Source of the DNA: Sedimenticola sp.
Lineage (GTDB): Bacteria; Pseudomonadota; Gammaproteobacteria; Chromatiales; Chromatiaceae
Direction: 5' to 3'
Assembly: GCA_026994195.1 (NCBI GenBank)
Contig: JALWRH010000088.1
Coordinates: 62,001 to 126,000, forward strand
Length of the DNA stretch: 64,000 nucleotides
A program made the position numbers and the translations under genes. Position 1 is the first letter of the stretch; the number at the start of each line of letters is the position of its first letter. The notes below the pieces were generated by a model. The model saw only the letters and a program-made list of their open reading frames with translations. It ran no database searches and was not told the origin of the DNA. Positions 1 to 64,000 of the stretch are shown one piece after another.

Positions 1-1117
1 CGATCTCATCCCCAGACTTCAGGCGGGCAAGGGCGATATTGCGGCACATTTCCTCACGGAAACACCGGAACGCCGGAAAAACCTGCGCTTCGTATCCGCA
101 AAACGGGTGAAGGTATCCGAACTGGTGGTGGCGAGCAAGGATACTCCCCTGCCCGGCGACTTGGATGGCCTGGCGGGGCTCACCTTGAAAGTCCTGCCCA
201 ACAGCAGTTACCTGGAACACCTGAAAGCCTTGAACCAGGATTTTTCCCGGCGTGGACTCAAGCCCATGGATATCCAGACGGTCGATCCGCAACTAAGCAG
301 CGAGGACATCCTGGAAATGGTAAATGCCGGGGTGATAAAAATGACGGTGATAGATGGCTACAAAGCAAAGCTTTGGAAAAAGGTTCTGCCAGACATCCAG
401 GTCGGAGATAACCTGGCTGTCAGCCGGGACAACTACCTGGGTTGGGCCGTGCGGGCCAACAACCCGGAACTGGCCGCAGACCTGCAGCGTTTCTGGAAAA
501 AGGTGAGAAAAGGCACCCTGCTGGGCAATATGCTCATCAAGCGCTATTACAAGACCACCCGCTGGATCAAGAACCCTGCCCAGGAACAGGCCAGAGACAA
601 GTTCTCGCAGCTCCTCCGCTTGTTCAAGAAGTACGGTGACAAATACGGTTTTGATGCCCTGGCCCTGGCCGCCCAGGGGTTTCAGGAATCCGAACTGGAT
701 CAGAGCCGCCGCAGTCACCGGGGCGCCATCGGCATTATGCAATTGCTGCCTTCCACCGCAGCGGACAAGAACATAGGTATCCCGGACATTTCCACCGAGG
801 AGAACAACATACACGCCGGTGCGCGTTACATGGCTTTCCTGCGTGACCGGTATTTTTCCGACCCGGCCATCGCTCCTGTAGATCGGATGGCCTTCTCCTG
901 GGCCGCTTACAATGCCGGACCGGCAAAGGTGCGAAAAATGCGTGCCAAGGCACAAGAAATGGGGCTGGATCCCAACCGCTGGTTCGGGAACGTGGAAGTG
1001 GCGGCAGCCAGGATCGTCGGACGCGAGACTGTACGTTATGTGGCCAACATCTACAAGTACTACACCGCCTACAAATATCTGATGCAGGCGGAGGGGATAA
1101 AACCCAGCGCCTCATGA
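1..1117 (+). CDS. MltF-like membrane-bound lytic transglycosylase, 3' part
   Basis: The gene is cut by the left edge; the frame is open from base 2. The visible part carries the end of a periplasmic substrate-binding-like domain (SBP family 3), then a Slt-type lysozyme domain over the last ~170 residues. The Slt core is recognisable from QESELDQ, which holds the probable catalytic Glu, then GAIGIMQLLPSTA, the N-AGARYMAFL region and SWAAYNAGP. Known MltF proteins cleave peptidoglycan glycan strands to 1,6-anhydromuropeptides at the outer membrane; the signal peptide would lie outside the window. The stop overlaps the maf start by 4 nt (ATGA). Confidence 0.88.
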   Translation, partial: DLIPRLQAGKGDIAAHFLTETPERRKNLRFVSAKRVKVSELVVASKDTPLPGDLDGLAGLTLKVLPNSSYLEHLKALNQDFSRRGLKPMDIQTVDPQLSSEDILEMVNAGVIKMTVIDGYKAKLWKKVLPDIQVGDNLAVSRDNYLGWAVRANNPELAADLQRFWKKVRKGTLLGNMLIKRYYKTTRWIKNPAQEQARDKFSQLLRLFKKYGDKYGFDALALAAQGFQESELDQSRRSHRGAIGIMQLLPSTAADKNIGIPDISTEENNIHAGARYMAFLRDRYFSDPAIAPVDRMAFSWAAYNAGPAKVRKMRAKAQEMGLDPNRWFGNVEVAAARIVGRETVRYVANIYKYYTAYKYLMQAEGIKPSAS

Positions 1118-1677
1118 TCGTCCTGGCATCGCAATCCCCCCGTCGTAGCGAACTGCTGGCCCAGATCGGGATAGAACACAGCATTTCTCCGGTGGACATT
1201 GATGAAACCCCGGGAATCGATGAAGCCGCAGAAGCCTTCGTGCAACGGATCACCTGGGAAAAGGCTTCCGTGGGACGCGCCCTGCATCCCGGCAAAGCCG
1301 TACTCGCAGCGGACACCTGCGTGGTGCTGGATGGCCAGCTTCTGGGCAAGCCCCGCCACGAGGAACATGCCGTGGAGATGCTCCTGAGTCTTGCCGGCCG
1401 CAGCCACGAGGTGCTTAGCGGCGTGGCCCTGTTCTCCGGCCAGGGTGAGAGTTACCGCCTGAGCCGCAGCCAGGTGCGCTTCCGCCCTGTCAGCAAAGCA
1501 GAAGCCCGGCGCTACTGGTCCACCGGAGAGCCCGCCGACAAAGCCGGAGGCTACGCGATTCAGGGACGAGGCGCATTGTTCATCGAGCACATCGCTGGCA
1601 GCTATTCCGGCGTCATGGGATTACCCCTGTTCGAAACCGGAGAATTACTCGCCGAAGCCGGTCTGCTGAAGGTGTAA
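1114..1677 (+). CDS. maf: Maf family nucleoside triphosphate pyrophosphatase (YhdE type)
   Basis: This 187-residue protein has the family's usual length. It begins with the Maf signature SQSPRR at residues 6-11 and has the ADTCVVLDG metal/catalytic segment near residue 70, then GEPADKAGGYAIQG. That last motif matches the dTTP/UTP pyrophosphatase (YhdE) branch rather than the YceF branch. Members hydrolyse non-canonical or excess nucleotides and affect septum formation. The start is coupled to the transglycosylase stop (ATGA), and rng follows 9 nt downstream, the usual gammaproteobacterial maf-rng order. Confidence 0.93.
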   Translation: MIVLASQSPRRSELLAQIGIEHSISPVDIDETPGIDEAAEAFVQRITWEKASVGRALHPGKAVLAADTCVVLDGQLLGKPRHEEHAVEMLLSLAGRSHEVLSGVALFSGQGESYRLSRSQVRFRPVSKAEARRYWSTGEPADKAGGYAIQGRGALFIEHIAGSYSGVMGLPLFETGELLAEAGLLKV

Positions 1678-1686
1678 CATAGAAAG

Positions 1687-3138
1687 ATGAGCGAGGAGAT
1701 CCTTATCAATGTCACACCACCAGAGACCCGGGTCGCCCTGATCGAGAATGGCGTTGTCCAGGAAGTGCTCATCGAGCGCACCGCCAACCGGGGACTGGTG
1801 GGAAACATCTACAAGGGCAAGGTGTGCCGGGTACTGCCGGGCATGCAGGCTGCCTTCGTGGATGCCGGACTCTCCCGGGCAGCTTTTCTGCATGCCGCGG
1901 ATATCAGCAACAGCACGGGGGACAAATCCACAGACATCACCCAGCTGGTGCAGGAAGGCAGCTACATCGTGGTGCAGGTGGTGAAAGACCCCCTGGGGTC
2001 CAAAGGCGCGCGCCTCACCACCAACATCTCCATTCCTTCCCGCTACCTGGTGTACATGCCCAACAACAGCACCACCGGCGTATCCCAGAAGATCGAAGAT
2101 GAAGAGGAGCGCCAGCGGCTGAAACAGATTCTGCGGGAAGTGGCGGAAGAATGCGGGCTCAAAGGCGGCTTCATCGCCCGCACCGCGGCGGAAGGCATAG
2201 ACGCTGATGAACTGCGCCAGGACATGATCTTCCTCCAGCGCCTGTGGCAATCCATCCAGGAAAAGGCCCACGGCACCAACAGCATCCGCATCGTCCACGA
2301 AGATCTGCCCCTGGCCCTGCGCGCCCTGCGGGATCTGGCGGGTCCGGAAGTGGAAAAGATCAGCATCGACTCCCGCTCCACCTGGGAAAAAGCCATGCAC
2401 TTCGCCGAGAAGTTCAATAAGGACATTGCTGACCTGGTGAAGTACTACCCCGGCGAACGCCCCCTGTTCGACCTGTACAACGTGGAAGACGAAATCCAGA
2501 AAGCCCTGGCCCGGCGCGTGGACCTGAAGTCCGGCGGACATCTCATCGTCGATCAGACCGAGGCCATGACCACCATCGATGTGAACACCGGTGGCTTCGT
2601 GGGCCATCACAATCTGGAAGAGACCATCTTCAAGACCAACCTGGAAGCCGCACAGGCCATCTGCCGCCAGCTGCGCCTGCGCAACCTGGGCGGCATCATC
2701 ATCATCGACTTCATCGACATGGCTGAAGCCGAGCACAAGCGCCAGGTGATGCGCGCCCTGGAACGCTGCCTGTCCCGGGATCACGCTCGCACCACCGTGT
2801 GCGAGGTATCCTCCCTGGGCCTGGTGGAGATGACCCGCAAGCGCACCCGCGAGTCCCTGGAGCATGTGCTCTGCGACAACTGCCCCACCTGCAACGGCCG
2901 GGGCTATATCAAGACCGCAGAAACCACCTGCTACGAAATCTTCCGCGAGATCCTGCGTGAAGCGCGCCAGTTCGAGAGCCAGTCCCTTCTGGTGCTGGCG
3001 TCACAGGAAGTGGTGGACCGGCTTTTGGACGAGGAATCCCAGGAACTGGCGGAACTGGAACAGTTCATCGGCAAACCCATACGCCTGCAGGCGGAAGGGC
3101 TCTACACCCAGGAACAGTATGATGTGGTGCTGGTATAG
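1687..3138 (+). CDS. rng: Ribonuclease G
   Basis: The 483-residue RNase E/G family endoribonuclease lacks the long C-terminal scaffold of RNase E, so it is RNase G. It starts MSEEILINVTPPETRVALIE and continues into an S1 RNA-binding domain (about residues 40-125). Catalytic Asp residues are in IDVNTGG (Asp298) and IIIIDFIDM (Asp341). The zinc-link region has Cys396, Cys399 and Cys402. The enzyme matures 16S rRNA 5' ends and degrades mRNA. It sits between maf and yhdP, as in enterobacteria. Confidence 0.96.
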   Translation: MSEEILINVTPPETRVALIENGVVQEVLIERTANRGLVGNIYKGKVCRVLPGMQAAFVDAGLSRAAFLHAADISNSTGDKSTDITQLVQEGSYIVVQVVKDPLGSKGARLTTNISIPSRYLVYMPNNSTTGVSQKIEDEEERQRLKQILREVAEECGLKGGFIARTAAEGIDADELRQDMIFLQRLWQSIQEKAHGTNSIRIVHEDLPLALRALRDLAGPEVEKISIDSRSTWEKAMHFAEKFNKDIADLVKYYPGERPLFDLYNVEDEIQKALARRVDLKSGGHLIVDQTEAMTTIDVNTGGFVGHHNLEETIFKTNLEAAQAICRQLRLRNLGGIIIIDFIDMAEAEHKRQVMRALERCLSRDHARTTVCEVSSLGLVEMTRKRTRESLEHVLCDNCPTCNGRGYIKTAETTCYEIFREILREARQFESQSLLVLASQEVVDRLLDEESQELAELEQFIGKPIRLQAEGLYTQEQYDVVLV

Positions 3139-3164
3139 CACACTGCTGAGCCGGGAGCGCTGAG

Positions 3165-6100
3165 TTGTTCTGGAGCATCTTCAGAGGTCTCGGAACATTT
3201 GTCACGCGGCTGCTGTATCTGATCATCGTCATTGGCGCTGTGGCCAAGGTGCTGACCTTCAGCTTTGCCCTGTATGCCGAATCCCACAAAGAAGTCATCG
3301 AGAACATCGCCAGCCGTATCGTTGGCGTACCCGTACGCTTTGCACGCATCCAGACCTACTGGGCCGGCGTCACGCCGCGCCTCTGGGTACGGCAACTCAC
3401 CCTGGGTGAAAAAGAACAGCTTGCATTGGGCGATGCCCTGGTAGGCGTCAATCTGCGCGCCCTGAGCCACTGGCAGGAAAATCTGCCCCTGAACATCCGT
3501 CTGGAAGGCACGCGCATCCAGGTATTGCGTGACGCCCAGGGCAAGACCCGCATTCTCGGCGTACTGCAGCATCACCGAGGCATCAATCTTCCCTCTTACA
3601 TACACCTGTCGGACACGGCCCTGGACTGGGTGGACGAAAAGCGCCATACCGAAGTGCATCAGGAACACCTTAACGTGCAACTGGTCACCCGGGGACGGCA
3701 CAGCAGCCTGCGCATCGCCTCGGCCCAGGAGGGCTTCTTGATCCGTGGCGAGATCGACGGCTCCATTACCCGGGCGAACTGGTCCGGACGCTTTTGGTCC
3801 CGGGGCGACGCCCTGCAATCGGAAAAATTTCTGCAGGCCTATCTGCCCGACGACTACTCTCTTTCCAATCTGCAGCTAAGCTACGAGTTGTGGAGCTACT
3901 GGAGCGCGGGAACTCACAAAGCCACCCGCATAAGGTTCGACATGGATGGCGTAGAGCTGCATGCTCCCGACGGCGGCGCCCTGGCCCTGTCCGCCCTCCG
4001 GGGTGATCTGCTCTACCAGAAGCAGGGAAGAGACTGGACCCTGCAGCTGGGGGATCTGCAGCTGCGCATCAACGACAAGGTGCTGAAAGAAACCCACATG
4101 GCCCTGCAGGCGCGGGACGGGCGGCTGCAGCTGGGTATATCCCGGATCGACCTGGCCACTATCATGCCCCTGGTGTCCCTGCTGCCTGACAATCAACCTG
4201 CCAAAACCCTCCTGGGCAGCCTGGCCCCCAGGGGCGAACTGACGGATTTACGCGCCAGCAGTCCCGACCCTCTCTTTGCGGAGCTGACAATCCACAGCCG
4301 CTTTCAAGGGCTTTCCCTGAATCCCTGGAAAGGGCTGCCAGGAATCAACAACTTCAGTGGCCAGCTGGCCCTGGAAGACCGGCGCATGCTTCTCGACCTG
4401 GATACCACACAAGCCCAGGTGAAGTTCGACACCCTGTTCCGTGATCCCCTGGACATCCAGCGCCTGTACGGCCAGCTGGAATGGCGGCAGATCTCCGATG
4501 GCGGCTGGATCCTGCAGGGTGACCGCCTGCTCCTCGACACGCCGGATCTGCAGACCCTGAGCCGTCTGAAGGTGGAACAGTCGCCAGGGGAGGCGCCCAT
4601 CATGGACATGCAGACCGATTTCCATGATGGCAATGGCAGCCAGGCCGGGCGCTATTACCCGGTGGGGATCATGAGCCCCGGCCTGGTGAACTGGCTGGAC
4701 AAATCCATCGTCTCCGGCCAGGTCACCCAAGGCAGTTTTTTGTTTCACGGCCCTCTGGCCAAAGGCCACTTTCCTTTTCACAAGACCCACGACGGCCATT
4801 TTGAGATTGCCTTCGATGTGGAAAACCTTAAGCTGGCCTACAGAAAGGGATGGCCCCCCCTCAGGCAGGTACAGGGCCATGTCCGTTTTCACAACAATGA
4901 TCTCAGCATCCACGCCAGCCAGGGGCGCATCTACAACAGCAGGATCAGCCACGCCAAGGCCATTATCCCATCCCTGAAACCCCTGGCGCCTCTCCAGGTC
5001 AGCGGCCAGGTGGCCGGGCCGGGCAATGATCCTTTGCGCCTGCTGCGCAACACGCCCCTGAGGCACAGTTTGGCATCCCGAATACAGGGCATGGCCCTGG
5101 ATGGCAACATCCGCCAGCAACTGGATCTTGACATTCCCCTGCACCATTCCACTTCGGGAAAGCAACCCCAGACCGCGTTTTCTGCCCGGGTGAATTTCAA
5201 GGGCAACAAACTGATCCTGCAACAGCAGCAGCTGGTGGTGCAGGATATCCAGGGGCAACTGAAAATCAACAATGCAGGCCTGCACGCCACTGATCTGCGG
5301 GGCACTGCGTTGAGCGGCCCCCTGCGTATCAGCATCACCCCCGACGAGATGGGCACCCGAATCACCGCCCAGGCCAGACTGCCTGCTCCAGGCATCCTGG
5401 CCCAGTATCCGTGGCTGGAACCTTTGTCCCTGTCCGGCCGGGCCGACATGGATATCACCCTGAATATTCCGGGTATTCGCCATCCTGACCAAAGAACATC
5501 CTTGCAGATCCGTTCTTCTCTAGAAGGCATGACCCTGGACCTGCCCGACCCCCTGGGCAAGGGGGCCGGAAACCGCATTCCACTGAAGATCGATATGCAG
5601 CTCGACGCTGACGGCCCCCGCCATACTACCCTGAACTACGGCAGCCGCCTGAACCTGACCCTGAAGCAGGACCCGGAAAAAGGCGCCGATGTCTATCTCA
5701 ACCTATCTTCCCTGCCGCTGCGCCCCTGGGCCGCCCTTCTGGGACGATCACAGAAGGCCCCTCCTGATACCACCACCCTGCGCCACCTGGTACTGGGCAT
5801 AGACAAGCTGTCCGTTCCGCCTCTCAAGACCGGGAAGTTCAAGCTGAAGCTCAGACGCCAGGGTGAGAACTGGCAAGGGGATATCCTGGCGGACAGCCTG
5901 TCGGGCACCCTGAGTTTCGCCAGGGACTTCACCAGCCGCCCCCTGATACTACGTTTGCAGCACTTGGCCATCGATACCCTGAACGAGACTCCTGATAACA
6001 AACAAAGCCGGATAGATGACGACTCCACGCCACTGCAACCACGCAGTTTTCCCGCTCTGGATGTGAGCAGTGAAACCCTGTTGCTCAACGGCGCCGATAT

Positions 6101-6890
6101 AGGCCGGCTCACGCTGAACTCCCACCTGGAAGACAATCACCAGGCCATCGACAAAGTGGAGCTCCATGGCAAGCTGCTGGACCTGTCTGCCCACGGGAAC
6201 TGGGAGCCCGGCGCCCACGGCAGCATCACCTGGCTCAAAGGCAGTCTCACCACAGATAACATGGGCAGGCTGCTGAAGAAAGCCATGCACAAGAAGCTGC
6301 TTTCAGGCGGCCGCACCTACCTGAGCTTCGACCTGAGCTGGCCGGGTGCGCCCTTCCGCCTCAACCTCGAACAGCTACAGGGGCAGGCCCAGTTGGACAT
6401 GGCCCAGGGCCGCTTTCTCAACTTCAAGCCCGGCCTGGCCCGTGTTCTGGGGCTGATCAATTTTCAAAGCCTGGGACGCCGTCTCAAGCTGGACTTCAAG
6501 GATGTGTACAAGGAAGGACTGGCCTTTGACACCATTCTGGGAAACTTCCAGTTTGACGCCGGCTATCTGTACACCAACAACCTGGAGATTTCCGGTCCGT
6601 CCGCCACTATTCTCATCGCCGGCAACGTGGATCTGATCAATGAAACCTATGACCAGGTGCTGTCCGTGTCCCCAAGACTGGACGCCACTTTGCCCGTGGC
6701 CAGTGCTATTGCCGGCGGGCCTGTCGCCGGAGTAGCAGTGCTGCTGGCGCAACAGGCTTTTTCCAAGGACCTGGAAAAAGCCCAGCGCATCACCTACAAC
6801 GTCAGCGGCAGCTGGGATGATCCCCAGGTCACTCGCCTGAGCAACAGCGATAAAAAAGAAACGCCACCAGCCAGCCTCCTTGACCAGTAA
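3165..6890 (+). CDS. yhdP: YhdP family AsmA-like phospholipid-transport protein
   Basis: This 1241-residue protein has one N-terminal membrane anchor (about residues 10-35). A very long beta-rich periplasmic body follows, with an AsmA_2/DUF3971-type C-terminal part (GYLYTNNLEISGPSATILIAG). YhdP, TamB and YdbH are known to form bridges that move phospholipids from the inner to the outer membrane. The start is TTG, the first in-frame start after rng, 26 nt beyond its stop; a weak GGGAGCG precedes it. The order rng-yhdP-nit-tldD is conserved in gammaproteobacteria and supports the name. Confidence 0.9.
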   Translation: MFWSIFRGLGTFVTRLLYLIIVIGAVAKVLTFSFALYAESHKEVIENIASRIVGVPVRFARIQTYWAGVTPRLWVRQLTLGEKEQLALGDALVGVNLRALSHWQENLPLNIRLEGTRIQVLRDAQGKTRILGVLQHHRGINLPSYIHLSDTALDWVDEKRHTEVHQEHLNVQLVTRGRHSSLRIASAQEGFLIRGEIDGSITRANWSGRFWSRGDALQSEKFLQAYLPDDYSLSNLQLSYELWSYWSAGTHKATRIRFDMDGVELHAPDGGALALSALRGDLLYQKQGRDWTLQLGDLQLRINDKVLKETHMALQARDGRLQLGISRIDLATIMPLVSLLPDNQPAKTLLGSLAPRGELTDLRASSPDPLFAELTIHSRFQGLSLNPWKGLPGINNFSGQLALEDRRMLLDLDTTQAQVKFDTLFRDPLDIQRLYGQLEWRQISDGGWILQGDRLLLDTPDLQTLSRLKVEQSPGEAPIMDMQTDFHDGNGSQAGRYYPVGIMSPGLVNWLDKSIVSGQVTQGSFLFHGPLAKGHFPFHKTHDGHFEIAFDVENLKLAYRKGWPPLRQVQGHVRFHNNDLSIHASQGRIYNSRISHAKAIIPSLKPLAPLQVSGQVAGPGNDPLRLLRNTPLRHSLASRIQGMALDGNIRQQLDLDIPLHHSTSGKQPQTAFSARVNFKGNKLILQQQQLVVQDIQGQLKINNAGLHATDLRGTALSGPLRISITPDEMGTRITAQARLPAPGILAQYPWLEPLSLSGRADMDITLNIPGIRHPDQRTSLQIRSSLEGMTLDLPDPLGKGAGNRIPLKIDMQLDADGPRHTTLNYGSRLNLTLKQDPEKGADVYLNLSSLPLRPWAALLGRSQKAPPDTTTLRHLVLGIDKLSVPPLKTGKFKLKLRRQGENWQGDILADSLSGTLSFARDFTSRPLILRLQHLAIDTLNETPDNKQSRIDDDSTPLQPRSFPALDVSSETLLLNGADIGRLTLNSHLEDNHQAIDKVELHGKLLDLSAHGNWEPGAHGSITWLKGSLTTDNMGRLLKKAMHKKLLSGGRTYLSFDLSWPGAPFRLNLEQLQGQAQLDMAQGRFLNFKPGLARVLGLINFQSLGRRLKLDFKDVYKEGLAFDTILGNFQFDAGYLYTNNLEISGPSATILIAGNVDLINETYDQVLSVSPRLDATLPVASAIAGGPVAGVAVLLAQQAFSKDLEKAQRITYNVSGSWDDPQVTRLSNSDKKETPPASLLDQ

Positions 6891-6956
6891 CCGACAAATC
6901 CCCCTCCACATGGTATTCTTGAAAAAGGAACAGCCATCAGCACTTTGCCGACACCC

Positions 6957-7787
6957 ATGACAGAAACCATATTCAAGGCCGCTTGCATACAGCTTGCATC
7001 AGGCTCCAACGTGAACGCCAATCTCCTGGAAGCCGAGCGTTTCATCGAGCATGCCGCCCGGGAAGGCTGCCGACTGATCGTGCTGCCGGAAAATTTCGCC
7101 TTTATGGGCGCACGCTGCCAGGATATGTACAAAATCCGGGAACTGGACAATGACGGACCTATCCAGCATTTCCTTTCCCAGACCGCGCAGAAACTGGGCA
7201 TCTGGCTGGTGGGGGGCACCATCCCCATCGCGGCCGGCCAGGGCGACAAGCTGCGCGCCGCCTGCCTGCTGTACAACGACAGGGGTGAAAGAGTGGCCCG
7301 CTACGACAAGATGCACCTGTTCGACGTGAACCTGGTGGAAACGGACGAACAGTACGTGGAATCCGAAACCATCGAACCCGGCAGTGAGCTGTGCGTGGTG
7401 GACACTCCCTTCGGCAAACTGGGGCTGTCCGTGTGTTACGACCTGCGCTTCCCGGAAATGTATCGCGCCATGCTGGATCAGGACGTGGAGATTCTCGCCC
7501 TCCCCGCTGCCTTCACCGCCATGACCGGCGAAGCGCACTGGGACGTGCTGCTGCGCGCCAGGGCCATTGAGAACCTGTGTTATGTCCTGGCCGCCGCCCA
7601 GGGCGGTTTCCATATCAGTGGACGCAAGACCTGGGGGCACAGCATGATCATCGATCCCTGGGGCAGCAGGCTGGCGGAACAGACCAGTGGCAACGGCCCC
7701 CTCGTCGCCAATCTCGACCGGGGTTTCATGGAAGCCACCCGGCGCAATTTTCCCAGCCTGCAGCACCGCCGCATTCACTGCAAATAA
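6957..7787 (+). CDS. Nit1/YbeM-type carbon-nitrogen hydrolase (deaminated glutathione amidase-like)
   Basis: This nitrilase-superfamily amidase has about 276 residues. The Glu-Lys-Cys triad is visible: Glu in LPENFAF, Lys in YDKMHLFDV and Cys in SVCYDLRFPE. The closest known group is Nit1-like omega-amidase/deaminated-glutathione amidase, a metabolite-repair enzyme. The substrate is inferred from family only. A TTG 12 nt upstream (6945) gives a four-residue longer protein and is closer to an AAGGAA sequence, so the exact start is uncertain. The gene lies between yhdP and tldD. Confidence 0.88.
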   Translation: MTETIFKAACIQLASGSNVNANLLEAERFIEHAAREGCRLIVLPENFAFMGARCQDMYKIRELDNDGPIQHFLSQTAQKLGIWLVGGTIPIAAGQGDKLRAACLLYNDRGERVARYDKMHLFDVNLVETDEQYVESETIEPGSELCVVDTPFGKLGLSVCYDLRFPEMYRAMLDQDVEILALPAAFTAMTGEAHWDVLLRARAIENLCYVLAAAQGGFHISGRKTWGHSMIIDPWGSRLAEQTSGNGPLVANLDRGFMEATRRNFPSLQHRRIHCK

Positions 7788-7802
7788 CCGAGCACGACAT
7801 CC

Positions 7803-9245
7803 ATGAGCAATACCCTTAACCTGGCCCGGGAGACCTTGCTGTCTCCCGCCGGCATCGACGATCAGCATCTTCAACGCATCATGAACAGGCTCATGAGCAG
7901 CCGGCTTGATGCGGCAGACCTGTATTTCCAGTACAGCCGCCAGGAGTCCTGGGTGCTGGACGACGGCATCATCAAGGAAGGCAATTTCAACCTGGAACAG
8001 GGCGCCGGGCTGCGTGCCATCAGCGGTGAAAAAACCGGCTTCGCCTATACGGAAGACCTGCACCTGGAAAATCTGCTGGAAGCGGCTTCCTGCGCCCACG
8101 CCATCACCCAGGCAGGCCAGAGTGGGCGTATCGCCGTTACCGGCCGGGAGAGCCGGGAAATTCTGTATCCCAGCCTGAATCCCCTGGAAAGCCTGCCTGA
8201 TGCCCAAAAGATCGATCTGCTGAAACAACTGGACGCCGCCGCCAGAGCCGCAGATCCCCGGGTGAAACAGGTCACCGTCAACCTGGTTGCCAACCAGGAT
8301 ACCATTCTGGTCATGGACAACCAGGGGCATCTCGCCGCTGACCTGCGGCCCCTGATCCTGTGCTATGTGAATGTCATCGTCGAAGAGAATGGACGCCGGG
8401 AACAGGCAGGAACCGGCGGAGGCTGTCGCGGCCCCCTGACCTGGTTCCTGGAAGACGACCGCGCCTTGGGCTATGCCCGGGAGGCGGTGCGCCAGGCCCT
8501 GGTGAATCTGGAAGCCATCGATACCCCTGCAGGCGCTATGACCGTGGTGTTGGGACCGGGATGGCCAGGCATACTGCTGCACGAGGCCGTGGGCCACGGC
8601 CTGGAAGGCGACTTCAACCGCAAGGGGCTGTCAGCCTTCTCCGGGCGTATCGGTGAAAAGGTCGCCTCCCCTCTGTGCACTGTGGTGGACGACGGCACCT
8701 TACCGGGCCGCCGCGGCTCCCTCACCGTGGACGATGAAGGCACCCCCGCCAGCAATACCGTACTCATCGAGAACGGCATTCTCAAAGGCTATATGCAGGA
8801 CAAGCTGAACGCCCGCCTCATGGGCATGGCGCCCACAGGCAACGGCCGGCGCGAATCCTATGCCTGCCTGCCCCTGCCACGCATGACCAACACCTATATG
8901 CTCCCTGGCGAGCATGAGCCGGAAGAAATCATCCGTTCCGTGAAGAAAGGGCTGTACGCCGTGAACTTCGCAGGCGGCCAAGTGGACATCACCTCGGGTA
9001 AGTTCGTGTTCTCCCTGAGCGAGGCCTATCTCATCGAGGATGGAAAGATCACAGCGCCGGTGAAAGGCGCCACCCTCATCGGCAACGGCCCCGAGGTGCT
9101 CACCCGGGTGAGCATGCTGGGCAACGACCTGGCCCTGGACCAGGGCGTGGGCACCTGTGGCAAGGACGGACAGAGTGTGCCCGTGGGCGTGGGCCAGCCC
9201 ACCATGAAAGTCGATGAGATCACCGTGGGAGGCACCGCCGTATGA
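7803..9245 (+). CDS. tldD: Metalloprotease TldD
   Basis: The 480-residue TldD is the catalytic subunit of the TldD/TldE (PmbA) zinc protease. The zinc motif HEAVGH lies at residues 260-265, and a conserved Cys at 452 ([14 protein letters not shown]) matches the third zinc ligand of characterised TldD. The heterodimer degrades unfolded short peptides and trims leader peptides of modified peptides such as microcin B17. Its stop overlaps the pmbA start by 4 nt, so the two subunits are translationally coupled. A second, diverged pair lies at 27502-30331. Confidence 0.97.
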
Positions 9246-10567
9246 GCCGCAGCATAGAACAACTGGAATCCATGGTCGCCGATCTGCTGGCGGAAGCAAG
9301 AAAGCAGGGCGCCAGCGCCGCCGAAGCTGCTGTGTCCAGCAGCGCGGGCCTGTCCCTCACCGTACGCCTGAGCGAGGTGGAAACCGTCGAGCATACCCGT
9401 GACCAGGGCCTGAGCATCACCGTGTATTTCGGCAAACGCAAGGGATCGGCCAATACCACTGATCTCAAGCCCGCCGCCCTGCGCGAGGCGGTGAACAAGG
9501 CCTGCACCATCGCCCGTTACACCTCCGAAGACGACTGCGCCGGCCTGGCCGACCCGGACCTGCTGGCCCGGGACTATCCCGATCTGGACCTCTACCATCC
9601 GTGGAACATCGACACGGAACGAGCCAAGGAGCTGGCCCTGAAAGCCGAACAGGCTGCCCGCGACCACGACCGGCGCATCAGCAACTCTGAAGGCGCCACC
9701 CTCAACACTCAGAGCGGCAGCTTCATCTATGGCAACAGCCATGGCTTCGTGGGGGGCTATCCCACCACACGCCACAGCCTGAGCTGCGTGGTTCTCGCCC
9801 AGGACGGCGACAGCATGCAACGGGACTACTGGTACGACAGCCGCCGGGACTGGCATGAACTGCTTTCACCGGATGCCATCGGCAGGAAGGCAGCCGCCAA
9901 TGCCGTGGCCAAGCTCAACGCACGCAAACTGGGCACTTGCCAGGCCCCGGTGATCTTCCGCGCCGATATCGCCCCTCACCTGCTGCACAGCCTTACCGGC
10001 GCCCTGCGGGGCCATGCCCAGTATCGCCAGTCCAGTTTCCTGCTGGACAGTCTGCAACAGGAAATCTTCCCGAACTGGGTGAGCATTCAAGAAGACCCCC
10101 ATATTCCCAAGGGCCTGTCCAGCGCGCCTTTCGACAACCAGGGTGTTGCCACCCGTCCCAAGAACATCATCAGGGATGGCGTCATACAAACGTATCTACT
10201 GGATAGCTATTCTGCCTGCAAACTCAACATGAAAAGCACTGGCAACGCCGGGGGCGTGCGCAATCTGGCCATCACCATCGGCGACCTGAGTCTGGAACAA
10301 ATGCTCAGGGAAATGAGCAAAGGTCTGCTGGTCACCGAACTCATGGGCCAGGGCGTGAATGCCGTCACCGGCGACTACTCCCGGGGCGCTGCGGGCTTCT
10401 GGGTGGAAAACGGCGAGATCCAGTATCCCGTGGAAGAAATCACCATCGCCGGCAATCTGAAAGACATGTACCGCCAGCTCCTGGCCGTAGGCAGTGACAC
10501 CGATATTCCCGGCAGCACCCATACCGGTTCCTGGTGGGTGGAACAAATGACCATTGCTGGCAACTGA
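9242..10567 (+). CDS. pmbA: TldE/PmbA, partner subunit of TldD
   Basis: This 441-residue protein is the non-catalytic partner of TldD and lacks the HExxxH zinc motif, as expected. Family segments include the N-terminal [10 protein letters not shown] region, [24 protein letters not shown]-like internal repeats and the C-terminal [17 protein letters not shown], with [16 protein letters not shown] near the end. It shares the ATGA junction with tldD, and the pair presumably assembles co-translationally in the cytoplasm. Confidence 0.96.
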
Positions 10568-10622
10568 GCCGCCTGTCGCGCCAGGCACGGCCCTCCACGA
10601 AGCCCCCTCAGACCATTGAAAC

Positions 10623-11222
10623 ATGCAGACGAAACGCCCCATTCCCCTGCTGCTGTTCCTGGGCCTGCTGCTCCTGGCAATCAGTGGTGTGGCGTTCTAC
10701 CTGAGCCAGAACGGCCACCAACTCCCCGGTGGCAGCGTAGCCTCAGTGAAGATTCTCTGGCTGGGAAGCGTCCTTTTCTATTGGTACTGGCTGCCTGGGG
10801 TGATGCTCCTGGACAGGAACCTGGGCGGGGACCGGCGCCTCCTGGCGCTATTCCTGGGCAACATGCTGGCCCGGGCCATCATCGAGCTAGGCATGATGTA
10901 CGCCTGGCACAACTGGCACCCCTGGTATGGCATCAGCCATGATCTGTTCACCGCCGGGCTCTGTTTTTTTCTTGCCTCCAGCAGCCTGCTTCCCCTGATC
11001 CGGCGCTATTTCCAGGTCATGGCGGTTCTATTTCTCGTGGAAACCGGATTCGCCTGGTACATGCTGCATCATGTCGTGGGCGCCGGCCCTGTCTACTTCG
11101 TACCCGCCGGGGAACAGCACCAGGCCATACTCCTGCTCACCGGCCTGGTGGTGGCCACGACCTGGGCCTGGCTGTGGCTGTGGGTCCGCCAGTGGCTGTC
11201 TCTCATATGGCAGACAGCCTAA
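10623..11222 (+). CDS. Unrecognised multi-spanning membrane protein
   Basis: I do not recognise this 199-residue protein. It is strongly hydrophobic, with five or six probable membrane helices: residues ~7-25, 38-58, 75-95, 100-125, 132-155 and 165-190. It is rich in Trp and Leu. It follows pmbA by 55 nt on the same strand and may be cotranscribed with it. Its TAA stop is also part of the CTAA target-site duplication of the adjacent miniature element, so the insertion left the protein intact. Confidence 0.7.
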   Translation: MQTKRPIPLLLFLGLLLLAISGVAFYLSQNGHQLPGGSVASVKILWLGSVLFYWYWLPGVMLLDRNLGGDRRLLALFLGNMLARAIIELGMMYAWHNWHPWYGISHDLFTAGLCFFLASSSLLPLIRRYFQVMAVLFLVETGFAWYMLHHVVGAGPVYFVPAGEQHQAILLLTGLVVATTWAWLWLWVRQWLSLIWQTA

Positions 11223-11466
11223 CCCGAACATTGCACCCGGTCGCTGGAAAAATATTCCAGCTTACTGTATTTCATGGATAATTTTGGAATATTAGCAATG
11301 TGCAAAATGTTACCAGGCATGGCTGAACGCGCCCTCGCACCGGTCTCGCCGTCCATCTGCGGTATTTGCTCAATCATCAATAGCTTGGGCTATTGATTCA
11401 ATTGCAAATCCGCATCTGAACGCCGATCCTGGCACGGTCATCGCGTTCCCAGGTGAAATATTCGGA
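11223..11466. mobile_element. 244-bp MITE-like element, copy 1, flanked by CTAA
   Basis: The ends are imperfect inverted repeats (left CCCGAACATTGCACC, right GGTGAAATATTCGGA). CTAA occurs immediately on both sides (11219-11222 and 11467-11470). The same 244 bp recurs in reverse orientation at 48673-48916, about 90% identical by eye. There is no long ORF and no transposase. A 4-bp YTAR target duplication and short terminal repeats suggest mobilisation by an IS5-type transposase encoded elsewhere (inference). Confidence 0.8.
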
Positions 11467-11470
11467 CTAA

Positions 11471-11566
11471 TCATCCACTACCAGAAAAATTGTCTGAGAC
11501 AAATTACCCTGACATCCCAGCGGTTCCTGTATATCAGCCGAAATGCGACGCCAGAAGTAGGCTGGA
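11471..11566. other. Short non-coding gap after the MITE
   Basis: These 96 bp separate the miniature element from the stop codon of the TetR gene. I see no gene, clear terminator or repeat here. Confidence 0.5.
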
Positions 11567-12169
11567 CTATTCCGGCCGGAGTGTGCCCAGGTAGGCCGCG
11601 ATCTGTGACCGGCAGGCAATCCACTGCTCGGCTGTCTGCTCGACCTTATACACGCCAATACAGCCTTCCAGCACCGCGACCATGAAGCGGGCGACAACAC
11701 GACTGTCGATGTTTTTGCGGATATACCCTTTGGTCTTGCCTTGTTCGAATACAGCCGCAAATCCATCGATCCAGTCTTCGAATATACTCACGATCCGCTT
11801 GCGGAAGCCTTCATCCTGACTGGCCATTTCCTGCGCCAGATTGTTCAGGGGGCATCCATGCTCTCGCATTTCTGGAGGAACGGTTTGCCCAAGATTATCC
11901 AGCATCCGGGGGAAATCCATCACCGGGTCTTCGATTTCCCCGAGCATACGCAGCCATACGGATTCAAGCAATGGCCGGATCTGCTCTTCCAGCACCGCAT
12001 AGCCCAGATCCACCTTGCTGTTGAAGTGATGATAGAAAGCTCCCTTCTTCAACCCGGACTTCCGTAATACCTCATCCACCCGCATGCCTTGAAAGCCATG
12101 AGCATGAATCTCTGCAAAAGCCGTTTTCAGAAGGCGTTCACGGGTCTGCTGGGGATTTCTGGTGGTCAT
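11567..12169 (-). CDS. TetR/AcrR family transcriptional repressor
   Basis: This is a 200-residue one-domain regulator. The N-terminal helix-turn-helix (about residues 8-55) contains TRERLLKTAF, then MRVDEVLRKSGLKKGAFYHHF, the typical recognition helix pattern. The remainder is the ligand-binding half, resembling TetR_C_11-type regulators. It starts behind an AGGAAA ribosome binding site. It is divergent from the RND efflux operon, and two identical palindromic sites lie between them, so it most likely represses that operon and itself until a small hydrophobic or electrophilic inducer is bound (inference). Confidence 0.92.
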   Translation of the reverse strand: MTTRNPQQTRERLLKTAFAEIHAHGFQGMRVDEVLRKSGLKKGAFYHHFNSKVDLGYAVLEEQIRPLLESVWLRMLGEIEDPVMDFPRMLDNLGQTVPPEMREHGCPLNNLAQEMASQDEGFRKRIVSIFEDWIDGFAAVFEQGKTKGYIRKNIDSRVVARFMVAVLEGCIGVYKVEQTAEQWIACRSQIAAYLGTLRPE

Positions 12170-12232
12170 TTTCCTATTTCCTGTTGTTGCCCATAAGGCA
12201 TGGGAACAAAACTTCCCTGTATAAAAGTATAG

Positions 12233-12251
12233 ACAAACCAGTTGGTCTGTT
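12233..12251. promoter_or_regulatory. TetR-type operator, site 1
   Basis: The imperfect palindrome acaAACCAgtTGGTctgtt lies in the divergent tetR/RND intergenic region. An identical 19-bp copy starts 34 bp downstream (centre to centre), about three helical turns away on the same face. The half-sites resemble the ACC-N4-GGT core of NemR-like boxes. Confidence 0.75.
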
Positions 12252-12266
12252 CTATTCTTTCTGCAA

Positions 12267-12285
12267 ACAAACCAGTTGGTCTGTT
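12267..12285. promoter_or_regulatory. TetR-type operator, site 2
   Basis: This is an exact second copy of the 19-bp palindrome at 12233-12251, about 43 bp upstream of the chosen RND start codon. It would occlude the leader or promoter of the efflux operon when the repressor is bound. Confidence 0.75.
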
Positions 12286-12327
12286 ATTTTGAATCCATCA
12301 TGCTTCCCGCAGAAGAGGCTGCAACCC

Positions 12328-14721
12328 ATGACCCAAGAAGCACTGAAATCCACCCGCGCCTGGCGGTCTTTCTGGTTCATCACCGCATATCCCAAAACCG
12401 TCATCACCCTGGGGCTGGCCCTGATCATCGCCTGTGCGTCCTTCATCCCGACCCTGATCAAGGACACACGTTCCGACGCCTTCCTGCCAGAGGACGAGCC
12501 AGCCCTGCTCTACCGTGACAAGGTCAAAGAAACCTTCGGCCTCACTGATCCCATGGTGGTAGCCGTGGTCAATGAGGGATCCCGAGGCGTGTTCACCCCT
12601 CATACCCTGAACCTAGTGGACTGGTTGACGAAGGAGATCGCCAAACTCGATGACATCGACCCGGACCGGATCACCAGCCTGGCCACAGAAAACAACATCA
12701 GCGGTTATGACCAGGGCATGCGGGTCGCCCCCTTCTGGGAAGATGCCCCCGCCACCCGGGAAGAAGCCGACAAGGTGCGCCAGGCAGTGATGGATTTCCC
12801 TCTATATGTGGGTAGCCTGGTGGCGCCCAGCGGCAAGGGCACCCTGATCGTTGTGGAGGTTCCTGATCAGGAGCAGGCGCAATCACTTTACCAGCAGCTG
12901 CTGGCCCTGGCGGAACGTGCCCCGCGGGTGGGCGAGGAAGAGATTCATGTAGCTGGCGAGGGGGCGGTGAGCGGCTATCTTGGCAGTTACATCGATGCCG
13001 ACGCCCAGCGCCTGAACCCGCTGGCGGCGCTGATCATCAGCACCGTGCTGTTCATTGCCTTCCGCACCCTGCGGGGCGTGATGTTGCCGAATTTTGTGGT
13101 TGCCGCCACGGTGGCTGCGTCCATCGGTCTGATGGCGGCCTTCGGCGTGCGCTTCTATGTCATCACCAACGGTTTGCTGCCGGTCCTCATTGGCATTGCC
13201 GTGGCGGATTCCTTCCACATCTTCAGCCAATACTACGAAGAACTGGCGCGCCACCCAGATAACAGCCCCCGGGAGATCGTAGTACGCACTATGGTGCATA
13301 TGTGGCGGCCCATTACTATGACCACCCTGACCACCATCGCTGGGTTCCTGGGGTTGTACCTGGCCTCGGTGATGCCGCCCATGAAGTACTTCGGTCTGTT
13401 TGCCATGATCGGAGTGGCCACGGCCTGGCTCTATTCGGTGACGGTACTGCCCGCCTGGCTGACCCTGCTGCATCTACGGCCCAGTCCCGCCTATCGTCCC
13501 GCAACCGGTGGCGCCTACCGCACGGATGCCTTCGGTCGCATGATGACTGCATTTGGCCGGATGGTGGTGCGACGGGCAGGTTGGGTGCTGGGGATGGCCA
13601 CCTTGATTGGTATCGCCGGCATCTATGGCACTTTGCATCTGGAATTGAATGAATCACGCATCCGTACGTTTCAGAAAGATGAACCCATCGTACGCGCCGA
13701 CAGCATCATCAACCGGCTGTTCGATGGCGTGCAATACCTCGATATCTTTATCGAGACATCCCAACCCGAGGATCTCTTTGATCCGGCCAATTTGAAACGC
13801 ATCGAGGCCCTGCAGGCCTACGTGGAAACACTTCCCCATGTAGGCGGCAGCACTTCGGTGGTGGATTACCTGAAGCAGATGAACCGCTCCCTGAACGAGG
13901 GCCGTCCCGAAGCCTATGCATTGCCTCAGGACAAGGATCTGGTGGCCCAGTATTTCCTGCTCTACTCGGCCAGCGGCGACCCGGAGGACTTCCAGAAGGA
14001 GGTGGATTACGACTATCGCCTGGCCAACGTCCGTGTCAGCCTGGATTCCGGCAAGTATTCCGACGAGAAGGCCGTCGTCGAGGCCGCCCAGCAATACATA
14101 GACCAGTCATTCAACGGCCCGGGTATCCACGCCACTCTGTCCGGGCGCGTGGATGTCGACTACCACTGGATCAAACGTCTTGGCGAAACCAACTGGGGCA
14201 GCGTTGGCATTGCCCTGCTAATGGTCTGGTTGATGGCGACATTGGCCTTCCGTTCCCTGGTGGGCGGCCTCATCACTGTGGTGCCGGTCATCCTTACGGT
14301 GCTGCTGGTCTATGCCGTTATGGCCTTTTCTGGCATCTGGTTGTCCATAAGCACCTCCATGTTCGCCGCCATTGCCATCGGCCTGGGGGTGGATTTCGCC
14401 GTACACACCATCGAGCGTCTGGAGATCCTGCTGCGCGATGAACAGCGCTCTCTGGACGAATCCATCGTTGCACTGTTTCCCACCACAGGCCGTGCCCTGT
14501 TATTCAACTTCCTGGCCCTGGCGCTGGGCTTTGGCGTACTGGCCACCAGCAAGGTAGTGGTGCTTCAGGAATTTGGCCGCATCGTCGCCCTGGCGGTTAG
14601 CGTGAGTTTTTTCGCCAGCCTCACCCTGCTGCCGGCCATCGCCAAAGTATTCCGTCCCGGTTTTCTGGGATTCAGAAATAACGAACAGCCTCTGGCTCTC
14701 GGTACAGAACTTCAAGATTGA
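12328..14721 (+). CDS. RND superfamily exporter with MMPL domains (HAE3-like)
   Basis: This inner-membrane transporter of about 797 residues has the two-fold RND layout: one N-terminal helix, a large periplasmic loop, a five- to six-helix bundle, then a repeat of the set. Helix-4-type motifs GIAVADSFHIF and GLGVDFAVHTIERLE carry the conserved Asp of the proton relay. Single-gene MMPL/HAE3 pumps move hydrophobic lipids or hopanoid-like molecules. The track frame extends upstream through the operators, so I chose the ATG at 12328 behind AGAAGAGG. LolA-like and outer-membrane partners follow in the operon. Confidence 0.9.
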   Translation: MTQEALKSTRAWRSFWFITAYPKTVITLGLALIIACASFIPTLIKDTRSDAFLPEDEPALLYRDKVKETFGLTDPMVVAVVNEGSRGVFTPHTLNLVDWLTKEIAKLDDIDPDRITSLATENNISGYDQGMRVAPFWEDAPATREEADKVRQAVMDFPLYVGSLVAPSGKGTLIVVEVPDQEQAQSLYQQLLALAERAPRVGEEEIHVAGEGAVSGYLGSYIDADAQRLNPLAALIISTVLFIAFRTLRGVMLPNFVVAATVAASIGLMAAFGVRFYVITNGLLPVLIGIAVADSFHIFSQYYEELARHPDNSPREIVVRTMVHMWRPITMTTLTTIAGFLGLYLASVMPPMKYFGLFAMIGVATAWLYSVTVLPAWLTLLHLRPSPAYRPATGGAYRTDAFGRMMTAFGRMVVRRAGWVLGMATLIGIAGIYGTLHLELNESRIRTFQKDEPIVRADSIINRLFDGVQYLDIFIETSQPEDLFDPANLKRIEALQAYVETLPHVGGSTSVVDYLKQMNRSLNEGRPEAYALPQDKDLVAQYFLLYSASGDPEDFQKEVDYDYRLANVRVSLDSGKYSDEKAVVEAAQQYIDQSFNGPGIHATLSGRVDVDYHWIKRLGETNWGSVGIALLMVWLMATLAFRSLVGGLITVVPVILTVLLVYAVMAFSGIWLSISTSMFAAIAIGLGVDFAVHTIERLEILLRDEQRSLDESIVALFPTTGRALLFNFLALALGFGVLATSKVVVLQEFGRIVALAVSVSFFASLTLLPAIAKVFRPGFLGFRNNEQPLALGTELQD

Positions 14722-14735
14722 CAGGAGATTCCCGT

Positions 14736-14807
14736 ATGCAACACACAGATGACAAACCTGCAGAACCCGCCATGAAACTGGCACGAAAAGGGGGGCTTCA
14801 GCCATGA
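14736..14807 (+). CDS. 23-residue mini-ORF coupling the RND and hydrolase genes
   Basis: An ATG at 14736, preceded by a good AGGAG site (~8 nt), opens a 23-codon frame (MQHTDDKPAEPAMKLARKGG...). It ends in TGA overlapping the next gene's ATG (ATGA at 14804-14807). It could be a translational-coupling leader, a tiny protein, or the stub of a lost gene. There is no recognisable homology. Its ribosome binding site is the only strong one before the hydrolase, which supports real translation. Confidence 0.45.
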   Translation: MQHTDDKPAEPAMKLARKGGLQP

Positions 14808-15769
14808 AAACTTTACTGGTGATCACCCTTCTGCTGTCCGGCATTCTGATCTTCTATGCCTATCTGTATTTTTCAGACCCGACGCCAGACAAGTTCGAAA
14901 TCGACAAAGAGCTGTTTCCCTATGAACCCCATTTTCTCAGTCTCCCCAACGGGGGACGCATGCATTACGTCGATGAAGGCCAGGGCCCCGTCCTGTTACT
15001 GCTGCACGGAAATCCCACCTGGTCGTTTCTGTACCGGCACATGGTGGCGGAGTTGTCCGGGCAGTTCCGGGTGATTGCCCCAGACTATCCCGGCTTTGGC
15101 CTGTCAACGGCAGGCAATGGGTATAAGTACACTCCGGCTGAACACGCCCGAGCCATCAGTTTGCTGATGACAACCCTCGATCTGCAGGAAGTCATCATCA
15201 TGGTCCAGGACTGGGGCGGCCCTATCGGTTTCAAAGCAGCGCTGGAGAACCCGGAGCGGGTGGCTGGCTTCATCATCGGCAACACCTGGGCCTGGCCGCT
15301 GGAGCGAAGGGGACAAAAAGGTTTCAGCATACTCATGGGCGGCTGGCCGGGGCAGTTTGGCGCCTGGTGCTGCAACATGGTGGTGCGTTTTTTCCTGTGG
15401 AAAGGCATAGCAGGGAAGCTGAACCAGCGTGAACTGGCCATGTATCTCGGGCCTTTCGCAAAACGGGAAAGCCGCTTACCCACCCACCTGTTTCCAGCAC
15501 AGCTACGCGGCGCCCAAGAGTTTCTGGCTGACATCCACCGACAGCTACCCTCCCTGGCAGACCGCCCCGTCCTGCTCACCTGGGGTCTTCAGGACTTCGC
15601 CTTCCAGGAACCCGAACGCACCCGCTTCGAAAAACTGTTCCCCCGCCATCAGACCCTGTTGCTGGAAAAGGCGGGTCATTTCATCCAGGAAGATGCGCCC
15701 ACGCAAATCAGCGCAGCCATCAGAGATTGGTACAAACACAATTTTCCCGGTTCACATGATACCCACTGA
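14804..15769 (+). CDS. Haloalkane-dehalogenase-like alpha/beta hydrolase, membrane-anchored
   Basis: This 321-residue alpha/beta hydrolase has an N-terminal hydrophobic anchor (residues 3-23). The signature HGNPTWS (68-74) places Asn70 as a halide-stabilising or oxyanion residue. Asp136 in VQDWGG is the nucleophile with Trp137 beside it, Asp264 is the likely acid and His292 the base. This layout matches haloalkane dehalogenases and near relatives. Natural substrates may be haloalkanes, epoxides or esters. Its place in an efflux/lipid operon hints at processing of a hydrophobic compound rather than degradation for growth (inference). Confidence 0.83.
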   Translation: MKTLLVITLLLSGILIFYAYLYFSDPTPDKFEIDKELFPYEPHFLSLPNGGRMHYVDEGQGPVLLLLHGNPTWSFLYRHMVAELSGQFRVIAPDYPGFGLSTAGNGYKYTPAEHARAISLLMTTLDLQEVIIMVQDWGGPIGFKAALENPERVAGFIIGNTWAWPLERRGQKGFSILMGGWPGQFGAWCCNMVVRFFLWKGIAGKLNQRELAMYLGPFAKRESRLPTHLFPAQLRGAQEFLADIHRQLPSLADRPVLLTWGLQDFAFQEPERTRFEKLFPRHQTLLLEKAGHFIQEDAPTQISAAIRDWYKHNFPGSHDTH

Positions 15770-15804
15770 CCCAGAATGGACCGGCCACGCATGAGGAGAG
15801 AAAC

Positions 15805-16329
15805 ATGACTGCATCACACTGCCACTGTCTGCATAGAGAAACGCCTTCCCACCCGGAAGAAAATCAAACAGATACCGATCATGCCAACGTACGCTTCCCC
15901 CCACCACTGATCCACTTGATCGCGGTTCTGGCCGCCGTCGGCCTGCGGAGACTGACGCCACTCAACCTGCCGGTTTCCTGGCTGCTCACGGGGTTCGGGG
16001 CAGGGGTCATGCTGTTGTCCCTGCTTCTTGCCGGATCGGCCTTCAGCCAGTTTGCGCGCAGCAACAATCCCGTACCGCCCAATCAACCTGTCAATGGCCT
16101 GATGACCCAGGGGCCATTTCGTTTCACGCGCAATCCCCTTTATCTCGCATTGGCCCTATTGCAACTGGGCATGGGTCTGATGACAGGTAATGGCTGGATA
16201 CTGGCAACCCTGCCCCCGGCACTGCTGACAGTGAGGTACTACGTCATTCGCCGGGAAGAGGCTTACCTGACCCGGCGTTTCGGCCTGGCTTACCAAGACT
16301 ACCAGAGCCGTGTACGGCGCTGGTTCTGA
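15805..16329 (+). CDS. ICMT/PEMT-like membrane methyltransferase
   Basis: This is a 174-residue integral membrane protein. After a His/Cys-rich, hydrophilic N-terminus (residues 1-35) come about four helices and the family core GPFRFTRNPLYLALALLQLG, then RREEAYLTRRFG--Y--Y---VRRW. These match isoprenylcysteine carboxyl methyltransferase/phospholipid methyltransferase-type enzymes, which use S-adenosylmethionine at the membrane. Bacterial members have varied or unknown substrates. GAGGAGAG precedes the ATG. It is the third main gene of the TetR-controlled operon. Confidence 0.85.
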   Translation: MTASHCHCLHRETPSHPEENQTDTDHANVRFPPPLIHLIAVLAAVGLRRLTPLNLPVSWLLTGFGAGVMLLSLLLAGSAFSQFARSNNPVPPNQPVNGLMTQGPFRFTRNPLYLALALLQLGMGLMTGNGWILATLPPALLTVRYYVIRREEAYLTRRFGLAYQDYQSRVRRWF

Positions 16330-16349
16330 CCGATAGGGAGAAAACGACA

Positions 16350-17144
16350 ATGACAAAAACTGTTCTGATATTGAGCATGCTGCTGACATCCCTTGGGACA
16401 GCAGCGGCAAATCTGCCGGATGGTGACGAGATTGCCCGGCGCATCAATGCCCGTGATGAAGGGCTGTCCGTAGCGCGGGATCTGACCATGCGCATGACCG
16501 ACCGGCGGGGCAAGTCCCGTACCCGGGAAACACGCGGCTTTCGCAAGTACTATGGCGAAGACAAGCGCACCGTCATCTTCTACCTGAGCCCCAAGAATGT
16601 TAAGGACACCGCTTTTCTCACCTGGGACTACGCCGACCCGGAGCGGGACGACGATCAATGGCTGTACCTGCCAGCCATGCGCAAGGTCCGGCGCATCTCC
16701 GCCTCGGATCGGGGAGACTATTTTCTTGGAACCGATCTCACCTATGAGGACATCAAGCTGGAAACCCGCGTCAGCATCCGCGACTATCATCGTAAAACCA
16801 AGGGTGAGGACGAAGTGGATGGGCACCCCTGCTACCTGCTGGAATCCACCCCGGTAGATGCAAAGACCGCCCGGGAACTGGGCTATGGGAAAGTGGAGCA
16901 GTGCGTGGACAAGGAGATCTGGATGACGCGCCGCGCCCGCTTCTGGGACACCAAGGGCAAACCACTGAAGACCGCCTATTTCCGGGATATCCGCAAGGTG
17001 CAGGGGATCTGGACCCAGCACCGCATCGAAGTCGAGAACCACAAGACCGGACACAAAACCCTGTTCCTGTTCAGCCATGTGGACTACCAGACCCTGGTTA
17101 GCGACAAGTGGTTTACCCGTGACGCCCTGAGACGGGGTCTGTGA
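16350..17144 (+). CDS. LolA-like outer-membrane lipoprotein-sorting protein
   Basis: This 264-residue exported protein has a signal peptide at residues 1-20. The body contains RDLTMRMTDRRGKSRTRE, KRTVIFYLSPKNVKDTAFLTWDY and DQWLYLPAMRKVRRIS. That pattern belongs to the LolA-like/DUF1329-type proteins that accompany MMPL pumps. The fold is a hydrophobic half-barrel likely to ferry lipid across the periplasm. A GGGAG site precedes the start, and the stop overlaps the next gene (TGATG). Confidence 0.87.
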   Translation: MTKTVLILSMLLTSLGTAAANLPDGDEIARRINARDEGLSVARDLTMRMTDRRGKSRTRETRGFRKYYGEDKRTVIFYLSPKNVKDTAFLTWDYADPERDDDQWLYLPAMRKVRRISASDRGDYFLGTDLTYEDIKLETRVSIRDYHRKTKGEDEVDGHPCYLLESTPVDAKTARELGYGKVEQCVDKEIWMTRRARFWDTKGKPLKTAYFRDIRKVQGIWTQHRIEVENHKTGHKTLFLFSHVDYQTLVSDKWFTRDALRRGL

Positions 17145-18472
17145 TGACACCTGCTTTTTCCTGCCTGCTGCTGTGCGGCCTGCTGTCCGCCCCGGCATTG
17201 GCCGATGAGGCCGATATCTCAAACTTTCTGAACGGCCACTGGGGTATCGGGAGCAATCAGGGCGGCACCCGGTTCTTCGAACTGACCTGGCAGCCAGAAG
17301 CCCGCTGGCGTTTTGATAATGGAGGGCGGCTTACCGGCATCACCCGGTTGCGCTGGCAAACCGTGGCCGGGATGCGGCCCACCGATATGGAGCGTGACAG
17401 CTACAGCACGGCAAGCAGACCCATCCTGACCAGCGACACCAGCGAGTTGGAACTGCGTGAGCTTTACTATGAACGCGGCATGGGCGACTGGTACCTCACC
17501 CTTGGCAAGCAACAGGTGGTCTGGGGCAAGACAGACGGCCTGAAGGTACTGGACGTGGTTGATCCACAGTCCTTCCGCAAGTTCATCCTGGAAGACTTTG
17601 ACCAGTCCCGCATTCCCTTGTGGACCCTCAACGCGGAATACGCCATCCCCGACTGGATGGGCGGAGACTGGACCCTGCAGCTGCTGTGGATTCCGGACCA
17701 GAGCTATCATGCCCTGCCCAAGCCCGGCGCAACCTTCGCATTCCACTCACCCCGACTGGTCCCACGGCCACCGCCAGGCGTTGGCGTACGCCTCAATGCC
17801 CCCAAGCGGCCAGACCGACTTATCCGGGATTCCGACATTGGCCTGCGTCTGAGCGGCTTTGTGGCTGGCTGGGACCTCAGTCTCAACTACCTCTACCAGT
17901 ATGACAACCGCCCGGCGCTGTATCAGCGGCCGGTTTCTGGCCCCCTGCCGATACTGGAGATCACGCCAAAATACCACCGTACCCATGTCATCGGCGGCTC
18001 CTTCAGCCGCGCTTTTGGTGACTGGGTGATAAGAGGAGAGATGGGCTATTTCAGCAATCATTACTTCCTCGACAGCACACCGGGCGCTGACCAGGGCTTG
18101 GCGCAAAGCGCCGAACTGAGCTACGTGCTGGGAATGGACTGGTCTGGCCTGGCGAACACCTTCATCAGCGCACAGCTGTTCCAGAGCTGGCTGCCGCATT
18201 ATCATGCAGGCATCACCCGACCCCGCCTCGACACCAGCCTGACGCTTCTGCTACGCCGGGCGTTCTGGAACGATACCCTGACCGCCGAACTGTTGTGGAT
18301 TGCCAACACCCGGGACGGAGACGGACTACTGCGGCCCAAGCTGCGCTATGAGTGGCGGGACAATCTGGAAACCTGGATCGGGATGGACCTGTTCTACGGC
18401 GACAGATCCGGTCTGTATGGACAGTTTGATGACAACGATCGTGTCACCATCAACGTCAGGTATGGTTTCTAG
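17144..18472 (+). CDS. DUF1302-like outer-membrane beta-barrel protein
   Basis: This protein of about 442 residues has a signal peptide ending near ALA-DE. Alternating aromatic beta-strands end in a C-terminal Phe (VTINVRYGF), as in outer-membrane barrels. The stretch LRELYYERGMGDWYLTLGKQ, then VVWGKTDGLKVLDVVDPQSFR, is typical of the DUF1302-type proteins found beside MMPL and DUF1329/LolA-like genes. A GTG three bases upstream (17141) is an alternative start. The gene converges with the RnfD/FG-GAP gene, and their 3' ends overlap by 17 nt. Confidence 0.85.
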   Translation: MTPAFSCLLLCGLLSAPALADEADISNFLNGHWGIGSNQGGTRFFELTWQPEARWRFDNGGRLTGITRLRWQTVAGMRPTDMERDSYSTASRPILTSDTSELELRELYYERGMGDWYLTLGKQQVVWGKTDGLKVLDVVDPQSFRKFILEDFDQSRIPLWTLNAEYAIPDWMGGDWTLQLLWIPDQSYHALPKPGATFAFHSPRLVPRPPPGVGVRLNAPKRPDRLIRDSDIGLRLSGFVAGWDLSLNYLYQYDNRPALYQRPVSGPLPILEITPKYHRTHVIGGSFSRAFGDWVIRGEMGYFSNHYFLDSTPGADQGLAQSAELSYVLGMDWSGLANTFISAQLFQSWLPHYHAGITRPRLDTSLTLLLRRAFWNDTLTAELLWIANTRDGDGLLRPKLRYEWRDNLETWIGMDLFYGDRSGLYGQFDDNDRVTINVRYGF

Positions 18473-21200
18473 CCCGAATCCGGTAATACCGTCCTGGCTG
18501 CAGATCGTATTGGGTCACATCCTTTCCACACCAGCGCACCCTGACGCTCACCTTTCCCTGCCAGCTTCCCAGGCCAAACAGCAGGCGCTGGTCTCCCTGG
18601 GCCGACAGGCCGTTGCTGGCATGGACTTCCCGCACCTGGCGCCGGACGGGATCACCATAGCGAATCTCCACCCGGCTGCCCACGGCATCTTTGTTGCAGT
18701 CCACCCCGTTGCCCTCCAGTTCCAGGCCGATCCAGCTTTTTTCCCCGGCATCGTTGCGGAAGATGCCCAGGGGCTGGAACTGATGGGTCATGAGCACGTC
18801 CAGATCACCATCGTTGTCCAGATCGGCCAGAGCTATCCCCCGGGCGTTGTCCTTCTGTGTCCAGCCCACCCGGTCCGCCACGTCCACGAAGAACCGGCCC
18901 TGGTTGAGCATCACCCGGTTTTTTTCGTAGGGAAAGATGCAGCGCCCGCGCAGATCCGCCCAGCTGTCGGCATAACCATGAATATCCGGCCCGGTCAGGG
19001 CGATGCGCGCATTCCAGTACCAGTAGTCCTCGCAGGTCGGATAGAGGCGGTCGTAGGCGTCGTCCACCATGCCGTTGGCGTGCAGGATGTCCAGGCGGCC
19101 GTCCCGGTCCATGTCCCCCATGGCGCCGCCCCAGCCGAAGCGCCGGGGGTTGAGGGCGTTGCGCCGGGTGGCTTCATCACGGAAGGCGTCCGCGCCCTCG
19201 GCATCCACCCGGCCATCGTTCATCCACAGGAGGCTGCCCTCGGCCTGCAGGGGCTCGTGAACATTGGACACGTAGATGTCGTCGAAGCCGTTGCCGTCGA
19301 TATCTCCCAGGGAGGCGTTCATGCCCTTGTAGGTATCCCGGCCCAGGGTGTTTCGCAGCACGCCGCGGATGGCCTCGAAGCGCTGTCCCCGGCGGTTGAT
19401 GTAAAGGGAATCGGGACCGAAGTCATTGGCCACGTACAGGTCCGTCCAGCCGTCGCCATTGAGATCGCCGGTGCCGATATCCAGGGTCCAGCGGGTCTCG
19501 CCCAGGCCCAGGCCGTCCACGTCCGCCGCTGCAAACCACCCCCGGCGATTGAAGAAGAACAGATCCTTGCCGCCGTTGGCGGCATTGTGCCAGGAGCGGT
19601 GCATGACGTTCAGGGCGCGGCGGTCGCCGGGGTATTCAGGATCGGGAAGATCGAAGATGGTGAAAGGCGTGGGCCGGTCGTAGCCGGAAAGATAGGGGGG
19701 CATGGCGTTGCCGATGTACAGATCCAGCCAGCCGTCGCGATCCATGTCCAGGACATTGGCGGTGAGGCTGACGGTGAAGGGGCGCCCGAGCTGTGTCTGG
19801 CTGACATCCTCGAAACCGGCCTCGCCCGTCTCCACCAGGCGGTTGGCCAGGAGGCGCGGATAACCGTAACCGCTGAGCACCAGCAGGTCCTGATCGCCGT
19901 CGTTGTCATAATCGAACCACAGGGCGCCGGAAGGCAGACCCTGGGTTTGGGGATGACGGACATAGTCGTCCAGGGCCGGCAGGGGCACACGCTGAAAGCG
20001 GAAGCCGCCCAGGTTGCGGTACAGGGCGGCCCGGTCCCGGGGCGCTTTCAGGGGATAGGTGATGAATACATCCTGCAGGCCGTCCTTGTCGAAATCCGCC
20101 ACCGCCACGGCATCCCCCACGGACAGCAGCCACTTGGCCACGTGCCGCAGGCGCGGGTCCACCTGCTGCAGCACCTGGCCGGGATGGGTGCTGATGCCCG
20201 CCTCCTCCGCCGGGATCTCCACCAGGACGAAGCCGGGGTCCACCTGGCTCATGGGCATGAGCCACAGGCGCCCCATCCCCAGCCCGGCGCCCGCCAGCAG
20301 CCCCAGGGCCGAGATCGTGCGCAGGCGCTCCCGCCAGTCGATGTGGCAGCGAAAACGTCCGGCGAGGATTTTGCGCCGCCCCCCTTGCGGCTTGGCCGGT
20401 TCCCTGCAGCTTTTCCACAAGCGCCACAACCCGTACAGGCTGTACCAGACGAAAGCCGCGTAGAACAGGGTGGAGAGGGCTTCCCGGATATGCAGGAAGA
20501 AATCCACCAGGACGATGACCAGGGCCATGAGCACCTGGCCCTTGCGGCTCTCCGGCGAAGTCGCCGGGTCGGTAATCATGAAGAAGGTGAACAGGTAAAA
20601 GGCCGGGGCGCTCAGGGTGCCCAGGATCAGGGTCTCCGGCGGAATGTGATGACGCATGATCCAGGCCCTCAGCCCCAGGCCGACAAGGAAGAAGCCGAGA
20701 AAGGCCACCACCAGCACGCTGCGCCGGATGCGCAGACCGAAGAGCAGGATGGCCGCCGTGGCGATGAACACTCCCAGGGCGGGAATACCGTTCCACTGGT
20801 AGGCCGGGGACACGCTGATCATGTCGTTGGCCAGGAACAGGCTGGCGACGATGCCGAACAAAGAGGGGTTGTACACATGCCGCCCGTCCACGCTGAACAG
20901 GTACTTGGAGCCGATGGCCAGGAACACCGGCACCAGGGGCAGCCACAGGCCATGGGCATAGTTCACCAGCAGGCTCAGGGAGAGGCCGGTGATAAGGGCG
21001 CTGAAGGGAAACAGCCAGCGCCCGCGGATGAGCCGGTGCAGGAACAGGTCCAGCACACAGGCAAAGACGATGACCACCGCCAGTTGCCCCGGCGTGCGGT
21101 TGAAGCCCAGCACCGTGATGCCCAGCCACAGGTAGAGCGCCTGCAGCAGGGCCACGGGCACGCGGGGGTCCTTCCAGTTGGGCACGCGTAGCCAGTTCAT
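18456..21200 (-). CDS. RnfD/NqrB-like membrane domain fused to FG-GAP and UnbV/ASPIC domains
   Basis: This 914-residue fusion starts with about 8-9 membrane helices (residues ~15-310) resembling the RnfD/NqrB family (SVDGRHVYNPSLFGIV; FFMITDPATSPESRKGQ). I see no S/D-G-A-T flavin-attachment motif. From about residue 370 follow at least seven Ca-binding FG-GAP/VCBS repeats (DFDKDGLQDVF, DYDNDGDQDLL, DMDRDGWLDLY, DLNGDGWTDLY, DIDGNGFDDIY, DMDRDGRLDIL, DLDNDGDLDVL). A C-terminal UnbV/ASPIC domain ends the protein. The propeller probably faces the periplasm. It is the last gene of a five-gene coupled operon (ATGA overlap). Confidence 0.88.
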   Translation of the reverse strand: MNWLRVPNWKDPRVPVALLQALYLWLGITVLGFNRTPGQLAVVIVFACVLDLFLHRLIRGRWLFPFSALITGLSLSLLVNYAHGLWLPLVPVFLAIGSKYLFSVDGRHVYNPSLFGIVASLFLANDMISVSPAYQWNGIPALGVFIATAAILLFGLRIRRSVLVVAFLGFFLVGLGLRAWIMRHHIPPETLILGTLSAPAFYLFTFFMITDPATSPESRKGQVLMALVIVLVDFFLHIREALSTLFYAAFVWYSLYGLWRLWKSCREPAKPQGGRRKILAGRFRCHIDWRERLRTISALGLLAGAGLGMGRLWLMPMSQVDPGFVLVEIPAEEAGISTHPGQVLQQVDPRLRHVAKWLLSVGDAVAVADFDKDGLQDVFITYPLKAPRDRAALYRNLGGFRFQRVPLPALDDYVRHPQTQGLPSGALWFDYDNDGDQDLLVLSGYGYPRLLANRLVETGEAGFEDVSQTQLGRPFTVSLTANVLDMDRDGWLDLYIGNAMPPYLSGYDRPTPFTIFDLPDPEYPGDRRALNVMHRSWHNAANGGKDLFFFNRRGWFAAADVDGLGLGETRWTLDIGTGDLNGDGWTDLYVANDFGPDSLYINRRGQRFEAIRGVLRNTLGRDTYKGMNASLGDIDGNGFDDIYVSNVHEPLQAEGSLLWMNDGRVDAEGADAFRDEATRRNALNPRRFGWGGAMGDMDRDGRLDILHANGMVDDAYDRLYPTCEDYWYWNARIALTGPDIHGYADSWADLRGRCIFPYEKNRVMLNQGRFFVDVADRVGWTQKDNARGIALADLDNDGDLDVLMTHQFQPLGIFRNDAGEKSWIGLELEGNGVDCNKDAVGSRVEIRYGDPVRRQVREVHASNGLSAQGDQRLLFGLGSWQGKVSVRVRWCGKDVTQYDLQPGRYYRIRARNHT

Positions 21201-22303
21201 ACCGCCCCCATCTCCACGTGGGGCAGCCGGCCATCCAGGGCATCGAAGGCCGCCTGGTCTTCCGCATAATGCACGGCGAACAGCTGGCCCGCGGCTTGGA
21301 TGCGCCGGTATTCCCGGAGTACGGCGCTCAGGGGATGCTCCTCATGCAGGCCGGCGATGAAATAATGCCAGGGGCCTTTGCGGTAACGCGCGTACACATG
21401 GGAAAGCAGCTGGCGAAAGACTGCGCTGTCATCATCGGCAATGGCGCACAGAGCCAGGTAGAAATAGGGAACGCGCGCGCCAGGCTCCGGCAGGGCTTTC
21501 AAGGGCGTCATACGCGACAGCAGGTTGTAGAAAGGGCGCAGCCGGGCCAGCCCGGGGCTGTATTTCTCCACATGGGTCTGGCGAAAGTCTTTCTGATCCC
21601 AGGCGGCCAGCACCCCCACCAGCCGGTTGCCTTTTATCGCCAGGTGAATGTCCCTGGCCCGCAAGCCTCGCAGCCGCCCTTTGCCCAGGTCTGTAGCGGC
21701 ATACAGGGGCGCAAACTGTTTGCCTGCGTATTGTCGGTTGATGAAACGAAACACCTCGTCGAGATTGTCTTCCCTTGCCGTCTCGATGTGAATTCCCCGC
21801 TGCCGAATCCGGCGCCGGGGCAGGTCCAGGTGCACCGCCGGCGTGAGCATGCGACCCAGGGGCCTGTAACAGGGCAGCCCGGCCCGCCCGCTGGCAATGG
21901 TTTTAATGGCGAGATCATTGCCTTCCAGGATCACGGAATAATACAAAGGAACCGGCTGTGCCTCGTGCAGTTCCCGAAGAAAACGGTAACCCCGGGCCAG
22001 CAAAGTTCCTCCCCGGTAGGCAGGATCGCCACGCAGGTCGGCCAGGTAGCCCAGGGCGCGGGCTTCGCCGTTGATCCAGGCAGGCGACACCAGGCGCGCG
22101 CCCATGCCCGCCAGGGCGCCGGTGCGCCGGTCCACGCACTTGATGACCTGCGCCCGCTCCCCCTGAACCGCGGCGCCGAGAAAGTAGGAAGGCTCCCGGC
22201 GAAAGCTCACGGCAATGGAGCCCTCTAGCACGTCCCGGGCCATGCGCCGGCGCAGGGCGGCATCGTCCCTCTCGTCCGCCAGGCTGAAGACGAAGCGGCT
22301 CAC
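21197..22303 (-). CDS. GNAT-like N-acyltransferase
   Basis: This 368-residue protein appears to have an acyl-CoA N-acyltransferase fold. Visible features are an N-terminal MARDVLEGSIAVSFRREPSYF segment, then GMGARLVSPAWINGEARALGYLADLRGDPAYRGGTLL, which resembles the GNAT acetyl-CoA/acyl-donor loop. A second half begins at PLYYSVILEGN. The distinct protein at 30941-31672 shares the PLYW-LIVKG-like segment. It overlaps both neighbours by ATGA, so it probably works with the GH3 enzyme on an acyl transfer. The substrate is unknown. Confidence 0.7.
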   Translation of the reverse strand: MSRFVFSLADERDDAALRRRMARDVLEGSIAVSFRREPSYFLGAAVQGERAQVIKCVDRRTGALAGMGARLVSPAWINGEARALGYLADLRGDPAYRGGTLLARGYRFLRELHEAQPVPLYYSVILEGNDLAIKTIASGRAGLPCYRPLGRMLTPAVHLDLPRRRIRQRGIHIETAREDNLDEVFRFINRQYAGKQFAPLYAATDLGKGRLRGLRARDIHLAIKGNRLVGVLAAWDQKDFRQTHVEKYSPGLARLRPFYNLLSRMTPLKALPEPGARVPYFYLALCAIADDDSAVFRQLLSHVYARYRKGPWHYFIAGLHEEHPLSAVLREYRRIQAAGQLFAVHYAEDQAAFDALDGRLPHVEMGAV

Positions 22304-23808
22304 GCACGGGCCTCCAGGTAATGCAGGAAGGCATCATCGAGCAGCAGGGCCAGGGGCTTTATGTCCCCCAGGCGCTGCCCCTGCTCCAGCCGCCAGTCCA
22401 GGTAATGTTTCCCGACACCCGGATGGACTTTGATCCGCAGTTCCGCCAGTTGTCCCAGGCGCCGCGCATACGCGTACTGGGGATTGTCCTGGAGCGCCTT
22501 CTCCAGGTCGATTTCCAGGGGGCTTTGGGCGATACAGACATAATGGGGGCGAGGCTGCATGAGCGGCATCAGCAAAGCCAGATCCCTGTGACCTTCCAGT
22601 ACCCTGGCAACGAAGGCCTCATCCAGTTTCTCGCCGCACAGATCCACCTGCCGGGCGCCCCGCCCGAGAAAGCGCAGCATGGGAAGCCCCCGGTATTCGC
22701 CGGTCATTTGCACGCGATCCCCCAGCCGGTAGCGGTAAAGCCCCAGGTTGTTGCTCATCACCACTTCATACACTCCGTCCTGCTCCAATTCCCAGGCCAG
22801 GCGCATGCCGCCATCCTCATCCAAAAACTCAAAGAAACCGCTGCGGGCGGCCAGCACCGGCATGGGCGCGTCTTCCAGGGGCAGGCTTACCACGCCTTCC
22901 GTGGCCAGCAGCCCCTTGGGCTGGATGCGGGCCTGGGGAAATCGTTCCTCCAGGGCCGGAACAAAAGCTCCGGCATGCCCGTGGGTCCAGCAGCTGATGG
23001 TGTCCAGGCGCGGCCACAGGACCCGGGTATTGACGCGCCCATCAGCCAGGGCGCGCTCCAGACGCTGTCCCGATTCTCTATCCAGTTGCGCGAGGAGCGC
23101 CGGGGCCAGCGCCTCCAGACCATCCAGCAGGTTGAGAAGAAAGGTCGGGCTCCACACGGATGCCAGGCGCAGCTCCGGATTGCGCAGCAGGTGCAGGAGG
23201 GTCTGGCGCTGCCATTCCCGGCGATCCTGCAGCCGCCCCACGGAAGGCGGCACGGCCAGGGTGCGGGCGAGTTGCCCGGCCAGGGCTTCACCGAAATACA
23301 GGGCATCGTTCTCCAGTCCCACGGGCAGGCCCTTGCCGCTCCCGGCCTCCCGTGCCAGGGCAGGACTGATGGACCAGTAAGCCGGTCCTTCCATAATTGC
23401 CGGACGCCTGTCCAGCAGATCGTCCAGCCAGGGAAAGAGCGCCGCCTGGAAATCCTCCAGGCCAGCGGGACCATAGGGGATATACTTGATCCCGCCGCTG
23501 CTGCCTCCGGTGATCTCCAGAAAGGCCGTGTCCGCGCTCAGCACCTGAGGATGCGCGGAGCTGATCTTCCCCACCCACGCCTGGACCTGAGCAGCATCCT
23601 GCACCGGTACCGCCTGGCGGTAGGCTTCGATGCTGCGCAGGTCGGCAAAACCGTGGCGGCGGCCAAAGTCCGTGTCCGCCTGCCGCTGCAGCAGCTGGTG
23701 AAGATACGCCTGTTGCTGCCCGGGCAGATCCCGGGTCTGCGCCAAGAAGTCCCGGCGGCCATGCCGCAGTGTCCTCCGCAGGATCTGCCAGGCGGCAGGC
23801 GCTGTCAT
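22300..23808 (-). CDS. GH3 family acyl-adenylate-forming enzyme
   Basis: This protein of about 502 residues resembles GH3 proteins, which adenylate a carboxylic acid and transfer the acyl group to an amino group or thiol. Recognisable segments are the P-loop-like FLEITGGSSGGIKYIPY, then SCWTHGHAGAFVPALEERFP, GLLATEGVVSLPL, YEVVMSNNLGLYRYRLGDRV and FLGRGARQVDLCGEKLDE. The ATG at 23808 overlaps the desaturase stop (ATGA), so the longer in-frame upstream extension is rejected. In bacteria GH3 proteins are poorly studied. Linkage to a desaturase and a GNAT suggests a fatty-acyl conjugate product (inference). Confidence 0.88.
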   Translation of the reverse strand: MTAPAAWQILRRTLRHGRRDFLAQTRDLPGQQQAYLHQLLQRQADTDFGRRHGFADLRSIEAYRQAVPVQDAAQVQAWVGKISSAHPQVLSADTAFLEITGGSSGGIKYIPYGPAGLEDFQAALFPWLDDLLDRRPAIMEGPAYWSISPALAREAGSGKGLPVGLENDALYFGEALAGQLARTLAVPPSVGRLQDRREWQRQTLLHLLRNPELRLASVWSPTFLLNLLDGLEALAPALLAQLDRESGQRLERALADGRVNTRVLWPRLDTISCWTHGHAGAFVPALEERFPQARIQPKGLLATEGVVSLPLEDAPMPVLAARSGFFEFLDEDGGMRLAWELEQDGVYEVVMSNNLGLYRYRLGDRVQMTGEYRGLPMLRFLGRGARQVDLCGEKLDEAFVARVLEGHRDLALLMPLMQPRPHYVCIAQSPLEIDLEKALQDNPQYAYARRLGQLAELRIKVHPGVGKHYLDWRLEQGQRLGDIKPLALLLDDAFLHYLEARA

Positions 23809-24755
23809 TCCATCACCTCGTAGCCCCTGCGCGACAGGCAATCCGGTCCTTTTTCCCGGCAGGGTCGCGGTCCTTTCCACAGGCGCAGGTACTGTGTCCA
23901 GTAGCCACGGTCATATTCCATGCCCTTTGCCAGGGTTGGCAGATGTTTCCAGGAGACATGGGGATGTTGATGATGCAGCCTGTCCCACTGGCCGTTGAGC
24001 AGGGTGAGGCCGTGCAGCCGCCCCACGCGCAGGTTCCAGGCGCCGTTCACGACGTCCCGGGGTGTGAAGGCATGGGTGACATACTGGCGGGTGGCCCAGT
24101 TGAAACCGAACAGGGCATACAACAGGAACAGCGCCCCCCAGTCCAGCTCCAGGAGCCGGAAAGCCAGGATCCAGAAGACCAGCCCCAGCACCGTCTCCCG
24201 GCGCACCCGGGCGATCTCCTTCGGCCCGAAATCATCGAACAGCGCCTGAGTGGTGCGCGCCCGGCGAAACGGCGGCGAGCGCAACCAGGCGGGATGGATG
24301 GCTAACAGCAGGCTGCCCAGAGGCACCAACCACCACCAGGCGCCGGTCAGCAGTCCATACCACTGAATCCACTTGATGACCCGGCTGTCCTCCGGGTAAT
24401 AGCAGTCGAACATCTCATGATCCGAACGGTTGCAGCAGTGATGCACCACGTGGGTCACTTTCATCAGGGTGAAGGAGACCGGGAACAACCAGCTCAGCGC
24501 CACGCCAACGCCATCGTTGACCCGGGGATCGGCATGCAACAGGTCATGGGTGGCTTCATGAATGAGCTGGTGGTTGGTAAGCAGCAACTGGGCAAACACC
24601 AGGCCGCAGAGCAGCTGCCCGGGCAGGGGCAGGCGGGACGCTGTCAAAAGGAGCAACAAGGCGCCGGCAGACACCGTGGCGGCAAGGACCAGGTTGAGCT
24701 TCCCCGGCAAAGGCTGGCCCTGGGCGCTGCCCGATGGCTGGGCCTTATCCTGCAT
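23805..24755 (-). CDS. Membrane fatty acid desaturase
   Basis: This di-iron membrane desaturase of about 316 residues shows three histidine clusters: HQLIHEATH, HVVHHCCNRSDHE and DRLHHQHPHVSW. Four membrane helices separate them. Enzymes of this family introduce double bonds or hydroxyls into acyl chains, carotenoids or sphingoid bases; the exact substrate is not evident. I chose the ATG at 24755, which overlaps the ankyrin gene end by 11 nt. An in-frame ATG at 24800 is possible. The gene is coupled to GH3 by ATGA. Confidence 0.9.
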   Translation of the reverse strand: MQDKAQPSGSAQGQPLPGKLNLVLAATVSAGALLLLLTASRLPLPGQLLCGLVFAQLLLTNHQLIHEATHDLLHADPRVNDGVGVALSWLFPVSFTLMKVTHVVHHCCNRSDHEMFDCYYPEDSRVIKWIQWYGLLTGAWWWLVPLGSLLLAIHPAWLRSPPFRRARTTQALFDDFGPKEIARVRRETVLGLVFWILAFRLLELDWGALFLLYALFGFNWATRQYVTHAFTPRDVVNGAWNLRVGRLHGLTLLNGQWDRLHHQHPHVSWKHLPTLAKGMEYDRGYWTQYLRLWKGPRPCREKGPDCLSRRGYEVME

Positions 24756-26772
24756 CAATTGCCAATAACTCCTGAAAAACTTCCGCGCGCTTTTCTGCAT
24801 AATCCATCGCCGTTTTGCCACTGTCATCGGATATGCCGCGGTGGGCTCCAGCTTCCAGCAACATTTGCACCGATATTGCATCCTCGTTGGCCACCGCTAC
24901 GATCAGTGCGCTTCGCCCCTTGGCGTCCACGGCGTCGACATCCGCACCCGCAGCCAGCAACTGGGCCAGGATATCCTGATCCCACTGGCCATGATGCGCC
25001 GCCATCACCAGGGCAGGCATTTCCTCGGCATGCAGCAAGGCACCATACTCCTCTTGCAGATCCAGAATGCTTCCCGCCAGACTGGAGTGATGTTCCAAAC
25101 CCTCTCGCCGCTCATTCTTGCACTGTTCTCCTGAGGGCTCTTCGCTATCCTGTGGCGCACGAATGCGTATTCTTGTATCTGGATTGGCTGAGGCGGCCAG
25201 TAGGCGTGATACCAAGCCGGGGCGGCTCTTCCACACTGCGCGTCCCAGAGCCGTGTTACCGTCGGCCCCTTGGGCTTCCACAGACAGCTCCACCTTTCCC
25301 AGCAGGAAATCCAGGCAGCACTTCGCATCGCGATCCGTTGCCAGCCACAACAAAGAGGCGTGGCATTCCGCCCGCAATCCTTCCGCGCCATGGATTTCCC
25401 ACAACTGCTGAAGCCGTCCGGCATCATCTCTTGCCAGGGCTTCAGACACCTTCCTGGCCGGGCTCAGCCGATCCGCCAGCTCGTGCAGAGCCGCTTGCAG
25501 TGCCCTTTTGGGGGGGATATCCCCAAAATCATGAGCACAGCACTTCTCGATCACCTTCTCCTGCCATTTACTCAACTGCCGGGGCAGATGCTCCACGAGC
25601 AGGGCTACGGTTTCCGCCGCTCCCCATCCGACGGCATACTCCAACAAGGTTTCTTGTTCATGGACTCTGAACCCGGTCTTTTCCCAACTGATGAAAAAAG
25701 GATCAGGTGCCTCATCTCCCAGTATCAAGGCCAACATCTCCGGCCGGTCGTGTTCGGCACACTCGTTGATCAAGCGCCCACGCGCGCTATCCCAAGCTTC
25801 CAGGTCGGATTTTTCTCCATCCCGTTCCTGAAACACTGTTTCCAGGTTGTGCTCTGCCAGAATGGCATGCAGCTTGGTCAAATCGTTGTGGAAAATGGCG
25901 GTAATCAAATCCCAGAAGGCATCGCCTTCATATGCATCCTTGGGGGGAACGAGCTTGGCGCCAAGCGCCAACATCTCTTGGGTCACATCGGGCGACGCCA
26001 TCATCTGCCACAGCAAGCTGCCCTTGCGTCCGCCTATGGACGGCTTGACACCCTGGTGAAGGAGAAAGCGCACCACGTCCACGGCATCCCGATGGCGCAT
26101 CTCCACGGCCAGAAACCAGTGGGTGAAGGAGTAAGGCTTGGTAGAGGAAAAATCCAGGCCCAGTTCCTGGAGACGTTCCAACAGCGGCAGGTTACATGTC
26201 TGCACCGCGGAAGTCATCAGCAGACGCTGCTCCCGGACATCTTTCGGCAGCCAAGCTGCCGATTCCATGAGTCTGAGAGGGAAACGCCGCCAGCTCCTGC
26301 TGTTAATCCCCCAGGTCACCAAGGGCATGTCATCGATGCGCTCGGGAAGTTCCCGGCCTTCCCGCAACCAGGCAATGGCCTGGGCTTCCGTGGCCCCGTC
26401 GAGAATCGATACGGGACGGTGATTGCCTTCTTCTTCTGGCTCACCCACCTGATCATTGAAGACCCGGAGCTTAAGCGTGCAGGGCAGGGCCTCCGCCAGG
26501 CAACGGTAGAATGCCTCGGGAAGATAACCGCCGGGCGGCCCCATGAGCACCAGGGTCAGGCGGCTACCGTTCAATACCAGCTTTTCCGGATAAAAGTCCT
26601 CCAGGTCCTGCAATGCCACGGGATTCAGCCCGCTCTGCCTGCCTAACTGGTTCAGATGATGCACGACAGCTTCATAATTTTCCGTTTCAAAAGGAAGCAG
26701 GGCCTGATGCAATTTCTTTGCATTTTCCGGGTCTTTGCACGACCATTTCAAGGTGTACCAGTTTGCAGACAT
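24745..26772 (-). CDS. Large ankyrin-repeat protein
   Basis: This 675-residue protein has no signal peptide or membrane helix. Ankyrin repeats are clear at the C-terminus (VMAAHHGQWDQDILAQLLAAGADVDAVDAKGRSALIVA, then NEDAISVQMLLEAGAHRG-SDDSGKTAMDYA) and weaker ones lie throughout (GNTALGRAVWKSRPGLVSRLLAASANPD). The first ~170 residues form an unrecognised domain. It is the first gene of the desaturase-GH3 operon, has a GAGGAAGAA leader, and probably scaffolds or inhibits protein partners. It is divergent from the 26806 gene. Confidence 0.85.
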   Translation of the reverse strand: MSANWYTLKWSCKDPENAKKLHQALLPFETENYEAVVHHLNQLGRQSGLNPVALQDLEDFYPEKLVLNGSRLTLVLMGPPGGYLPEAFYRCLAEALPCTLKLRVFNDQVGEPEEEGNHRPVSILDGATEAQAIAWLREGRELPERIDDMPLVTWGINSRSWRRFPLRLMESAAWLPKDVREQRLLMTSAVQTCNLPLLERLQELGLDFSSTKPYSFTHWFLAVEMRHRDAVDVVRFLLHQGVKPSIGGRKGSLLWQMMASPDVTQEMLALGAKLVPPKDAYEGDAFWDLITAIFHNDLTKLHAILAEHNLETVFQERDGEKSDLEAWDSARGRLINECAEHDRPEMLALILGDEAPDPFFISWEKTGFRVHEQETLLEYAVGWGAAETVALLVEHLPRQLSKWQEKVIEKCCAHDFGDIPPKRALQAALHELADRLSPARKVSEALARDDAGRLQQLWEIHGAEGLRAECHASLLWLATDRDAKCCLDFLLGKVELSVEAQGADGNTALGRAVWKSRPGLVSRLLAASANPDTRIRIRAPQDSEEPSGEQCKNERREGLEHHSSLAGSILDLQEEYGALLHAEEMPALVMAAHHGQWDQDILAQLLAAGADVDAVDAKGRSALIVAVANEDAISVQMLLEAGAHRGISDDSGKTAMDYAEKRAEVFQELLAIDAG

Positions 26773-26805
26773 TTCATTTCTTCCTCAACCGGGGCAAGCC
26801 ATTCG

Positions 26806-27489
26806 ATGAAACACTCGTCAAGCAAGGGGCCTGATGCATTCCAACTCGCCCTTCTCTATTTTCCCCTGCTCTACCTGTCCCTGGGGATCATCATTCTGTT
26901 CCAGTTGCGCGGTCTGGGCGCCAGCCTGGTGTTTGCCGCCGGCTGGATCTACCTGGCGCCGCCCCTGCTGTGCCGCCTCACCCTGGCCCTGTTCGGCCCG
27001 CCCGTGACCGCGGATGCCAGCCCCGAAAGCCGCGAGTTCCGCGTCTGGTGGTTTCTTACCCAGGTGCAGATGATCTTCAACCGCATTGGCGTACTGGAAG
27101 AGCTGCTGCGCCTGGTGCCGGGCTTGTACGGCAGTTGGCTGTCCCTGTGGGGCTCCAGGGTGAGCCCCTTCTCCTTCTGGGCCAGGGATATCCTGGTCAG
27201 TGAACGCTACCTGCTCCGGGTGGAGAAAGGCGCCCTCATCGCCAGCCAGTGCGGTCTTGCCGGACATGTGGTCACCCTGGACGACCAGGGCCGATATCAC
27301 TTGCTGGTCGCTCCCATCCGGGTGGGCGCCGGTGCCATTCTGGGCATACGTTCCGGACTTGGTCCCGGCTGCCAGGTGGCCGCGGGGGAAATGCTGCCTG
27401 CCGGACGTCTGCTGCCACCTTTTACCTGCTGGCAGGACGGCCGCAAGCAGGCCTGTACCAACCAGAACGATCTGTCACAGCAGCAATGA
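26806..27489 (+). CDS. Membrane protein with a hexapeptide (left-handed beta-helix)-like C-terminus
   Basis: This protein of about 227 residues starts with two or three membrane helices (residues ~10-75). It ends with a sequence of hexapeptide rhythm (APIRVGAGAILGIRSGLGPG, then CQVAAGEMLPAGRLLPP) that resembles the acyltransferase left-handed beta-helix. Its start is 33 nt from the divergent ankyrin gene, so the two may share regulation. The track frame extends back into the ankyrin gene, which I reject. It may be an acyltransferase-like partner of the GH3 operon. Identification is tentative. Confidence 0.65.
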   Translation: MKHSSSKGPDAFQLALLYFPLLYLSLGIIILFQLRGLGASLVFAAGWIYLAPPLLCRLTLALFGPPVTADASPESREFRVWWFLTQVQMIFNRIGVLEELLRLVPGLYGSWLSLWGSRVSPFSFWARDILVSERYLLRVEKGALIASQCGLAGHVVTLDDQGRYHLLVAPIRVGAGAILGIRSGLGPGCQVAAGEMLPAGRLLPPFTCWQDGRKQACTNQNDLSQQQ

Positions 27490-27501
27490 ACCGGACCGTG
27501 T

Positions 27502-28818
27502 TCAGGAACCGCTGAAACTCACCCCTTCGAACAGCATGGACGGCGTGCGCAGGCTGGAATAGGGCCAGGGATCATTGCCCAGGGCCACCAGGTTGCTGAA
27601 CAGGTCCCTCAGGTTACCGGTCACATTCATCTCGCCTACAGGTTCTACGATTTGTCCCTTGCGGATGAGATGCCCGCGCAGCCCCAGGGAAAACTCGCCC
27701 GTGGTATTGTCCGCATTGCCCCCCAGCCAGGAAGTGACATAGATGCCGTCCCCCGCCGCTGCCAATAGATCCGGCAGAGACTGGTGGCCGGGCTCGACCA
27801 GCAGGTTGGAGCGGCTGCCGGTGGTGGGCGCCATCTTCAGCTTGCGCCCATAGTAAGTGTCTGCGTAGATGTTCCGCACCACGCCCTTCTCCACCAGGGT
27901 CAGGGATCGGGCGGCGATGCCCTCTCCATCGTACAAGCGGGATCCCAGCCCTCGGGGTAAAAGAGGATCATCCGTCAGGGTCAGATTCTTGCTGAACATC
28001 TTCCTGCCGATCTGCCCCAGCCAGAAGGAACGCTTCTGCTGGAAGGCCCGGGCTGTGGCGCCTCCCACCAGAGATGAGATCAGCCGCCCGGCGGCCCTGG
28101 CATCAACCACCATATAGCCCTTGAGACTGGGACCCTTGCGGACCCCCAGGCGTTGGCGCACGCGTTTCAGGGCTTCCCGGGCAATGGCCTGTACCGGGGG
28201 CATGTCCGCCAGCTGCCGGGTTCCGGGATAGAAGCCTGTGGAAGCGCGTTTGTCGCCCTGATCATGGAAAGTCAGATCTGCTCCCATCCACAGGGAGGTG
28301 CCTGCCTGTTCACCCTGGAAGCCGTTGCTGCTCAGCACCAGGGAGCGGCTGCTGCCGTCATAGACGGCACAGCTCGCGGAAATCAGCCGCTTATCACCTT
28401 GAATTCCTTCATACAGTTCTTTGCACCACGCCAGGCGTTGGGCGGGCTGCAAATTCCTGATGGCCGGATCCACGAGTTCCAGGTCTTTGCCACTGCGGCC
28501 CTTGAAAAGCTCCGGTGGCGTGATCTTGCGGAACGGGTCTTTCTGCAGGGCGCGGGTCAGGCCAACGGCATTGGCAACGAAAGTGCCCAGAGTCTGCTCC
28601 CGCAGATCCGTAGTGGAATGGCTGGCATAGCGGCCATCCACATACAGGGCGACAGACAGCGTCCGGGAAGTGGCGTCCTTTACCTTCTCCAGTTTGCCAT
28701 CCCGGTATTCATGGCTTACGTCGCGGCTGCGTACCACGTTCACCCAGGCATCCTGCGCTCCGGCCTTGCGTGCCAGTTCCAGGGCCTGTTCCGCCGCCAG
28801 GCGCATCTTATCCGGCAT
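27502..28818 (-). CDS. Second PmbA/TldE-type protein
   Basis: This 438-residue paralogue of PmbA has ELARKAGAQDAWVNVVRS at the start and VSHEYRDGKLEKVKDATSR, then a C-terminal STGEFSLGLRGHLIRKGQI-like region, all family features. It has no HExxxH motif. It overlaps the second TldD gene by 11 nt. It lacks an obvious twin-arginine or Sec signal, unlike its partner, so how the pair meets is unclear. It converges with the 26806-27489 gene, with 12 nt between their stops. Confidence 0.9.
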   Translation of the reverse strand: MPDKMRLAAEQALELARKAGAQDAWVNVVRSRDVSHEYRDGKLEKVKDATSRTLSVALYVDGRYASHSTTDLREQTLGTFVANAVGLTRALQKDPFRKITPPELFKGRSGKDLELVDPAIRNLQPAQRLAWCKELYEGIQGDKRLISASCAVYDGSSRSLVLSSNGFQGEQAGTSLWMGADLTFHDQGDKRASTGFYPGTRQLADMPPVQAIAREALKRVRQRLGVRKGPSLKGYMVVDARAAGRLISSLVGGATARAFQQKRSFWLGQIGRKMFSKNLTLTDDPLLPRGLGSRLYDGEGIAARSLTLVEKGVVRNIYADTYYGRKLKMAPTTGSRSNLLVEPGHQSLPDLLAAAGDGIYVTSWLGGNADNTTGEFSLGLRGHLIRKGQIVEPVGEMNVTGNLRDLFSNLVALGNDPWPYSSLRTPSMLFEGVSFSGS

Positions 28819-30331
28819 GCTCGCCTCCCACGGTCATCCTGGAAACCAGTACCGAGGGCATGCCCAGAGACACCGGCACGCTCTGGCCGTTCTTGCCACA
28901 AGTCCAACCGCCGGTATCCATATGGCTGTCATTTCCGACCATGGTAATGTCCTTCAACACCTGGGGGCCGTTGCCAATGATATTGCAGTCTTTAATAGGC
29001 GCCGTGATTTTTCCGTTCTCCACCAGCCAGCCGTTCTTGATGTAGAAGGTGAAATCCCCGGCGCCAATGGATACCTGTCCATTGGTATAGGTTTCCGCCA
29101 CGATGCCTTTCTTCATGGAGGCAATCATCTCTTCACGGCTGTGGGGGCCGTTCTCCATGAAGGTGCAGGTCATGCGCGGCATGGGCGCGTGCCGATAGGA
29201 TTCCCGCCGCCCGGAACCGCTCGGGGACACCTTGTAATGGCGGGCGGAGATGCCGTCGTGCAGATAGCCGCGAAGTATGCCCTTGTCCACCAGGACATTG
29301 CGCCGGGAGGGATTGCCTTCGTCATCGTAGTTGAGGGCGCCACGCTCGTAGGCCAGGTTTCCCTGGTCGACGATGGTCACCTGGGAATCCGCCACCTTCT
29401 TATTCAGCATGTCGGAATAGATGCTGGTACCCTTGCGGTTGAAGTCCGCCTCCATGCCATGGCCGATAGCTTCGTGCAGCAGGATGCCACTGGCTCCGGC
29501 GGCAAGCAGGACAGGCATCTCCCCCGCCGGGGGACGGCGGGCGTCGAACAGCACCAGGGTGTTGTCCACGGCCTTCTTCGCCAGAGCCTGCAGACGCTCA
29601 TCGGTATAGTGATCCATGCCATAACGCCCGGACAGGTTGGCGGAGGTGGATTGCTGCACACCGTTCTTTTCCGCCGTCACTGTGCACCACAGGCGAGTCA
29701 TGGGGCGGTAGTCCGCCACCATGCGGCCATCCAGGGTGGCGATCACCACCTGTTGCTCATAGTCCGACCAGTTGATGGTGACTTTCTTCACCGCCTCATC
29801 CTGCCGTCGCGCCAGCTTCTCCAGCTGGCGTACCCGGTCCAGCTTGTCATCGACTTTCACTTCGGACCAGGGCAGGGCGATGCGGTACATGTCGCCGCTG
29901 CGGCTGACGTTAAAATGTTGTGGTGGCACGGCCTTGCTTCCTTTGGCGATGGCCGCTGCCGTGCGTGCCGCTTCGAGCATGGCCTCCAGGGAAAGGTCCT
30001 CGGTATAGGCGTACCCTGTCTGGTCGCCAATCACCACCCGCAGCCCGACGCCCTGTTCAATCCAGGAACGCGCGGAACTGATGACCTGGTCTTCCATGGC
30101 AATGGAGTTGCCGCGGTTGTGCTCGAAATACAGGTCTGCGGCATCCGCTCCATGTTTCACCAGTTCCCCCAGGACTCTGCGCATGACCACTCCATCCACG
30201 TTGAACCAGTTCAGAAAGGGCTGATCCGGCACATGGTTGGGAACTTTTACAGCAGCAGCCTGCAAGATCCGGGGAGCACTCAACATCACTCCAGATGCAG
30301 CGGTAGCGGTCAGAAAATCTCTGCGTTTCAT
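28808..30331 (-). CDS. TldD-family zinc protease with a twin-arginine signal
   Basis: This protein of about 507 residues is homologous to TldD, with the zinc motif HEAIGH at about residues 286-291 (counting from the chosen ATG) and a conserved Cys in GGWTCGKNGQSVPV near the end. Unlike TldD at 7803 it begins with MKRRDFLTATAASGVMLSAP, a twin-arginine (Tat) signal. It therefore probably acts, or is folded with metal, outside the cytoplasm. A TTG nine bases upstream is an alternative start; the ATG at 30331 has GAGGAGG about 12 nt upstream. It overlaps its PmbA-like partner. Confidence 0.9.
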   Translation of the reverse strand: MKRRDFLTATAASGVMLSAPRILQAAAVKVPNHVPDQPFLNWFNVDGVVMRRVLGELVKHGADAADLYFEHNRGNSIAMEDQVISSARSWIEQGVGLRVVIGDQTGYAYTEDLSLEAMLEAARTAAAIAKGSKAVPPQHFNVSRSGDMYRIALPWSEVKVDDKLDRVRQLEKLARRQDEAVKKVTINWSDYEQQVVIATLDGRMVADYRPMTRLWCTVTAEKNGVQQSTSANLSGRYGMDHYTDERLQALAKKAVDNTLVLFDARRPPAGEMPVLLAAGASGILLHEAIGHGMEADFNRKGTSIYSDMLNKKVADSQVTIVDQGNLAYERGALNYDDEGNPSRRNVLVDKGILRGYLHDGISARHYKVSPSGSGRRESYRHAPMPRMTCTFMENGPHSREEMIASMKKGIVAETYTNGQVSIGAGDFTFYIKNGWLVENGKITAPIKDCNIIGNGPQVLKDITMVGNDSHMDTGGWTCGKNGQSVPVSLGMPSVLVSRMTVGGEHAG

Positions 30332-30353
30332 GCCAATCAATAGCCTCCTCGAT

Positions 30354-30944
30354 TCATTTCTTCTTTCGCAACAGCCGCAGCAGTAGCAGCATGGCCAGAG
30401 CTCCAGCGACCGCTCCAGCCGCCGCCATGGTCCAGAGGTTCTGCTGGGCGGCGGCCAGCACGGGATTGTCCATCAAGTTTACCCCAGAATGGAATGCGGC
30501 AATCTTCCAGCCATCAGGCTGGCGCACCAGGGTAGCGGTCCACTTGGCGGGGATCATCACCTCCGCGCCGGTTTTCAATACATAGATGTCATCAGAATGG
30601 CCATAGGCGATGGCTACATTGTCCCCGATGAAGCGGGAGGGCGCATCGGCTTCCGGCGTCACCGTAATGCTTTTTAGGGGCGCGGATTCACCCACGAAAT
30701 ATTTTTCTACGAAGTCATCCAGCTGCGCAGCATCAGTCATGCGCTGCTGATCCACCATGGTGATGACGAACTCCGTTGCCAGCAGGCTGCGCAGCTTCAC
30801 CATATCCTGCTTGTTGATGGCTTCGCTGGCCTGGGCCATGAGCTGGCGCAACTGTTGGTGATCTCCTTCGCGATCCTCCTTTGCCACGGCCAGGGATGAA
30901 AAAGCCAGCAGGCCCAGCATCAGCAGTGCGTAGATTCTGTTCAT
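30354..30944 (-). CDS. NTF2/SnoaL-like protein with signal peptide and C-terminal anchor
   Basis: This 196-residue protein has a Sec signal (residues 1-21, ending AVA-KE). An NTF2-like fold follows (DREGDHQQLRQLMAQASEAI, KLRSLLATEFVITM, then DGWKIAAFHSGVNLM). A C-terminal membrane helix with a KKK tail ends it (residues ~165-195). The fold is a small cone used for binding or catalysis. It probably projects into the periplasm and overlaps the upstream GNAT gene by ATGA. Confidence 0.83.
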   Translation of the reverse strand: MNRIYALLMLGLLAFSSLAVAKEDREGDHQQLRQLMAQASEAINKQDMVKLRSLLATEFVITMVDQQRMTDAAQLDDFVEKYFVGESAPLKSITVTPEADAPSRFIGDNVAIAYGHSDDIYVLKTGAEVMIPAKWTATLVRQPDGWKIAAFHSGVNLMDNPVLAAAQQNLWTMAAAGAVAGALAMLLLLRLLRKKK

Positions 30945-31672
30945 GTTTTCAATCCTCCAAGAAAGGCCTGCAAGGCCTGGCGTTTTAAGTTCTTCTCATC
31001 CAGTTCGGTCAGGCAGACCAGTTCGTCCCCCCGCCCGTGACCAGGATTCTTTTCCAGGAAAAAAGCCACATCCGGCTTGTTTCTGTTGGCCACGTCCAGG
31101 GCCTCCCATTCAGGCCGCAGATATCCCCGGCTCCGGGGAAACCGGATCACACCGCTTTCTGAATCATAGCATTCTCCGAAGCGTTCCCTGGCAAGGAAAT
31201 CCATGAGCGTGCGCAATGCAGCCGGAACCGGCCTGTCTGGCGCGGGATGGTACTCCCGGGAAAACAGCTTGAGGTAGCGGTACGTGCGATGCCCCTTGAC
31301 GATGAGAAACCAGTACAGGGGAAGATCCGGCGCCTGGGATTTGATGCTTCCCGCCAGTTGGCACCAGGCCCGGGGCAGAACCTGGCTGCCCCAGTATTCA
31401 TGGTGAATGATGGTGTCGCCGGAGAACAGGCTGCGCAAGGGCTTTCCTTCCACCTGGTGTTCACTCACAGCCAGGGTCGTGAATCCACAGAGCTGTTTCC
31501 GTTCATTTTCCAGAAGCAGGCAATAGTCCTTGGCCTGAAGATCCTCAAGGAACATGGACTGGCTGCCGCCGCCATAGTAACGGGCGAAGAGCCTGTACAT
31601 CCTCTCGGCCAGGGCGCTTTCCAGCTGCGCCACGGACAGAACCCGGGCACTCAACTGCGGCCCCCGATTCAC
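30941..31672 (-). CDS. GNAT-like acyltransferase, GTG start
   Basis: This protein of about 243 residues is not strongly recognised but looks like an N-acyltransferase. It contains KDYCLLLENERKQLCGFTTL, then LRSLFSGDTIIHHEYWGSQ and LPLYWFLIVKGHRTYRYLKL, similar in style to the protein at 21197. I chose the GTG at 31672 that overlaps the Rieske TGA (GTGA). The longer frame upstream would run through Rieske coding sequence in another frame. The protein sits between a Rieske oxygenase and an NTF2-like protein in a coupled operon. Confidence 0.65.
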   Translation of the reverse strand: MNRGPQLSARVLSVAQLESALAERMYRLFARYYGGGSQSMFLEDLQAKDYCLLLENERKQLCGFTTLAVSEHQVEGKPLRSLFSGDTIIHHEYWGSQVLPRAWCQLAGSIKSQAPDLPLYWFLIVKGHRTYRYLKLFSREYHPAPDRPVPAALRTLMDFLARERFGECYDSESGVIRFPRSRGYLRPEWEALDVANRNKPDVAFFLEKNPGHGRGDELVCLTELDEKNLKRQALQAFLGGLKT

Positions 31673-32676
31673 AGCTTCAGTTCTACCTGCCACTGGCGTC
31701 CGGCTTCCGGCGGCGGGGCGCCTTCGCGCAGGGCATTGCGCCATTCGCGAATGGGGTTGAACAGGACATCCTGTTCCAGCGCCATGAATTCGGCGCTCCC
31801 CCGGCGCTCGATGTTTTCCTGGGTCTGGTCGAGCATACGCACATCCTGGTTGATGATGAGGCGCGACAGGGGGTGGAAGAACAGCCGGACCAGAGGGCCC
31901 AGCCACCCACGGCGGAAACTGATGACCGTGAACACCCGGGTATGGGTATCGTCCACGGGGGTGCAGGAAGAAGTGATGTTGTAGGCGCGCCCATCACCGA
32001 ACTCGTAGTCCACCCGGCTGGTGGCCGGCATGATGTAGCGGTCCGTGTGCCGCATGGAAACCGTCTTGCCCGGTGACAGCAAGGACCAGACCAGACTCTT
32101 CTCCCGGGGTTCCTGGAAATACTCCGTGACCGCCCCGTCTTCCAGCATGCGGATTTCCGCCTTTACCGGCCGGGCGGTGGGTGTGCGGAACCAGTAGCGG
32201 TGCACGTGCGTGGCATGGGGACAATCAAGAAAATTCTCCAGGCAGGCCTCCACGGTGGCATGGAACAGGGTTTCCATGCGGAAGCTGGTCCAGCCGGGAA
32301 GATTCAGGTGCGGAAAGTCCAGAGGGGCCGTTTCAGGAGTCTTTCCGCCGGGACAGACCCACACGTAACCATCCTGTTCCACGCAATCAAAGGAAACCGT
32401 GCGACAGGCAGGGGGCTGGCCGGGAGCATAGGGGACCTTTTCCAGCCTTCCCCCGCCATCGAAGCCCCAGCCATGGTAAGGACAGGTCAGGCATCCCCCA
32501 ACCACCTTGCCCCCGGACAGGGGCGCGTTGCGGTGAGGGCAACAGTCGTCCAGAGCCGCCGCCTGCCCGGAGGCATCACGAAAAAAAACCAGCTTCCTGC
32601 CAAAAAGTTCCCTGGCAAGGGGCTGGTTTTTCAGTTTGCGGCTGGGGCAGGCGATGTACCAGTGGTTTTCCAGCAT
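31669..32676 (-). CDS. Rieske non-heme iron oxygenase, alpha-subunit type
   Basis: This protein of about 335 residues has a Rieske [2Fe-2S] centre (CPHRNAPLSGG with CPYHGW, about residues 46-70). A C-terminal ring-hydroxylase-type domain has an iron-binding FLDCPHATHVH motif (D-x2-H-x4-H pattern). Such enzymes hydroxylate, demethylate or oxidise substrates using an external reductase; no reductase lies nearby. The start at 32676 (MLENHWYIA) has an AGGGAG site; an ATG at 32694 is the alternative. It follows gltD by 22 nt and shares a GTGA junction with the next gene. Confidence 0.87.
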   Translation of the reverse strand: MLENHWYIACPSRKLKNQPLARELFGRKLVFFRDASGQAAALDDCCPHRNAPLSGGKVVGGCLTCPYHGWGFDGGGRLEKVPYAPGQPPACRTVSFDCVEQDGYVWVCPGGKTPETAPLDFPHLNLPGWTSFRMETLFHATVEACLENFLDCPHATHVHRYWFRTPTARPVKAEIRMLEDGAVTEYFQEPREKSLVWSLLSPGKTVSMRHTDRYIMPATSRVDYEFGDGRAYNITSSCTPVDDTHTRVFTVISFRRGWLGPLVRLFFHPLSRLIINQDVRMLDQTQENIERRGSAEFMALEQDVLFNPIREWRNALREGAPPPEAGRQWQVELKL

Positions 32677-32698
32677 GCTCCCTGCCCTGCTCATGAGT

Positions 32699-34153
32699 CT
32701 ACCGGGGCAGGTTTGAGTGGCCCATCAGGTATTCATCCACCGAACGGGCACATTGACGACCCTCGCGTATGGCCCACACGACCAGGGACTGCCCCCGGCG
32801 CATGTCACCGGCGGCAAACACGCCTTCCACGGACGTGGCATAGGATTTCTCTCCCTCAGTATCGCCCTTCACATTGCCCCGGGAATCCAGCTCCACGCCA
32901 GCCTGTTCGATCATGCCCTTGTGAACGGGATGCACGAAACCCATGGCCAGGGTGACCAGATCGGCTTTCAGTTCGAACTCCGAACCCGCCACTTCCGACA
33001 TCTGCCAGTTACCCGCATCATCCCTATCCCATTGCACTTTCACGCAACGCAGGGCTTTTACATGGCCATTGCCATCACCGATGAATTCCTTGGTGAGCAC
33101 TTCCCACATGCGTTCACAACCTTCTTCCTGGGAGGTGGAGGTGCGCAGCTTGTTGGGCCAGTCCGGCCAGGTCAGTTCCTTGACTTCTTTCTCCGGCGGC
33201 CTGGGCATGAGTTCCAGCTGAGTGATGGAGGCGGCGCCATGCCGCGTGGAGGTGCCCACGCAGTCAGAGCCCGTGTCTCCACCGCCGATGACCACCACGT
33301 GTTTGCCTTCAGCGCTGATGAAACCTTCTTCAGCGCCGGGCACTCCCTGCACCATTTTGGAGTTGGCGGTAAGAAACTCCATGGCGAAGTACACGCCATG
33401 GAGATCACGGCCAGGCACGGGCAGGTCGCGGGGTTCTTCTGAGCCACCAGCCATGACCAGTGCGTCGAATGCGTTGCGAAGTTCCTCCACGCTGACATCT
33501 TCTCCCACGCAGGTATTTACGTGGAATTCCACGCCCTCGGCGCGCATCTGGGCCACCCGCCGGTCCAGAAGGGTCTTTTCCAGCTTGAAGTCGGGAATGC
33601 CATAGCGCAGCAGGCCGCCGATGCGGTCGGCCTTTTCATAGACCACCACGTCGTGACCGGCGCGAGCCAGCTGTTGGGCGCAGGCCAGTCCGGCAGGACC
33701 GGAGCCCACTACGGCCACGCGCTTGCCCGTGCGGTGCTCGGGAATCAACGGCTTGATCCAGCCTTCCTCCCAGCCCTTGTCCACGATGGCGCATTCGATG
33801 GTTTTAATGGTCACCGGCTGATCCTGAAGATTCAGGGTGCAGGATTCCTGGCAGGGGGCGGGACAGATGCGCCCCGTGACCTCCGGGAAGTTGTTGGTGG
33901 AATGCAGCACTTCCAGAGCCATCTGCCAGTCGCCGTGATAGACCAGGTCGTTCCACTCGGGAATGATGTTGTTCACGGGACAGCCCTGATGACAGAAAGG
34001 AATGCCGCAGTCCATGCAGCGTGCGCCCTGGATCTGCAGCTGATCCTCTGCCAAGGGAATGACAAATTCATGATAATGCGTGATACGGTCGGCTACGGGC
34101 GCGTACTTGCGGTCCAGCCTTTCGTATTCCATGAAACCTGTTGGTTTACCCAT
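32699..34153 (-). CDS. gltD: Glutamate synthase small subunit
   Basis: The 484-residue NADPH-dependent beta subunit supplies electrons to GltB. Two 4Fe-4S Cys clusters are present ([17 protein letters not shown] and [12 protein letters not shown]). FAD-binding ([14 protein letters not shown]) and NADPH-binding ([17 protein letters not shown]) motifs are clear. It assimilates ammonia by converting glutamine and 2-oxoglutarate into glutamate. It follows gltB by 54 nt and leads directly into the Rieske/TldD gene set. Confidence 0.97.
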
Positions 34154-34207
34154 TTCTAGTATTACCCAAATAAAATTGTTGTCCGGGCAGAATCCCGGCC
34201 TGCATTC

Positions 34208-37200
34208 TCAACCTGCCGCCTGTGCGGCTTCCTGTTCAGCCTGCATCTCCAGCAGGGCGCGGCGGTATTCCACGGGCATGACCTTGACGAACTTGCCCAG
34301 GTAATCGTCCCAGTTGTCCAGGATTTTCTTTGCGACATCCGAATTGGTGTAATGCAGGTGACTCTCGATGATCTGCTTCAGGCGAATGGCATCGAAGCGG
34401 GTCATGTCGTGGGACACGTCCACCCGGCCCTTGGTCTCCAGGTCACCGCCCAGGTGTTCCAATCGCTCCAAGGCATCATCCTCTTCCCGAATGGGCTCCA
34501 GCTCGACTTGCGCCAGGTTACAGCGCTGTTCGAAGCCGCCTTCCTCATCCAGCACATAAGCGATACCGCCGGACATGCCCGCAGCAAAGTTGCGCCCGGT
34601 ACTGCCCAGAACCACTACCACGCCACCGGTCATGTATTCGCAACCATGATCGCCCACGCCTTCCACTACAGCAGTAGCGCCGGAGTTGCGCACGGCAAAG
34701 CGCTCACCGGCCACGCCGCGGAAATAGCATTCGCCGGCAATGGCGCCATAGAGCACGGTATTGCCGACAATGATGTTCTCTTCAGCCTGGCCGATGGCAG
34801 AACCTTCCGGGGGATAGATAATGATATGTCCACCAGACAAGCCTTTGCCCACGTAGTCGTTGCCTTCTCCGGAAAGCTCAATGGTCACGCCCCGCGCCAG
34901 CCAGGCGCCCAGGGACTGACCAGCAGTACCGGAAGCCTTGATGTGGATGCTATCGTCAGGCAGGCCGGCAAAACCGTATTTCTCCGCCACCCGGCCGGAA
35001 AGCATGGTGCCAAAGCTGCGGTTGTAGTTGTGGATATCCACTGCGATCTGTACGGCCTCGCCTTTTTCCAGGGCGGGCCTGGCCTGCTCGATAAGCTGGT
35101 TGTCCAGAGCCTGTTCCAGACCGTGGTCCTGCTCCTCGCAGTTGTACACCTTGTCACCAGGCGCGGCCTCGGGCTTGGTCAGCAGACGGGAATAGTCCAG
35201 TCCCTGAGCCTTCCAGTGATCCAGGGCCCTGCGCATGTCCAGACGATCCGCCTGACCAATCATTTCCTCCACGCTGCGGAAACCGAGTTTGGCCATGATC
35301 TGGCGCAGCTCCTCGGCCACGAAGAAGAAATAGTTGATGACGTGTTCGGGCTTACCCATGAAGCGCTTGCGCAGCTCAGGATCCTGGGTGGCCACACCCA
35401 CAGGACAGGTGTTCAAATGGCACTTGCGCATCATGATGCAACCCTCGGCAATGAGGGGAGCCGTCGCAAAACCAAACTCGTCCGCGCCCAGCAGGGCGCC
35501 GATGGCCACATCACGGCCGGTGCGCATACCGCCGTCCACCTGCACGCAGATGCGTGAGCGCAAACGGTTGAGCACCAGGGTCTGGTGGGTTTCCGCCAGA
35601 CCGATCTCCCAGGAGGAGCCGGCATGCTTGGTGGAAGTCAAAGGCGAGGCGCCGGTGCCGCCATCGAAACCGGAAATGGTCACATGATCCGCATGAGCCT
35701 TGGAAACCCCCGCGGCCACGGTGCCCACGCCCACTTCGGACACCAGCTTCACAGAGATGCGCGCCTTGGGATTCACGTTCTTCAGATCGTGGATGAGCTG
35801 CGCCAGATCCTCGATGGAATAAATGTCGTGATGGGGTGGCGGCGAGATCAAACCCACGCCGGGAGTGGAATGACGCACCCGGGCAATCTGCTTGTTCACT
35901 TTGTGGCCGGGAAGCTGTCCGCCCTCGCCAGGCTTGGCGCCCTGGGCCATCTTGATCTGGATATCGTCGGCGTTCACCAGATATTCCGTGGTCACGCCGA
36001 AACGCCCGGAAGCGACTTGCTTGATGGCGGAACGCTCCGGATTGGGCGAGCCGTCCGGCAGGGGGTTGAAACGCTCGGGCTCTTCGCCGCCTTCGCCGGT
36101 ATTGGACTTGCCTCCCAGGGCGTTCATGGCCACCGCCAGGGTGGAGTGCGCTTCGTAGGAGATACTGCCGAAAGACATGGCGCCCGTGGCGAAACGCTTG
36201 ACGATCTCCCTGGCCGGCTCCACCTCTTCGAGGGGAATGGGGTTTTCAGCCCATTTGAATTCCATGAGACCCCGCAGGGTCAACAGTTTCTCACTCTGTT
36301 CGTTGATCAGGCGGGAGTACTGTTCATAGGTCTTGGCATCATTGCCGCGCACCGCATGCTGAAGCTTGGCGATGGTGTCGGGCGTCCAGACATGGGCCTC
36401 GCCGCGCTGGCGCCAGGCGTAATCACCGCCCACATCCAGTTGCTTGCGATAAATGAGGGCGTCGCCAAAGGCATTCTGATGCCAACGCACGGCTTCCTGC
36501 GCCACTTCATCCAGACCGATGCCTTCAATGGTGGTGGCGGTGCCAGTGAAATACTTGTCCACGAACTCGCTGGACAGCCCCACCGCATCGAAAATCTGCG
36601 CACCGCAATAGGACTGGTAGGTGGAGATGCCCATCTTGGACATGACCTTGTGCAGACCCTTGCCCACGGCCTTGATGTAGCGCTTCTGGGCTTCCTCGAA
36701 ATCCAGGGCTTCAGGCAGATCCGGCAGCATGTCCTGGATGGTCTCGAACACCAGGTAAGGGTTGATCGCTTCCGCGCCATAACCCGCCAGGGTGGCAAAA
36801 TGATGCACTTCCAGAGCCGCGCCGGTCTCCAGCACCAGGCCGGAATCCGTGCGCAGGCCCTTGCGAATGAGATGATGATGTACAGACGATGTAGCCAGAA
36901 GGGCAGGAATGGCCAGGTTGTCCGCATCCACCCGGCGATCCGAGAGAATCAGGATGTTGTAGCCATCCAGCACGGCTTTTTCCGCCGCTTCGCACAGTTC
37001 ATTCAGCGCGGCATGCATGCCGTCCGAGCCATGGGCAGCGGGATAGGTGATGTACAGAGTGCGGGTGCGGAAGGCACCGCCGCAATGATCCTCGATCTGG
37101 CGGATCTTCTCCAAATCTGCATTGGTGAGCACAGGCTGCTGCACCTCCAGACGCATGTTTTCCCCTCCACTTCCCAGTCCCAGCAGGTTGGGCCGCGGGC

Positions 37201-38836
37201 CGATGAGGGACACCAGGGACATGACGATCTCTTCACGAATGGGATCGATAGGCGGATTGGTCACCTGGGCGAAGTTCTGCTTGAAATAGGTGCTCAGGTG
37301 GCGGGGACGGTTGGACAACACGGATGGCGGGTTGTCCGCGCCCATGGAGCCAATGGCTTCCTGGCCGGTGCACACCATGGGGGTGAGCAGCACGCTGAGG
37401 TCTTCCTTGGAATAGCCGAAAGCCTGCTGACGGTCCAGCAGCACTTCCTCATCCGGCGCCATGGTTCCTACCGCCGGCGGCAGGTTTTGCAGGCGGATCT
37501 GGGTCTTGTCCAGCCATTCCTGGTAGGGCTTGGAACCGGCCAGCTGGGTCTTGATCTCTTCGTCGTCGATGATGCGCCCTTCCTGCATGTCGATGAGGAA
37601 CATCTTGCCGGGCTGCAGACGCCACTTCTTGACGATCTTTTCCTCGGGGATATCCAGCACACCCATTTCCGAAGCCATGACCACCAGGCCGTCATCGGTG
37701 ATGAGGTAACGGGCCGGGCGCAGGCCGTTGCGGTCCAGGGTGGCGCCGATCTGGCGGCCGTCGGTAAAGGCCACGGCGGCAGGCCCGTCCCAGGGCTCCA
37801 TGAGGGCCGCATGATATTCGTAGAAGGCCCGGCGCTTTTCATCCATGAGCTTGTTGCCCCCCCAGGCTTCCGGGATGAGCAGCATCATGGCGTGGGCCAT
37901 GGAGTAACCGCCCATGACCAGCAGTTCCAGGGCATTGTCGAAACAGGCGGAATCAGACTGGCCTTCGGGAATCAGGGGCCAGATCTTGTCCAGGTCTTCA
38001 CCCAGGATATCCGAGGCCATGGAATGGCGGCGCGCCGCCATCCAGTTCACGTTGCCGCGCATGGTGTTGATTTCGCCGTTATGAGCGATCATGCGGAACG
38101 GATGAGCCAGGTCCCAGGTTGGGAAAGTGTTGGTGGAGAAACGCTGGTGCACCAGGGCCAGGGCGGACACCAGGTCTTCGTCCTTGAGATCCGGATAATA
38201 GTCGCCTACCTGGGCTGCAAGCAGCATACCCTTGTACACGATGGTACGGGTGGACAGGGAGGTGAAATAGAAATCATCTTTACCGGGCAGGTCAGACTCA
38301 CGAATCTCGTTCTCGATCTGCTTGCGCGCCACAAACAGCTTGCGCTCCAGAGAGTCCTGGTCTGGCGTGGCTGCACCGCGGCCAATGAACACCTGGCGGA
38401 TGCCTGGCTCTGTTGGCAAAACGCTTTCGCCCAGATCAGCATTGTTCACGGGCACATCGCGCCAGCCCAGCAGTTGCTGGCCTTCCTGCCGGATGAACTT
38501 TTCCACCACGGCGCAGGCTTTTTCCGCTGCCGCCGCATCGGCCGGCAGGAACAACATGCCTACGGCATAGTCGCCCGCTTTGGGCAGTTCGAAGTCCACC
38601 ACCTTGCGGAAGAAAGCATCGGGAATCTGCAACAGAATGCCCGCACCATCCCCCGCCTTGGGATCCGCGCCAACAGCACCCCGGTGGGTCAGGCGATCGA
38701 GTATGGTCAAACCCTGTTCAACGATCTCATGAGTGCCGCGGCCCTTGATGTCGGCTACAAAACCAACGCCACATGCATCGTGCTCGTTCGCAGGGTCATA
38801 CAAACCCTGTTTCGGCGGCAAGGCACCGTAACTCAT
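34208..38836 (-). CDS. gltB: Glutamate synthase large subunit
   Basis: The 1542-residue alpha subunit has the N-terminal glutamine amidotransferase Cys at position 22 (DACGVGF), so a 21-residue propeptide would be removed. The FMN/synthase domain includes [13 protein letters not shown], then [15 protein letters not shown], the 3Fe-4S cluster [19 protein letters not shown], and a C-terminal GXGXG beta-helix. It assembles with GltD in the cytoplasm. It lies downstream of aroB, as in other gammaproteobacteria where aroKB precede gltBD. Confidence 0.98.
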
Positions 38837-39016
38837 CGCAAACCTCTTCTCTTAATTTAAGTAACAGGGCTGCTGGCCGCAGGGCCGCAACCTGGAATTA
38901 TTGTGAACTGCCGACATAGGCCAGCCCGCCGCTGCATACGCAAGCGACTCCAACGAACCCGCTAGGATACTGCAGAAAGACCCTTCAGGCCAGTGTTTTC
39001 ATGGAAGAACTACCCG
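38837..39016. other. gltB leader / aroB-gltB intergenic region
   Basis: These 180 bp probably carry the gltBD promoter. I see no convincing -35/-10 pair, no clear terminator and no gene. The minus-strand region just before gltB is A+T rich with AGAGAAGAGG as ribosome binding site. Confidence 0.5.
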
Positions 39017-40105
39017 TCAGGCAGTAGTGCTTTGCAGGGTTTCCTGCAGAATCTCGATGGAAAAATCTTCGCTGATCAAGGCCTTGCCTATGCCCTGAAG
39101 CAATACCAGCCGCAACTTGCCAGCCATAACCTTCTTGTCCACGGCCATGAGTTCCATGAAGCGTTCGGACGACAGTTCCGGTGGCGCCGTGGGCAGGCCT
39201 GCAGCGGCAATCAGCTCGGTAATCCGGGTTTCCTCCTCAGCACTTAGCCACCCGAGCCGCCTGGACATACGAGCCGCCATGCACATGCCAGCGCCCACAG
39301 CCTCGCCATGGAGCCAGTTGCCATAGCCCATGCCTGTCTCGATGGCATGACCGAAAGTATGGCCAAAATTGAGCAGGGCCCGCTGTCCTGCCTCCCGTTC
39401 ATCTGCTGAGACCACCCTGGATTTGATGACGCATGAACCTTTTACCGCATGGGCCAGCGCCTCTGGGTCCAGGTCACGCAGATCCTGCATATGGGATTCC
39501 AGCCAGGAAAAATACTCCGCATCCTTGATAATGCCGTGCTTGATGACTTCGGCCAAGCCCGCCGAAAGCTCCCGGGGAGGCAGGGTCTTCAGGGTATCGA
39601 TATCGATAATCACTGCCTGGGGCTGATAGAAGGCGCCAATCATATTCTTGCCCAGAGGATGGTTCACCCCAGTCTTGCCGCCAACGGATGAATCCACCTG
39701 GGACAACAGCGTGGTCGGCACCTGAATGAAATTGACACCACGCTGATAGCAGGCTGCCGCAAACCCGGTCATATCACCAATGACGCCACCACCCAGGGCA
39801 ATCAGGGTGCAACCCCGGTCGAAGCGCTTCTCCAGGAGCTGGTCAAAGATCCGATTCAGAATCTCAAGCGTCTTGTACTTTTCTCCATCGGGCAGAACGA
39901 CCTGCTCCACCTGCAATCCCTGCAGGCTGTCCAGCAGAGTCTGCATGTACAAGGGAGCCACGGTCTCATTGCTGACTACCATGACCTGCGCCAACGCAAT
40001 ATGACGGCGGAAAAGTTTCGCATCACGCAGCAGATCCTGCCCAATGTAGATGGGATAGCTGCGTTCGCCAAGATCGACATCAAGAGTGGAAATCACACGG
40101 GACAT
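39017..40105 (-). CDS. aroB: 3-Dehydroquinate synthase
   Basis: This 362-residue NAD- and zinc-dependent enzyme carries out the second shikimate step (DAHP to dehydroquinate). It has [13 protein letters not shown], then [21 protein letters not shown] and [19 protein letters not shown], and the metal-binding HGEAVGAGM region. It sits 9 nt after aroK, in the pil-aroKB cluster. Confidence 0.98.
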
Positions 40106-40114
40106 GGAACGGCT

Positions 40115-40633
40115 TCAGGTATTTTCGAAATGGCGGATAACTTCCTTCACCACGGCCTGAGCGGAACGCCCTTCCGTGGATACCACCAGATCCGAGATTT
40201 CCCGGTACTGAGGGTCACGCTCCTCATTCAGGTCTTTCAGGCGCTGCAAAGGGTCATCAGTATGCAGCAGAGGACGATTCTTGTCCTTGTAGGTGCGCTC
40301 ATACTGCTGTTCTGGGGAACATGAGAGGTAGATGACATAGCCTCGGGCAGCGAGCAGACGACGATTTTCCGGCTGAGTCACAGCACCGCCACCAGTGGCC
40401 AGCACCAGATTATCCTGCTCTACCATTTCAGCAATGGCCTTCATTTCACGGCGCCGGAAACCCTCCTCACCTTCGTATTCGAAGATAGTCGGGATATCCA
40501 CACCCGTGCGCTTCTGGATCTCCTGATCCGTATCGTCAAACTCCAGACCAAGAGATTGCGCCAGCTGCCGGCCAATGGTGGTCTTGCCGGCCCCCATGGG
40601 GCCCACCAGAAAGATACGACTGGGTTTCAGCAT
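40115..40633 (-). CDS. aroK: Shikimate kinase
   Basis: The 172-residue kinase phosphorylates shikimate with ATP. P-loop GPMGAGKTTIG is at residues ~11-21; the shikimate-binding FDDTDQEIQKRTG follows; ATGGGAV and RPLL are the adenine/lid features. It begins the aroKB pair and follows the pilMNOPQ operon after about 270 bp containing a terminator. Confidence 0.98.
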   Translation of the reverse strand: MLKPSRIFLVGPMGAGKTTIGRQLAQSLGLEFDDTDQEIQKRTGVDIPTIFEYEGEEGFRRREMKAIAEMVEQDNLVLATGGGAVTQPENRRLLAARGYVIYLSCSPEQQYERTYKDKNRPLLHTDDPLQRLKDLNEERDPQYREISDLVVSTEGRSAQAVVKEVIRHFENT

Positions 40634-40905
40634 AGTTCAATCACCTGATAAAAAACGCCGATTATACCTGAATAACATCTTCGGCATTGACTGAGAAAGC
40701 ACTGATCAATTCAAGGCAGGCGGCAGGATTGCAAAACACCCAAACTCTGCATTATTACCAAAGGTCTCCAGCCTTGGCGGCGACCGGCGTCTTGAGCCTG
40801 GGCATCTTGAATCGCAAATCTGCCCATCCGGAATCGATCATGGATTCACTAACGAAAAGACACGGCCAAGGCCGTGTCCTTTCACCTGATACTGCAAGTA
40901 ATGGA
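40634..40905. other. pilQ-aroK intergenic region
   Basis: No gene is visible in these 272 bp. A terminator for pilQ lies at 40854-40880. The remainder should hold the aroK promoter. The only frame through it, 40687..41421 (+), runs into pilQ antisense and has no supporting features. Confidence 0.5.
40854..40880 (-). terminator. Terminator of the pil operon
   Basis: The nine-base stem GACACGGCC/GGCCGTGTC with a two-base loop (40859-40878) is followed on the minus strand by TTTTCGTT. It lies 26 nt after the pilQ stop. Confidence 0.85.
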
Positions 40906-43017
40906 CTATCTGACGTTCATGGAATCCTTGATTACCTTCGGCGTGATGAAGATCAGCAGTTCTTTCTTGCGGTCAGTCTTCAACGTCTCCTTGAAAGCAT
41001 TGCCAATGACCGGCAAATCACCAAAGAAGGGAACTTTTTCTTCCGCATTCTTGCGATCCCGCTCGAATACGCCACCGAGAACCACTGTCTCACCGTTGTC
41101 CACCAGCACCCGGGTTTCGACCTCACGCTTGTTCAGGGGAGGAACACCCAATACGGCACGGGTGAAGTCGGCATCATCCTTGGAAACCAGCAGATCCATG
41201 ATGATGCGGTCATCCGGCGTGATGTGTGGCGTAACTTCCAGTTTCAGAACCGCTTCCTTGAAGGAAACCGTGGTCGCGCCACTGGAACTTGCTTCCTGAT
41301 ACGGAATCTCGATACCCTGCTTGATCACTGCTTTGTTCTGGTCAGAAGTAATGACTCTCGGACTGGAGATAATCTCGCCCCGGCCTTCCTGTTGCATGGC
41401 CGTCAATTCCAGTTGCAGTAGGTAAGAACCCACCTTGCCCAGCAGGAAATTCACGGCACCGCCACGTGTCGGAGACAGCTGCTGAGGCAGGTTGACCATA
41501 AGCGCTTCAGCGCCACTGCCCGCAGCATTCTCGATACCCGGAGCGAAGCCAAAGGTGCCGGAGGTGTGCCCCGGCAGCCCGCCTGCGGTCAGCAGACTGG
41601 AATTGCCGCCTATGCTGTTCTCCCGGTTGAAGCCGAAACTGACACCGATATCCCGGGCAAAGTCGTCGTTGGCGATTACCACGCGGGATTCAACCAGAAC
41701 CTGCCGCACCGGAATATCCAGTTTTTCGATCAGAGCACGCACTTCCGTGAGCTTGGCTGCAGTATCCTGCACCAGCAGGGTGTTGGTACGGGAGTCTATG
41801 GTGACGTTTCCACGCTCCGACAACAGCCTGTTCTCCTCAGATTTGAGCAGCTCCGCCAGTTTTTCGGCCTTGGCGTAATTCACCTGGATCAGCTCGGAAT
41901 GCAGCGGCGCCAGCTCTTCCACCTGCTTTTGCGATTCCAGATCCAGCTTTTCACGCGCAGCAATTTCTTCTGTTGGCGCTACCAGGATGACATTGCCATT
42001 CTGGCGTTTGGACAGCCCCTTTGTCTTGAGAATAATATCCAGAGCCTGATCCCAGGGAACATTCTTCAGGCGCAGAGTAATACGGCCATTCACAGAATCA
42101 CTGACTACCATGTTCAGGCCGGTGAAGTCAGCAAGCAATTGAAGCACAGAACGTACTTCGATATCCTGGAAGTTCAGGGACAACTTATCGCCGGTGTAAA
42201 CCAGCTGACGCTTCTTGCGCGCTTCTTTCTCTTCCTTGCTTACTGCCCGGAACTCCAGGGTATATAGATCGTCTGCCTGATAGGCAAGATGCTCAAACTC
42301 ACCCTGAGTGCCGATGACCACACGCGCATCCTTGCGATGCGGGCGGGTAACGATGCTTTTCACCACAGTGGCGAAGTCTGTGACATCGAGCTCCAGCGCC
42401 TGATCAGGCTCTACCCCTGCCCCCAGGAAATCCAGAACGATATTGGTGCCTTCCTGGCGCATATCCACGACGACATCAGGATCCGACAGAGTGATCTCCA
42501 CGCGGGCTACACCCTCACCACCACGACGGAAATCTACGTTCGTGATCATAGGCTTGGTATCTTCAGCCTTACCTGCGGCAGGAGCAGCAGCCGCACTGCT
42601 GCCCAGGGCTGCGCCGCTGGCTTTGCCATTTAACATCAATATGACCTTGTTGCCCTGCTCACGAATATCATAGGTGGACTTGTTGAGCAGATTCACCACG
42701 ACCCGGGTCTTGTCCCCGGCCTCGATAGCAGTCACCGAACGCACATTTCCCGAACCGATGTTTTTGGTGCGGGATTCCAGGGCGCTCTTGGTGCCCGGCA
42801 AATCGACCGCAATGCGGGCCGGATTGTCAGTGGCAAAACTGGTTGCCCCCTGTACCGGTTCGCTGGTTTCCATTACGATCTGCACCCGATCTCCGGAAAG
42901 GATGGAATACGTAATTTTATCCAGGGTGTTGGCCGCAGCACTCGAAACACCGAACACCGCGAGCAGCAACCCCCAAAGGATTACTTTTCTGTTGATACCC
43001 ATTTTGCCACCTACCAT
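40906..43017 (-). CDS. pilQ: Type IV pilus secretin PilQ
   Basis: This 703-residue outer-membrane secretin of type IV pili has a signal peptide (residues ~12-28). Two AMIN domains follow, then STN and NolW-type domains (KLSLNFQDIEVRSVLQLLADFTG), and the secretin core ends with VPFFGDLPVIGNAFK. Start ATG 43017 has AAGGAGAG eight nt upstream. A later ATG (43002) is possible. PilQ receives the pilus through the outer membrane, aligned by PilP. Confidence 0.97.
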   Translation of the reverse strand: MVGGKMGINRKVILWGLLLAVFGVSSAAANTLDKITYSILSGDRVQIVMETSEPVQGATSFATDNPARIAVDLPGTKSALESRTKNIGSGNVRSVTAIEAGDKTRVVVNLLNKSTYDIREQGNKVILMLNGKASGAALGSSAAAAPAAGKAEDTKPMITNVDFRRGGEGVARVEITLSDPDVVVDMRQEGTNIVLDFLGAGVEPDQALELDVTDFATVVKSIVTRPHRKDARVVIGTQGEFEHLAYQADDLYTLEFRAVSKEEKEARKKRQLVYTGDKLSLNFQDIEVRSVLQLLADFTGLNMVVSDSVNGRITLRLKNVPWDQALDIILKTKGLSKRQNGNVILVAPTEEIAAREKLDLESQKQVEELAPLHSELIQVNYAKAEKLAELLKSEENRLLSERGNVTIDSRTNTLLVQDTAAKLTEVRALIEKLDIPVRQVLVESRVVIANDDFARDIGVSFGFNRENSIGGNSSLLTAGGLPGHTSGTFGFAPGIENAAGSGAEALMVNLPQQLSPTRGGAVNFLLGKVGSYLLQLELTAMQQEGRGEIISSPRVITSDQNKAVIKQGIEIPYQEASSSGATTVSFKEAVLKLEVTPHITPDDRIIMDLLVSKDDADFTRAVLGVPPLNKREVETRVLVDNGETVVLGGVFERDRKNAEEKVPFFGDLPVIGNAFKETLKTDRKKELLIFITPKVIKDSMNVR

Positions 43018-43029
43018 TACGGACTCTCC

Positions 43030-43554
43030 TTAACTTGAATCTCGCTCGCCCAATGTCAGCGACGCCTGTCTTTCCAGGTAACCGCCACTGCCGTTCGGAA
43101 TCAGTTCCACTACGTTGACTTTTTCTTCTTCAATGCTGATGATCCTGCCATCATTCTGCCCCAGGTAATTCCCTGTCTTCACTCTGTGAATCGTTCCATC
43201 CGGGGACTGCACAAGCGCCCATACAGCCTTGTTTTGATCGAGTGTTCCAACCATTTTCAGGGAATCCAGCGGATAGGATTCCAGCTCTTCTTTGCGGCGG
43301 TTGGGGTCTGGCCGCGGTCCTGTGCCTGCATCGGCCACCATAACTTCCGATGTGTCCTCCGTGGGAACAAACGGATTGCGGCGATCCCCTCCAACATACA
43401 GATAAGTTTCCGCCTGTTGGATCTGCGGGATGGGCTCGATGGGTGTTGGCGGCCGGCTCTTGACTTCTTCCACATAGCTGCGCAGGTCGGACATATCCTG
43501 ATTGGCACAGCCGGCAAGGAACAATATCATCAGTGATGGAATCAGGTATTTCAT
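43030..43554 (-). CDS. pilP: PilP, type IV pilus inner-membrane lipoprotein
   Basis: The 174-residue lipoprotein has the lipobox LAGC at residues 14-17, followed by a proline-rich linker. The PilP domain includes RNPFVP and LDSLKMVGTLDQNKAVWALV. It links the PilNO platform to the PilQ secretin. It overlaps pilO by 1 nt. Confidence 0.95.
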   Translation of the reverse strand: MKYLIPSLMILFLAGCANQDMSDLRSYVEEVKSRPPTPIEPIPQIQQAETYLYVGGDRRNPFVPTEDTSEVMVADAGTGPRPDPNRRKEELESYPLDSLKMVGTLDQNKAVWALVQSPDGTIHRVKTGNYLGQNDGRIISIEEEKVNVVELIPNGSGGYLERQASLTLGERDSS

Positions 43555-44138
43555 CAGCCGGCCTCCTCCAGATAGCGGTAAGTCTTAGCCATCGCTTCCA
43601 TGATCAGCTGGCCGCTATCCTTGTCTTTGCTGATCTTGACATCATGCACGGTAACGATCCGGGGCAAAGCTGCGAGACCACTGACAAACTCCCCAAACTC
43701 GTGGTAGTCGCCAACCACTTTGATCTTTATGGGAAGTTCCGCATAGAAATCCTGCTTGACTTCAGGCATGGGCTGGAAGAGCTTGAACTCCAGACCCGCT
43801 GCCAAACCCGTCTGGGAAACATCCACAAGCAGGGCAGCTACTTCTGTCTTGTCCGGCAACTGCCGCAACATAGCGCCAAAGGATTCCTGCATTTCCTTTA
43901 GCTGCAGCTTATATGCTTCAAGGTTGACCGCCTTGGCCTGTTTGCGTTCAAACTCCTGACGCAGACTTTTTTCGGTTTTGGCCACTTTCTCCAATGCCAC
44001 ATACTCATCAGCGATGAAGTAGTAGTAGCCAGCACCGATGATGCCAGCACACAATATCAAAGCTGTCACCAGCTTGACCACCACCGGCCACTCGCCGACA
44101 TTCTCCAAGCTCAGATCACTGAAATCACTCAAATCCAT
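43554..44138 (-). CDS. pilO: PilO, type IV pilus alignment protein
   Basis: The 194-residue bitopic protein has one N-terminal helix (residues ~20-42), a coiled-coil and a ferredoxin-like periplasmic domain, e.g. FKLFQPMPEVKQDFYAELPI. It heterodimerises with PilN. Confidence 0.94.
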   Translation of the reverse strand: MDLSDFSDLSLENVGEWPVVVKLVTALILCAGIIGAGYYYFIADEYVALEKVAKTEKSLRQEFERKQAKAVNLEAYKLQLKEMQESFGAMLRQLPDKTEVAALLVDVSQTGLAAGLEFKLFQPMPEVKQDFYAELPIKIKVVGDYHEFGEFVSGLAALPRIVTVHDVKISKDKDSGQLIMEAMAKTYRYLEEAG

Positions 44139-44195
44139 TCTGTTACACCATCATGTTGGAAACAGTGTCCACCCGACAATTACCGGTATTTGCAC

Positions 44196-44761
44196 TCATT
44201 TTTCGGCTTCCTCCTTGACATTGGGATTGGCCTGCTTAGCCACCAGCTCAAATTCGCTCATACCGGTTTCGGTCTTGTCACCGCTCTTGATCACCTTGAG
44301 ATCCGCGTCCTTCATCCAGTCACTGGCATCAATAGCGCGCATGTAAGCCGACACCCGCGCATTGGACTGGGCCTGGCCACTGAGAGTGACCTGTACACCT
44401 TTCTGCACCAGATTTTTCAGGAACACACCATCGGGGATGGTCTTCACCAGTTCATCAAACAAATGGACGACCATGGGCCGACTGGCCTGCAGTTCCTGGA
44501 TAACGTTCATCCTTGCAACGAGCTCCGCCCGCTTCTTTTCAAGATCTTTTATTTCCTTGATCTTCTCATCCACCTTCGCGATCTCCGCCTTGATGAATGC
44601 GTTACGGCTCTCCTGAAACTCGATCTGTTTCTGCACCTGCAAGTACCAGAAGAAAGTCGCAAGTCCGGCCAGCAGAACAGCAAACAACAGCTGAAAACCG
44701 AAATCGCGCTTGCGCTTCTTGCGTAGATTTTCGCGCCAGGGGAGGAGGTTGATATTTGCCA

Positions 44762-44762
<1 letters not shown>
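44196..44762 (-). CDS. pilN: PilN, type IV pilus alignment protein
   Basis: The 188-residue bitopic protein starts MANINLLPWRE, the conserved PilN cytoplasmic motif that binds PilM. A membrane helix (~23-42) and a coiled-coil follow. It overlaps pilM by 1 nt. Confidence 0.95.
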
Positions 44763-46248
<1,486 letters not shown>

Positions 46249-48672
46249 ATGATCTGGTTTGCAAAAGCATTGAAATATGGCGCCCTGCTCATTTTGCTTG
46301 GCATTGTCACCGCTGCTCTCATCGTCGGGGGCACCTATCTGCACTTCCGCAGCGAGCTGCCTTCTACGGAAAACCTTCTGAAGATACAGCTCCAGGTGCC
46401 CATGCGCATATTCAGCGCTGACGGCAAGCTCATCGCCCAGTATGGGGAAAAGCGCCGTGATCCTGTCAATTACGAAGAAATACCCCAAAATATGGTCAAT
46501 GCCTTCCTGGCTGCGGAAGACCAGAACTTCTTTCATCACTACGGCATAGACCCGGCCGGGCTTGCCAGAGCCGCCGTCACCCTCGCGCTTACCGGACACA
46601 AAAAACAAGGTGGCAGCACCATCACCATGCAGGTTGCGCGCAACTATTACCTGACACGCAAACGCACCTTCACCCGAAAAATCCGCGAGATATTTCTGGC
46701 GCTGCATATCGAGCAGGCACTGAGCAAAGAGCAGATACTGGAACTGTACCTCAACAAGATCTATCTCGGTCATCGCGCCTATGGCATCAAGGCGGCCGCC
46801 CAGGTGTACTATGGCCGCCCCCTGGATCAGCTCACCCTGGCAGAGACAGCCATGATCGCCGGCCTGCCTAAGGCCCCTTCCAACTATAACCCGGTCACCA
46901 ACCCCGAAAGGGCAAAGCTGCGGCGCAATTACGTTATCGGGCGCATGCTGGCCCTGGGATATATCACCCCGGAGCAGGCAGCTAAGGCCAAGGCCGCACC
47001 GGTAACCGCTTCTCTGCACCACGCAGAAGTGGAGGTGGAGGCGCCCTGGATTGCAGAAATGGTGCGCGAGAAGCTGGTCAAGGACTTTGGACCGGAAACC
47101 TATACCAGCGGGCTCAATGTCTACACCACAGTAAGCAGCAAGTTGCAGACAGCCGCTAATGAGGGTCTGCGCAAAGCACTGGAAGACTATGACCGGCGCC
47201 ATGGCTGGCGTGGCGCGGAAAAGCACTACGATGTCTTGCCTGAAGAAGAACCGGACCTGGATGAACTGCTCTCAGAAACAACCCCCATCCAGGAACAGCA
47301 ACCGGCCATCGTAACGACTGTGGAGGAAAAAAGCGCATCCGTCTATCTGGGAAAAGGACAGCATCTGCAGCTTGAATGGCGGGGACTCAGCTGGGCCCGC
47401 CCTTATATAGATGAAAGCCATCGCGGCAACAAACCCAGGAAAGCAGCTGATATTCTGCAAACCGGCGACCTGGTGCGGGTGCGGAAGAAAACCAATGACA
47501 AGGGAGAATCATGGTGGGAACTGGCTCAGGTTCCCACTGTAGAGGGCGCTCTGGTTTCCCTCAATCCCGCCAATGGAGCCCTCAACGCACTGGTGGGCGG
47601 CTACGACTTCCATACCAGCAAGTTCAATCGCGCCACCCAGGCCCGGCGGCAACCCGGGTCCGGTTTCAAGCCCATCATCTATTCTGCGGCCCTGGAAGCA
47701 GGCTTTACAGCGGCCAGCGTCATCAATGACGCCCCCGTGGTCATGGAAAGCAATGGGGACGATGAAACCTGGCGTCCGGAAAACTACAGCGGCAAGTTCT
47801 ATGGTCCCACGCGGCTACGCTGGGCCCTGACCAAATCCCGCAATCTGGTTTCCATACGCCTGCTGCGCTCCATGGGCATCAAATATGCCCTGGAGCATGC
47901 GAGACGTTTTGGCTTCGATCCCGAACAGTTGCCCCATGCCCTGTCCCTGGCCCTGGGCAGCGGAGAAGTCACACCCTGGCAGATGGCGCGGGCCTACGCG
48001 GTACTGGCCAACGGCGGCTATCTTATTGAGCCGTACTTCATTCAACGCATAGAAAAGAATGGCGAAACCATTTACGAAGCCGATCCTGTGGTGGTCGGCT
48101 GCGAGGCATCTGACGAAAAAACCTTGCCAAGCGATGCCACAGAGCCTGATTCCTGCCGTCCGGCGCCCCGCACCCTGCCGGAAGACAATCGCTACATCAT
48201 GTATTCCATGATGCAGGATGTAATCCAGCGGGGCACGGGAATCCGTGCCCGGTCACTGGGGCATTCGGATCTGGCAGGCAAAACCGGCACCACCAATGAG
48301 CAGCGCGATGCCTGGTTCACGGGTTACAACCAGCACATCGTTACAACCGTCTGGACGGGCTTCGATGACAACAGCCGCCTGGGCAAGGGCGAAGTCGGTG
48401 GGCGCGTGGCCCTGCCCGCCTGGATCGCCTTCATGAAAGTGGCTCTGGAAGATATCCCTAATGATCCGCCCGAAATGCCGGCGGATCTGGTGACCGTGCG
48501 CATAGACAATGACACGGGGCTGCAGGTGTCAGGAGACAACGGCAACTCCAGCTTCGAGATATTCCGTCCCGGACATGAGCCGCCCATGCAGGAAAATGAC
48601 AGCGGTGATCTGCCTGAAGAAGGCATTCCGGATGACCAGCCTGCAGCGGTCAGGCCCGACGAACTGTTCTAA
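46249..48672 (+). CDS. mrcA: Penicillin-binding protein 1A (bifunctional)
   Basis: The 807-residue class A PBP has an N-terminal anchor (residues ~8-30). A family-51 glycosyltransferase domain follows (AAEDQNFFHHYGID, GGSTITMQVARN, KIREIFLALHIE). The transpeptidase domain has the active-site Ser in GSGFKP, then SRN in TKSRNLVS and KTGTTNEQRDAW. It polymerises and cross-links peptidoglycan. Its TAA stop is also the CTAA duplicated by the adjacent miniature element. Divergence from pilM is the usual gammaproteobacterial arrangement. Confidence 0.97.
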   Translation: MIWFAKALKYGALLILLGIVTAALIVGGTYLHFRSELPSTENLLKIQLQVPMRIFSADGKLIAQYGEKRRDPVNYEEIPQNMVNAFLAAEDQNFFHHYGIDPAGLARAAVTLALTGHKKQGGSTITMQVARNYYLTRKRTFTRKIREIFLALHIEQALSKEQILELYLNKIYLGHRAYGIKAAAQVYYGRPLDQLTLAETAMIAGLPKAPSNYNPVTNPERAKLRRNYVIGRMLALGYITPEQAAKAKAAPVTASLHHAEVEVEAPWIAEMVREKLVKDFGPETYTSGLNVYTTVSSKLQTAANEGLRKALEDYDRRHGWRGAEKHYDVLPEEEPDLDELLSETTPIQEQQPAIVTTVEEKSASVYLGKGQHLQLEWRGLSWARPYIDESHRGNKPRKAADILQTGDLVRVRKKTNDKGESWWELAQVPTVEGALVSLNPANGALNALVGGYDFHTSKFNRATQARRQPGSGFKPIIYSAALEAGFTAASVINDAPVVMESNGDDETWRPENYSGKFYGPTRLRWALTKSRNLVSIRLLRSMGIKYALEHARRFGFDPEQLPHALSLALGSGEVTPWQMARAYAVLANGGYLIEPYFIQRIEKNGETIYEADPVVVGCEASDEKTLPSDATEPDSCRPAPRTLPEDNRYIMYSMMQDVIQRGTGIRARSLGHSDLAGKTGTTNEQRDAWFTGYNQHIVTTVWTGFDDNSRLGKGEVGGRVALPAWIAFMKVALEDIPNDPPEMPADLVTVRIDNDTGLQVSGDNGNSSFEIFRPGHEPPMQENDSGDLPEEGIPDDQPAAVRPDELF

Positions 48673-48916
48673 CCCGAATATTTCACCCGGAAACGCGATG
48701 ATCGTGCCGGGATCGGCGTTCAAGTGCGGATTTGCGATTGAATCAATAGCCCAAGCTATTGATGATTGAGCAAATACCGCAGATGGACGGCGAGACCGGT
48801 GCGAGGGCGCGTTCAGCGATGCCCGGTAACATTTTGCACTTTACTAATATTCCGGAATTATCCTTGAAATATAGTGTGCTAGAACATTGTTCCGGCGACT
48901 GGGTGAAATGTTCGGG
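48673..48916. mobile_element. 244-bp MITE-like element, copy 2 (inverted), flanked by CTAA
   Basis: This is the reverse complement of the element at 11223-11466, with the same length and imperfect terminal repeats (left CCCGAATATTTCACCC, right GGGTGAAATGTTCGGG). CTAA flanks both sides (48669-48672, 48917-48920). Its centre (around 48745-48826) is essentially identical to copy 1 and holds a short hairpin (ATCAATAGC / GCTATTGAT). It separates PBP1a from gltA; no ORF is evident. Confidence 0.8.
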
Positions 48917-48936
48917 CTAAATCCGTTGGAGCAGGT

Positions 48937-50241
48937 TCAGGCCTGGGTTCGCTCTCCCATGGGTACATAGTCCCGCTTGGGCGCACCCTGGTAGATCTGC
49001 CGGGGACGCCCGATGCGCAGATGAGGGTCTGAAACCATTTCCGTCCAGTGGGCCACCCAGCCCACGGTGCGGGCGATGGCAAACATCACCGTGAACATAT
49101 TGTCGGGAATTCCCAGGGCGCGGTAAATGATGCCGGAATAGAAATCCACGTTCGGGTAGAGTTTCCGTTCAAGAAAATACTCATCGTTGGCGGCAATCTC
49201 TTCCAGTCTCAGGGCAAGCTCGAACAAGGGATTGTTGCTGTCCGCCAACTTGTCCAGAACCTGGTGGCAGACACTGCGGATAATGCGCGCCCGCGGATCA
49301 TAGTTCTTGTACACCCGGTGTCCGAATCCCATCAGGCGATAGGAATCGTTCTTGTCCTTGGCCCGGGCAATGTACTTTTCGATATTCTCCACATGGCCGA
49401 TCTCTTCCAGCATTTTCAGTACGGCTTCGTTGGCACCGCCATGGGCTGGCCCCCACAGGGATGTGATGCCTGCTGCAACACAGGCGAAAGGATTGGCGCC
49501 GGAACTGCCCGCCAGGCGCACCGTGGAGGTCGAAGCATTCTGTTCATGGTCCGCATGCAGAATGAACAGCAGATCCAGGGCCCGCTCAGCCAGAGGGTCC
49601 ACCTCGTAATCCTCACAGGGTGTGCCTTTGAGCATGTACATGAAATTGGCTGAATAGCTCAGGTCATTGCGCGGATACATGACCGGTTCGCCAATATTGT
49701 GTTTATGGCAGGCCGCAGCAATGGTGGGAATCTTGGCGATCAGCCGGTGGGCGCAGATATCCCGGTGATGCGCATCATGGATATCCAGGGAATCATGATA
49801 GAAACCCGCCAGGGACCCAACCACACCCACCATCATGGCCATGGGATGGGCATCGTAATGGTAGCCTTCGAAGAAACGCAACAACGCCTCGTTGACCATG
49901 GTGTGATGGGTGATAATGTCCTTGAACTCCGCCAGTTCCTGGGCGTTGGGCAGTTCCCCGTATAACAAAAGATAGGAAACTTCGATAAAAGAACTCTTCT
50001 CCGCCAATTGTTCGATTGGATAACCGCGATAACGCAAAATGCCCTCATCCCCATCGATATAGGTGATAGCGCTGTGGCAACTGGCCGTGGAGACAAAACC
50101 CGGATCATAGGTGAACACCCCGGCCTCACCATACAGGCGCGTGATATCGATGGCATCCGGACCTTCGGTGCCCGAGAGAATATCGAACTCGTGGCTGGTT
50201 CCGGAAGGCTCCAGAATAATCTTTGCTTTCTTGTCGGACAT
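48937..50241 (-). CDS. gltA: Citrate synthase
   Basis: The 434-residue type II (hexameric family) citrate synthase has the N-terminal beta-rich extension. Catalytic motifs are [28 protein letters not shown] and the Asp-containing DFYSGIIY. It condenses acetyl-CoA with oxaloacetate. It follows the malate dehydrogenase gene by 12 nt, so the two probably form one transcript that supplies oxaloacetate directly to it. Confidence 0.97.
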
Positions 50242-50253
50242 TACACAACTCCG

Positions 50254-51189
50254 TCAGCTTGTCTTTGTTTTCAATCGTTCGATATCCCGCGCTACCGCTG
50301 CGGCGGATTCCCGGAAAGCCCTGTTTTCCACGTCCGTAAGATCCAGGGCCACCACCTCGGCAAGCCCCCGTTCATCGAGGACACAGGGTACGCCCATGGC
50401 AATATCCTGCTGGCCATACTCGCCTTTCAGGATAGCCACGCAAGGCAACAGACGCTTGCGGTTGTGGCTGATGGCATCCACCATGGCGGCGATGGAAGCT
50501 CCTGGCGCGTCATAGGCGCTGGAGTTTTTGCGCAGGGCCAGGATCTCGGCCCCGCCTTCCCGGGTGCGCTGAATTATATCCTGTAATCGCTCTTCGCTGA
50601 TAAATTGCGTTACAGGGATCCCGTTGATCGTACAGAAACGGGGAACCGGCACCATGCTGTCGCCATGCCCTCCCAGCACCAGGGTGGTGATGTCCCGGCT
50701 GGAAAACCCCGTTTCCATGGCTATAAAGGCAGCCATGCGGGAGGCGTCCAGAACCCCAGCCTGGCCGAAAATACGCTCCCGGGGCCAGCCGGTGCGCTGC
50801 CAGACCCGCCAGGTAAGCACATCCACAGGGTTGCTCACCACCAGCACCATGGCATCCGGCGCGTAGCGCATAATATCATCTGTAATGCCATCAATGATGG
50901 CCACATTTGTATCCAGCACATCCGAACGGGACATGCCCGGTTTGCGCGGAATGCCCGCAGTGACCACCACCAGGTCCGCTCCGGCAAGTGCGGCAGGATC
51001 GTTACTGCCTTCCACCCGGGTGTCAAAACTGAAGAATGGCGAAGTCTGCAGAATATCCAGGGCGACGCCCTGGGGAGCATCCGGACGAATATCTATCAAC
51101 GTGATTTCCCGGCAGATTTCCTGTTCAGCAAGAATCTGGGCAGTGGTCTCCCCGACTCTTCCCGCCCCCATGATGGCAACCTTGTTCAT
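50254..51189 (-). CDS. mdh: Malate dehydrogenase (LDH-like MDH)
   Basis: This NAD-dependent dehydrogenase of about 311 residues has a Rossmann motif GAGRVGETTA near the start, VVVTAGIPRKPGMSR, and the catalytic His region LGGHGDSMVP. It belongs to the LDH-like MDH branch rather than the classical enterobacterial branch. The ATG at 51189 has AGGAGGCG directly upstream; the longer frame to 51222 has no ribosome binding site. It precedes gltA and follows a terminator after the malic enzyme gene. Confidence 0.94.
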   Translation of the reverse strand: MNKVAIMGAGRVGETTAQILAEQEICREITLIDIRPDAPQGVALDILQTSPFFSFDTRVEGSNDPAALAGADLVVVTAGIPRKPGMSRSDVLDTNVAIIDGITDDIMRYAPDAMVLVVSNPVDVLTWRVWQRTGWPRERIFGQAGVLDASRMAAFIAMETGFSSRDITTLVLGGHGDSMVPVPRFCTINGIPVTQFISEERLQDIIQRTREGGAEILALRKNSSAYDAPGASIAAMVDAISHNRKRLLPCVAILKGEYGQQDIAMGVPCVLDERGLAEVVALDLTDVENRAFRESAAAVARDIERLKTKTS

Positions 51190-51257
51190 GTTCACGCCTC
51201 CTGTTATCTTTCTCCCCTGCATTCAAGCGGGGCCTGCATCAAGCATAGCAAGCTCCA

Positions 51258-51290
51258 AAAAAAAGACCGGGAAACCCCGGTCTTGTTTTT
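51258..51290 (-). terminator. Terminator after the malic enzyme gene
   Basis: The stem AAGACCGGG/CCCGGTCTT (51264-51285, loop AAAC) is flanked by A-runs and T-runs, so it can act in both directions. It separates the malic enzyme gene from mdh-gltA. Confidence 0.88.
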
Positions 51291-51310
51291 CAGCTACGCC
51301 CGAAAACAGG

Positions 51311-52579
51311 TCAGAAGCTGTCCATGGGAGGATAGTGTACCGGCCAGGGCGCCCGCGCCACGCCGGTCTCTACCGCGGCCCGCGCCACTGCCGGCGGAAT
51401 AGCTTCGCGCAGGCGGACATCCAGAGGCTTGGGCAGGATATAGTCCGGCCCGGATTCCAGCCGCTCCAGGCCATAGGCTGCCAGCACATCCTCCGGCACG
51501 GGTTCATGGGTGAGTTTTTTCAGGGCATGAACAGCTGCGATCTGCATGGCCTCATTGATGCAGCAGGCACGCACATCCAGAGCACCGCGAAAAATAAAGG
51601 GGAAGCCCAGCACGTTGTTCACCTGGTTGGGATAGTCTGAACGGCCTGTAGCCATGATCAGGTCATCGCGTACCTGGTTGGCAATTTCCGGACGAATCTC
51701 GGGAACCGGATTGGAGAGCGCAAAAACCACCGGCTTGTCGGCCATGCTTGCAAGCATTTCCGGGCTCACCAGATCGGGACCGGAAACACCGATGAATACG
51801 TCGGCGCCATGCATGGCTTCCGACAGGGTGCGGCGCTCCGTATCCGCGGCCACACTGAACTTGAAGGGATTGAGGTTCTCGCGTCCCGTGTGGATCACGC
51901 CCTGGCGATCGAGTACCAGAATGTTGTTCCGGTGCGCCCCCATGTTGCACAGCAGGCGTACAGCGGCAATGCCGGCCGCCCCCGCGCCCAGCACCACAAT
52001 GCGGGCGTCTTCCAGGGTCTTACCCTGAATCTCCAGGGCATTGAGCAGCCCTGCCGCAATAATGATGGCCGTGCCGTGCTGGTCATCATGGAACACAGGA
52101 ATGTCCAAACGCTCCATGAGCGCCTGCTCGATTTCGAAGCAGTGTGGCGCGGCAATGTCTTCCAGGTTAATGCCACCAAAGGTGGGAGCAATACGCACCA
52201 CGGTATCAATGAAAGTACTGGGATTGGCCGCATCCACCTCGATATCGAACACATCGATACCGGCAAAATGCTTGAAAAGCACCCCCTTGCCCTCCATCAC
52301 CGGTTTACCTGCCAGCGCCCCCGTATTGCCCAGGCCCAGAACAGCCGTGCCGTCTGTGATCACCGCCACCAGATTGCCCTTGGCCGTATAGCGATAGGCG
52401 TCTTCCGGATTTTCCGCAATGCGGCGCACCGGCTCTGCCACACCGGGCGTATAGGCGAGAGCCAGATCCTGCGGCGTATTCGCGGGTTTTGTCAGCTCAA
52501 CGCTGATCTTTCCCGGAACGGGGTGTTCGTGGTATTCCAGCGCAGCCTGGTTGATATCCGCGTCAGCATCTTTGCTCAT
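51311..52579 (-). CDS. maeB: NADP-type malic enzyme, short form
   Basis: This 422-residue enzyme converts malate to pyruvate and CO2. It has [11 protein letters not shown], then [15 protein letters not shown] and [13 protein letters not shown] dinucleotide-binding segments. It resembles MaeB but lacks the C-terminal phosphotransacetylase domain, so it is the short version. NADP or NAD preference cannot be read with certainty. Its GGGAGG ribosome binding site lies next to the tandem repeat array upstream. Confidence 0.9.
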
Positions 52580-52615
52580 GGGTTGCCTCCCGATAAACTA
52601 CAACAAATGGATACG

Positions 52616-52916
52616 TCGCACCGCCATCCCTGGCTCCTTGCGGCATACGACCGCCATGGAGGGTGGAAGTGCCGGTAATGCATGGAGCAATTGCCGGCCG
52701 ACCGCCATGGAGGGTGGAAGTGCCGGTAATGCAGGAGCACATCGGCCATTCCATCCCTGGAAATCGCCGCACCGCCATCCTTGGCTCCTTGCGGCATACG
52801 ACCACCATGGACGGCGGAAGTGCCGATAATGCAGGAGCACATCGGCCATTCCATCCCTGGAAATCGCCGCACCGCCATCCTTGGCTCCTTGCGGCATACA
52901 TTCCATCCCTGGAAAT
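52616..52916. repeat. Tandem/mosaic repeat array, 100-bp period
   Basis: The region between rpmE and maeB is built from three modules. A (~32 bp, containing GCCATCCYTGGC) occurs 3 times, B (~34 bp, containing CCATGGAGGGTGG) 3 times, and C (~35 bp, containing TTCCATCCCTGGAA) twice plus a truncated copy. Two full 100-bp units B-C-A lie at 52700-52799 and 52800-52899; they differ at about 4 positions. Modules A and C share the core CCATCCCTGG and can fold into short hairpins. Long frames through the array give spurious repetitive peptides. Confidence 0.9.
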
Positions 52917-52943
52917 AACAAAGGCGCCACGAGGGCGCCCTTT
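52917..52943 (-). terminator. Probable rpmE terminator
   Basis: The stem GGCGCC/GGCGCC (52923-52939, loop ACGAG) lies 23 nt after the rpmE stop. On the minus strand it is followed by TTTGTTATTT. The U-run is imperfect. Confidence 0.6.
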
Positions 52944-52965
52944 CGCATACGGCTTGCGCGCAGGC

Positions 52966-53166
52966 TCAGCGAGCGTAACGCTTGCGGAACTTGTCCACGC
53001 GACCTGCGGTATCCATGATCTTCTGCTGTCCGGTGTAGAACGGATGGCAGGCAGAACATATTTCGATATGCAGATCCTTGCCCAGGGTGGAACGGGTTTC
53101 AAAGGAGTTGCCGCAGCTGCAAGTCACCTTGATGTCATTGTAATCAGGATGGATGTCCGCTTTCAT
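52966..53166 (-). CDS. rpmE: 50S ribosomal protein L31, zinc-binding form
   Basis: This is the 66-residue ribosomal protein with the C+ zinc motif: CSCG (residues 16-19) and CSACH (37-41). It starts [19 protein letters not shown]. The zinc-containing form is typical when zinc is available. Its own promoter lies at 53240-53268. Confidence 0.98.
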
Positions 53167-53239
53167 GTTCCGTCTCCGGCCTATGGCCGCTTAAATAATA
53201 AATTCGTTGATCTGACGCCTCAGCGCCACGGAGTCGCGC

Positions 53240-53268
53240 ATTTTAGGGAAGCCCAGGGCAAATTTCAA
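53240..53268 (-). promoter_or_regulatory. rpmE promoter (sigma-70 type)
   Basis: On the minus strand TTGAAA and TAAAAT are separated by exactly 17 bp. The promoter lies about 75 bp before the rpmE ATG and overlaps the end of rof. Confidence 0.8.
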
Positions 53269-53510
53269 GAACTAATTTGCTTGATATGATCCAGGCGAAA
53301 ATCCAGAATCTCCCCGGCAGGGGTTTCCAGGCGCAGGTACTCCGCCCCCTGACGAGTAAACACGTCCAGCACCCGGCCCTGCAGCCTTTGTTCCTCATGC
53401 CGCTCATCCCGGCACACCAGCTCCACCCTCGCCCGGTGCATGGCCAGCAATTCGTACTCACTGTGCAAACCGCAATCGATGGGCTCGTAGCCACCACCTT
53501 CTTCACTCAT
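53265..53510 (-). CDS. rof: Rof-like Rho-binding antiterminator
   Basis: The 81-residue protein has the Rof (YaeO) architecture: YEPIDCGLHSEYELLAMHRA, then VELVCRD, LDVFTRQGAEYLRLETPAGE and LDFRLDHIKQIS. Known Rof binds Rho and inhibits termination. Length and motif order match E. coli Rof. It overlaps the 3' end of hemW by 8 nt. Confidence 0.85.
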   Translation of the reverse strand: MSEEGGGYEPIDCGLHSEYELLAMHRARVELVCRDERHEEQRLQGRVLDVFTRQGAEYLRLETPAGEILDFRLDHIKQISS

Positions 53511-54642
53511 GGAACATCACCAGCAAATCATTGAGAAAACGCCGCCCCAGAGGCGTCGGCTGCAGCCACTCCCCGGACGCCCTCAGCAGTCCTTTGGCGC
53601 GCGCCCGGGCCAGGGAGTCCTCCAGTGAAGACAGGGGCAGGCCCGTTCTTTTCCGGAACAGGGCCAGGGGCGCGCCTTCTCGGAGACGCAGTACGTTCAT
53701 CATGAACTCCAGACGCAGATCCGCCCGGTTCAGCAGGCGCCAAGCCGTCTTTCCGCCCTGCATGTAGGCCTGGGGCTGACGTTCACGCCAATAGCGCTGC
53801 ACCCCTGATTTCCCAGTAAGTTTGCCATGGGCTCCCGCCCCTGCGGCAAGGTAATCGCCAAACTGCCAGTAATTGAGATTGTGACGGCAATACAGCCCGT
53901 CCCGCGCATAGGCCGAGACCTCGTATTGGCCATAGCCATGCTTCGCCAGTAGAGCCTGGCCGGCTTCCTGTACGTCCCACAGCAGTTCCTCCGGAGGCAG
54001 CGCCGGCGGCTGGTGATGAAACAGGGTATTGGGTTCGAGGGTGAGCTGATACCAGGACAGATGTTCCGGCGCCAGCTCCAGGGCCTGGCGCAGATCATCC
54101 AGCGCCTGTTGCAGGGTCTGCTCAGGCAGGCCGAACATGAGGTCCAAGTTGATGTTCTGGAAGCCTGCCCGGCGCGCGAGATGAAAGGCATCCTGAGCCT
54201 GCCGGGGGTCGTGCACCCGTCCCAGGGCTTTGAGCTTGTCTGCGGCAAAGCTCTGCACGCCAATGGAAATACGGTTCACCCCGGCTTCCCGGTAGTCGGC
54301 AATATGACCGGCATCCACGGCGCCGGGGTTGGCTTCCAGGGTGATCTCGGCGTCATCCGCCACAGGCAGGCGGCTTCTGATACCCTCCAGCAACTGCCGG
54401 ATGGCCGCGCCACTGAACAGGCTTGGGGTGCCACCGCCGATGAAGACCGTCTGCACCTCCCGGCCGCCTGTCCGCGCCGCATCGTCCTCCACATCCGCCA
54501 GCATGGCCTCCAGGTAAGCCCGTTCCGGCAATTCGCCCTTTATGGCATGGGAGTTGAAATCACAATACGGGCACTTGCGCAGGCACCAGGGGATGTGCAG
54601 ATACAGGGAAAGGGGCACATCCCCTGGCTGGAGTGCGGTCAC
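53503..54642 (-). CDS. hemW: Radical SAM heme chaperone HemW
   Basis: The 379-residue protein has the radical-SAM motif CLRKCPYCDFNSH (CxxxCxxC, residues ~19-26), then GGGTPSLFSG and the HemW C-terminal domain. It binds heme and delivers it to target proteins; it is not the HemN coproporphyrinogen oxidase (the HemN-specific extra Cys is absent). The GTG start overlaps the TRAP protein's TGA (GTGA). Confidence 0.93.
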   Translation of the reverse strand: MTALQPGDVPLSLYLHIPWCLRKCPYCDFNSHAIKGELPERAYLEAMLADVEDDAARTGGREVQTVFIGGGTPSLFSGAAIRQLLEGIRSRLPVADDAEITLEANPGAVDAGHIADYREAGVNRISIGVQSFAADKLKALGRVHDPRQAQDAFHLARRAGFQNINLDLMFGLPEQTLQQALDDLRQALELAPEHLSWYQLTLEPNTLFHHQPPALPPEELLWDVQEAGQALLAKHGYGQYEVSAYARDGLYCRHNLNYWQFGDYLAAGAGAHGKLTGKSGVQRYWRERQPQAYMQGGKTAWRLLNRADLRLEFMMNVLRLREGAPLALFRKRTGLPLSSLEDSLARARAKGLLRASGEWLQPTPLGRRFLNDLLVMFHE

Positions 54643-55718
54643 ACGGCGTCCCGGGCCTTGAGATAGGCCAGATCGGAAATCCGGCTGTATTTTCTGGAGG
54701 CTTCCAGGAAGGCCGTGTAGCTCTCATAGATCTTTTTCGCCGGCGCATTCTGCGCCGCAAGGTCCGCCGCCACTTCGGCGGACACCTTGCGCAGTTGGGT
54801 CAGCACATCGTCGGGATAGGCGCGCAACTGCACATGATGTTTGTTCACCAGTTGCTCCAGTGCGCCGGGGTTGCGCGCGCTGTATTCCGCCATCATATCC
54901 AGATTCACCACCCGGCAGGCGTTTTCCACAATGGCTTGCAGGTCTTTCGGCAGGGCCTCGAAAGCCTTGCGGTTGATCAGGGCTTCAAGAATAGTGCCTG
55001 GCTCATGGAAGCCCGGGTAGTAGTAATACTTGGCCGCCTTGTACAGGCCGAAAGCCAAATCATTGTACGGTCCCACCCATTCGGTGGCGTCAATGGTGCC
55101 GGAGGTCAGGGCGGTGAACAGCTCACCGCCGGGCAGATTCACGGGCGTGCCGCCCAGACGTTTGAGAACTTCGCCCCCCAGGCCGGGAATACGCATTTTC
55201 AGACCCTTCATGTCCGCCAGGGAATTGATTTCCTTGTTGAACCACCCCCCCATCTGCACCCCAGTATTGCCCGCAGGCCGGCCGATAACGCCAAAGGGCT
55301 TGTAAGTCTCGTCCCAAAGCTTCTGGCCACCACCGTAATAGATCCAGCCGTTCATTTCATTGGCCGTCATGCCAAAAGGCATGGTGGAAAAGAACTGGGC
55401 TTCGGGCACTTTGCCCTTCCAGTAGTAGGCGGAGGCATGTCCCATTTCCGCCGTGCCTCGGGAAACAGCATCGAACACCTCGAAGGCCGGCACCAGTTCC
55501 TTGGCGCCATATACTTTGACCCGGAGGCGCCCGCCGGACATTTCCGTAATCAGCCGAGCCAGGTTGTTGGCGCCTGTTCCCAGGCCGGGAAAGTTCTTGG
55601 GCCAGGTGGTGACCATTTTCCATTTGATGGTGGAACCCGCACGGGCCAGGCTGCTGGCGCCTACCCCGGCGGCGGCTACGGCCACGCCGGTTTTTTTCAG
55701 AAAATCTCTGCGATCCAT
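54639..55718 (-). CDS. TRAP transporter substrate-binding protein (DctP family), Tat-exported
   Basis: This periplasmic binding protein of about 359 residues has a twin-arginine signal (MDRRDFLKKTG...). The body has WPKNFPGLGTGANNLARLI, then LTSGTIDATEWVGPYNDLAFGLYKAAKYYY, like keto-acid/lactate-binding TakP-type proteins. The start at 55718 has GAGG ~8 nt upstream; a TTG at 55724 is an alternative. There are no DctQ/DctM membrane partners nearby. It is coupled to hemW by GTGA, an unexpected pairing. Confidence 0.88.
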   Translation of the reverse strand: MDRRDFLKKTGVAVAAAGVGASSLARAGSTIKWKMVTTWPKNFPGLGTGANNLARLITEMSGGRLRVKVYGAKELVPAFEVFDAVSRGTAEMGHASAYYWKGKVPEAQFFSTMPFGMTANEMNGWIYYGGGQKLWDETYKPFGVIGRPAGNTGVQMGGWFNKEINSLADMKGLKMRIPGLGGEVLKRLGGTPVNLPGGELFTALTSGTIDATEWVGPYNDLAFGLYKAAKYYYYPGFHEPGTILEALINRKAFEALPKDLQAIVENACRVVNLDMMAEYSARNPGALEQLVNKHHVQLRAYPDDVLTQLRKVSAEVAADLAAQNAPAKKIYESYTAFLEASRKYSRISDLAYLKARDAV

Positions 55719-55753
55719 TGGCAAACCTCGTTGTTGTTCATTGATTGATTTCC

Positions 55754-55773
55754 ATGGCGCGGGATGGCGCCAT
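55754..55773. repeat. Short inverted repeat in the coq7-TRAP gap
   Basis: ATGGCGC and GCGCCAT form a seven-base stem around a six-base loop. It lies in the 150-bp gap between coq7 and the TRAP gene, close to the REP-like hairpin. Confidence 0.4.
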
Positions 55774-55791
55774 GCCGGATCATTACCGTAG

Positions 55792-55809
55792 GTCGGACTT
55801 CAGTCCGAC
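55792..55809. repeat. REP-like hairpin GTCGGACT-TC-AGTCCGAC
   Basis: A perfect eight-base stem with a two-base loop lies within GTAGGTCGGACTTCAGTCCG. Elements of this form are dispersed in many gammaproteobacteria, often downstream of genes. Only one copy is in the window. It may act as a coq7 transcript end stem. Confidence 0.6.
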
Positions 55810-55868
55810 ATTTCCCATCGTGGCGATTGTTGTCGTGCTGAAGCCTGTCCCACGGCAAAATCGACAGC

Positions 55869-56528
55869 TTATAGACGGTAAACCGAAGTGGTCATGACCT
55901 TGGACATGAACTTCATGGCCGCTTTCACCGGCCCGGGGAGCTCAATACCCCCGTGGGATTTAGCCGTCTGGCCATGGCGGATCTCATCCTCTTTCATCTG
56001 TTCCAGGATAGCGCGGGTGCGGCAGTCGGATTCCGGCACCTGGGCCAGGTGTTCATCCAGATGCCCTTCCACCTGCTTTTCCGTCTCGGCCACGAAACCC
56101 AGGCTCCACTTGTCTCCGGCCAGCCCCGCTGCGGCTCCCAGGGCGAATGAACCGGCATACCACAAAGGATTGAGCAGGCTCAGGCGTCCGTCCAGCTCCT
56201 CCACCCGCTGCTCGCACCAATCGAGGTGGTCATTTTCTTCAGCGGCGGAACGTTCCATGCTGCGTTTCACTTCCTCCCGGCGGGCGGTAAGAGCCTGCCC
56301 CTGGTACAGGGCCTGGGCGCAGACTTCTCCCGTGTGATTGATGCGCATGAGACGGGCCACGTGATCCCGCTGGCTCTCGGGAAGCTCGGATTCTTCGCAG
56401 GTTTCTGCGGGATTGGGGCGCTCGGTCACCAGGGGGCGGCCAAACAGGGTGCGCAGGGCCTGGTCCAGATTCACAACCAGGCGATCTGCCTGGGTCAGGT
56501 GGCGCTGATTTTCAGATTCACTACTCAT
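55869..56528 (-). CDS. coq7: Coq7-type demethoxyubiquinone hydroxylase
   Basis: The 219-residue di-iron enzyme carries out a late ring-hydroxylation step in ubiquinone synthesis. Duplicate iron motifs are visible: HTGEVCAQALYQGQ with EENDHLDWCEQR, and later VEGHLDEHLAQVPESD with EQMKEDEIRHGQTA. It replaces the flavoprotein UbiF in many proteobacteria. It is encoded downstream of the glcF-like gene. Confidence 0.95.
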   Translation of the reverse strand: MSSESENQRHLTQADRLVVNLDQALRTLFGRPLVTERPNPAETCEESELPESQRDHVARLMRINHTGEVCAQALYQGQALTARREEVKRSMERSAAEENDHLDWCEQRVEELDGRLSLLNPLWYAGSFALGAAAGLAGDKWSLGFVAETEKQVEGHLDEHLAQVPESDCRTRAILEQMKEDEIRHGQTAKSHGGIELPGPVKAAMKFMSKVMTTSVYRL

Positions 56529-56575
56529 AATCTATATATCCCTTTGCCGGGCGAGGACCAGCATAAACATTCATT

Positions 56576-57715
56576 TTATTCCCTGACAAGCTGTTGCGCC
56601 AGCAGGACCAGCGGATGCAGGTAAGCCCGTCCGGCAGACTCATCCGCCGCCGCCAGGTGCAGACGGCAGGAGGCATTGCCACTCAGCACGGCATCCGGAG
56701 ACAACCCGGCGATCTCCTCAGCCAGGGGGTCGCGCAGGCTTCCGGCCATCCGGGGGCGCAGCAGCATGGCGGTTCCAGCAGCGCCACAGCAGCCCCCCCG
56801 GCGTCCTATCTCATGAACCTGCAGACCCCGGATTTTATTCAGCAGGCGGAACACTGCCAGCTCCTGTCCCAGCACATTCACCAGGCTGCATGGCAGATGC
56901 ACGGCTACGCTGGCCGCCAGAGACCGGAAACTCAACCGCTGCAGCACCTCTTCCCTGGCCAGAAAGCTGCAGATATCCTCGTGGGGAGCGGGCAGGGAAT
57001 CATAGTCCTGCAACTGCGCGCCACACCCCGTGGCAATGCTCAGGATGGCGTTCAGTGATCCGGCATTCCGGAAGGCATCCACATTGGTCTGCATCAGACG
57101 CTGCGCCCTGGGGGAGTTACCGGCATGGGCATCCAGAGCGCCGCAGCATTGCTGCCCACCAGGCACGGCCACTTCATATCCGGCATGCAGCAGGAGGGTC
57201 AGCGCTGATGAAAGAACCTCCGTATCCAGCAGGGAAGCCGTACACCCTGTGAACAGGCCGACTCTGCCGAGACCTGCCTTCCCTTCCGGCAGGTACAGCG
57301 GTTTCAGACTCATGGGACGGAGAGATGCCTGTGCCGCAAAATATCCCAGCCTCGACCTTTTTGGCAACAGCTTGCCAGGCGCCACGAGCATGCGCCCAAG
57401 CCAGGGACGGGACAGCACCGCTGACAACAGTTTTTCCGCCACAGGCAAAGAAGGGCGGACCATGGATCGCCCACGATCCATGAGGGCAGCAAAAGACACT
57501 TCAGAGGGGCAAATCTTTTCGCAGCGGCGGCACAGCAGGCAACTGTCCAAAAGATCTGCCGCGTGCCGGCCAACTTGCACCTCCCTCTTCTCCAAGGCCT
57601 GGATCAGAGCAATACGCCCACGGGGAGACTGAGCTTCGCTGCCCGAGAGTCCATAGGTCGGACACTCCGCTAGGCACAGCCCGCATTTCACGCATTGCGC
57701 CGCATCAGGAAGCAT
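56576..57715 (-). CDS. GlcF-like iron-sulfur protein
   Basis: This protein of about 379 residues has two 4Fe-4S clusters (CVKCGLCLAECP and CLLCRRCEKICPSE). Two CCG-type heterodisulfide-reductase domains follow, including GGQQCCGALD and GGCCGAAG. It resembles GlcF, the Fe-S subunit of glycolate oxidase. No glcD or glcE is adjacent. The start at 57715 has GGGGAG upstream; the longer frame overlaps the divergent ferredoxin gene and is rejected. Confidence 0.86.
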   Translation of the reverse strand: MLPDAAQCVKCGLCLAECPTYGLSGSEAQSPRGRIALIQALEKREVQVGRHAADLLDSCLLCRRCEKICPSEVSFAALMDRGRSMVRPSLPVAEKLLSAVLSRPWLGRMLVAPGKLLPKRSRLGYFAAQASLRPMSLKPLYLPEGKAGLGRVGLFTGCTASLLDTEVLSSALTLLLHAGYEVAVPGGQQCCGALDAHAGNSPRAQRLMQTNVDAFRNAGSLNAILSIATGCGAQLQDYDSLPAPHEDICSFLAREEVLQRLSFRSLAASVAVHLPCSLVNVLGQELAVFRLLNKIRGLQVHEIGRRGGCCGAAGTAMLLRPRMAGSLRDPLAEEIAGLSPDAVLSGNASCRLHLAAADESAGRAYLHPLVLLAQQLVRE

Positions 57716-57770
57716 CACCGCTCCCCTGGCGTATAATGTCCCCTTCCATCCTTGGCCCGGGTACAGGGAA

Positions 57771-58076
57771 ATGTCCTGTTTTAAATACCATGTATTCGTT
57801 TGCACCAACAAGCGCGAAGAGGGCAGCTGCTGCGCTGACCTGGGCGCGGAAAACGCCCGCAGCTATCTGAAGAAACGCTGCAAAGAACTGGGCATCCATA
57901 GAAAAGGCCAGGTTCGCATCAACAATGCCGGCTGCCTGGATCGCTGCGATCAAGGGCCGGTAGTGGTCATTTATCCCGAGGGAACCTGGTACACCTATAT
58001 AGATAGAGAAGACTTGGATGAAATCATAACATGCCACCTGCAGCAGGGACGGATTGTGGAAAGACTGAAGATCTGA
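57771..58076 (+). CDS. Thioredoxin-like [2Fe-2S] ferredoxin
   Basis: The 101-residue protein has Cys residues placed as in NuoE-type ferredoxins (FVCTNKREEGSCCADLG, then NNAGCLDRCDQGPVVVIYPEG). Such small ferredoxins transfer electrons in the cytoplasm, sometimes with Fe-S proteins. It is divergent from the GlcF-like gene with 55 nt between starts. Confidence 0.9.
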   Translation: MSCFKYHVFVCTNKREEGSCCADLGAENARSYLKKRCKELGIHRKGQVRINNAGCLDRCDQGPVVVIYPEGTWYTYIDREDLDEIITCHLQQGRIVERLKI

Positions 58077-58094
58077 ACTGTCTGTAAAATATTC

Positions 58095-58123
58095 TTGACA
58101 AGAATACTCTAATATTAGAGAAT
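58095..58123 (+). promoter_or_regulatory. Promoter of the candidate sRNA
   Basis: A perfect TTGACA (58095-58100) is followed after 17 bp by GAGAAT (58118-58123), a weak -10. A start near 58128-58130 would place the first hairpin at the RNA 5' end. Confidence 0.5.
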
Positions 58124-58127
58124 GCTC

Positions 58128-58234
58128 ACATACTGATTTTCCTCTCCTCCTCCCCCTATATGGAAAATCAGTATGCACCATCCTCCTTTGGTGGTTATTG
58201 ACTTGGCGCGGCATCCCCTGCCGCGCTTTTTTTT
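58128..58234 (+). ncRNA. Candidate small RNA with C/U-rich hairpin loops
   Basis: About 105 nt could fold into three hairpins. SL1 (58129-58175) has a perfect 14-bp stem and a 19-nt loop containing CUCCUCCUCCCCC. SL2 (58176-58193) has stem CACCA/UGGUG and loop UCCUCCUU. SL3 is the terminator GCGCGGCA-UCCCC-UGCCGCGC followed by eight U. The promoter, three independent stems and three pyrimidine-rich, anti-Shine-Dalgarno-like loops suggest a trans-acting RNA similar in design to CCUCCUCCC-motif sRNAs. This is unproven; a terminator/leader for the neighbouring genes is the alternative. Confidence 0.6.
58206..58234 (+). terminator. Strong intrinsic terminator before rplM
   Basis: An eight-base stem GCGCGGCA/UGCCGCGC with a UCCCC loop is followed by TTTTTTTT. 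It ends transcription from the ferredoxin/sRNA side before the rplM promoter. Confidence 0.9.
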
Positions 58235-58287
58235 GCCTTCCGCTCAGGCCAGCTTTCTCGCCAGAAAACGCCGGGCCAACAAAGGGC

Positions 58288-58316
58288 TTGAATCTGTTTT
58301 TCAAGTCAGGTATTAT
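58288..58316 (+). promoter_or_regulatory. rplM-rpsI promoter
   Basis: TTGAAT and TATTAT are separated by 17 bp. The expected start is near 58323, leaving about 48 nt of leader before the rplM ATG, which could hold the known L13 autoregulation. Confidence 0.75.
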
Positions 58317-58370
58317 TCGCGCCCTTTCGTGGAGTATGGCGATAACCTCGCTTTTTTGGGAACGAGACAA

Positions 58371-58799
58371 ATGACAACGGTAAGCGCGAAACCGGCGGAA
58401 GTCCGCCGTGAATGGTATGTAGTGGACGCAGAAGGCAAGACACTGGGCCGCATGGCCAGTGAAATCGCCCGGCGCCTGAAAGGAAAGCACAAGCCTATTT
58501 ATACGCCGCATGTGGACACAGGTGACTATGTGGTCGTCATCAATGCAGAAAAACTGCGCGTGACGGGCAACAAGATGCAGGACAAGATGTACCACCATCA
58601 TACGGGTTACATCGGCAACCTGAAGTCCATCAACCTGGCCAAGCTGCTTGAAAAAGCGCCAGAGCGCGTGCTGGAAACCGCTGTCAAGGGCATGCTTCCA
58701 CGCAACCCTTTGGGCCGCGCCATGTTCAGCAAGCTCAAGGTCTATGCCGGTTCCGAACATCCTCATACCGCGCAGCAACCCAAACCTCTCGACATCTGA
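58371..58799 (+). CDS. rplM: 50S ribosomal protein L13
   Basis: The 142-residue protein begins [20 protein letters not shown] and contains [21 protein letters not shown] and [19 protein letters not shown], classic L13. The longer frame upstream (to 58173) passes through the promoter and terminator and is rejected. It is followed by rpsI after 17 nt. Confidence 0.98.
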
Positions 58800-58816
58800 T
58801 ATACGGATCTGACCCA

Positions 58817-59209
58817 ATGGCACAGCAACAAAATTACGGCACTGGCCGACGCAAGACCTCCACCGCCCGCGTATACCTGACTCCCGGTGACGGCAGCATC
58901 ACAGTAAACGGCCGCCCTCTGGACAAGTTTTTCGGCCGCGAAACCGCACGTATGATCGTGCGTCAACCCCTCGAAGCCACTGAGCTGAAGGACAAGATCA
59001 GCTGCCACGTCACCGTCAGTGGCGGCGGCACCACCGGCCAGGCGGGCGCCATTCGCCATGGCATTGCGCGTGCGTTGCTTGAATACGACGAAGAGCAGCG
59101 TTCCACCCTGCGCCAAGCCGGTTACCTTACCCGTGATGCCCGCATGGTCGAGCGCAAGAAGGTCGGCCTGCACAAAGCGCGCAAGCGTCCCCAGTACTCC
59201 AAGCGCTGA
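58817..59209 (+). CDS. rpsI: 30S ribosomal protein S9
   Basis: The 130-residue S9 starts with the short [20 protein letters not shown] and ends with the tRNA-contacting [17 protein letters not shown] tail. It is cotranscribed with rplM. Confidence 0.98.
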
Positions 59210-59232
59210 TCCATCAGGGCTTTTCGCTTCTC

Positions 59233-59257
59233 GTCCTCCCCTGTTCCTGGGGAGGAC
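59233..59257. terminator. GC-rich hairpin after rpsI
   Basis: A nine-base stem GTCCTCCCC/GGGGAGGAC encloses a seven-base loop. It has no U-run of its own and precedes a conventional terminator. Confidence 0.6.
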
Positions 59258-59262
59258 AACCC

Positions 59263-59290
59263 CACACTCCGCCAGGAGTGTGACTTTTCT
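59263..59290 (+). terminator. rplM-rpsI operon terminator
   Basis: Stem CACACTCC/GGAGTGTG with a GCCA tetraloop is followed by ACTTTTCT. Confidence 0.75.
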
Positions 59291-59330
59291 GCAACACACC
59301 CGCATTTTGTGATTTTTTTACAAAAACCAG

Positions 59331-59359
59331 TTGCTTTATTGTAAAAAAGCAACTATTAT
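59331..59359 (+). promoter_or_regulatory. Porin promoter
   Basis: TTGCTT and TATTAT are 17 bp apart. The start would be near 59366, giving a ~45-nt leader that includes AGCGGAG before the ATG. The -35 arm TTGCTT and AAGCAA downstream form an inverted repeat that could be a regulator site. Confidence 0.65.
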
Positions 59360-59411
59360 TGCTCCTGCTTAGACATGTTTTTAACCTAATTAATTTAGCG
59401 GAGTATTCCAA

Positions 59412-60392
59412 ATGAAAAAGAAGCTTCTAGCTCTGGCAGTCGCTGCAGCCCTGCCCATGGTTTCTCAGGCAGCTACTGCCGATGTGACCATTTACGGTAA
59501 AGTTCACACCTCCATTGATTATGTCAACCCCAATGGTTCCGGTCTTGATAGCATCTATGATGTCACCAGCCGTGCTTCCCGTCTCGGTTTCAAAGGTTCC
59601 GAAGATCTGGGCGACGGCCTGAAGCTGATCTGGAAGATGGAAACCACCTATAACACCGCTGAAGGCGGTTTCGGCTCCGGCCGTAACACCTACATCGGAC
59701 TGGCTGGCGGCTGGGGTACCTTCCTGTATGGCCGTCATGACACGCCTATGAAGATGTCCACCGGCAAACTGGATATCTTCGTCGATGAAATGGGCGACTA
59801 CAACGCAACCGCCGGTTTTGTTGACATCCGCGCCAACGACGCTATTGCCTATGTTTCCCCCAACTTCAGCGGCCTGACCCTGGTTGGTGCCATTGTTCCT
59901 GATGCCGATTACGATGGTAATGGCGACTTCGGTGGCGCATACTCCATTGCAGCCATGTACAGCAATGGCGGCCTGTTCCTGGCGGCTGCATGGGAACAAC
60001 TGGACGATATCATTGACGGTGTCAACCCCGGAAACTTGGACAGTGACCACTGGCGTATTGGCGCCGGCTATGACATGGGTGCCTTCCACATCGGCGTGGT
60101 ATATGCCGAACAGAACTTGGAAGCCCTCACCGGTACCAACACCTCCAACGTACTTATTAATGGTTCCTGGAAGTTTGGTAACAATAAACTTAAGGCCGAA
60201 TGGGGACAGATCGATCCGGATGCAAAAGGTGCAGACACCACTAACGCATGGGCTATCGGCCTGGATCACAACTTCAGCAAGCGTACCAAAATGTACGTCC
60301 AGTATGCTGATTCCGAGTCTGGTCTGCAGAGCACCAACTATAAAGGTCTGGACCAGACTGGTGTTTCCTTCGGCATGGTTCACAAGTTCTGA
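59412..60392 (+). CDS. Outer-membrane porin
   Basis: The 326-residue porin has a signal peptide (residues 1-20, ending SQA). It shows the start DVTIYGKVHTSIDY, SRLGFKGSEDLGDGLKLIWK, then RNTYIGLAGGWGTFLYGRHD, and ends in Phe (VHKF). This is the general trimeric-porin family of beta- and gammaproteobacteria. Strong promoter and terminator suggest high expression. Its pore preference is not evident. Confidence 0.95.
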   Translation: MKKKLLALAVAAALPMVSQAATADVTIYGKVHTSIDYVNPNGSGLDSIYDVTSRASRLGFKGSEDLGDGLKLIWKMETTYNTAEGGFGSGRNTYIGLAGGWGTFLYGRHDTPMKMSTGKLDIFVDEMGDYNATAGFVDIRANDAIAYVSPNFSGLTLVGAIVPDADYDGNGDFGGAYSIAAMYSNGGLFLAAAWEQLDDIIDGVNPGNLDSDHWRIGAGYDMGAFHIGVVYAEQNLEALTGTNTSNVLINGSWKFGNNKLKAEWGQIDPDAKGADTTNAWAIGLDHNFSKRTKMYVQYADSESGLQSTNYKGLDQTGVSFGMVHKF

Positions 60393-60450
60393 TCAATGTG
60401 ACCCAGTGCCTTGCCTGATGGTCTCTTGAGGCCCAGGCAGGAAACCTGAA

Positions 60451-60483
60451 AAGGGGAGTGCGCAAGCACTTCCCTTTTTTCTT
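60451..60483 (+). terminator. Porin terminator
   Basis: Stem GGGGAGTGC/GCACTTCCC (one G-U pair, GCAA loop) is followed by TTTTTTCTT. Confidence 0.88.
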
Positions 60484-60504
60484 GTCTGGGTTATGCTTCC
60501 CCGC

Positions 60505-62442
60505 ATGGATACCCCCCTTCATATCGAACCCGCGGATTTTCTCCCTGTTTGGGAAAAGGATCCCCTGCACCAGGAAATCCAGGCATTTCAACTTCCCAAG
60601 GCGGAGGTGATTGACTGCCCCATGGCCTTGCTGACGGCTTCGCAGTTTCTTTCTTCCGAAAAAGGCCTGGGGGGCATTTATGACCACAAAGGGCAATACC
60701 TCCACTGCTCCCGGCATCTTCGGCGAAAAAAAGACTTTACCCGCGCCAATCCCTGCCACATAGATGTGGCAGGCAAGCTTCCCATACTCTCGGGGCGTTA
60801 TCTCTACCTGGGCTGGTTTTTCAATCACTATGGGCATTTCATGATGGAGAGCCTGAGCCGTTGCTGGCCCCTGTTGGAAAAACAGCAGTTTGATGGCTAT
60901 CTGTACCATTTCCACGCCCGCAGCCCACGGCCATCGGCACAGTTGTTCGAGTTTCTGGATCTTCTGGATATCCCCCGGGATAAACTTCATTTCATTACCC
61001 GGGATATGCAGGTGGAAAACTTATACATCCCCACGCAACAAGCTGTGCTTTCCCGCACTATAAGCCCCAAAATGTTGCATTTGTACCAACATTTGGGAAA
61101 GACCGCCTGGGAGCGCCAGGGCCGGCCAGGCGGCCAGTCGAAAATCTATATTTCCCGGCGGCTGCTGCCACCCGATATGCGCCATGCCCGCAATGAATAC
61201 CTGCTGGAGCAGCATTTCCGGCGGCTGGGATACCGGGTATTTCATCCTCAGCTCCACTCCCCCCAGGAGCAGCTGGCCCTGTTTTATCAAAGCACTCATT
61301 TGGCGGGCCTGGAAGGCAGCGGCTTGCATCATGTACTCTTTGCCAGAGCACCCCAGGAGACCTGGTTGCTTGCCACCCCGCAACGCCGGATAGACGCCAT
61401 TACCCAGGCACAGCTGGATCGATACCGGAGCAGCAAAACCCGGATTCTTTTCCAGAAGGGCTGCCCCAGTCCTTTGCTTAGACCTGAACACACATCTTTT
61501 CTCGTCACAAGCAACAGCCTTGCGTATTTGGGAATGAAAACAGAACCGGACCCCTGGAGCCGGGCGGTCTGGCTACAGGGACTGGCCAGGCAGCTGACGC
61601 CGATTCCCGACGCTCTCGACGATTTTGCGCAACAAGTCCGTCTGTCCGCAATGGAAAAGAAGTTCCTGTCTTTTCTTCTCCACCCCAAGGAGACCTTGGA
61701 CGATCCCGCTTTCGAATCACCTTTGGGAAAAGCCGTTAGCGCGCTGGCTTTTCAGGCACAAGGCGACCTGGCGGCTGCCAAGATAGCCTTGGCAGAAAGC
61801 CTGGAACACTGCCGGAATAATCCGGATTTCCTGGGCGGCTATGCCAGCCTTCTGCGCCAGCTGAAAGAACCCGGTAAAGGTGAGGAGATCCTGGGGATGG
61901 CTCTGGCTCTGGACCCGGACAATCCTGAGTTACTGCTTCTTCAGGCTCAGCTGCTTGAGGACACCGGCCGCGCCAATGAAGCGAAATCCCGGCTTGAGGA
62001 GATTCTTTCCCATACCCCTTTGTTCCGCCCTGCCCTCATTGCCCTGGCCAGTATTCTTGCCGATCAGTCGGATTTCACCACGGCCGCTGCCTGCCTGACA
62101 AAGGCCATAGACATATTTCCCGGAAACGGACGCCTGCATGTCAGGTTGACCTGGTTCCTGATGCAAGCGGGTGAATGGCCCAGGGCCGCAGCAGCCGCTG
62201 AGGAGGCGCTGCAACGTTTTCCGCAGAACCCTCATTCTCACACCCACCTGGCGCATATCCGGCTGGCGCTGGACGAGCCCGAACGGGCTCTGGAACACAT
62301 CAATGAAGCCATTTTGCGGCAACCGCAGAACCCGGCGCACTACCGACTGCGCGCCCGCCTGTATCGTGAACTTGGCAACACGGAAGCCGCGCTGGCCGAC
62401 GAGAACCGGGTAAAAGAAAGCCGCAACCCGCCCGAAAGCTGA
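60505..62442 (+). CDS. GT61 (DUF563) glycosyltransferase fused to TPR repeats
   Basis: This protein of about 645 residues has an N-terminal GT61/DUF563 glycosyltransferase half (SKIYISRRLLPPDMRHARNE, then LEGSGLHHVLFARAP, about residues 30-330). At least five TPR-like repeats follow (residues ~400-640, e.g. NPELLLLQAQLLEDTGRANEA). No signal peptide is seen, so it acts in the cytoplasm. The TPR half may bind partner or acceptor proteins. There is no strong ribosome binding site; ATGs at 60493 and 60505 are both possible. Confidence 0.83.
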   Translation: MDTPLHIEPADFLPVWEKDPLHQEIQAFQLPKAEVIDCPMALLTASQFLSSEKGLGGIYDHKGQYLHCSRHLRRKKDFTRANPCHIDVAGKLPILSGRYLYLGWFFNHYGHFMMESLSRCWPLLEKQQFDGYLYHFHARSPRPSAQLFEFLDLLDIPRDKLHFITRDMQVENLYIPTQQAVLSRTISPKMLHLYQHLGKTAWERQGRPGGQSKIYISRRLLPPDMRHARNEYLLEQHFRRLGYRVFHPQLHSPQEQLALFYQSTHLAGLEGSGLHHVLFARAPQETWLLATPQRRIDAITQAQLDRYRSSKTRILFQKGCPSPLLRPEHTSFLVTSNSLAYLGMKTEPDPWSRAVWLQGLARQLTPIPDALDDFAQQVRLSAMEKKFLSFLLHPKETLDDPAFESPLGKAVSALAFQAQGDLAAAKIALAESLEHCRNNPDFLGGYASLLRQLKEPGKGEEILGMALALDPDNPELLLLQAQLLEDTGRANEAKSRLEEILSHTPLFRPALIALASILADQSDFTTAAACLTKAIDIFPGNGRLHVRLTWFLMQAGEWPRAAAAAEEALQRFPQNPHSHTHLAHIRLALDEPERALEHINEAILRQPQNPAHYRLRARLYRELGNTEAALADENRVKESRNPPES

Positions 62443-62470
62443 TTGCGGCCGCAATTTCCGGGGAAAACGA

Positions 62471-63133
62471 CTATTCCGGAAGTAGAGTTCTTGGCCCGGA
62501 TTCAGATCCCAGGATGAGCACGTCGGCTGGACGATGACCAAAGATGCCCACGGTCACCACCCCTGCAATCTGGTTGATTTCGGTCTCCAGCTTTACCGGC
62601 TCCATGATCTCCAGGTTCTGCACATCGAGTATGATGTTACCGTTGTCAGTGATGAAATTCTCCCGCCACACGGGGGTTCCCCCCAGCTTTACCAGCTCCC
62701 GTGCAACATAGCTGCGCGCCATGGGGATCACCTCCACGGGCAGGGGAAACTTGCCCATGACATGCACCAGCTTGCTTTCATCGGCAATACAGACAAATTT
62801 CTTGCTTGCCGCCGCAATGATCTTTTCCCGTGTCAGGGCGCCGCCCCCCCCTTTTATAAGATGCAGAGAATGATTCGACTCATCCGCACCGTCCACATAG
62901 ATTTCCAGCTCTCCCACAGCATTGAGATCAAACACCTGCATACCAATGGCCTTGAGTCTTTCCGTGGACGCTTCAGAGCTGGAGACTGCGCCTTCGAAAC
63001 GGTTTTTCACATCCGCCAGCAGATCAATGAAGTGGTTGACCGTGGACCCGGTGCCAATCCCCAGCACACCACTGTCGGGAAGATATTCCAGGGCAGCTTC
63101 CGCCGCCTGGCGTTTCAATTCGTCTTGATTCAT
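62471..63133 (-). CDS. rpiA: Ribose-5-phosphate isomerase A
   Basis: The 220-residue enzyme interconverts ribose-5-phosphate and ribulose-5-phosphate. It has [11 protein letters not shown] near residue 25, DGADE in the middle and [11 protein letters not shown]. The start at 63133 has AAGGAG upstream; the longer frame overlaps the divergent ilvA start and is rejected. Confidence 0.97.
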
Positions 63134-63212
63134 GGTTTCTTTTCTCCTTATCAGCAAACTCTGATAAATTACCATTACCATGAAAAAAACGCTATTGAAC
63201 AGGTAATCATCC

Positions 63213-64000
63213 ATGCCCCGCACTTACCTGGAGAAAATTCTCCGCGCCCGAGTTTATGACGTGGCCCGGGAAACCCCTCTAGACTTCGCCGCCCGCCTTT
63301 CTGATCGCCTGGGCGCTTCCATCTGGCTCAAGCGTGAAGACATGCAAAGTGTTTTCTCCTTCAAGCTGCGTGGCGCCTACAACAAAATATATAACCTGCC
63401 AGAAAAGAAAAAGCGCCAAGGCGTGATCGCCGCTTCGGCAGGCAACCATGCCCAGGGGGTGGCCCTGGCGGGAAAGCGGCTGGGCGTACCCGCCCTCATC
63501 GTCATGCCCACCACCACCCCTCCCATCAAAGTGCAGACGGTGCGCAACCTGGGCGCGCGCATCATCCTGCATGGTGATTCCTACGATGATGCTTACGCCC
63601 ACGCCCGCACTCTGGTCAAAGAAAAGGGACTGACCTTTGTCCACCCTTTCGATGATCCAGACGTCATTGCCGGTCAGGGTACGGTTGCCATGGAAGTCCT
63701 GCGCCAGCATGAAGACCCTATCCAGGCAGTGTTCATTCCTGTGGGCGGCGGCGGCCTTATTGCCGGCATGGCGGCCTATATCAAGCGCGTTCGTCCGGAG
63801 ATCAGGATCATCGGTGTGGAGCCTGAAGATACTCCCACACTGCACCATGCTCTGCAGGCGGGACGCCGGGTCAACCTGAAACAAATCGGCCTGTTCGCCG
63901 ATGGCGTGGCCGTGCGCCAGATCGGAAAAGAGACCTTCAAGCTGGCCAGGGATCTCGTGGATGAAGTGGTACTGGTCACCACCGATGAGATCTGCGCGGC
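63213..64000 (+). CDS. ilvA: Threonine ammonia-lyase, biosynthetic (5' part)
   Basis: This PLP enzyme of isoleucine synthesis is cut by the right edge. PLP Lys51 is in SFKLRGAYN, and the phosphate loop is GGGGLIAG. It also has [11 protein letters not shown], a typical feature. The C-terminal regulatory ACT-like domains are beyond the window, so the biosynthetic rather than catabolic assignment rests on the N-terminal sequence. It is divergent from rpiA. Confidence 0.93.

Follow-up and report, generated by a model that had tools for sequence, protein, structure and literature searches.

The window, by which we mean the whole stretch of 64,000 nucleotides from Sedimenticola sp. that was analysed, holds five overlapping open reading frames on its minus strand, for an ankyrin-repeat protein (ANK), a desaturase (DES), a GH3 enzyme, an acyltransferase (GNAT) and a fusion of an RnfD-like membrane domain with an FG-GAP domain (UnbU-UnbV). 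Pfam models for Ank, FA_desaturase, the N-terminal and central GH3 domains (GH3, GH3_M) and NQR2_RnfD, FG-GAP and UnbV_ASPIC matched these frames. When the junctions were read directly, those of DES/GH3 and GNAT/fusion were ATGA overlaps and that of GH3/GNAT was GTGA. ANK and DES overlap by 11 nt if DES starts with the ATG at 24755, a start that agrees with the point where the homology of its relatives begins. Thus, the four overlaps described in the first-pass annotation are present, except that GH3/GNAT is not of the ATGA type as it had stated. The overlaps suggest that the five proteins are probably produced together. Upstream lies a second minus-strand operon, Rieske-GNAT2-SnoaL, with overlaps of 4 nt at both of its junctions. 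The genes of the locus are as follows, in window coordinates.

10623-11222, plus strand: F14, a small membrane protein that belongs to the UnbU-UnbV module, at one island edge next to pmbA1 (directly beside it in G006 and G008)
11567-18472, plus strand: block of TetR (itself on the minus strand), MMPL transporter, haloalkane-dehalogenase-like, ICMT-like, LolA-like and DUF1302 genes by family matches, inside the island; possibly an exporter; absent between the fusion and F14 in G008
18456-21200, minus strand: UnbU-UnbV fusion, RnfD-fold membrane domain, FG-GAP propeller and ASPIC/UnbV domain in one chain; homologue of enediyne E5 and E4 (Pfam, colinear tblastn, invariant UnbU residues)
21197-22303, minus strand: GNAT, tandem-GNAT N-acyltransferase
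22300-23808, minus strand: GH3-family acyl-adenylating amide synthetase, not OlsH
23805-24755, minus strand: DES, membrane fatty-acid desaturase with three His boxes (HEATH, HVVHH, HHQHPH); recurs in clusters
24745-26772, minus strand: ANK, ankyrin-repeat protein, a lineage-specific intruder outside the conserved unit
26806-27489, plus strand: hexapeptide-like membrane-anchored protein, unit member
27502-30340, minus strand: second PmbA/TldD pair (TldD2/PmbA2), a lineage-specific addition within the island (in G000, G006, G014 and G003)
30354-30944, minus strand: SnoaL-like protein (Pfam SnoaL-like/DUF4440) with N- and C-terminal hydrophobic segments by hydropathy, unit member; recurs in clusters of both types
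30941-31672, minus strand: GNAT2, single-GNAT acyltransferase with a GTG start, core enzyme
31669-32694, minus strand: Rieske oxygenase of the UnbU-UnbV module (Pfam Rieske/VanA_C), at the island edge adjoining gltD

Comparison with congeneric genomes defined the unit to which these genes belong. In G006, G008 and G014 a divergent hexapeptide-like gene is followed by DES, GH3, GNAT and the fusion, and ANK is missing from this syntenic position. The contigs of G008 and G014 end inside this gene set, and in both genomes DES and GH3 are separated by an AurF-like di-iron gene. A near-empty site is seen in five congeners that lack the cluster (G001, G007, G011, G012 and G013), where gltD adjoins pmbA1-tldD1; the gap between gltD and pmbA1 is 55 bp in G001. 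Two G008 contigs, ordered gltD-Rieske-GNAT2-SnoaL-hexapeptide-DES and GH3-GNAT-fusion-F14-pmbA1, make up a compact island of conserved families. Because of the empty gltD/pmbA1 site and this contig order, the island in the window is taken to extend from F14 (10623) to the Rieske gene (32694). DES, GH3, GNAT and the fusion are parts of this larger island, which is inserted between gltD and pmbA and is patchy within the genus (4/15 genomes).

ANK, TldD2/PmbA2 and the block at 11567-18472 are additions to the island. No full-length relative of ANK was found among 14 congeneric genomes, where mainly the ankyrin repeats matched, and against the Dot/Icm ankyrin effector equivalogs it scored 45 bits or less, with cut-offs of 500 or more. 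MMPL genes also occur near three other loci, and the MMPL block of the window may be a chance neighbour. The five-gene unit of the first-pass annotation therefore needs to be redrawn: its linkage of DES, GH3, GNAT and the fusion is borne out by the same linkage in other genomes, and the divergent hexapeptide-like gene that it had tentatively included does belong, being present in G006, G008, G014 and distant clusters. ANK falls outside, and the unit is bigger than proposed, with the Rieske-GNAT2-SnoaL operon and F14.

Two further observations were made in the congeners. Beside gltD in G003, a short broken-off Rieske match is followed by TldD2/PmbA2 (L173, 471-3577), which resembles the remnant of a lost island. 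G008 has two GH3 versions, on contigs C97 and C11 (L010, L011), at 62% and 99% to that of the window, while the adjacent GNAT genes are 95-99% identical; this could reflect either a mixture of strains or an exchange of GH3.

The last gene of the operon had been taken for an RnfD-type protein. In tblastn, more than 80% of this protein aligned colinearly with adjacent Streptomyces plasmid genes annotated as "CRTAC1 family" and "RnfD-like", and some of these gene pairs were annotated as enediyne biosynthesis proteins. In Streptomyces globisporus C-1027 the CRTAC1/RnfD-like pair is flanked by DUF1702 genes on one side and, on the other, by a type I polyketide synthase (PKS) that is followed by SgcE6. 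From gene order, we take E3 to be DUF1702, E4 to be CRTAC1 (UnbV) and E5 to be the RnfD-like protein (UnbU). All enediynes share a cassette ordered E3/E4/E5/E (PMC5181780), which the C-1027 gene order fits, so that the pair corresponds to E4/E5. In an alignment, the UnbU domain of the fusion shared 22 invariant residues with six enediyne UnbU proteins. The fusion has the membrane-domain family NQR2_RnfD_RnfE in common with the Rnf/NQR complex (RnfD, NqrB), but it scored 30.4 bits against the rnfD model, whose cut-off is 207, and the (S/G)ATPL flavinylation segment of true RnfD is missing from window-type UnbU and enediyne UnbU alike. An Rnf electron-transport subunit was ruled out by this score and the missing segment; two real RnfD genes lie elsewhere in the genome. 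The last gene is thus E5 (UnbU) fused to E4 (UnbV), without an enediyne PKS or E3.

Related cassettes occur elsewhere. Plasmid psymA of the legume symbiont Sinorhizobium meliloti T073 (NZ_CP021805; L097, 10892-17403) carries an unannotated cassette of DUF1702, UnbV, UnbU and an enediyne-type PKS. A gammaproteobacterial cassette (L151, 9920-16426) has DUF1702, UnbV, UnbU and a PKS with 52% identity to the C-1027 enzyme across the part that was compared. On a Serratia proteamaculans plasmid (NZ_MT039191; L096, 6111-18940), DUF1702, UnbV and UnbU adjoin small KS/ACP/SDR and EgtD-like genes and not a large enediyne PKS.

The GH3 profile matched plant GH3 structures, and motifs of the plant enzymes line up with its TGGSSGGIK region, ATE and GLYRYRLGD. 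Since the nucleotide-binding motifs are kept, and from what is known of the family, the enzyme probably adenylates an acid and transfers it to an amine. GNAT has no Pfam match; its AlphaFold model (mean pLDDT 95) is that of a tandem GNAT, as the acyltransferase assignment of the first-pass annotation would have it. The closest PDB structures are MAB_4324 (7q3a, a tandem GNAT) and N-myristoyltransferases, with TM scores of about 0.6. The GNAT fold of both acyltransferases is supported by confident models (pLDDT 96 for GNAT2) and Foldseek E values down to 2e-14 and 3e-07. The likeness of the GNAT model to N-myristoyltransferase, at about 10% identity, hints weakly at long acyl groups. Both proteins might carry out further acyl transfer from CoA or a carrier protein.

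When genome contigs were scanned with a GH3 alignment, 80 loci were obtained, which belong to Gammaproteobacteria, Betaproteobacteria, Planctomycetota, Verrucomicrobiota, Acidobacteriota, Gemmatimonadota, Chloroflexota, Synergistota, Bacteroidota and others. Eight more loci brought the set to 88, of which 81 had GNAT and 79 had GNAT2. Most of the loci come from metagenome assemblies, and genes of the relatives were called from ORFs and tblastn. As GH3 was the criterion by which these 88 loci had been selected, genome samples taken independently of the cluster were used as well. Among 369 genomes of the class, GH3 was found in 14 and a full-length UnbU-UnbV fusion in five, one of them split over two contigs and with two in-frame stops; in 5/5 carriers GH3 lay about 1.1-1.2 kb upstream of the fusion, with GNAT between them. 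In a sample of 398 genomes across the phylum, eight had GH3 and the window's genome alone had the fusion; the unbiased survey of the fusion thus covers the window's own phylum. Around further GH3 genes there were full clusters of a radical SAM type (G186, G468 and G488) and minimal GNAT2-GH3-GNAT triads (G575 and G572), while two weaker GH3 matches (G355 and G336) had none of the cluster partners in their neighbourhood. The GNAT2-GH3-GNAT core is therefore a widespread cluster type of many phyla, and no published description of it or of the UnbU-UnbV cluster was found in the open-access literature searched. The minimal triad of G575 adjoins an HlyD gene and has an AraC regulator, and that of G572 adjoins HlyD and MFS transporter genes. 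Because of these neighbours, the gene content points to a product that is probably exported.

In most other clusters, two B12-binding radical SAM enzymes stand where the window has UnbU-UnbV. Massilia glaciei B448-2 is a cultured carrier of the UnbU-UnbV type, and Chthoniobacter flavus Ellin428 one of the radical SAM type. In 55 loci GH3 is flanked by 4 kb or more on each side; of these, 12 had UnbU-UnbV and 43 had radical SAM genes, with both in two (Fisher p 1.4e-7, in a test that ignores relatedness). Weak radical SAM matches (25-28%) occur in three UnbU-UnbV loci, two of which are among the 55. With the radical SAM family F4 as a stricter marker, 0/16 UnbU-UnbV loci and 38/41 others were positive. 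F14 was found in 13/16 UnbU-UnbV loci and 0/41 radical SAM loci, and full-length relatives of the Rieske protein were restricted to UnbU-UnbV loci and two loci at contig ends. A GH3 tree (quick method, SH-aLRT only) requires three or more changes between the two states. This gene content is most simply explained if the Rieske/F14/UnbU-UnbV set and the radical SAM pair act at the same point of the pathway. In chlorophyll synthesis, the B12 radical SAM enzyme BchE and the O2-dependent AcsF serve the same step in different organisms; the exchange proposed here is similar, and is drawn from gene content alone.

We consider it reasonably likely that an acquired biosynthetic island, made up of DES, GH3, GNAT and the fusion together with Rieske, GNAT2, SnoaL, the hexapeptide-like gene and F14, makes an exported, amide-linked and oxidatively modified lipid-like metabolite. 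GH3 would turn a carboxylic, probably fatty, acid into an acyl-adenylate and couple it to an amine, and the tandem GNAT and GNAT2 would make further acyl-amine linkages. Oxidation of the lipid-like chain, within the membrane or at it, would fall to DES, the Rieske oxygenase and the membrane-bound UnbU-UnbV/F14 pair, with the Rieske/UnbU-UnbV/F14 module in place of the two radical SAM enzymes, and the finished product would be exported. DES and the Rieske oxygenase suggest such an oxidation; the top curated relative of the Rieske protein is a methylsterol monooxygenase, far below its cut-off. UnbU-UnbV may likewise act oxidatively, and the missing RnfD flavinylation segment leaves a flavin-based oxidase role unproven. 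An amide-forming, lipid-like pathway, in line with the acyl conjugate of the first-pass annotation, fits this gene content. Further points against the proposal are that GH3 in the congeners is more divergent (62%) than the neighbouring genes and that the export genes vary from cluster to cluster.

A different product may be considered. In planctomycetes, the bacterial GH3 enzyme OlsH makes N-acyl ornithine (PMC12493201), and the island might similarly make a structural membrane aminolipid resembling ornithine lipid and not an exported metabolite. Many of the clusters are hosted by Planctomycetota, and desaturase, PAP2 and alpha/beta-hydrolase-like genes recur in them, but the window GH3 scored 37.5 bits against the OlsH NCBIfam equivalog with a cut-off of 620, the cluster is patchily spread in the genus, and exporter genes accompany the minimal clusters; we regard an aminolipid as a rather unlikely product. 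An enediyne- or polyyne-like product, with UnbU-UnbV working as in enediyne pathways, is improbable. It would agree with the homology of the fusion to E5 and E4 and with the desaturase genes, but the window genome has no enediyne PKS (ketosynthase matches of 30-34%, all in FabF-sized frames) and no DUF1702/E3 match at E 0.01, an empty result that in itself is weak evidence, and neither was found in the related islands. Because the PKS and a DUF1702 match are absent from the window genome, an enediyne biosynthetic cluster was ruled out although homologues of E4 and E5 are present.

The remaining alternatives concern the island itself, and both are very improbable. Chance adjacency was what a neighbourhood comparison might have revealed according to the first-pass annotation, and it does hold for ANK, which like TldD2/PmbA2 and the genes at 11567-18472 is lineage-specific; for DES, GH3, GNAT and the fusion it is refuted, since the genes other than these additions are found together both across phyla and in the unbiased samples. 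TldD/PmbA pairs inside and beside the island could indicate a modified peptide, with TldD/PmbA as the protease. However, neither the G008 island nor the clusters of other phyla contain the inside pair, and the outside pair occurs in nearly all genomes of the genus and adjoins gltD even where there is no island. TldD/PmbA was ruled out as island core, since conservation of the cluster does not extend to the pair.

Two pathways are among the known systems closest to the island. The enediyne cassette E3/E4/E5/E/E10 of C-1027 and tiancimycin contains the same two domains as the fusion, E4 (UnbV, FG-GAP/ASPIC) and E5 (UnbU, RnfD-like), whereas in the window they are fused in the order E5-E4, without E3 or PKS, and are accompanied by GH3, GNATs, Rieske and desaturase. 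In the OlsH/OlsI ornithine-lipid pathway of Singulisphaera (PMC12493201) a GH3-family enzyme is likewise expected to make an N-acyl amide, and some of the GH3 clusters have alpha/beta-hydrolase-like genes as a further likeness, but the window GH3 is far under the OlsH cut-off and the island has two GNAT enzymes and an oxidative module in addition.

E3, E4 and E5 occur in every enediyne cluster and are called indispensable, and they have no settled role (PMC5181780, PMC11069151). Here, E5 and E4 form one protein in a small cluster without PKS or E3; in other clusters of this kind a B12 radical SAM pair apparently stands in for that protein. This setting narrows the possible functions of E4 and E5 and makes them testable, in a simpler place for two of the three proteins. 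More speculatively, and in our view rather doubtfully, UnbU-UnbV might be a general membrane-bound oxidase of hydrocarbon chains, acting on the polyene in enediyne pathways and on a lipid amide here, equivalent to the B12 radical SAM pair. If so, the products of these clusters, in many phyla, would form a new class of lipid amides that are oxidatively remodelled and exported.
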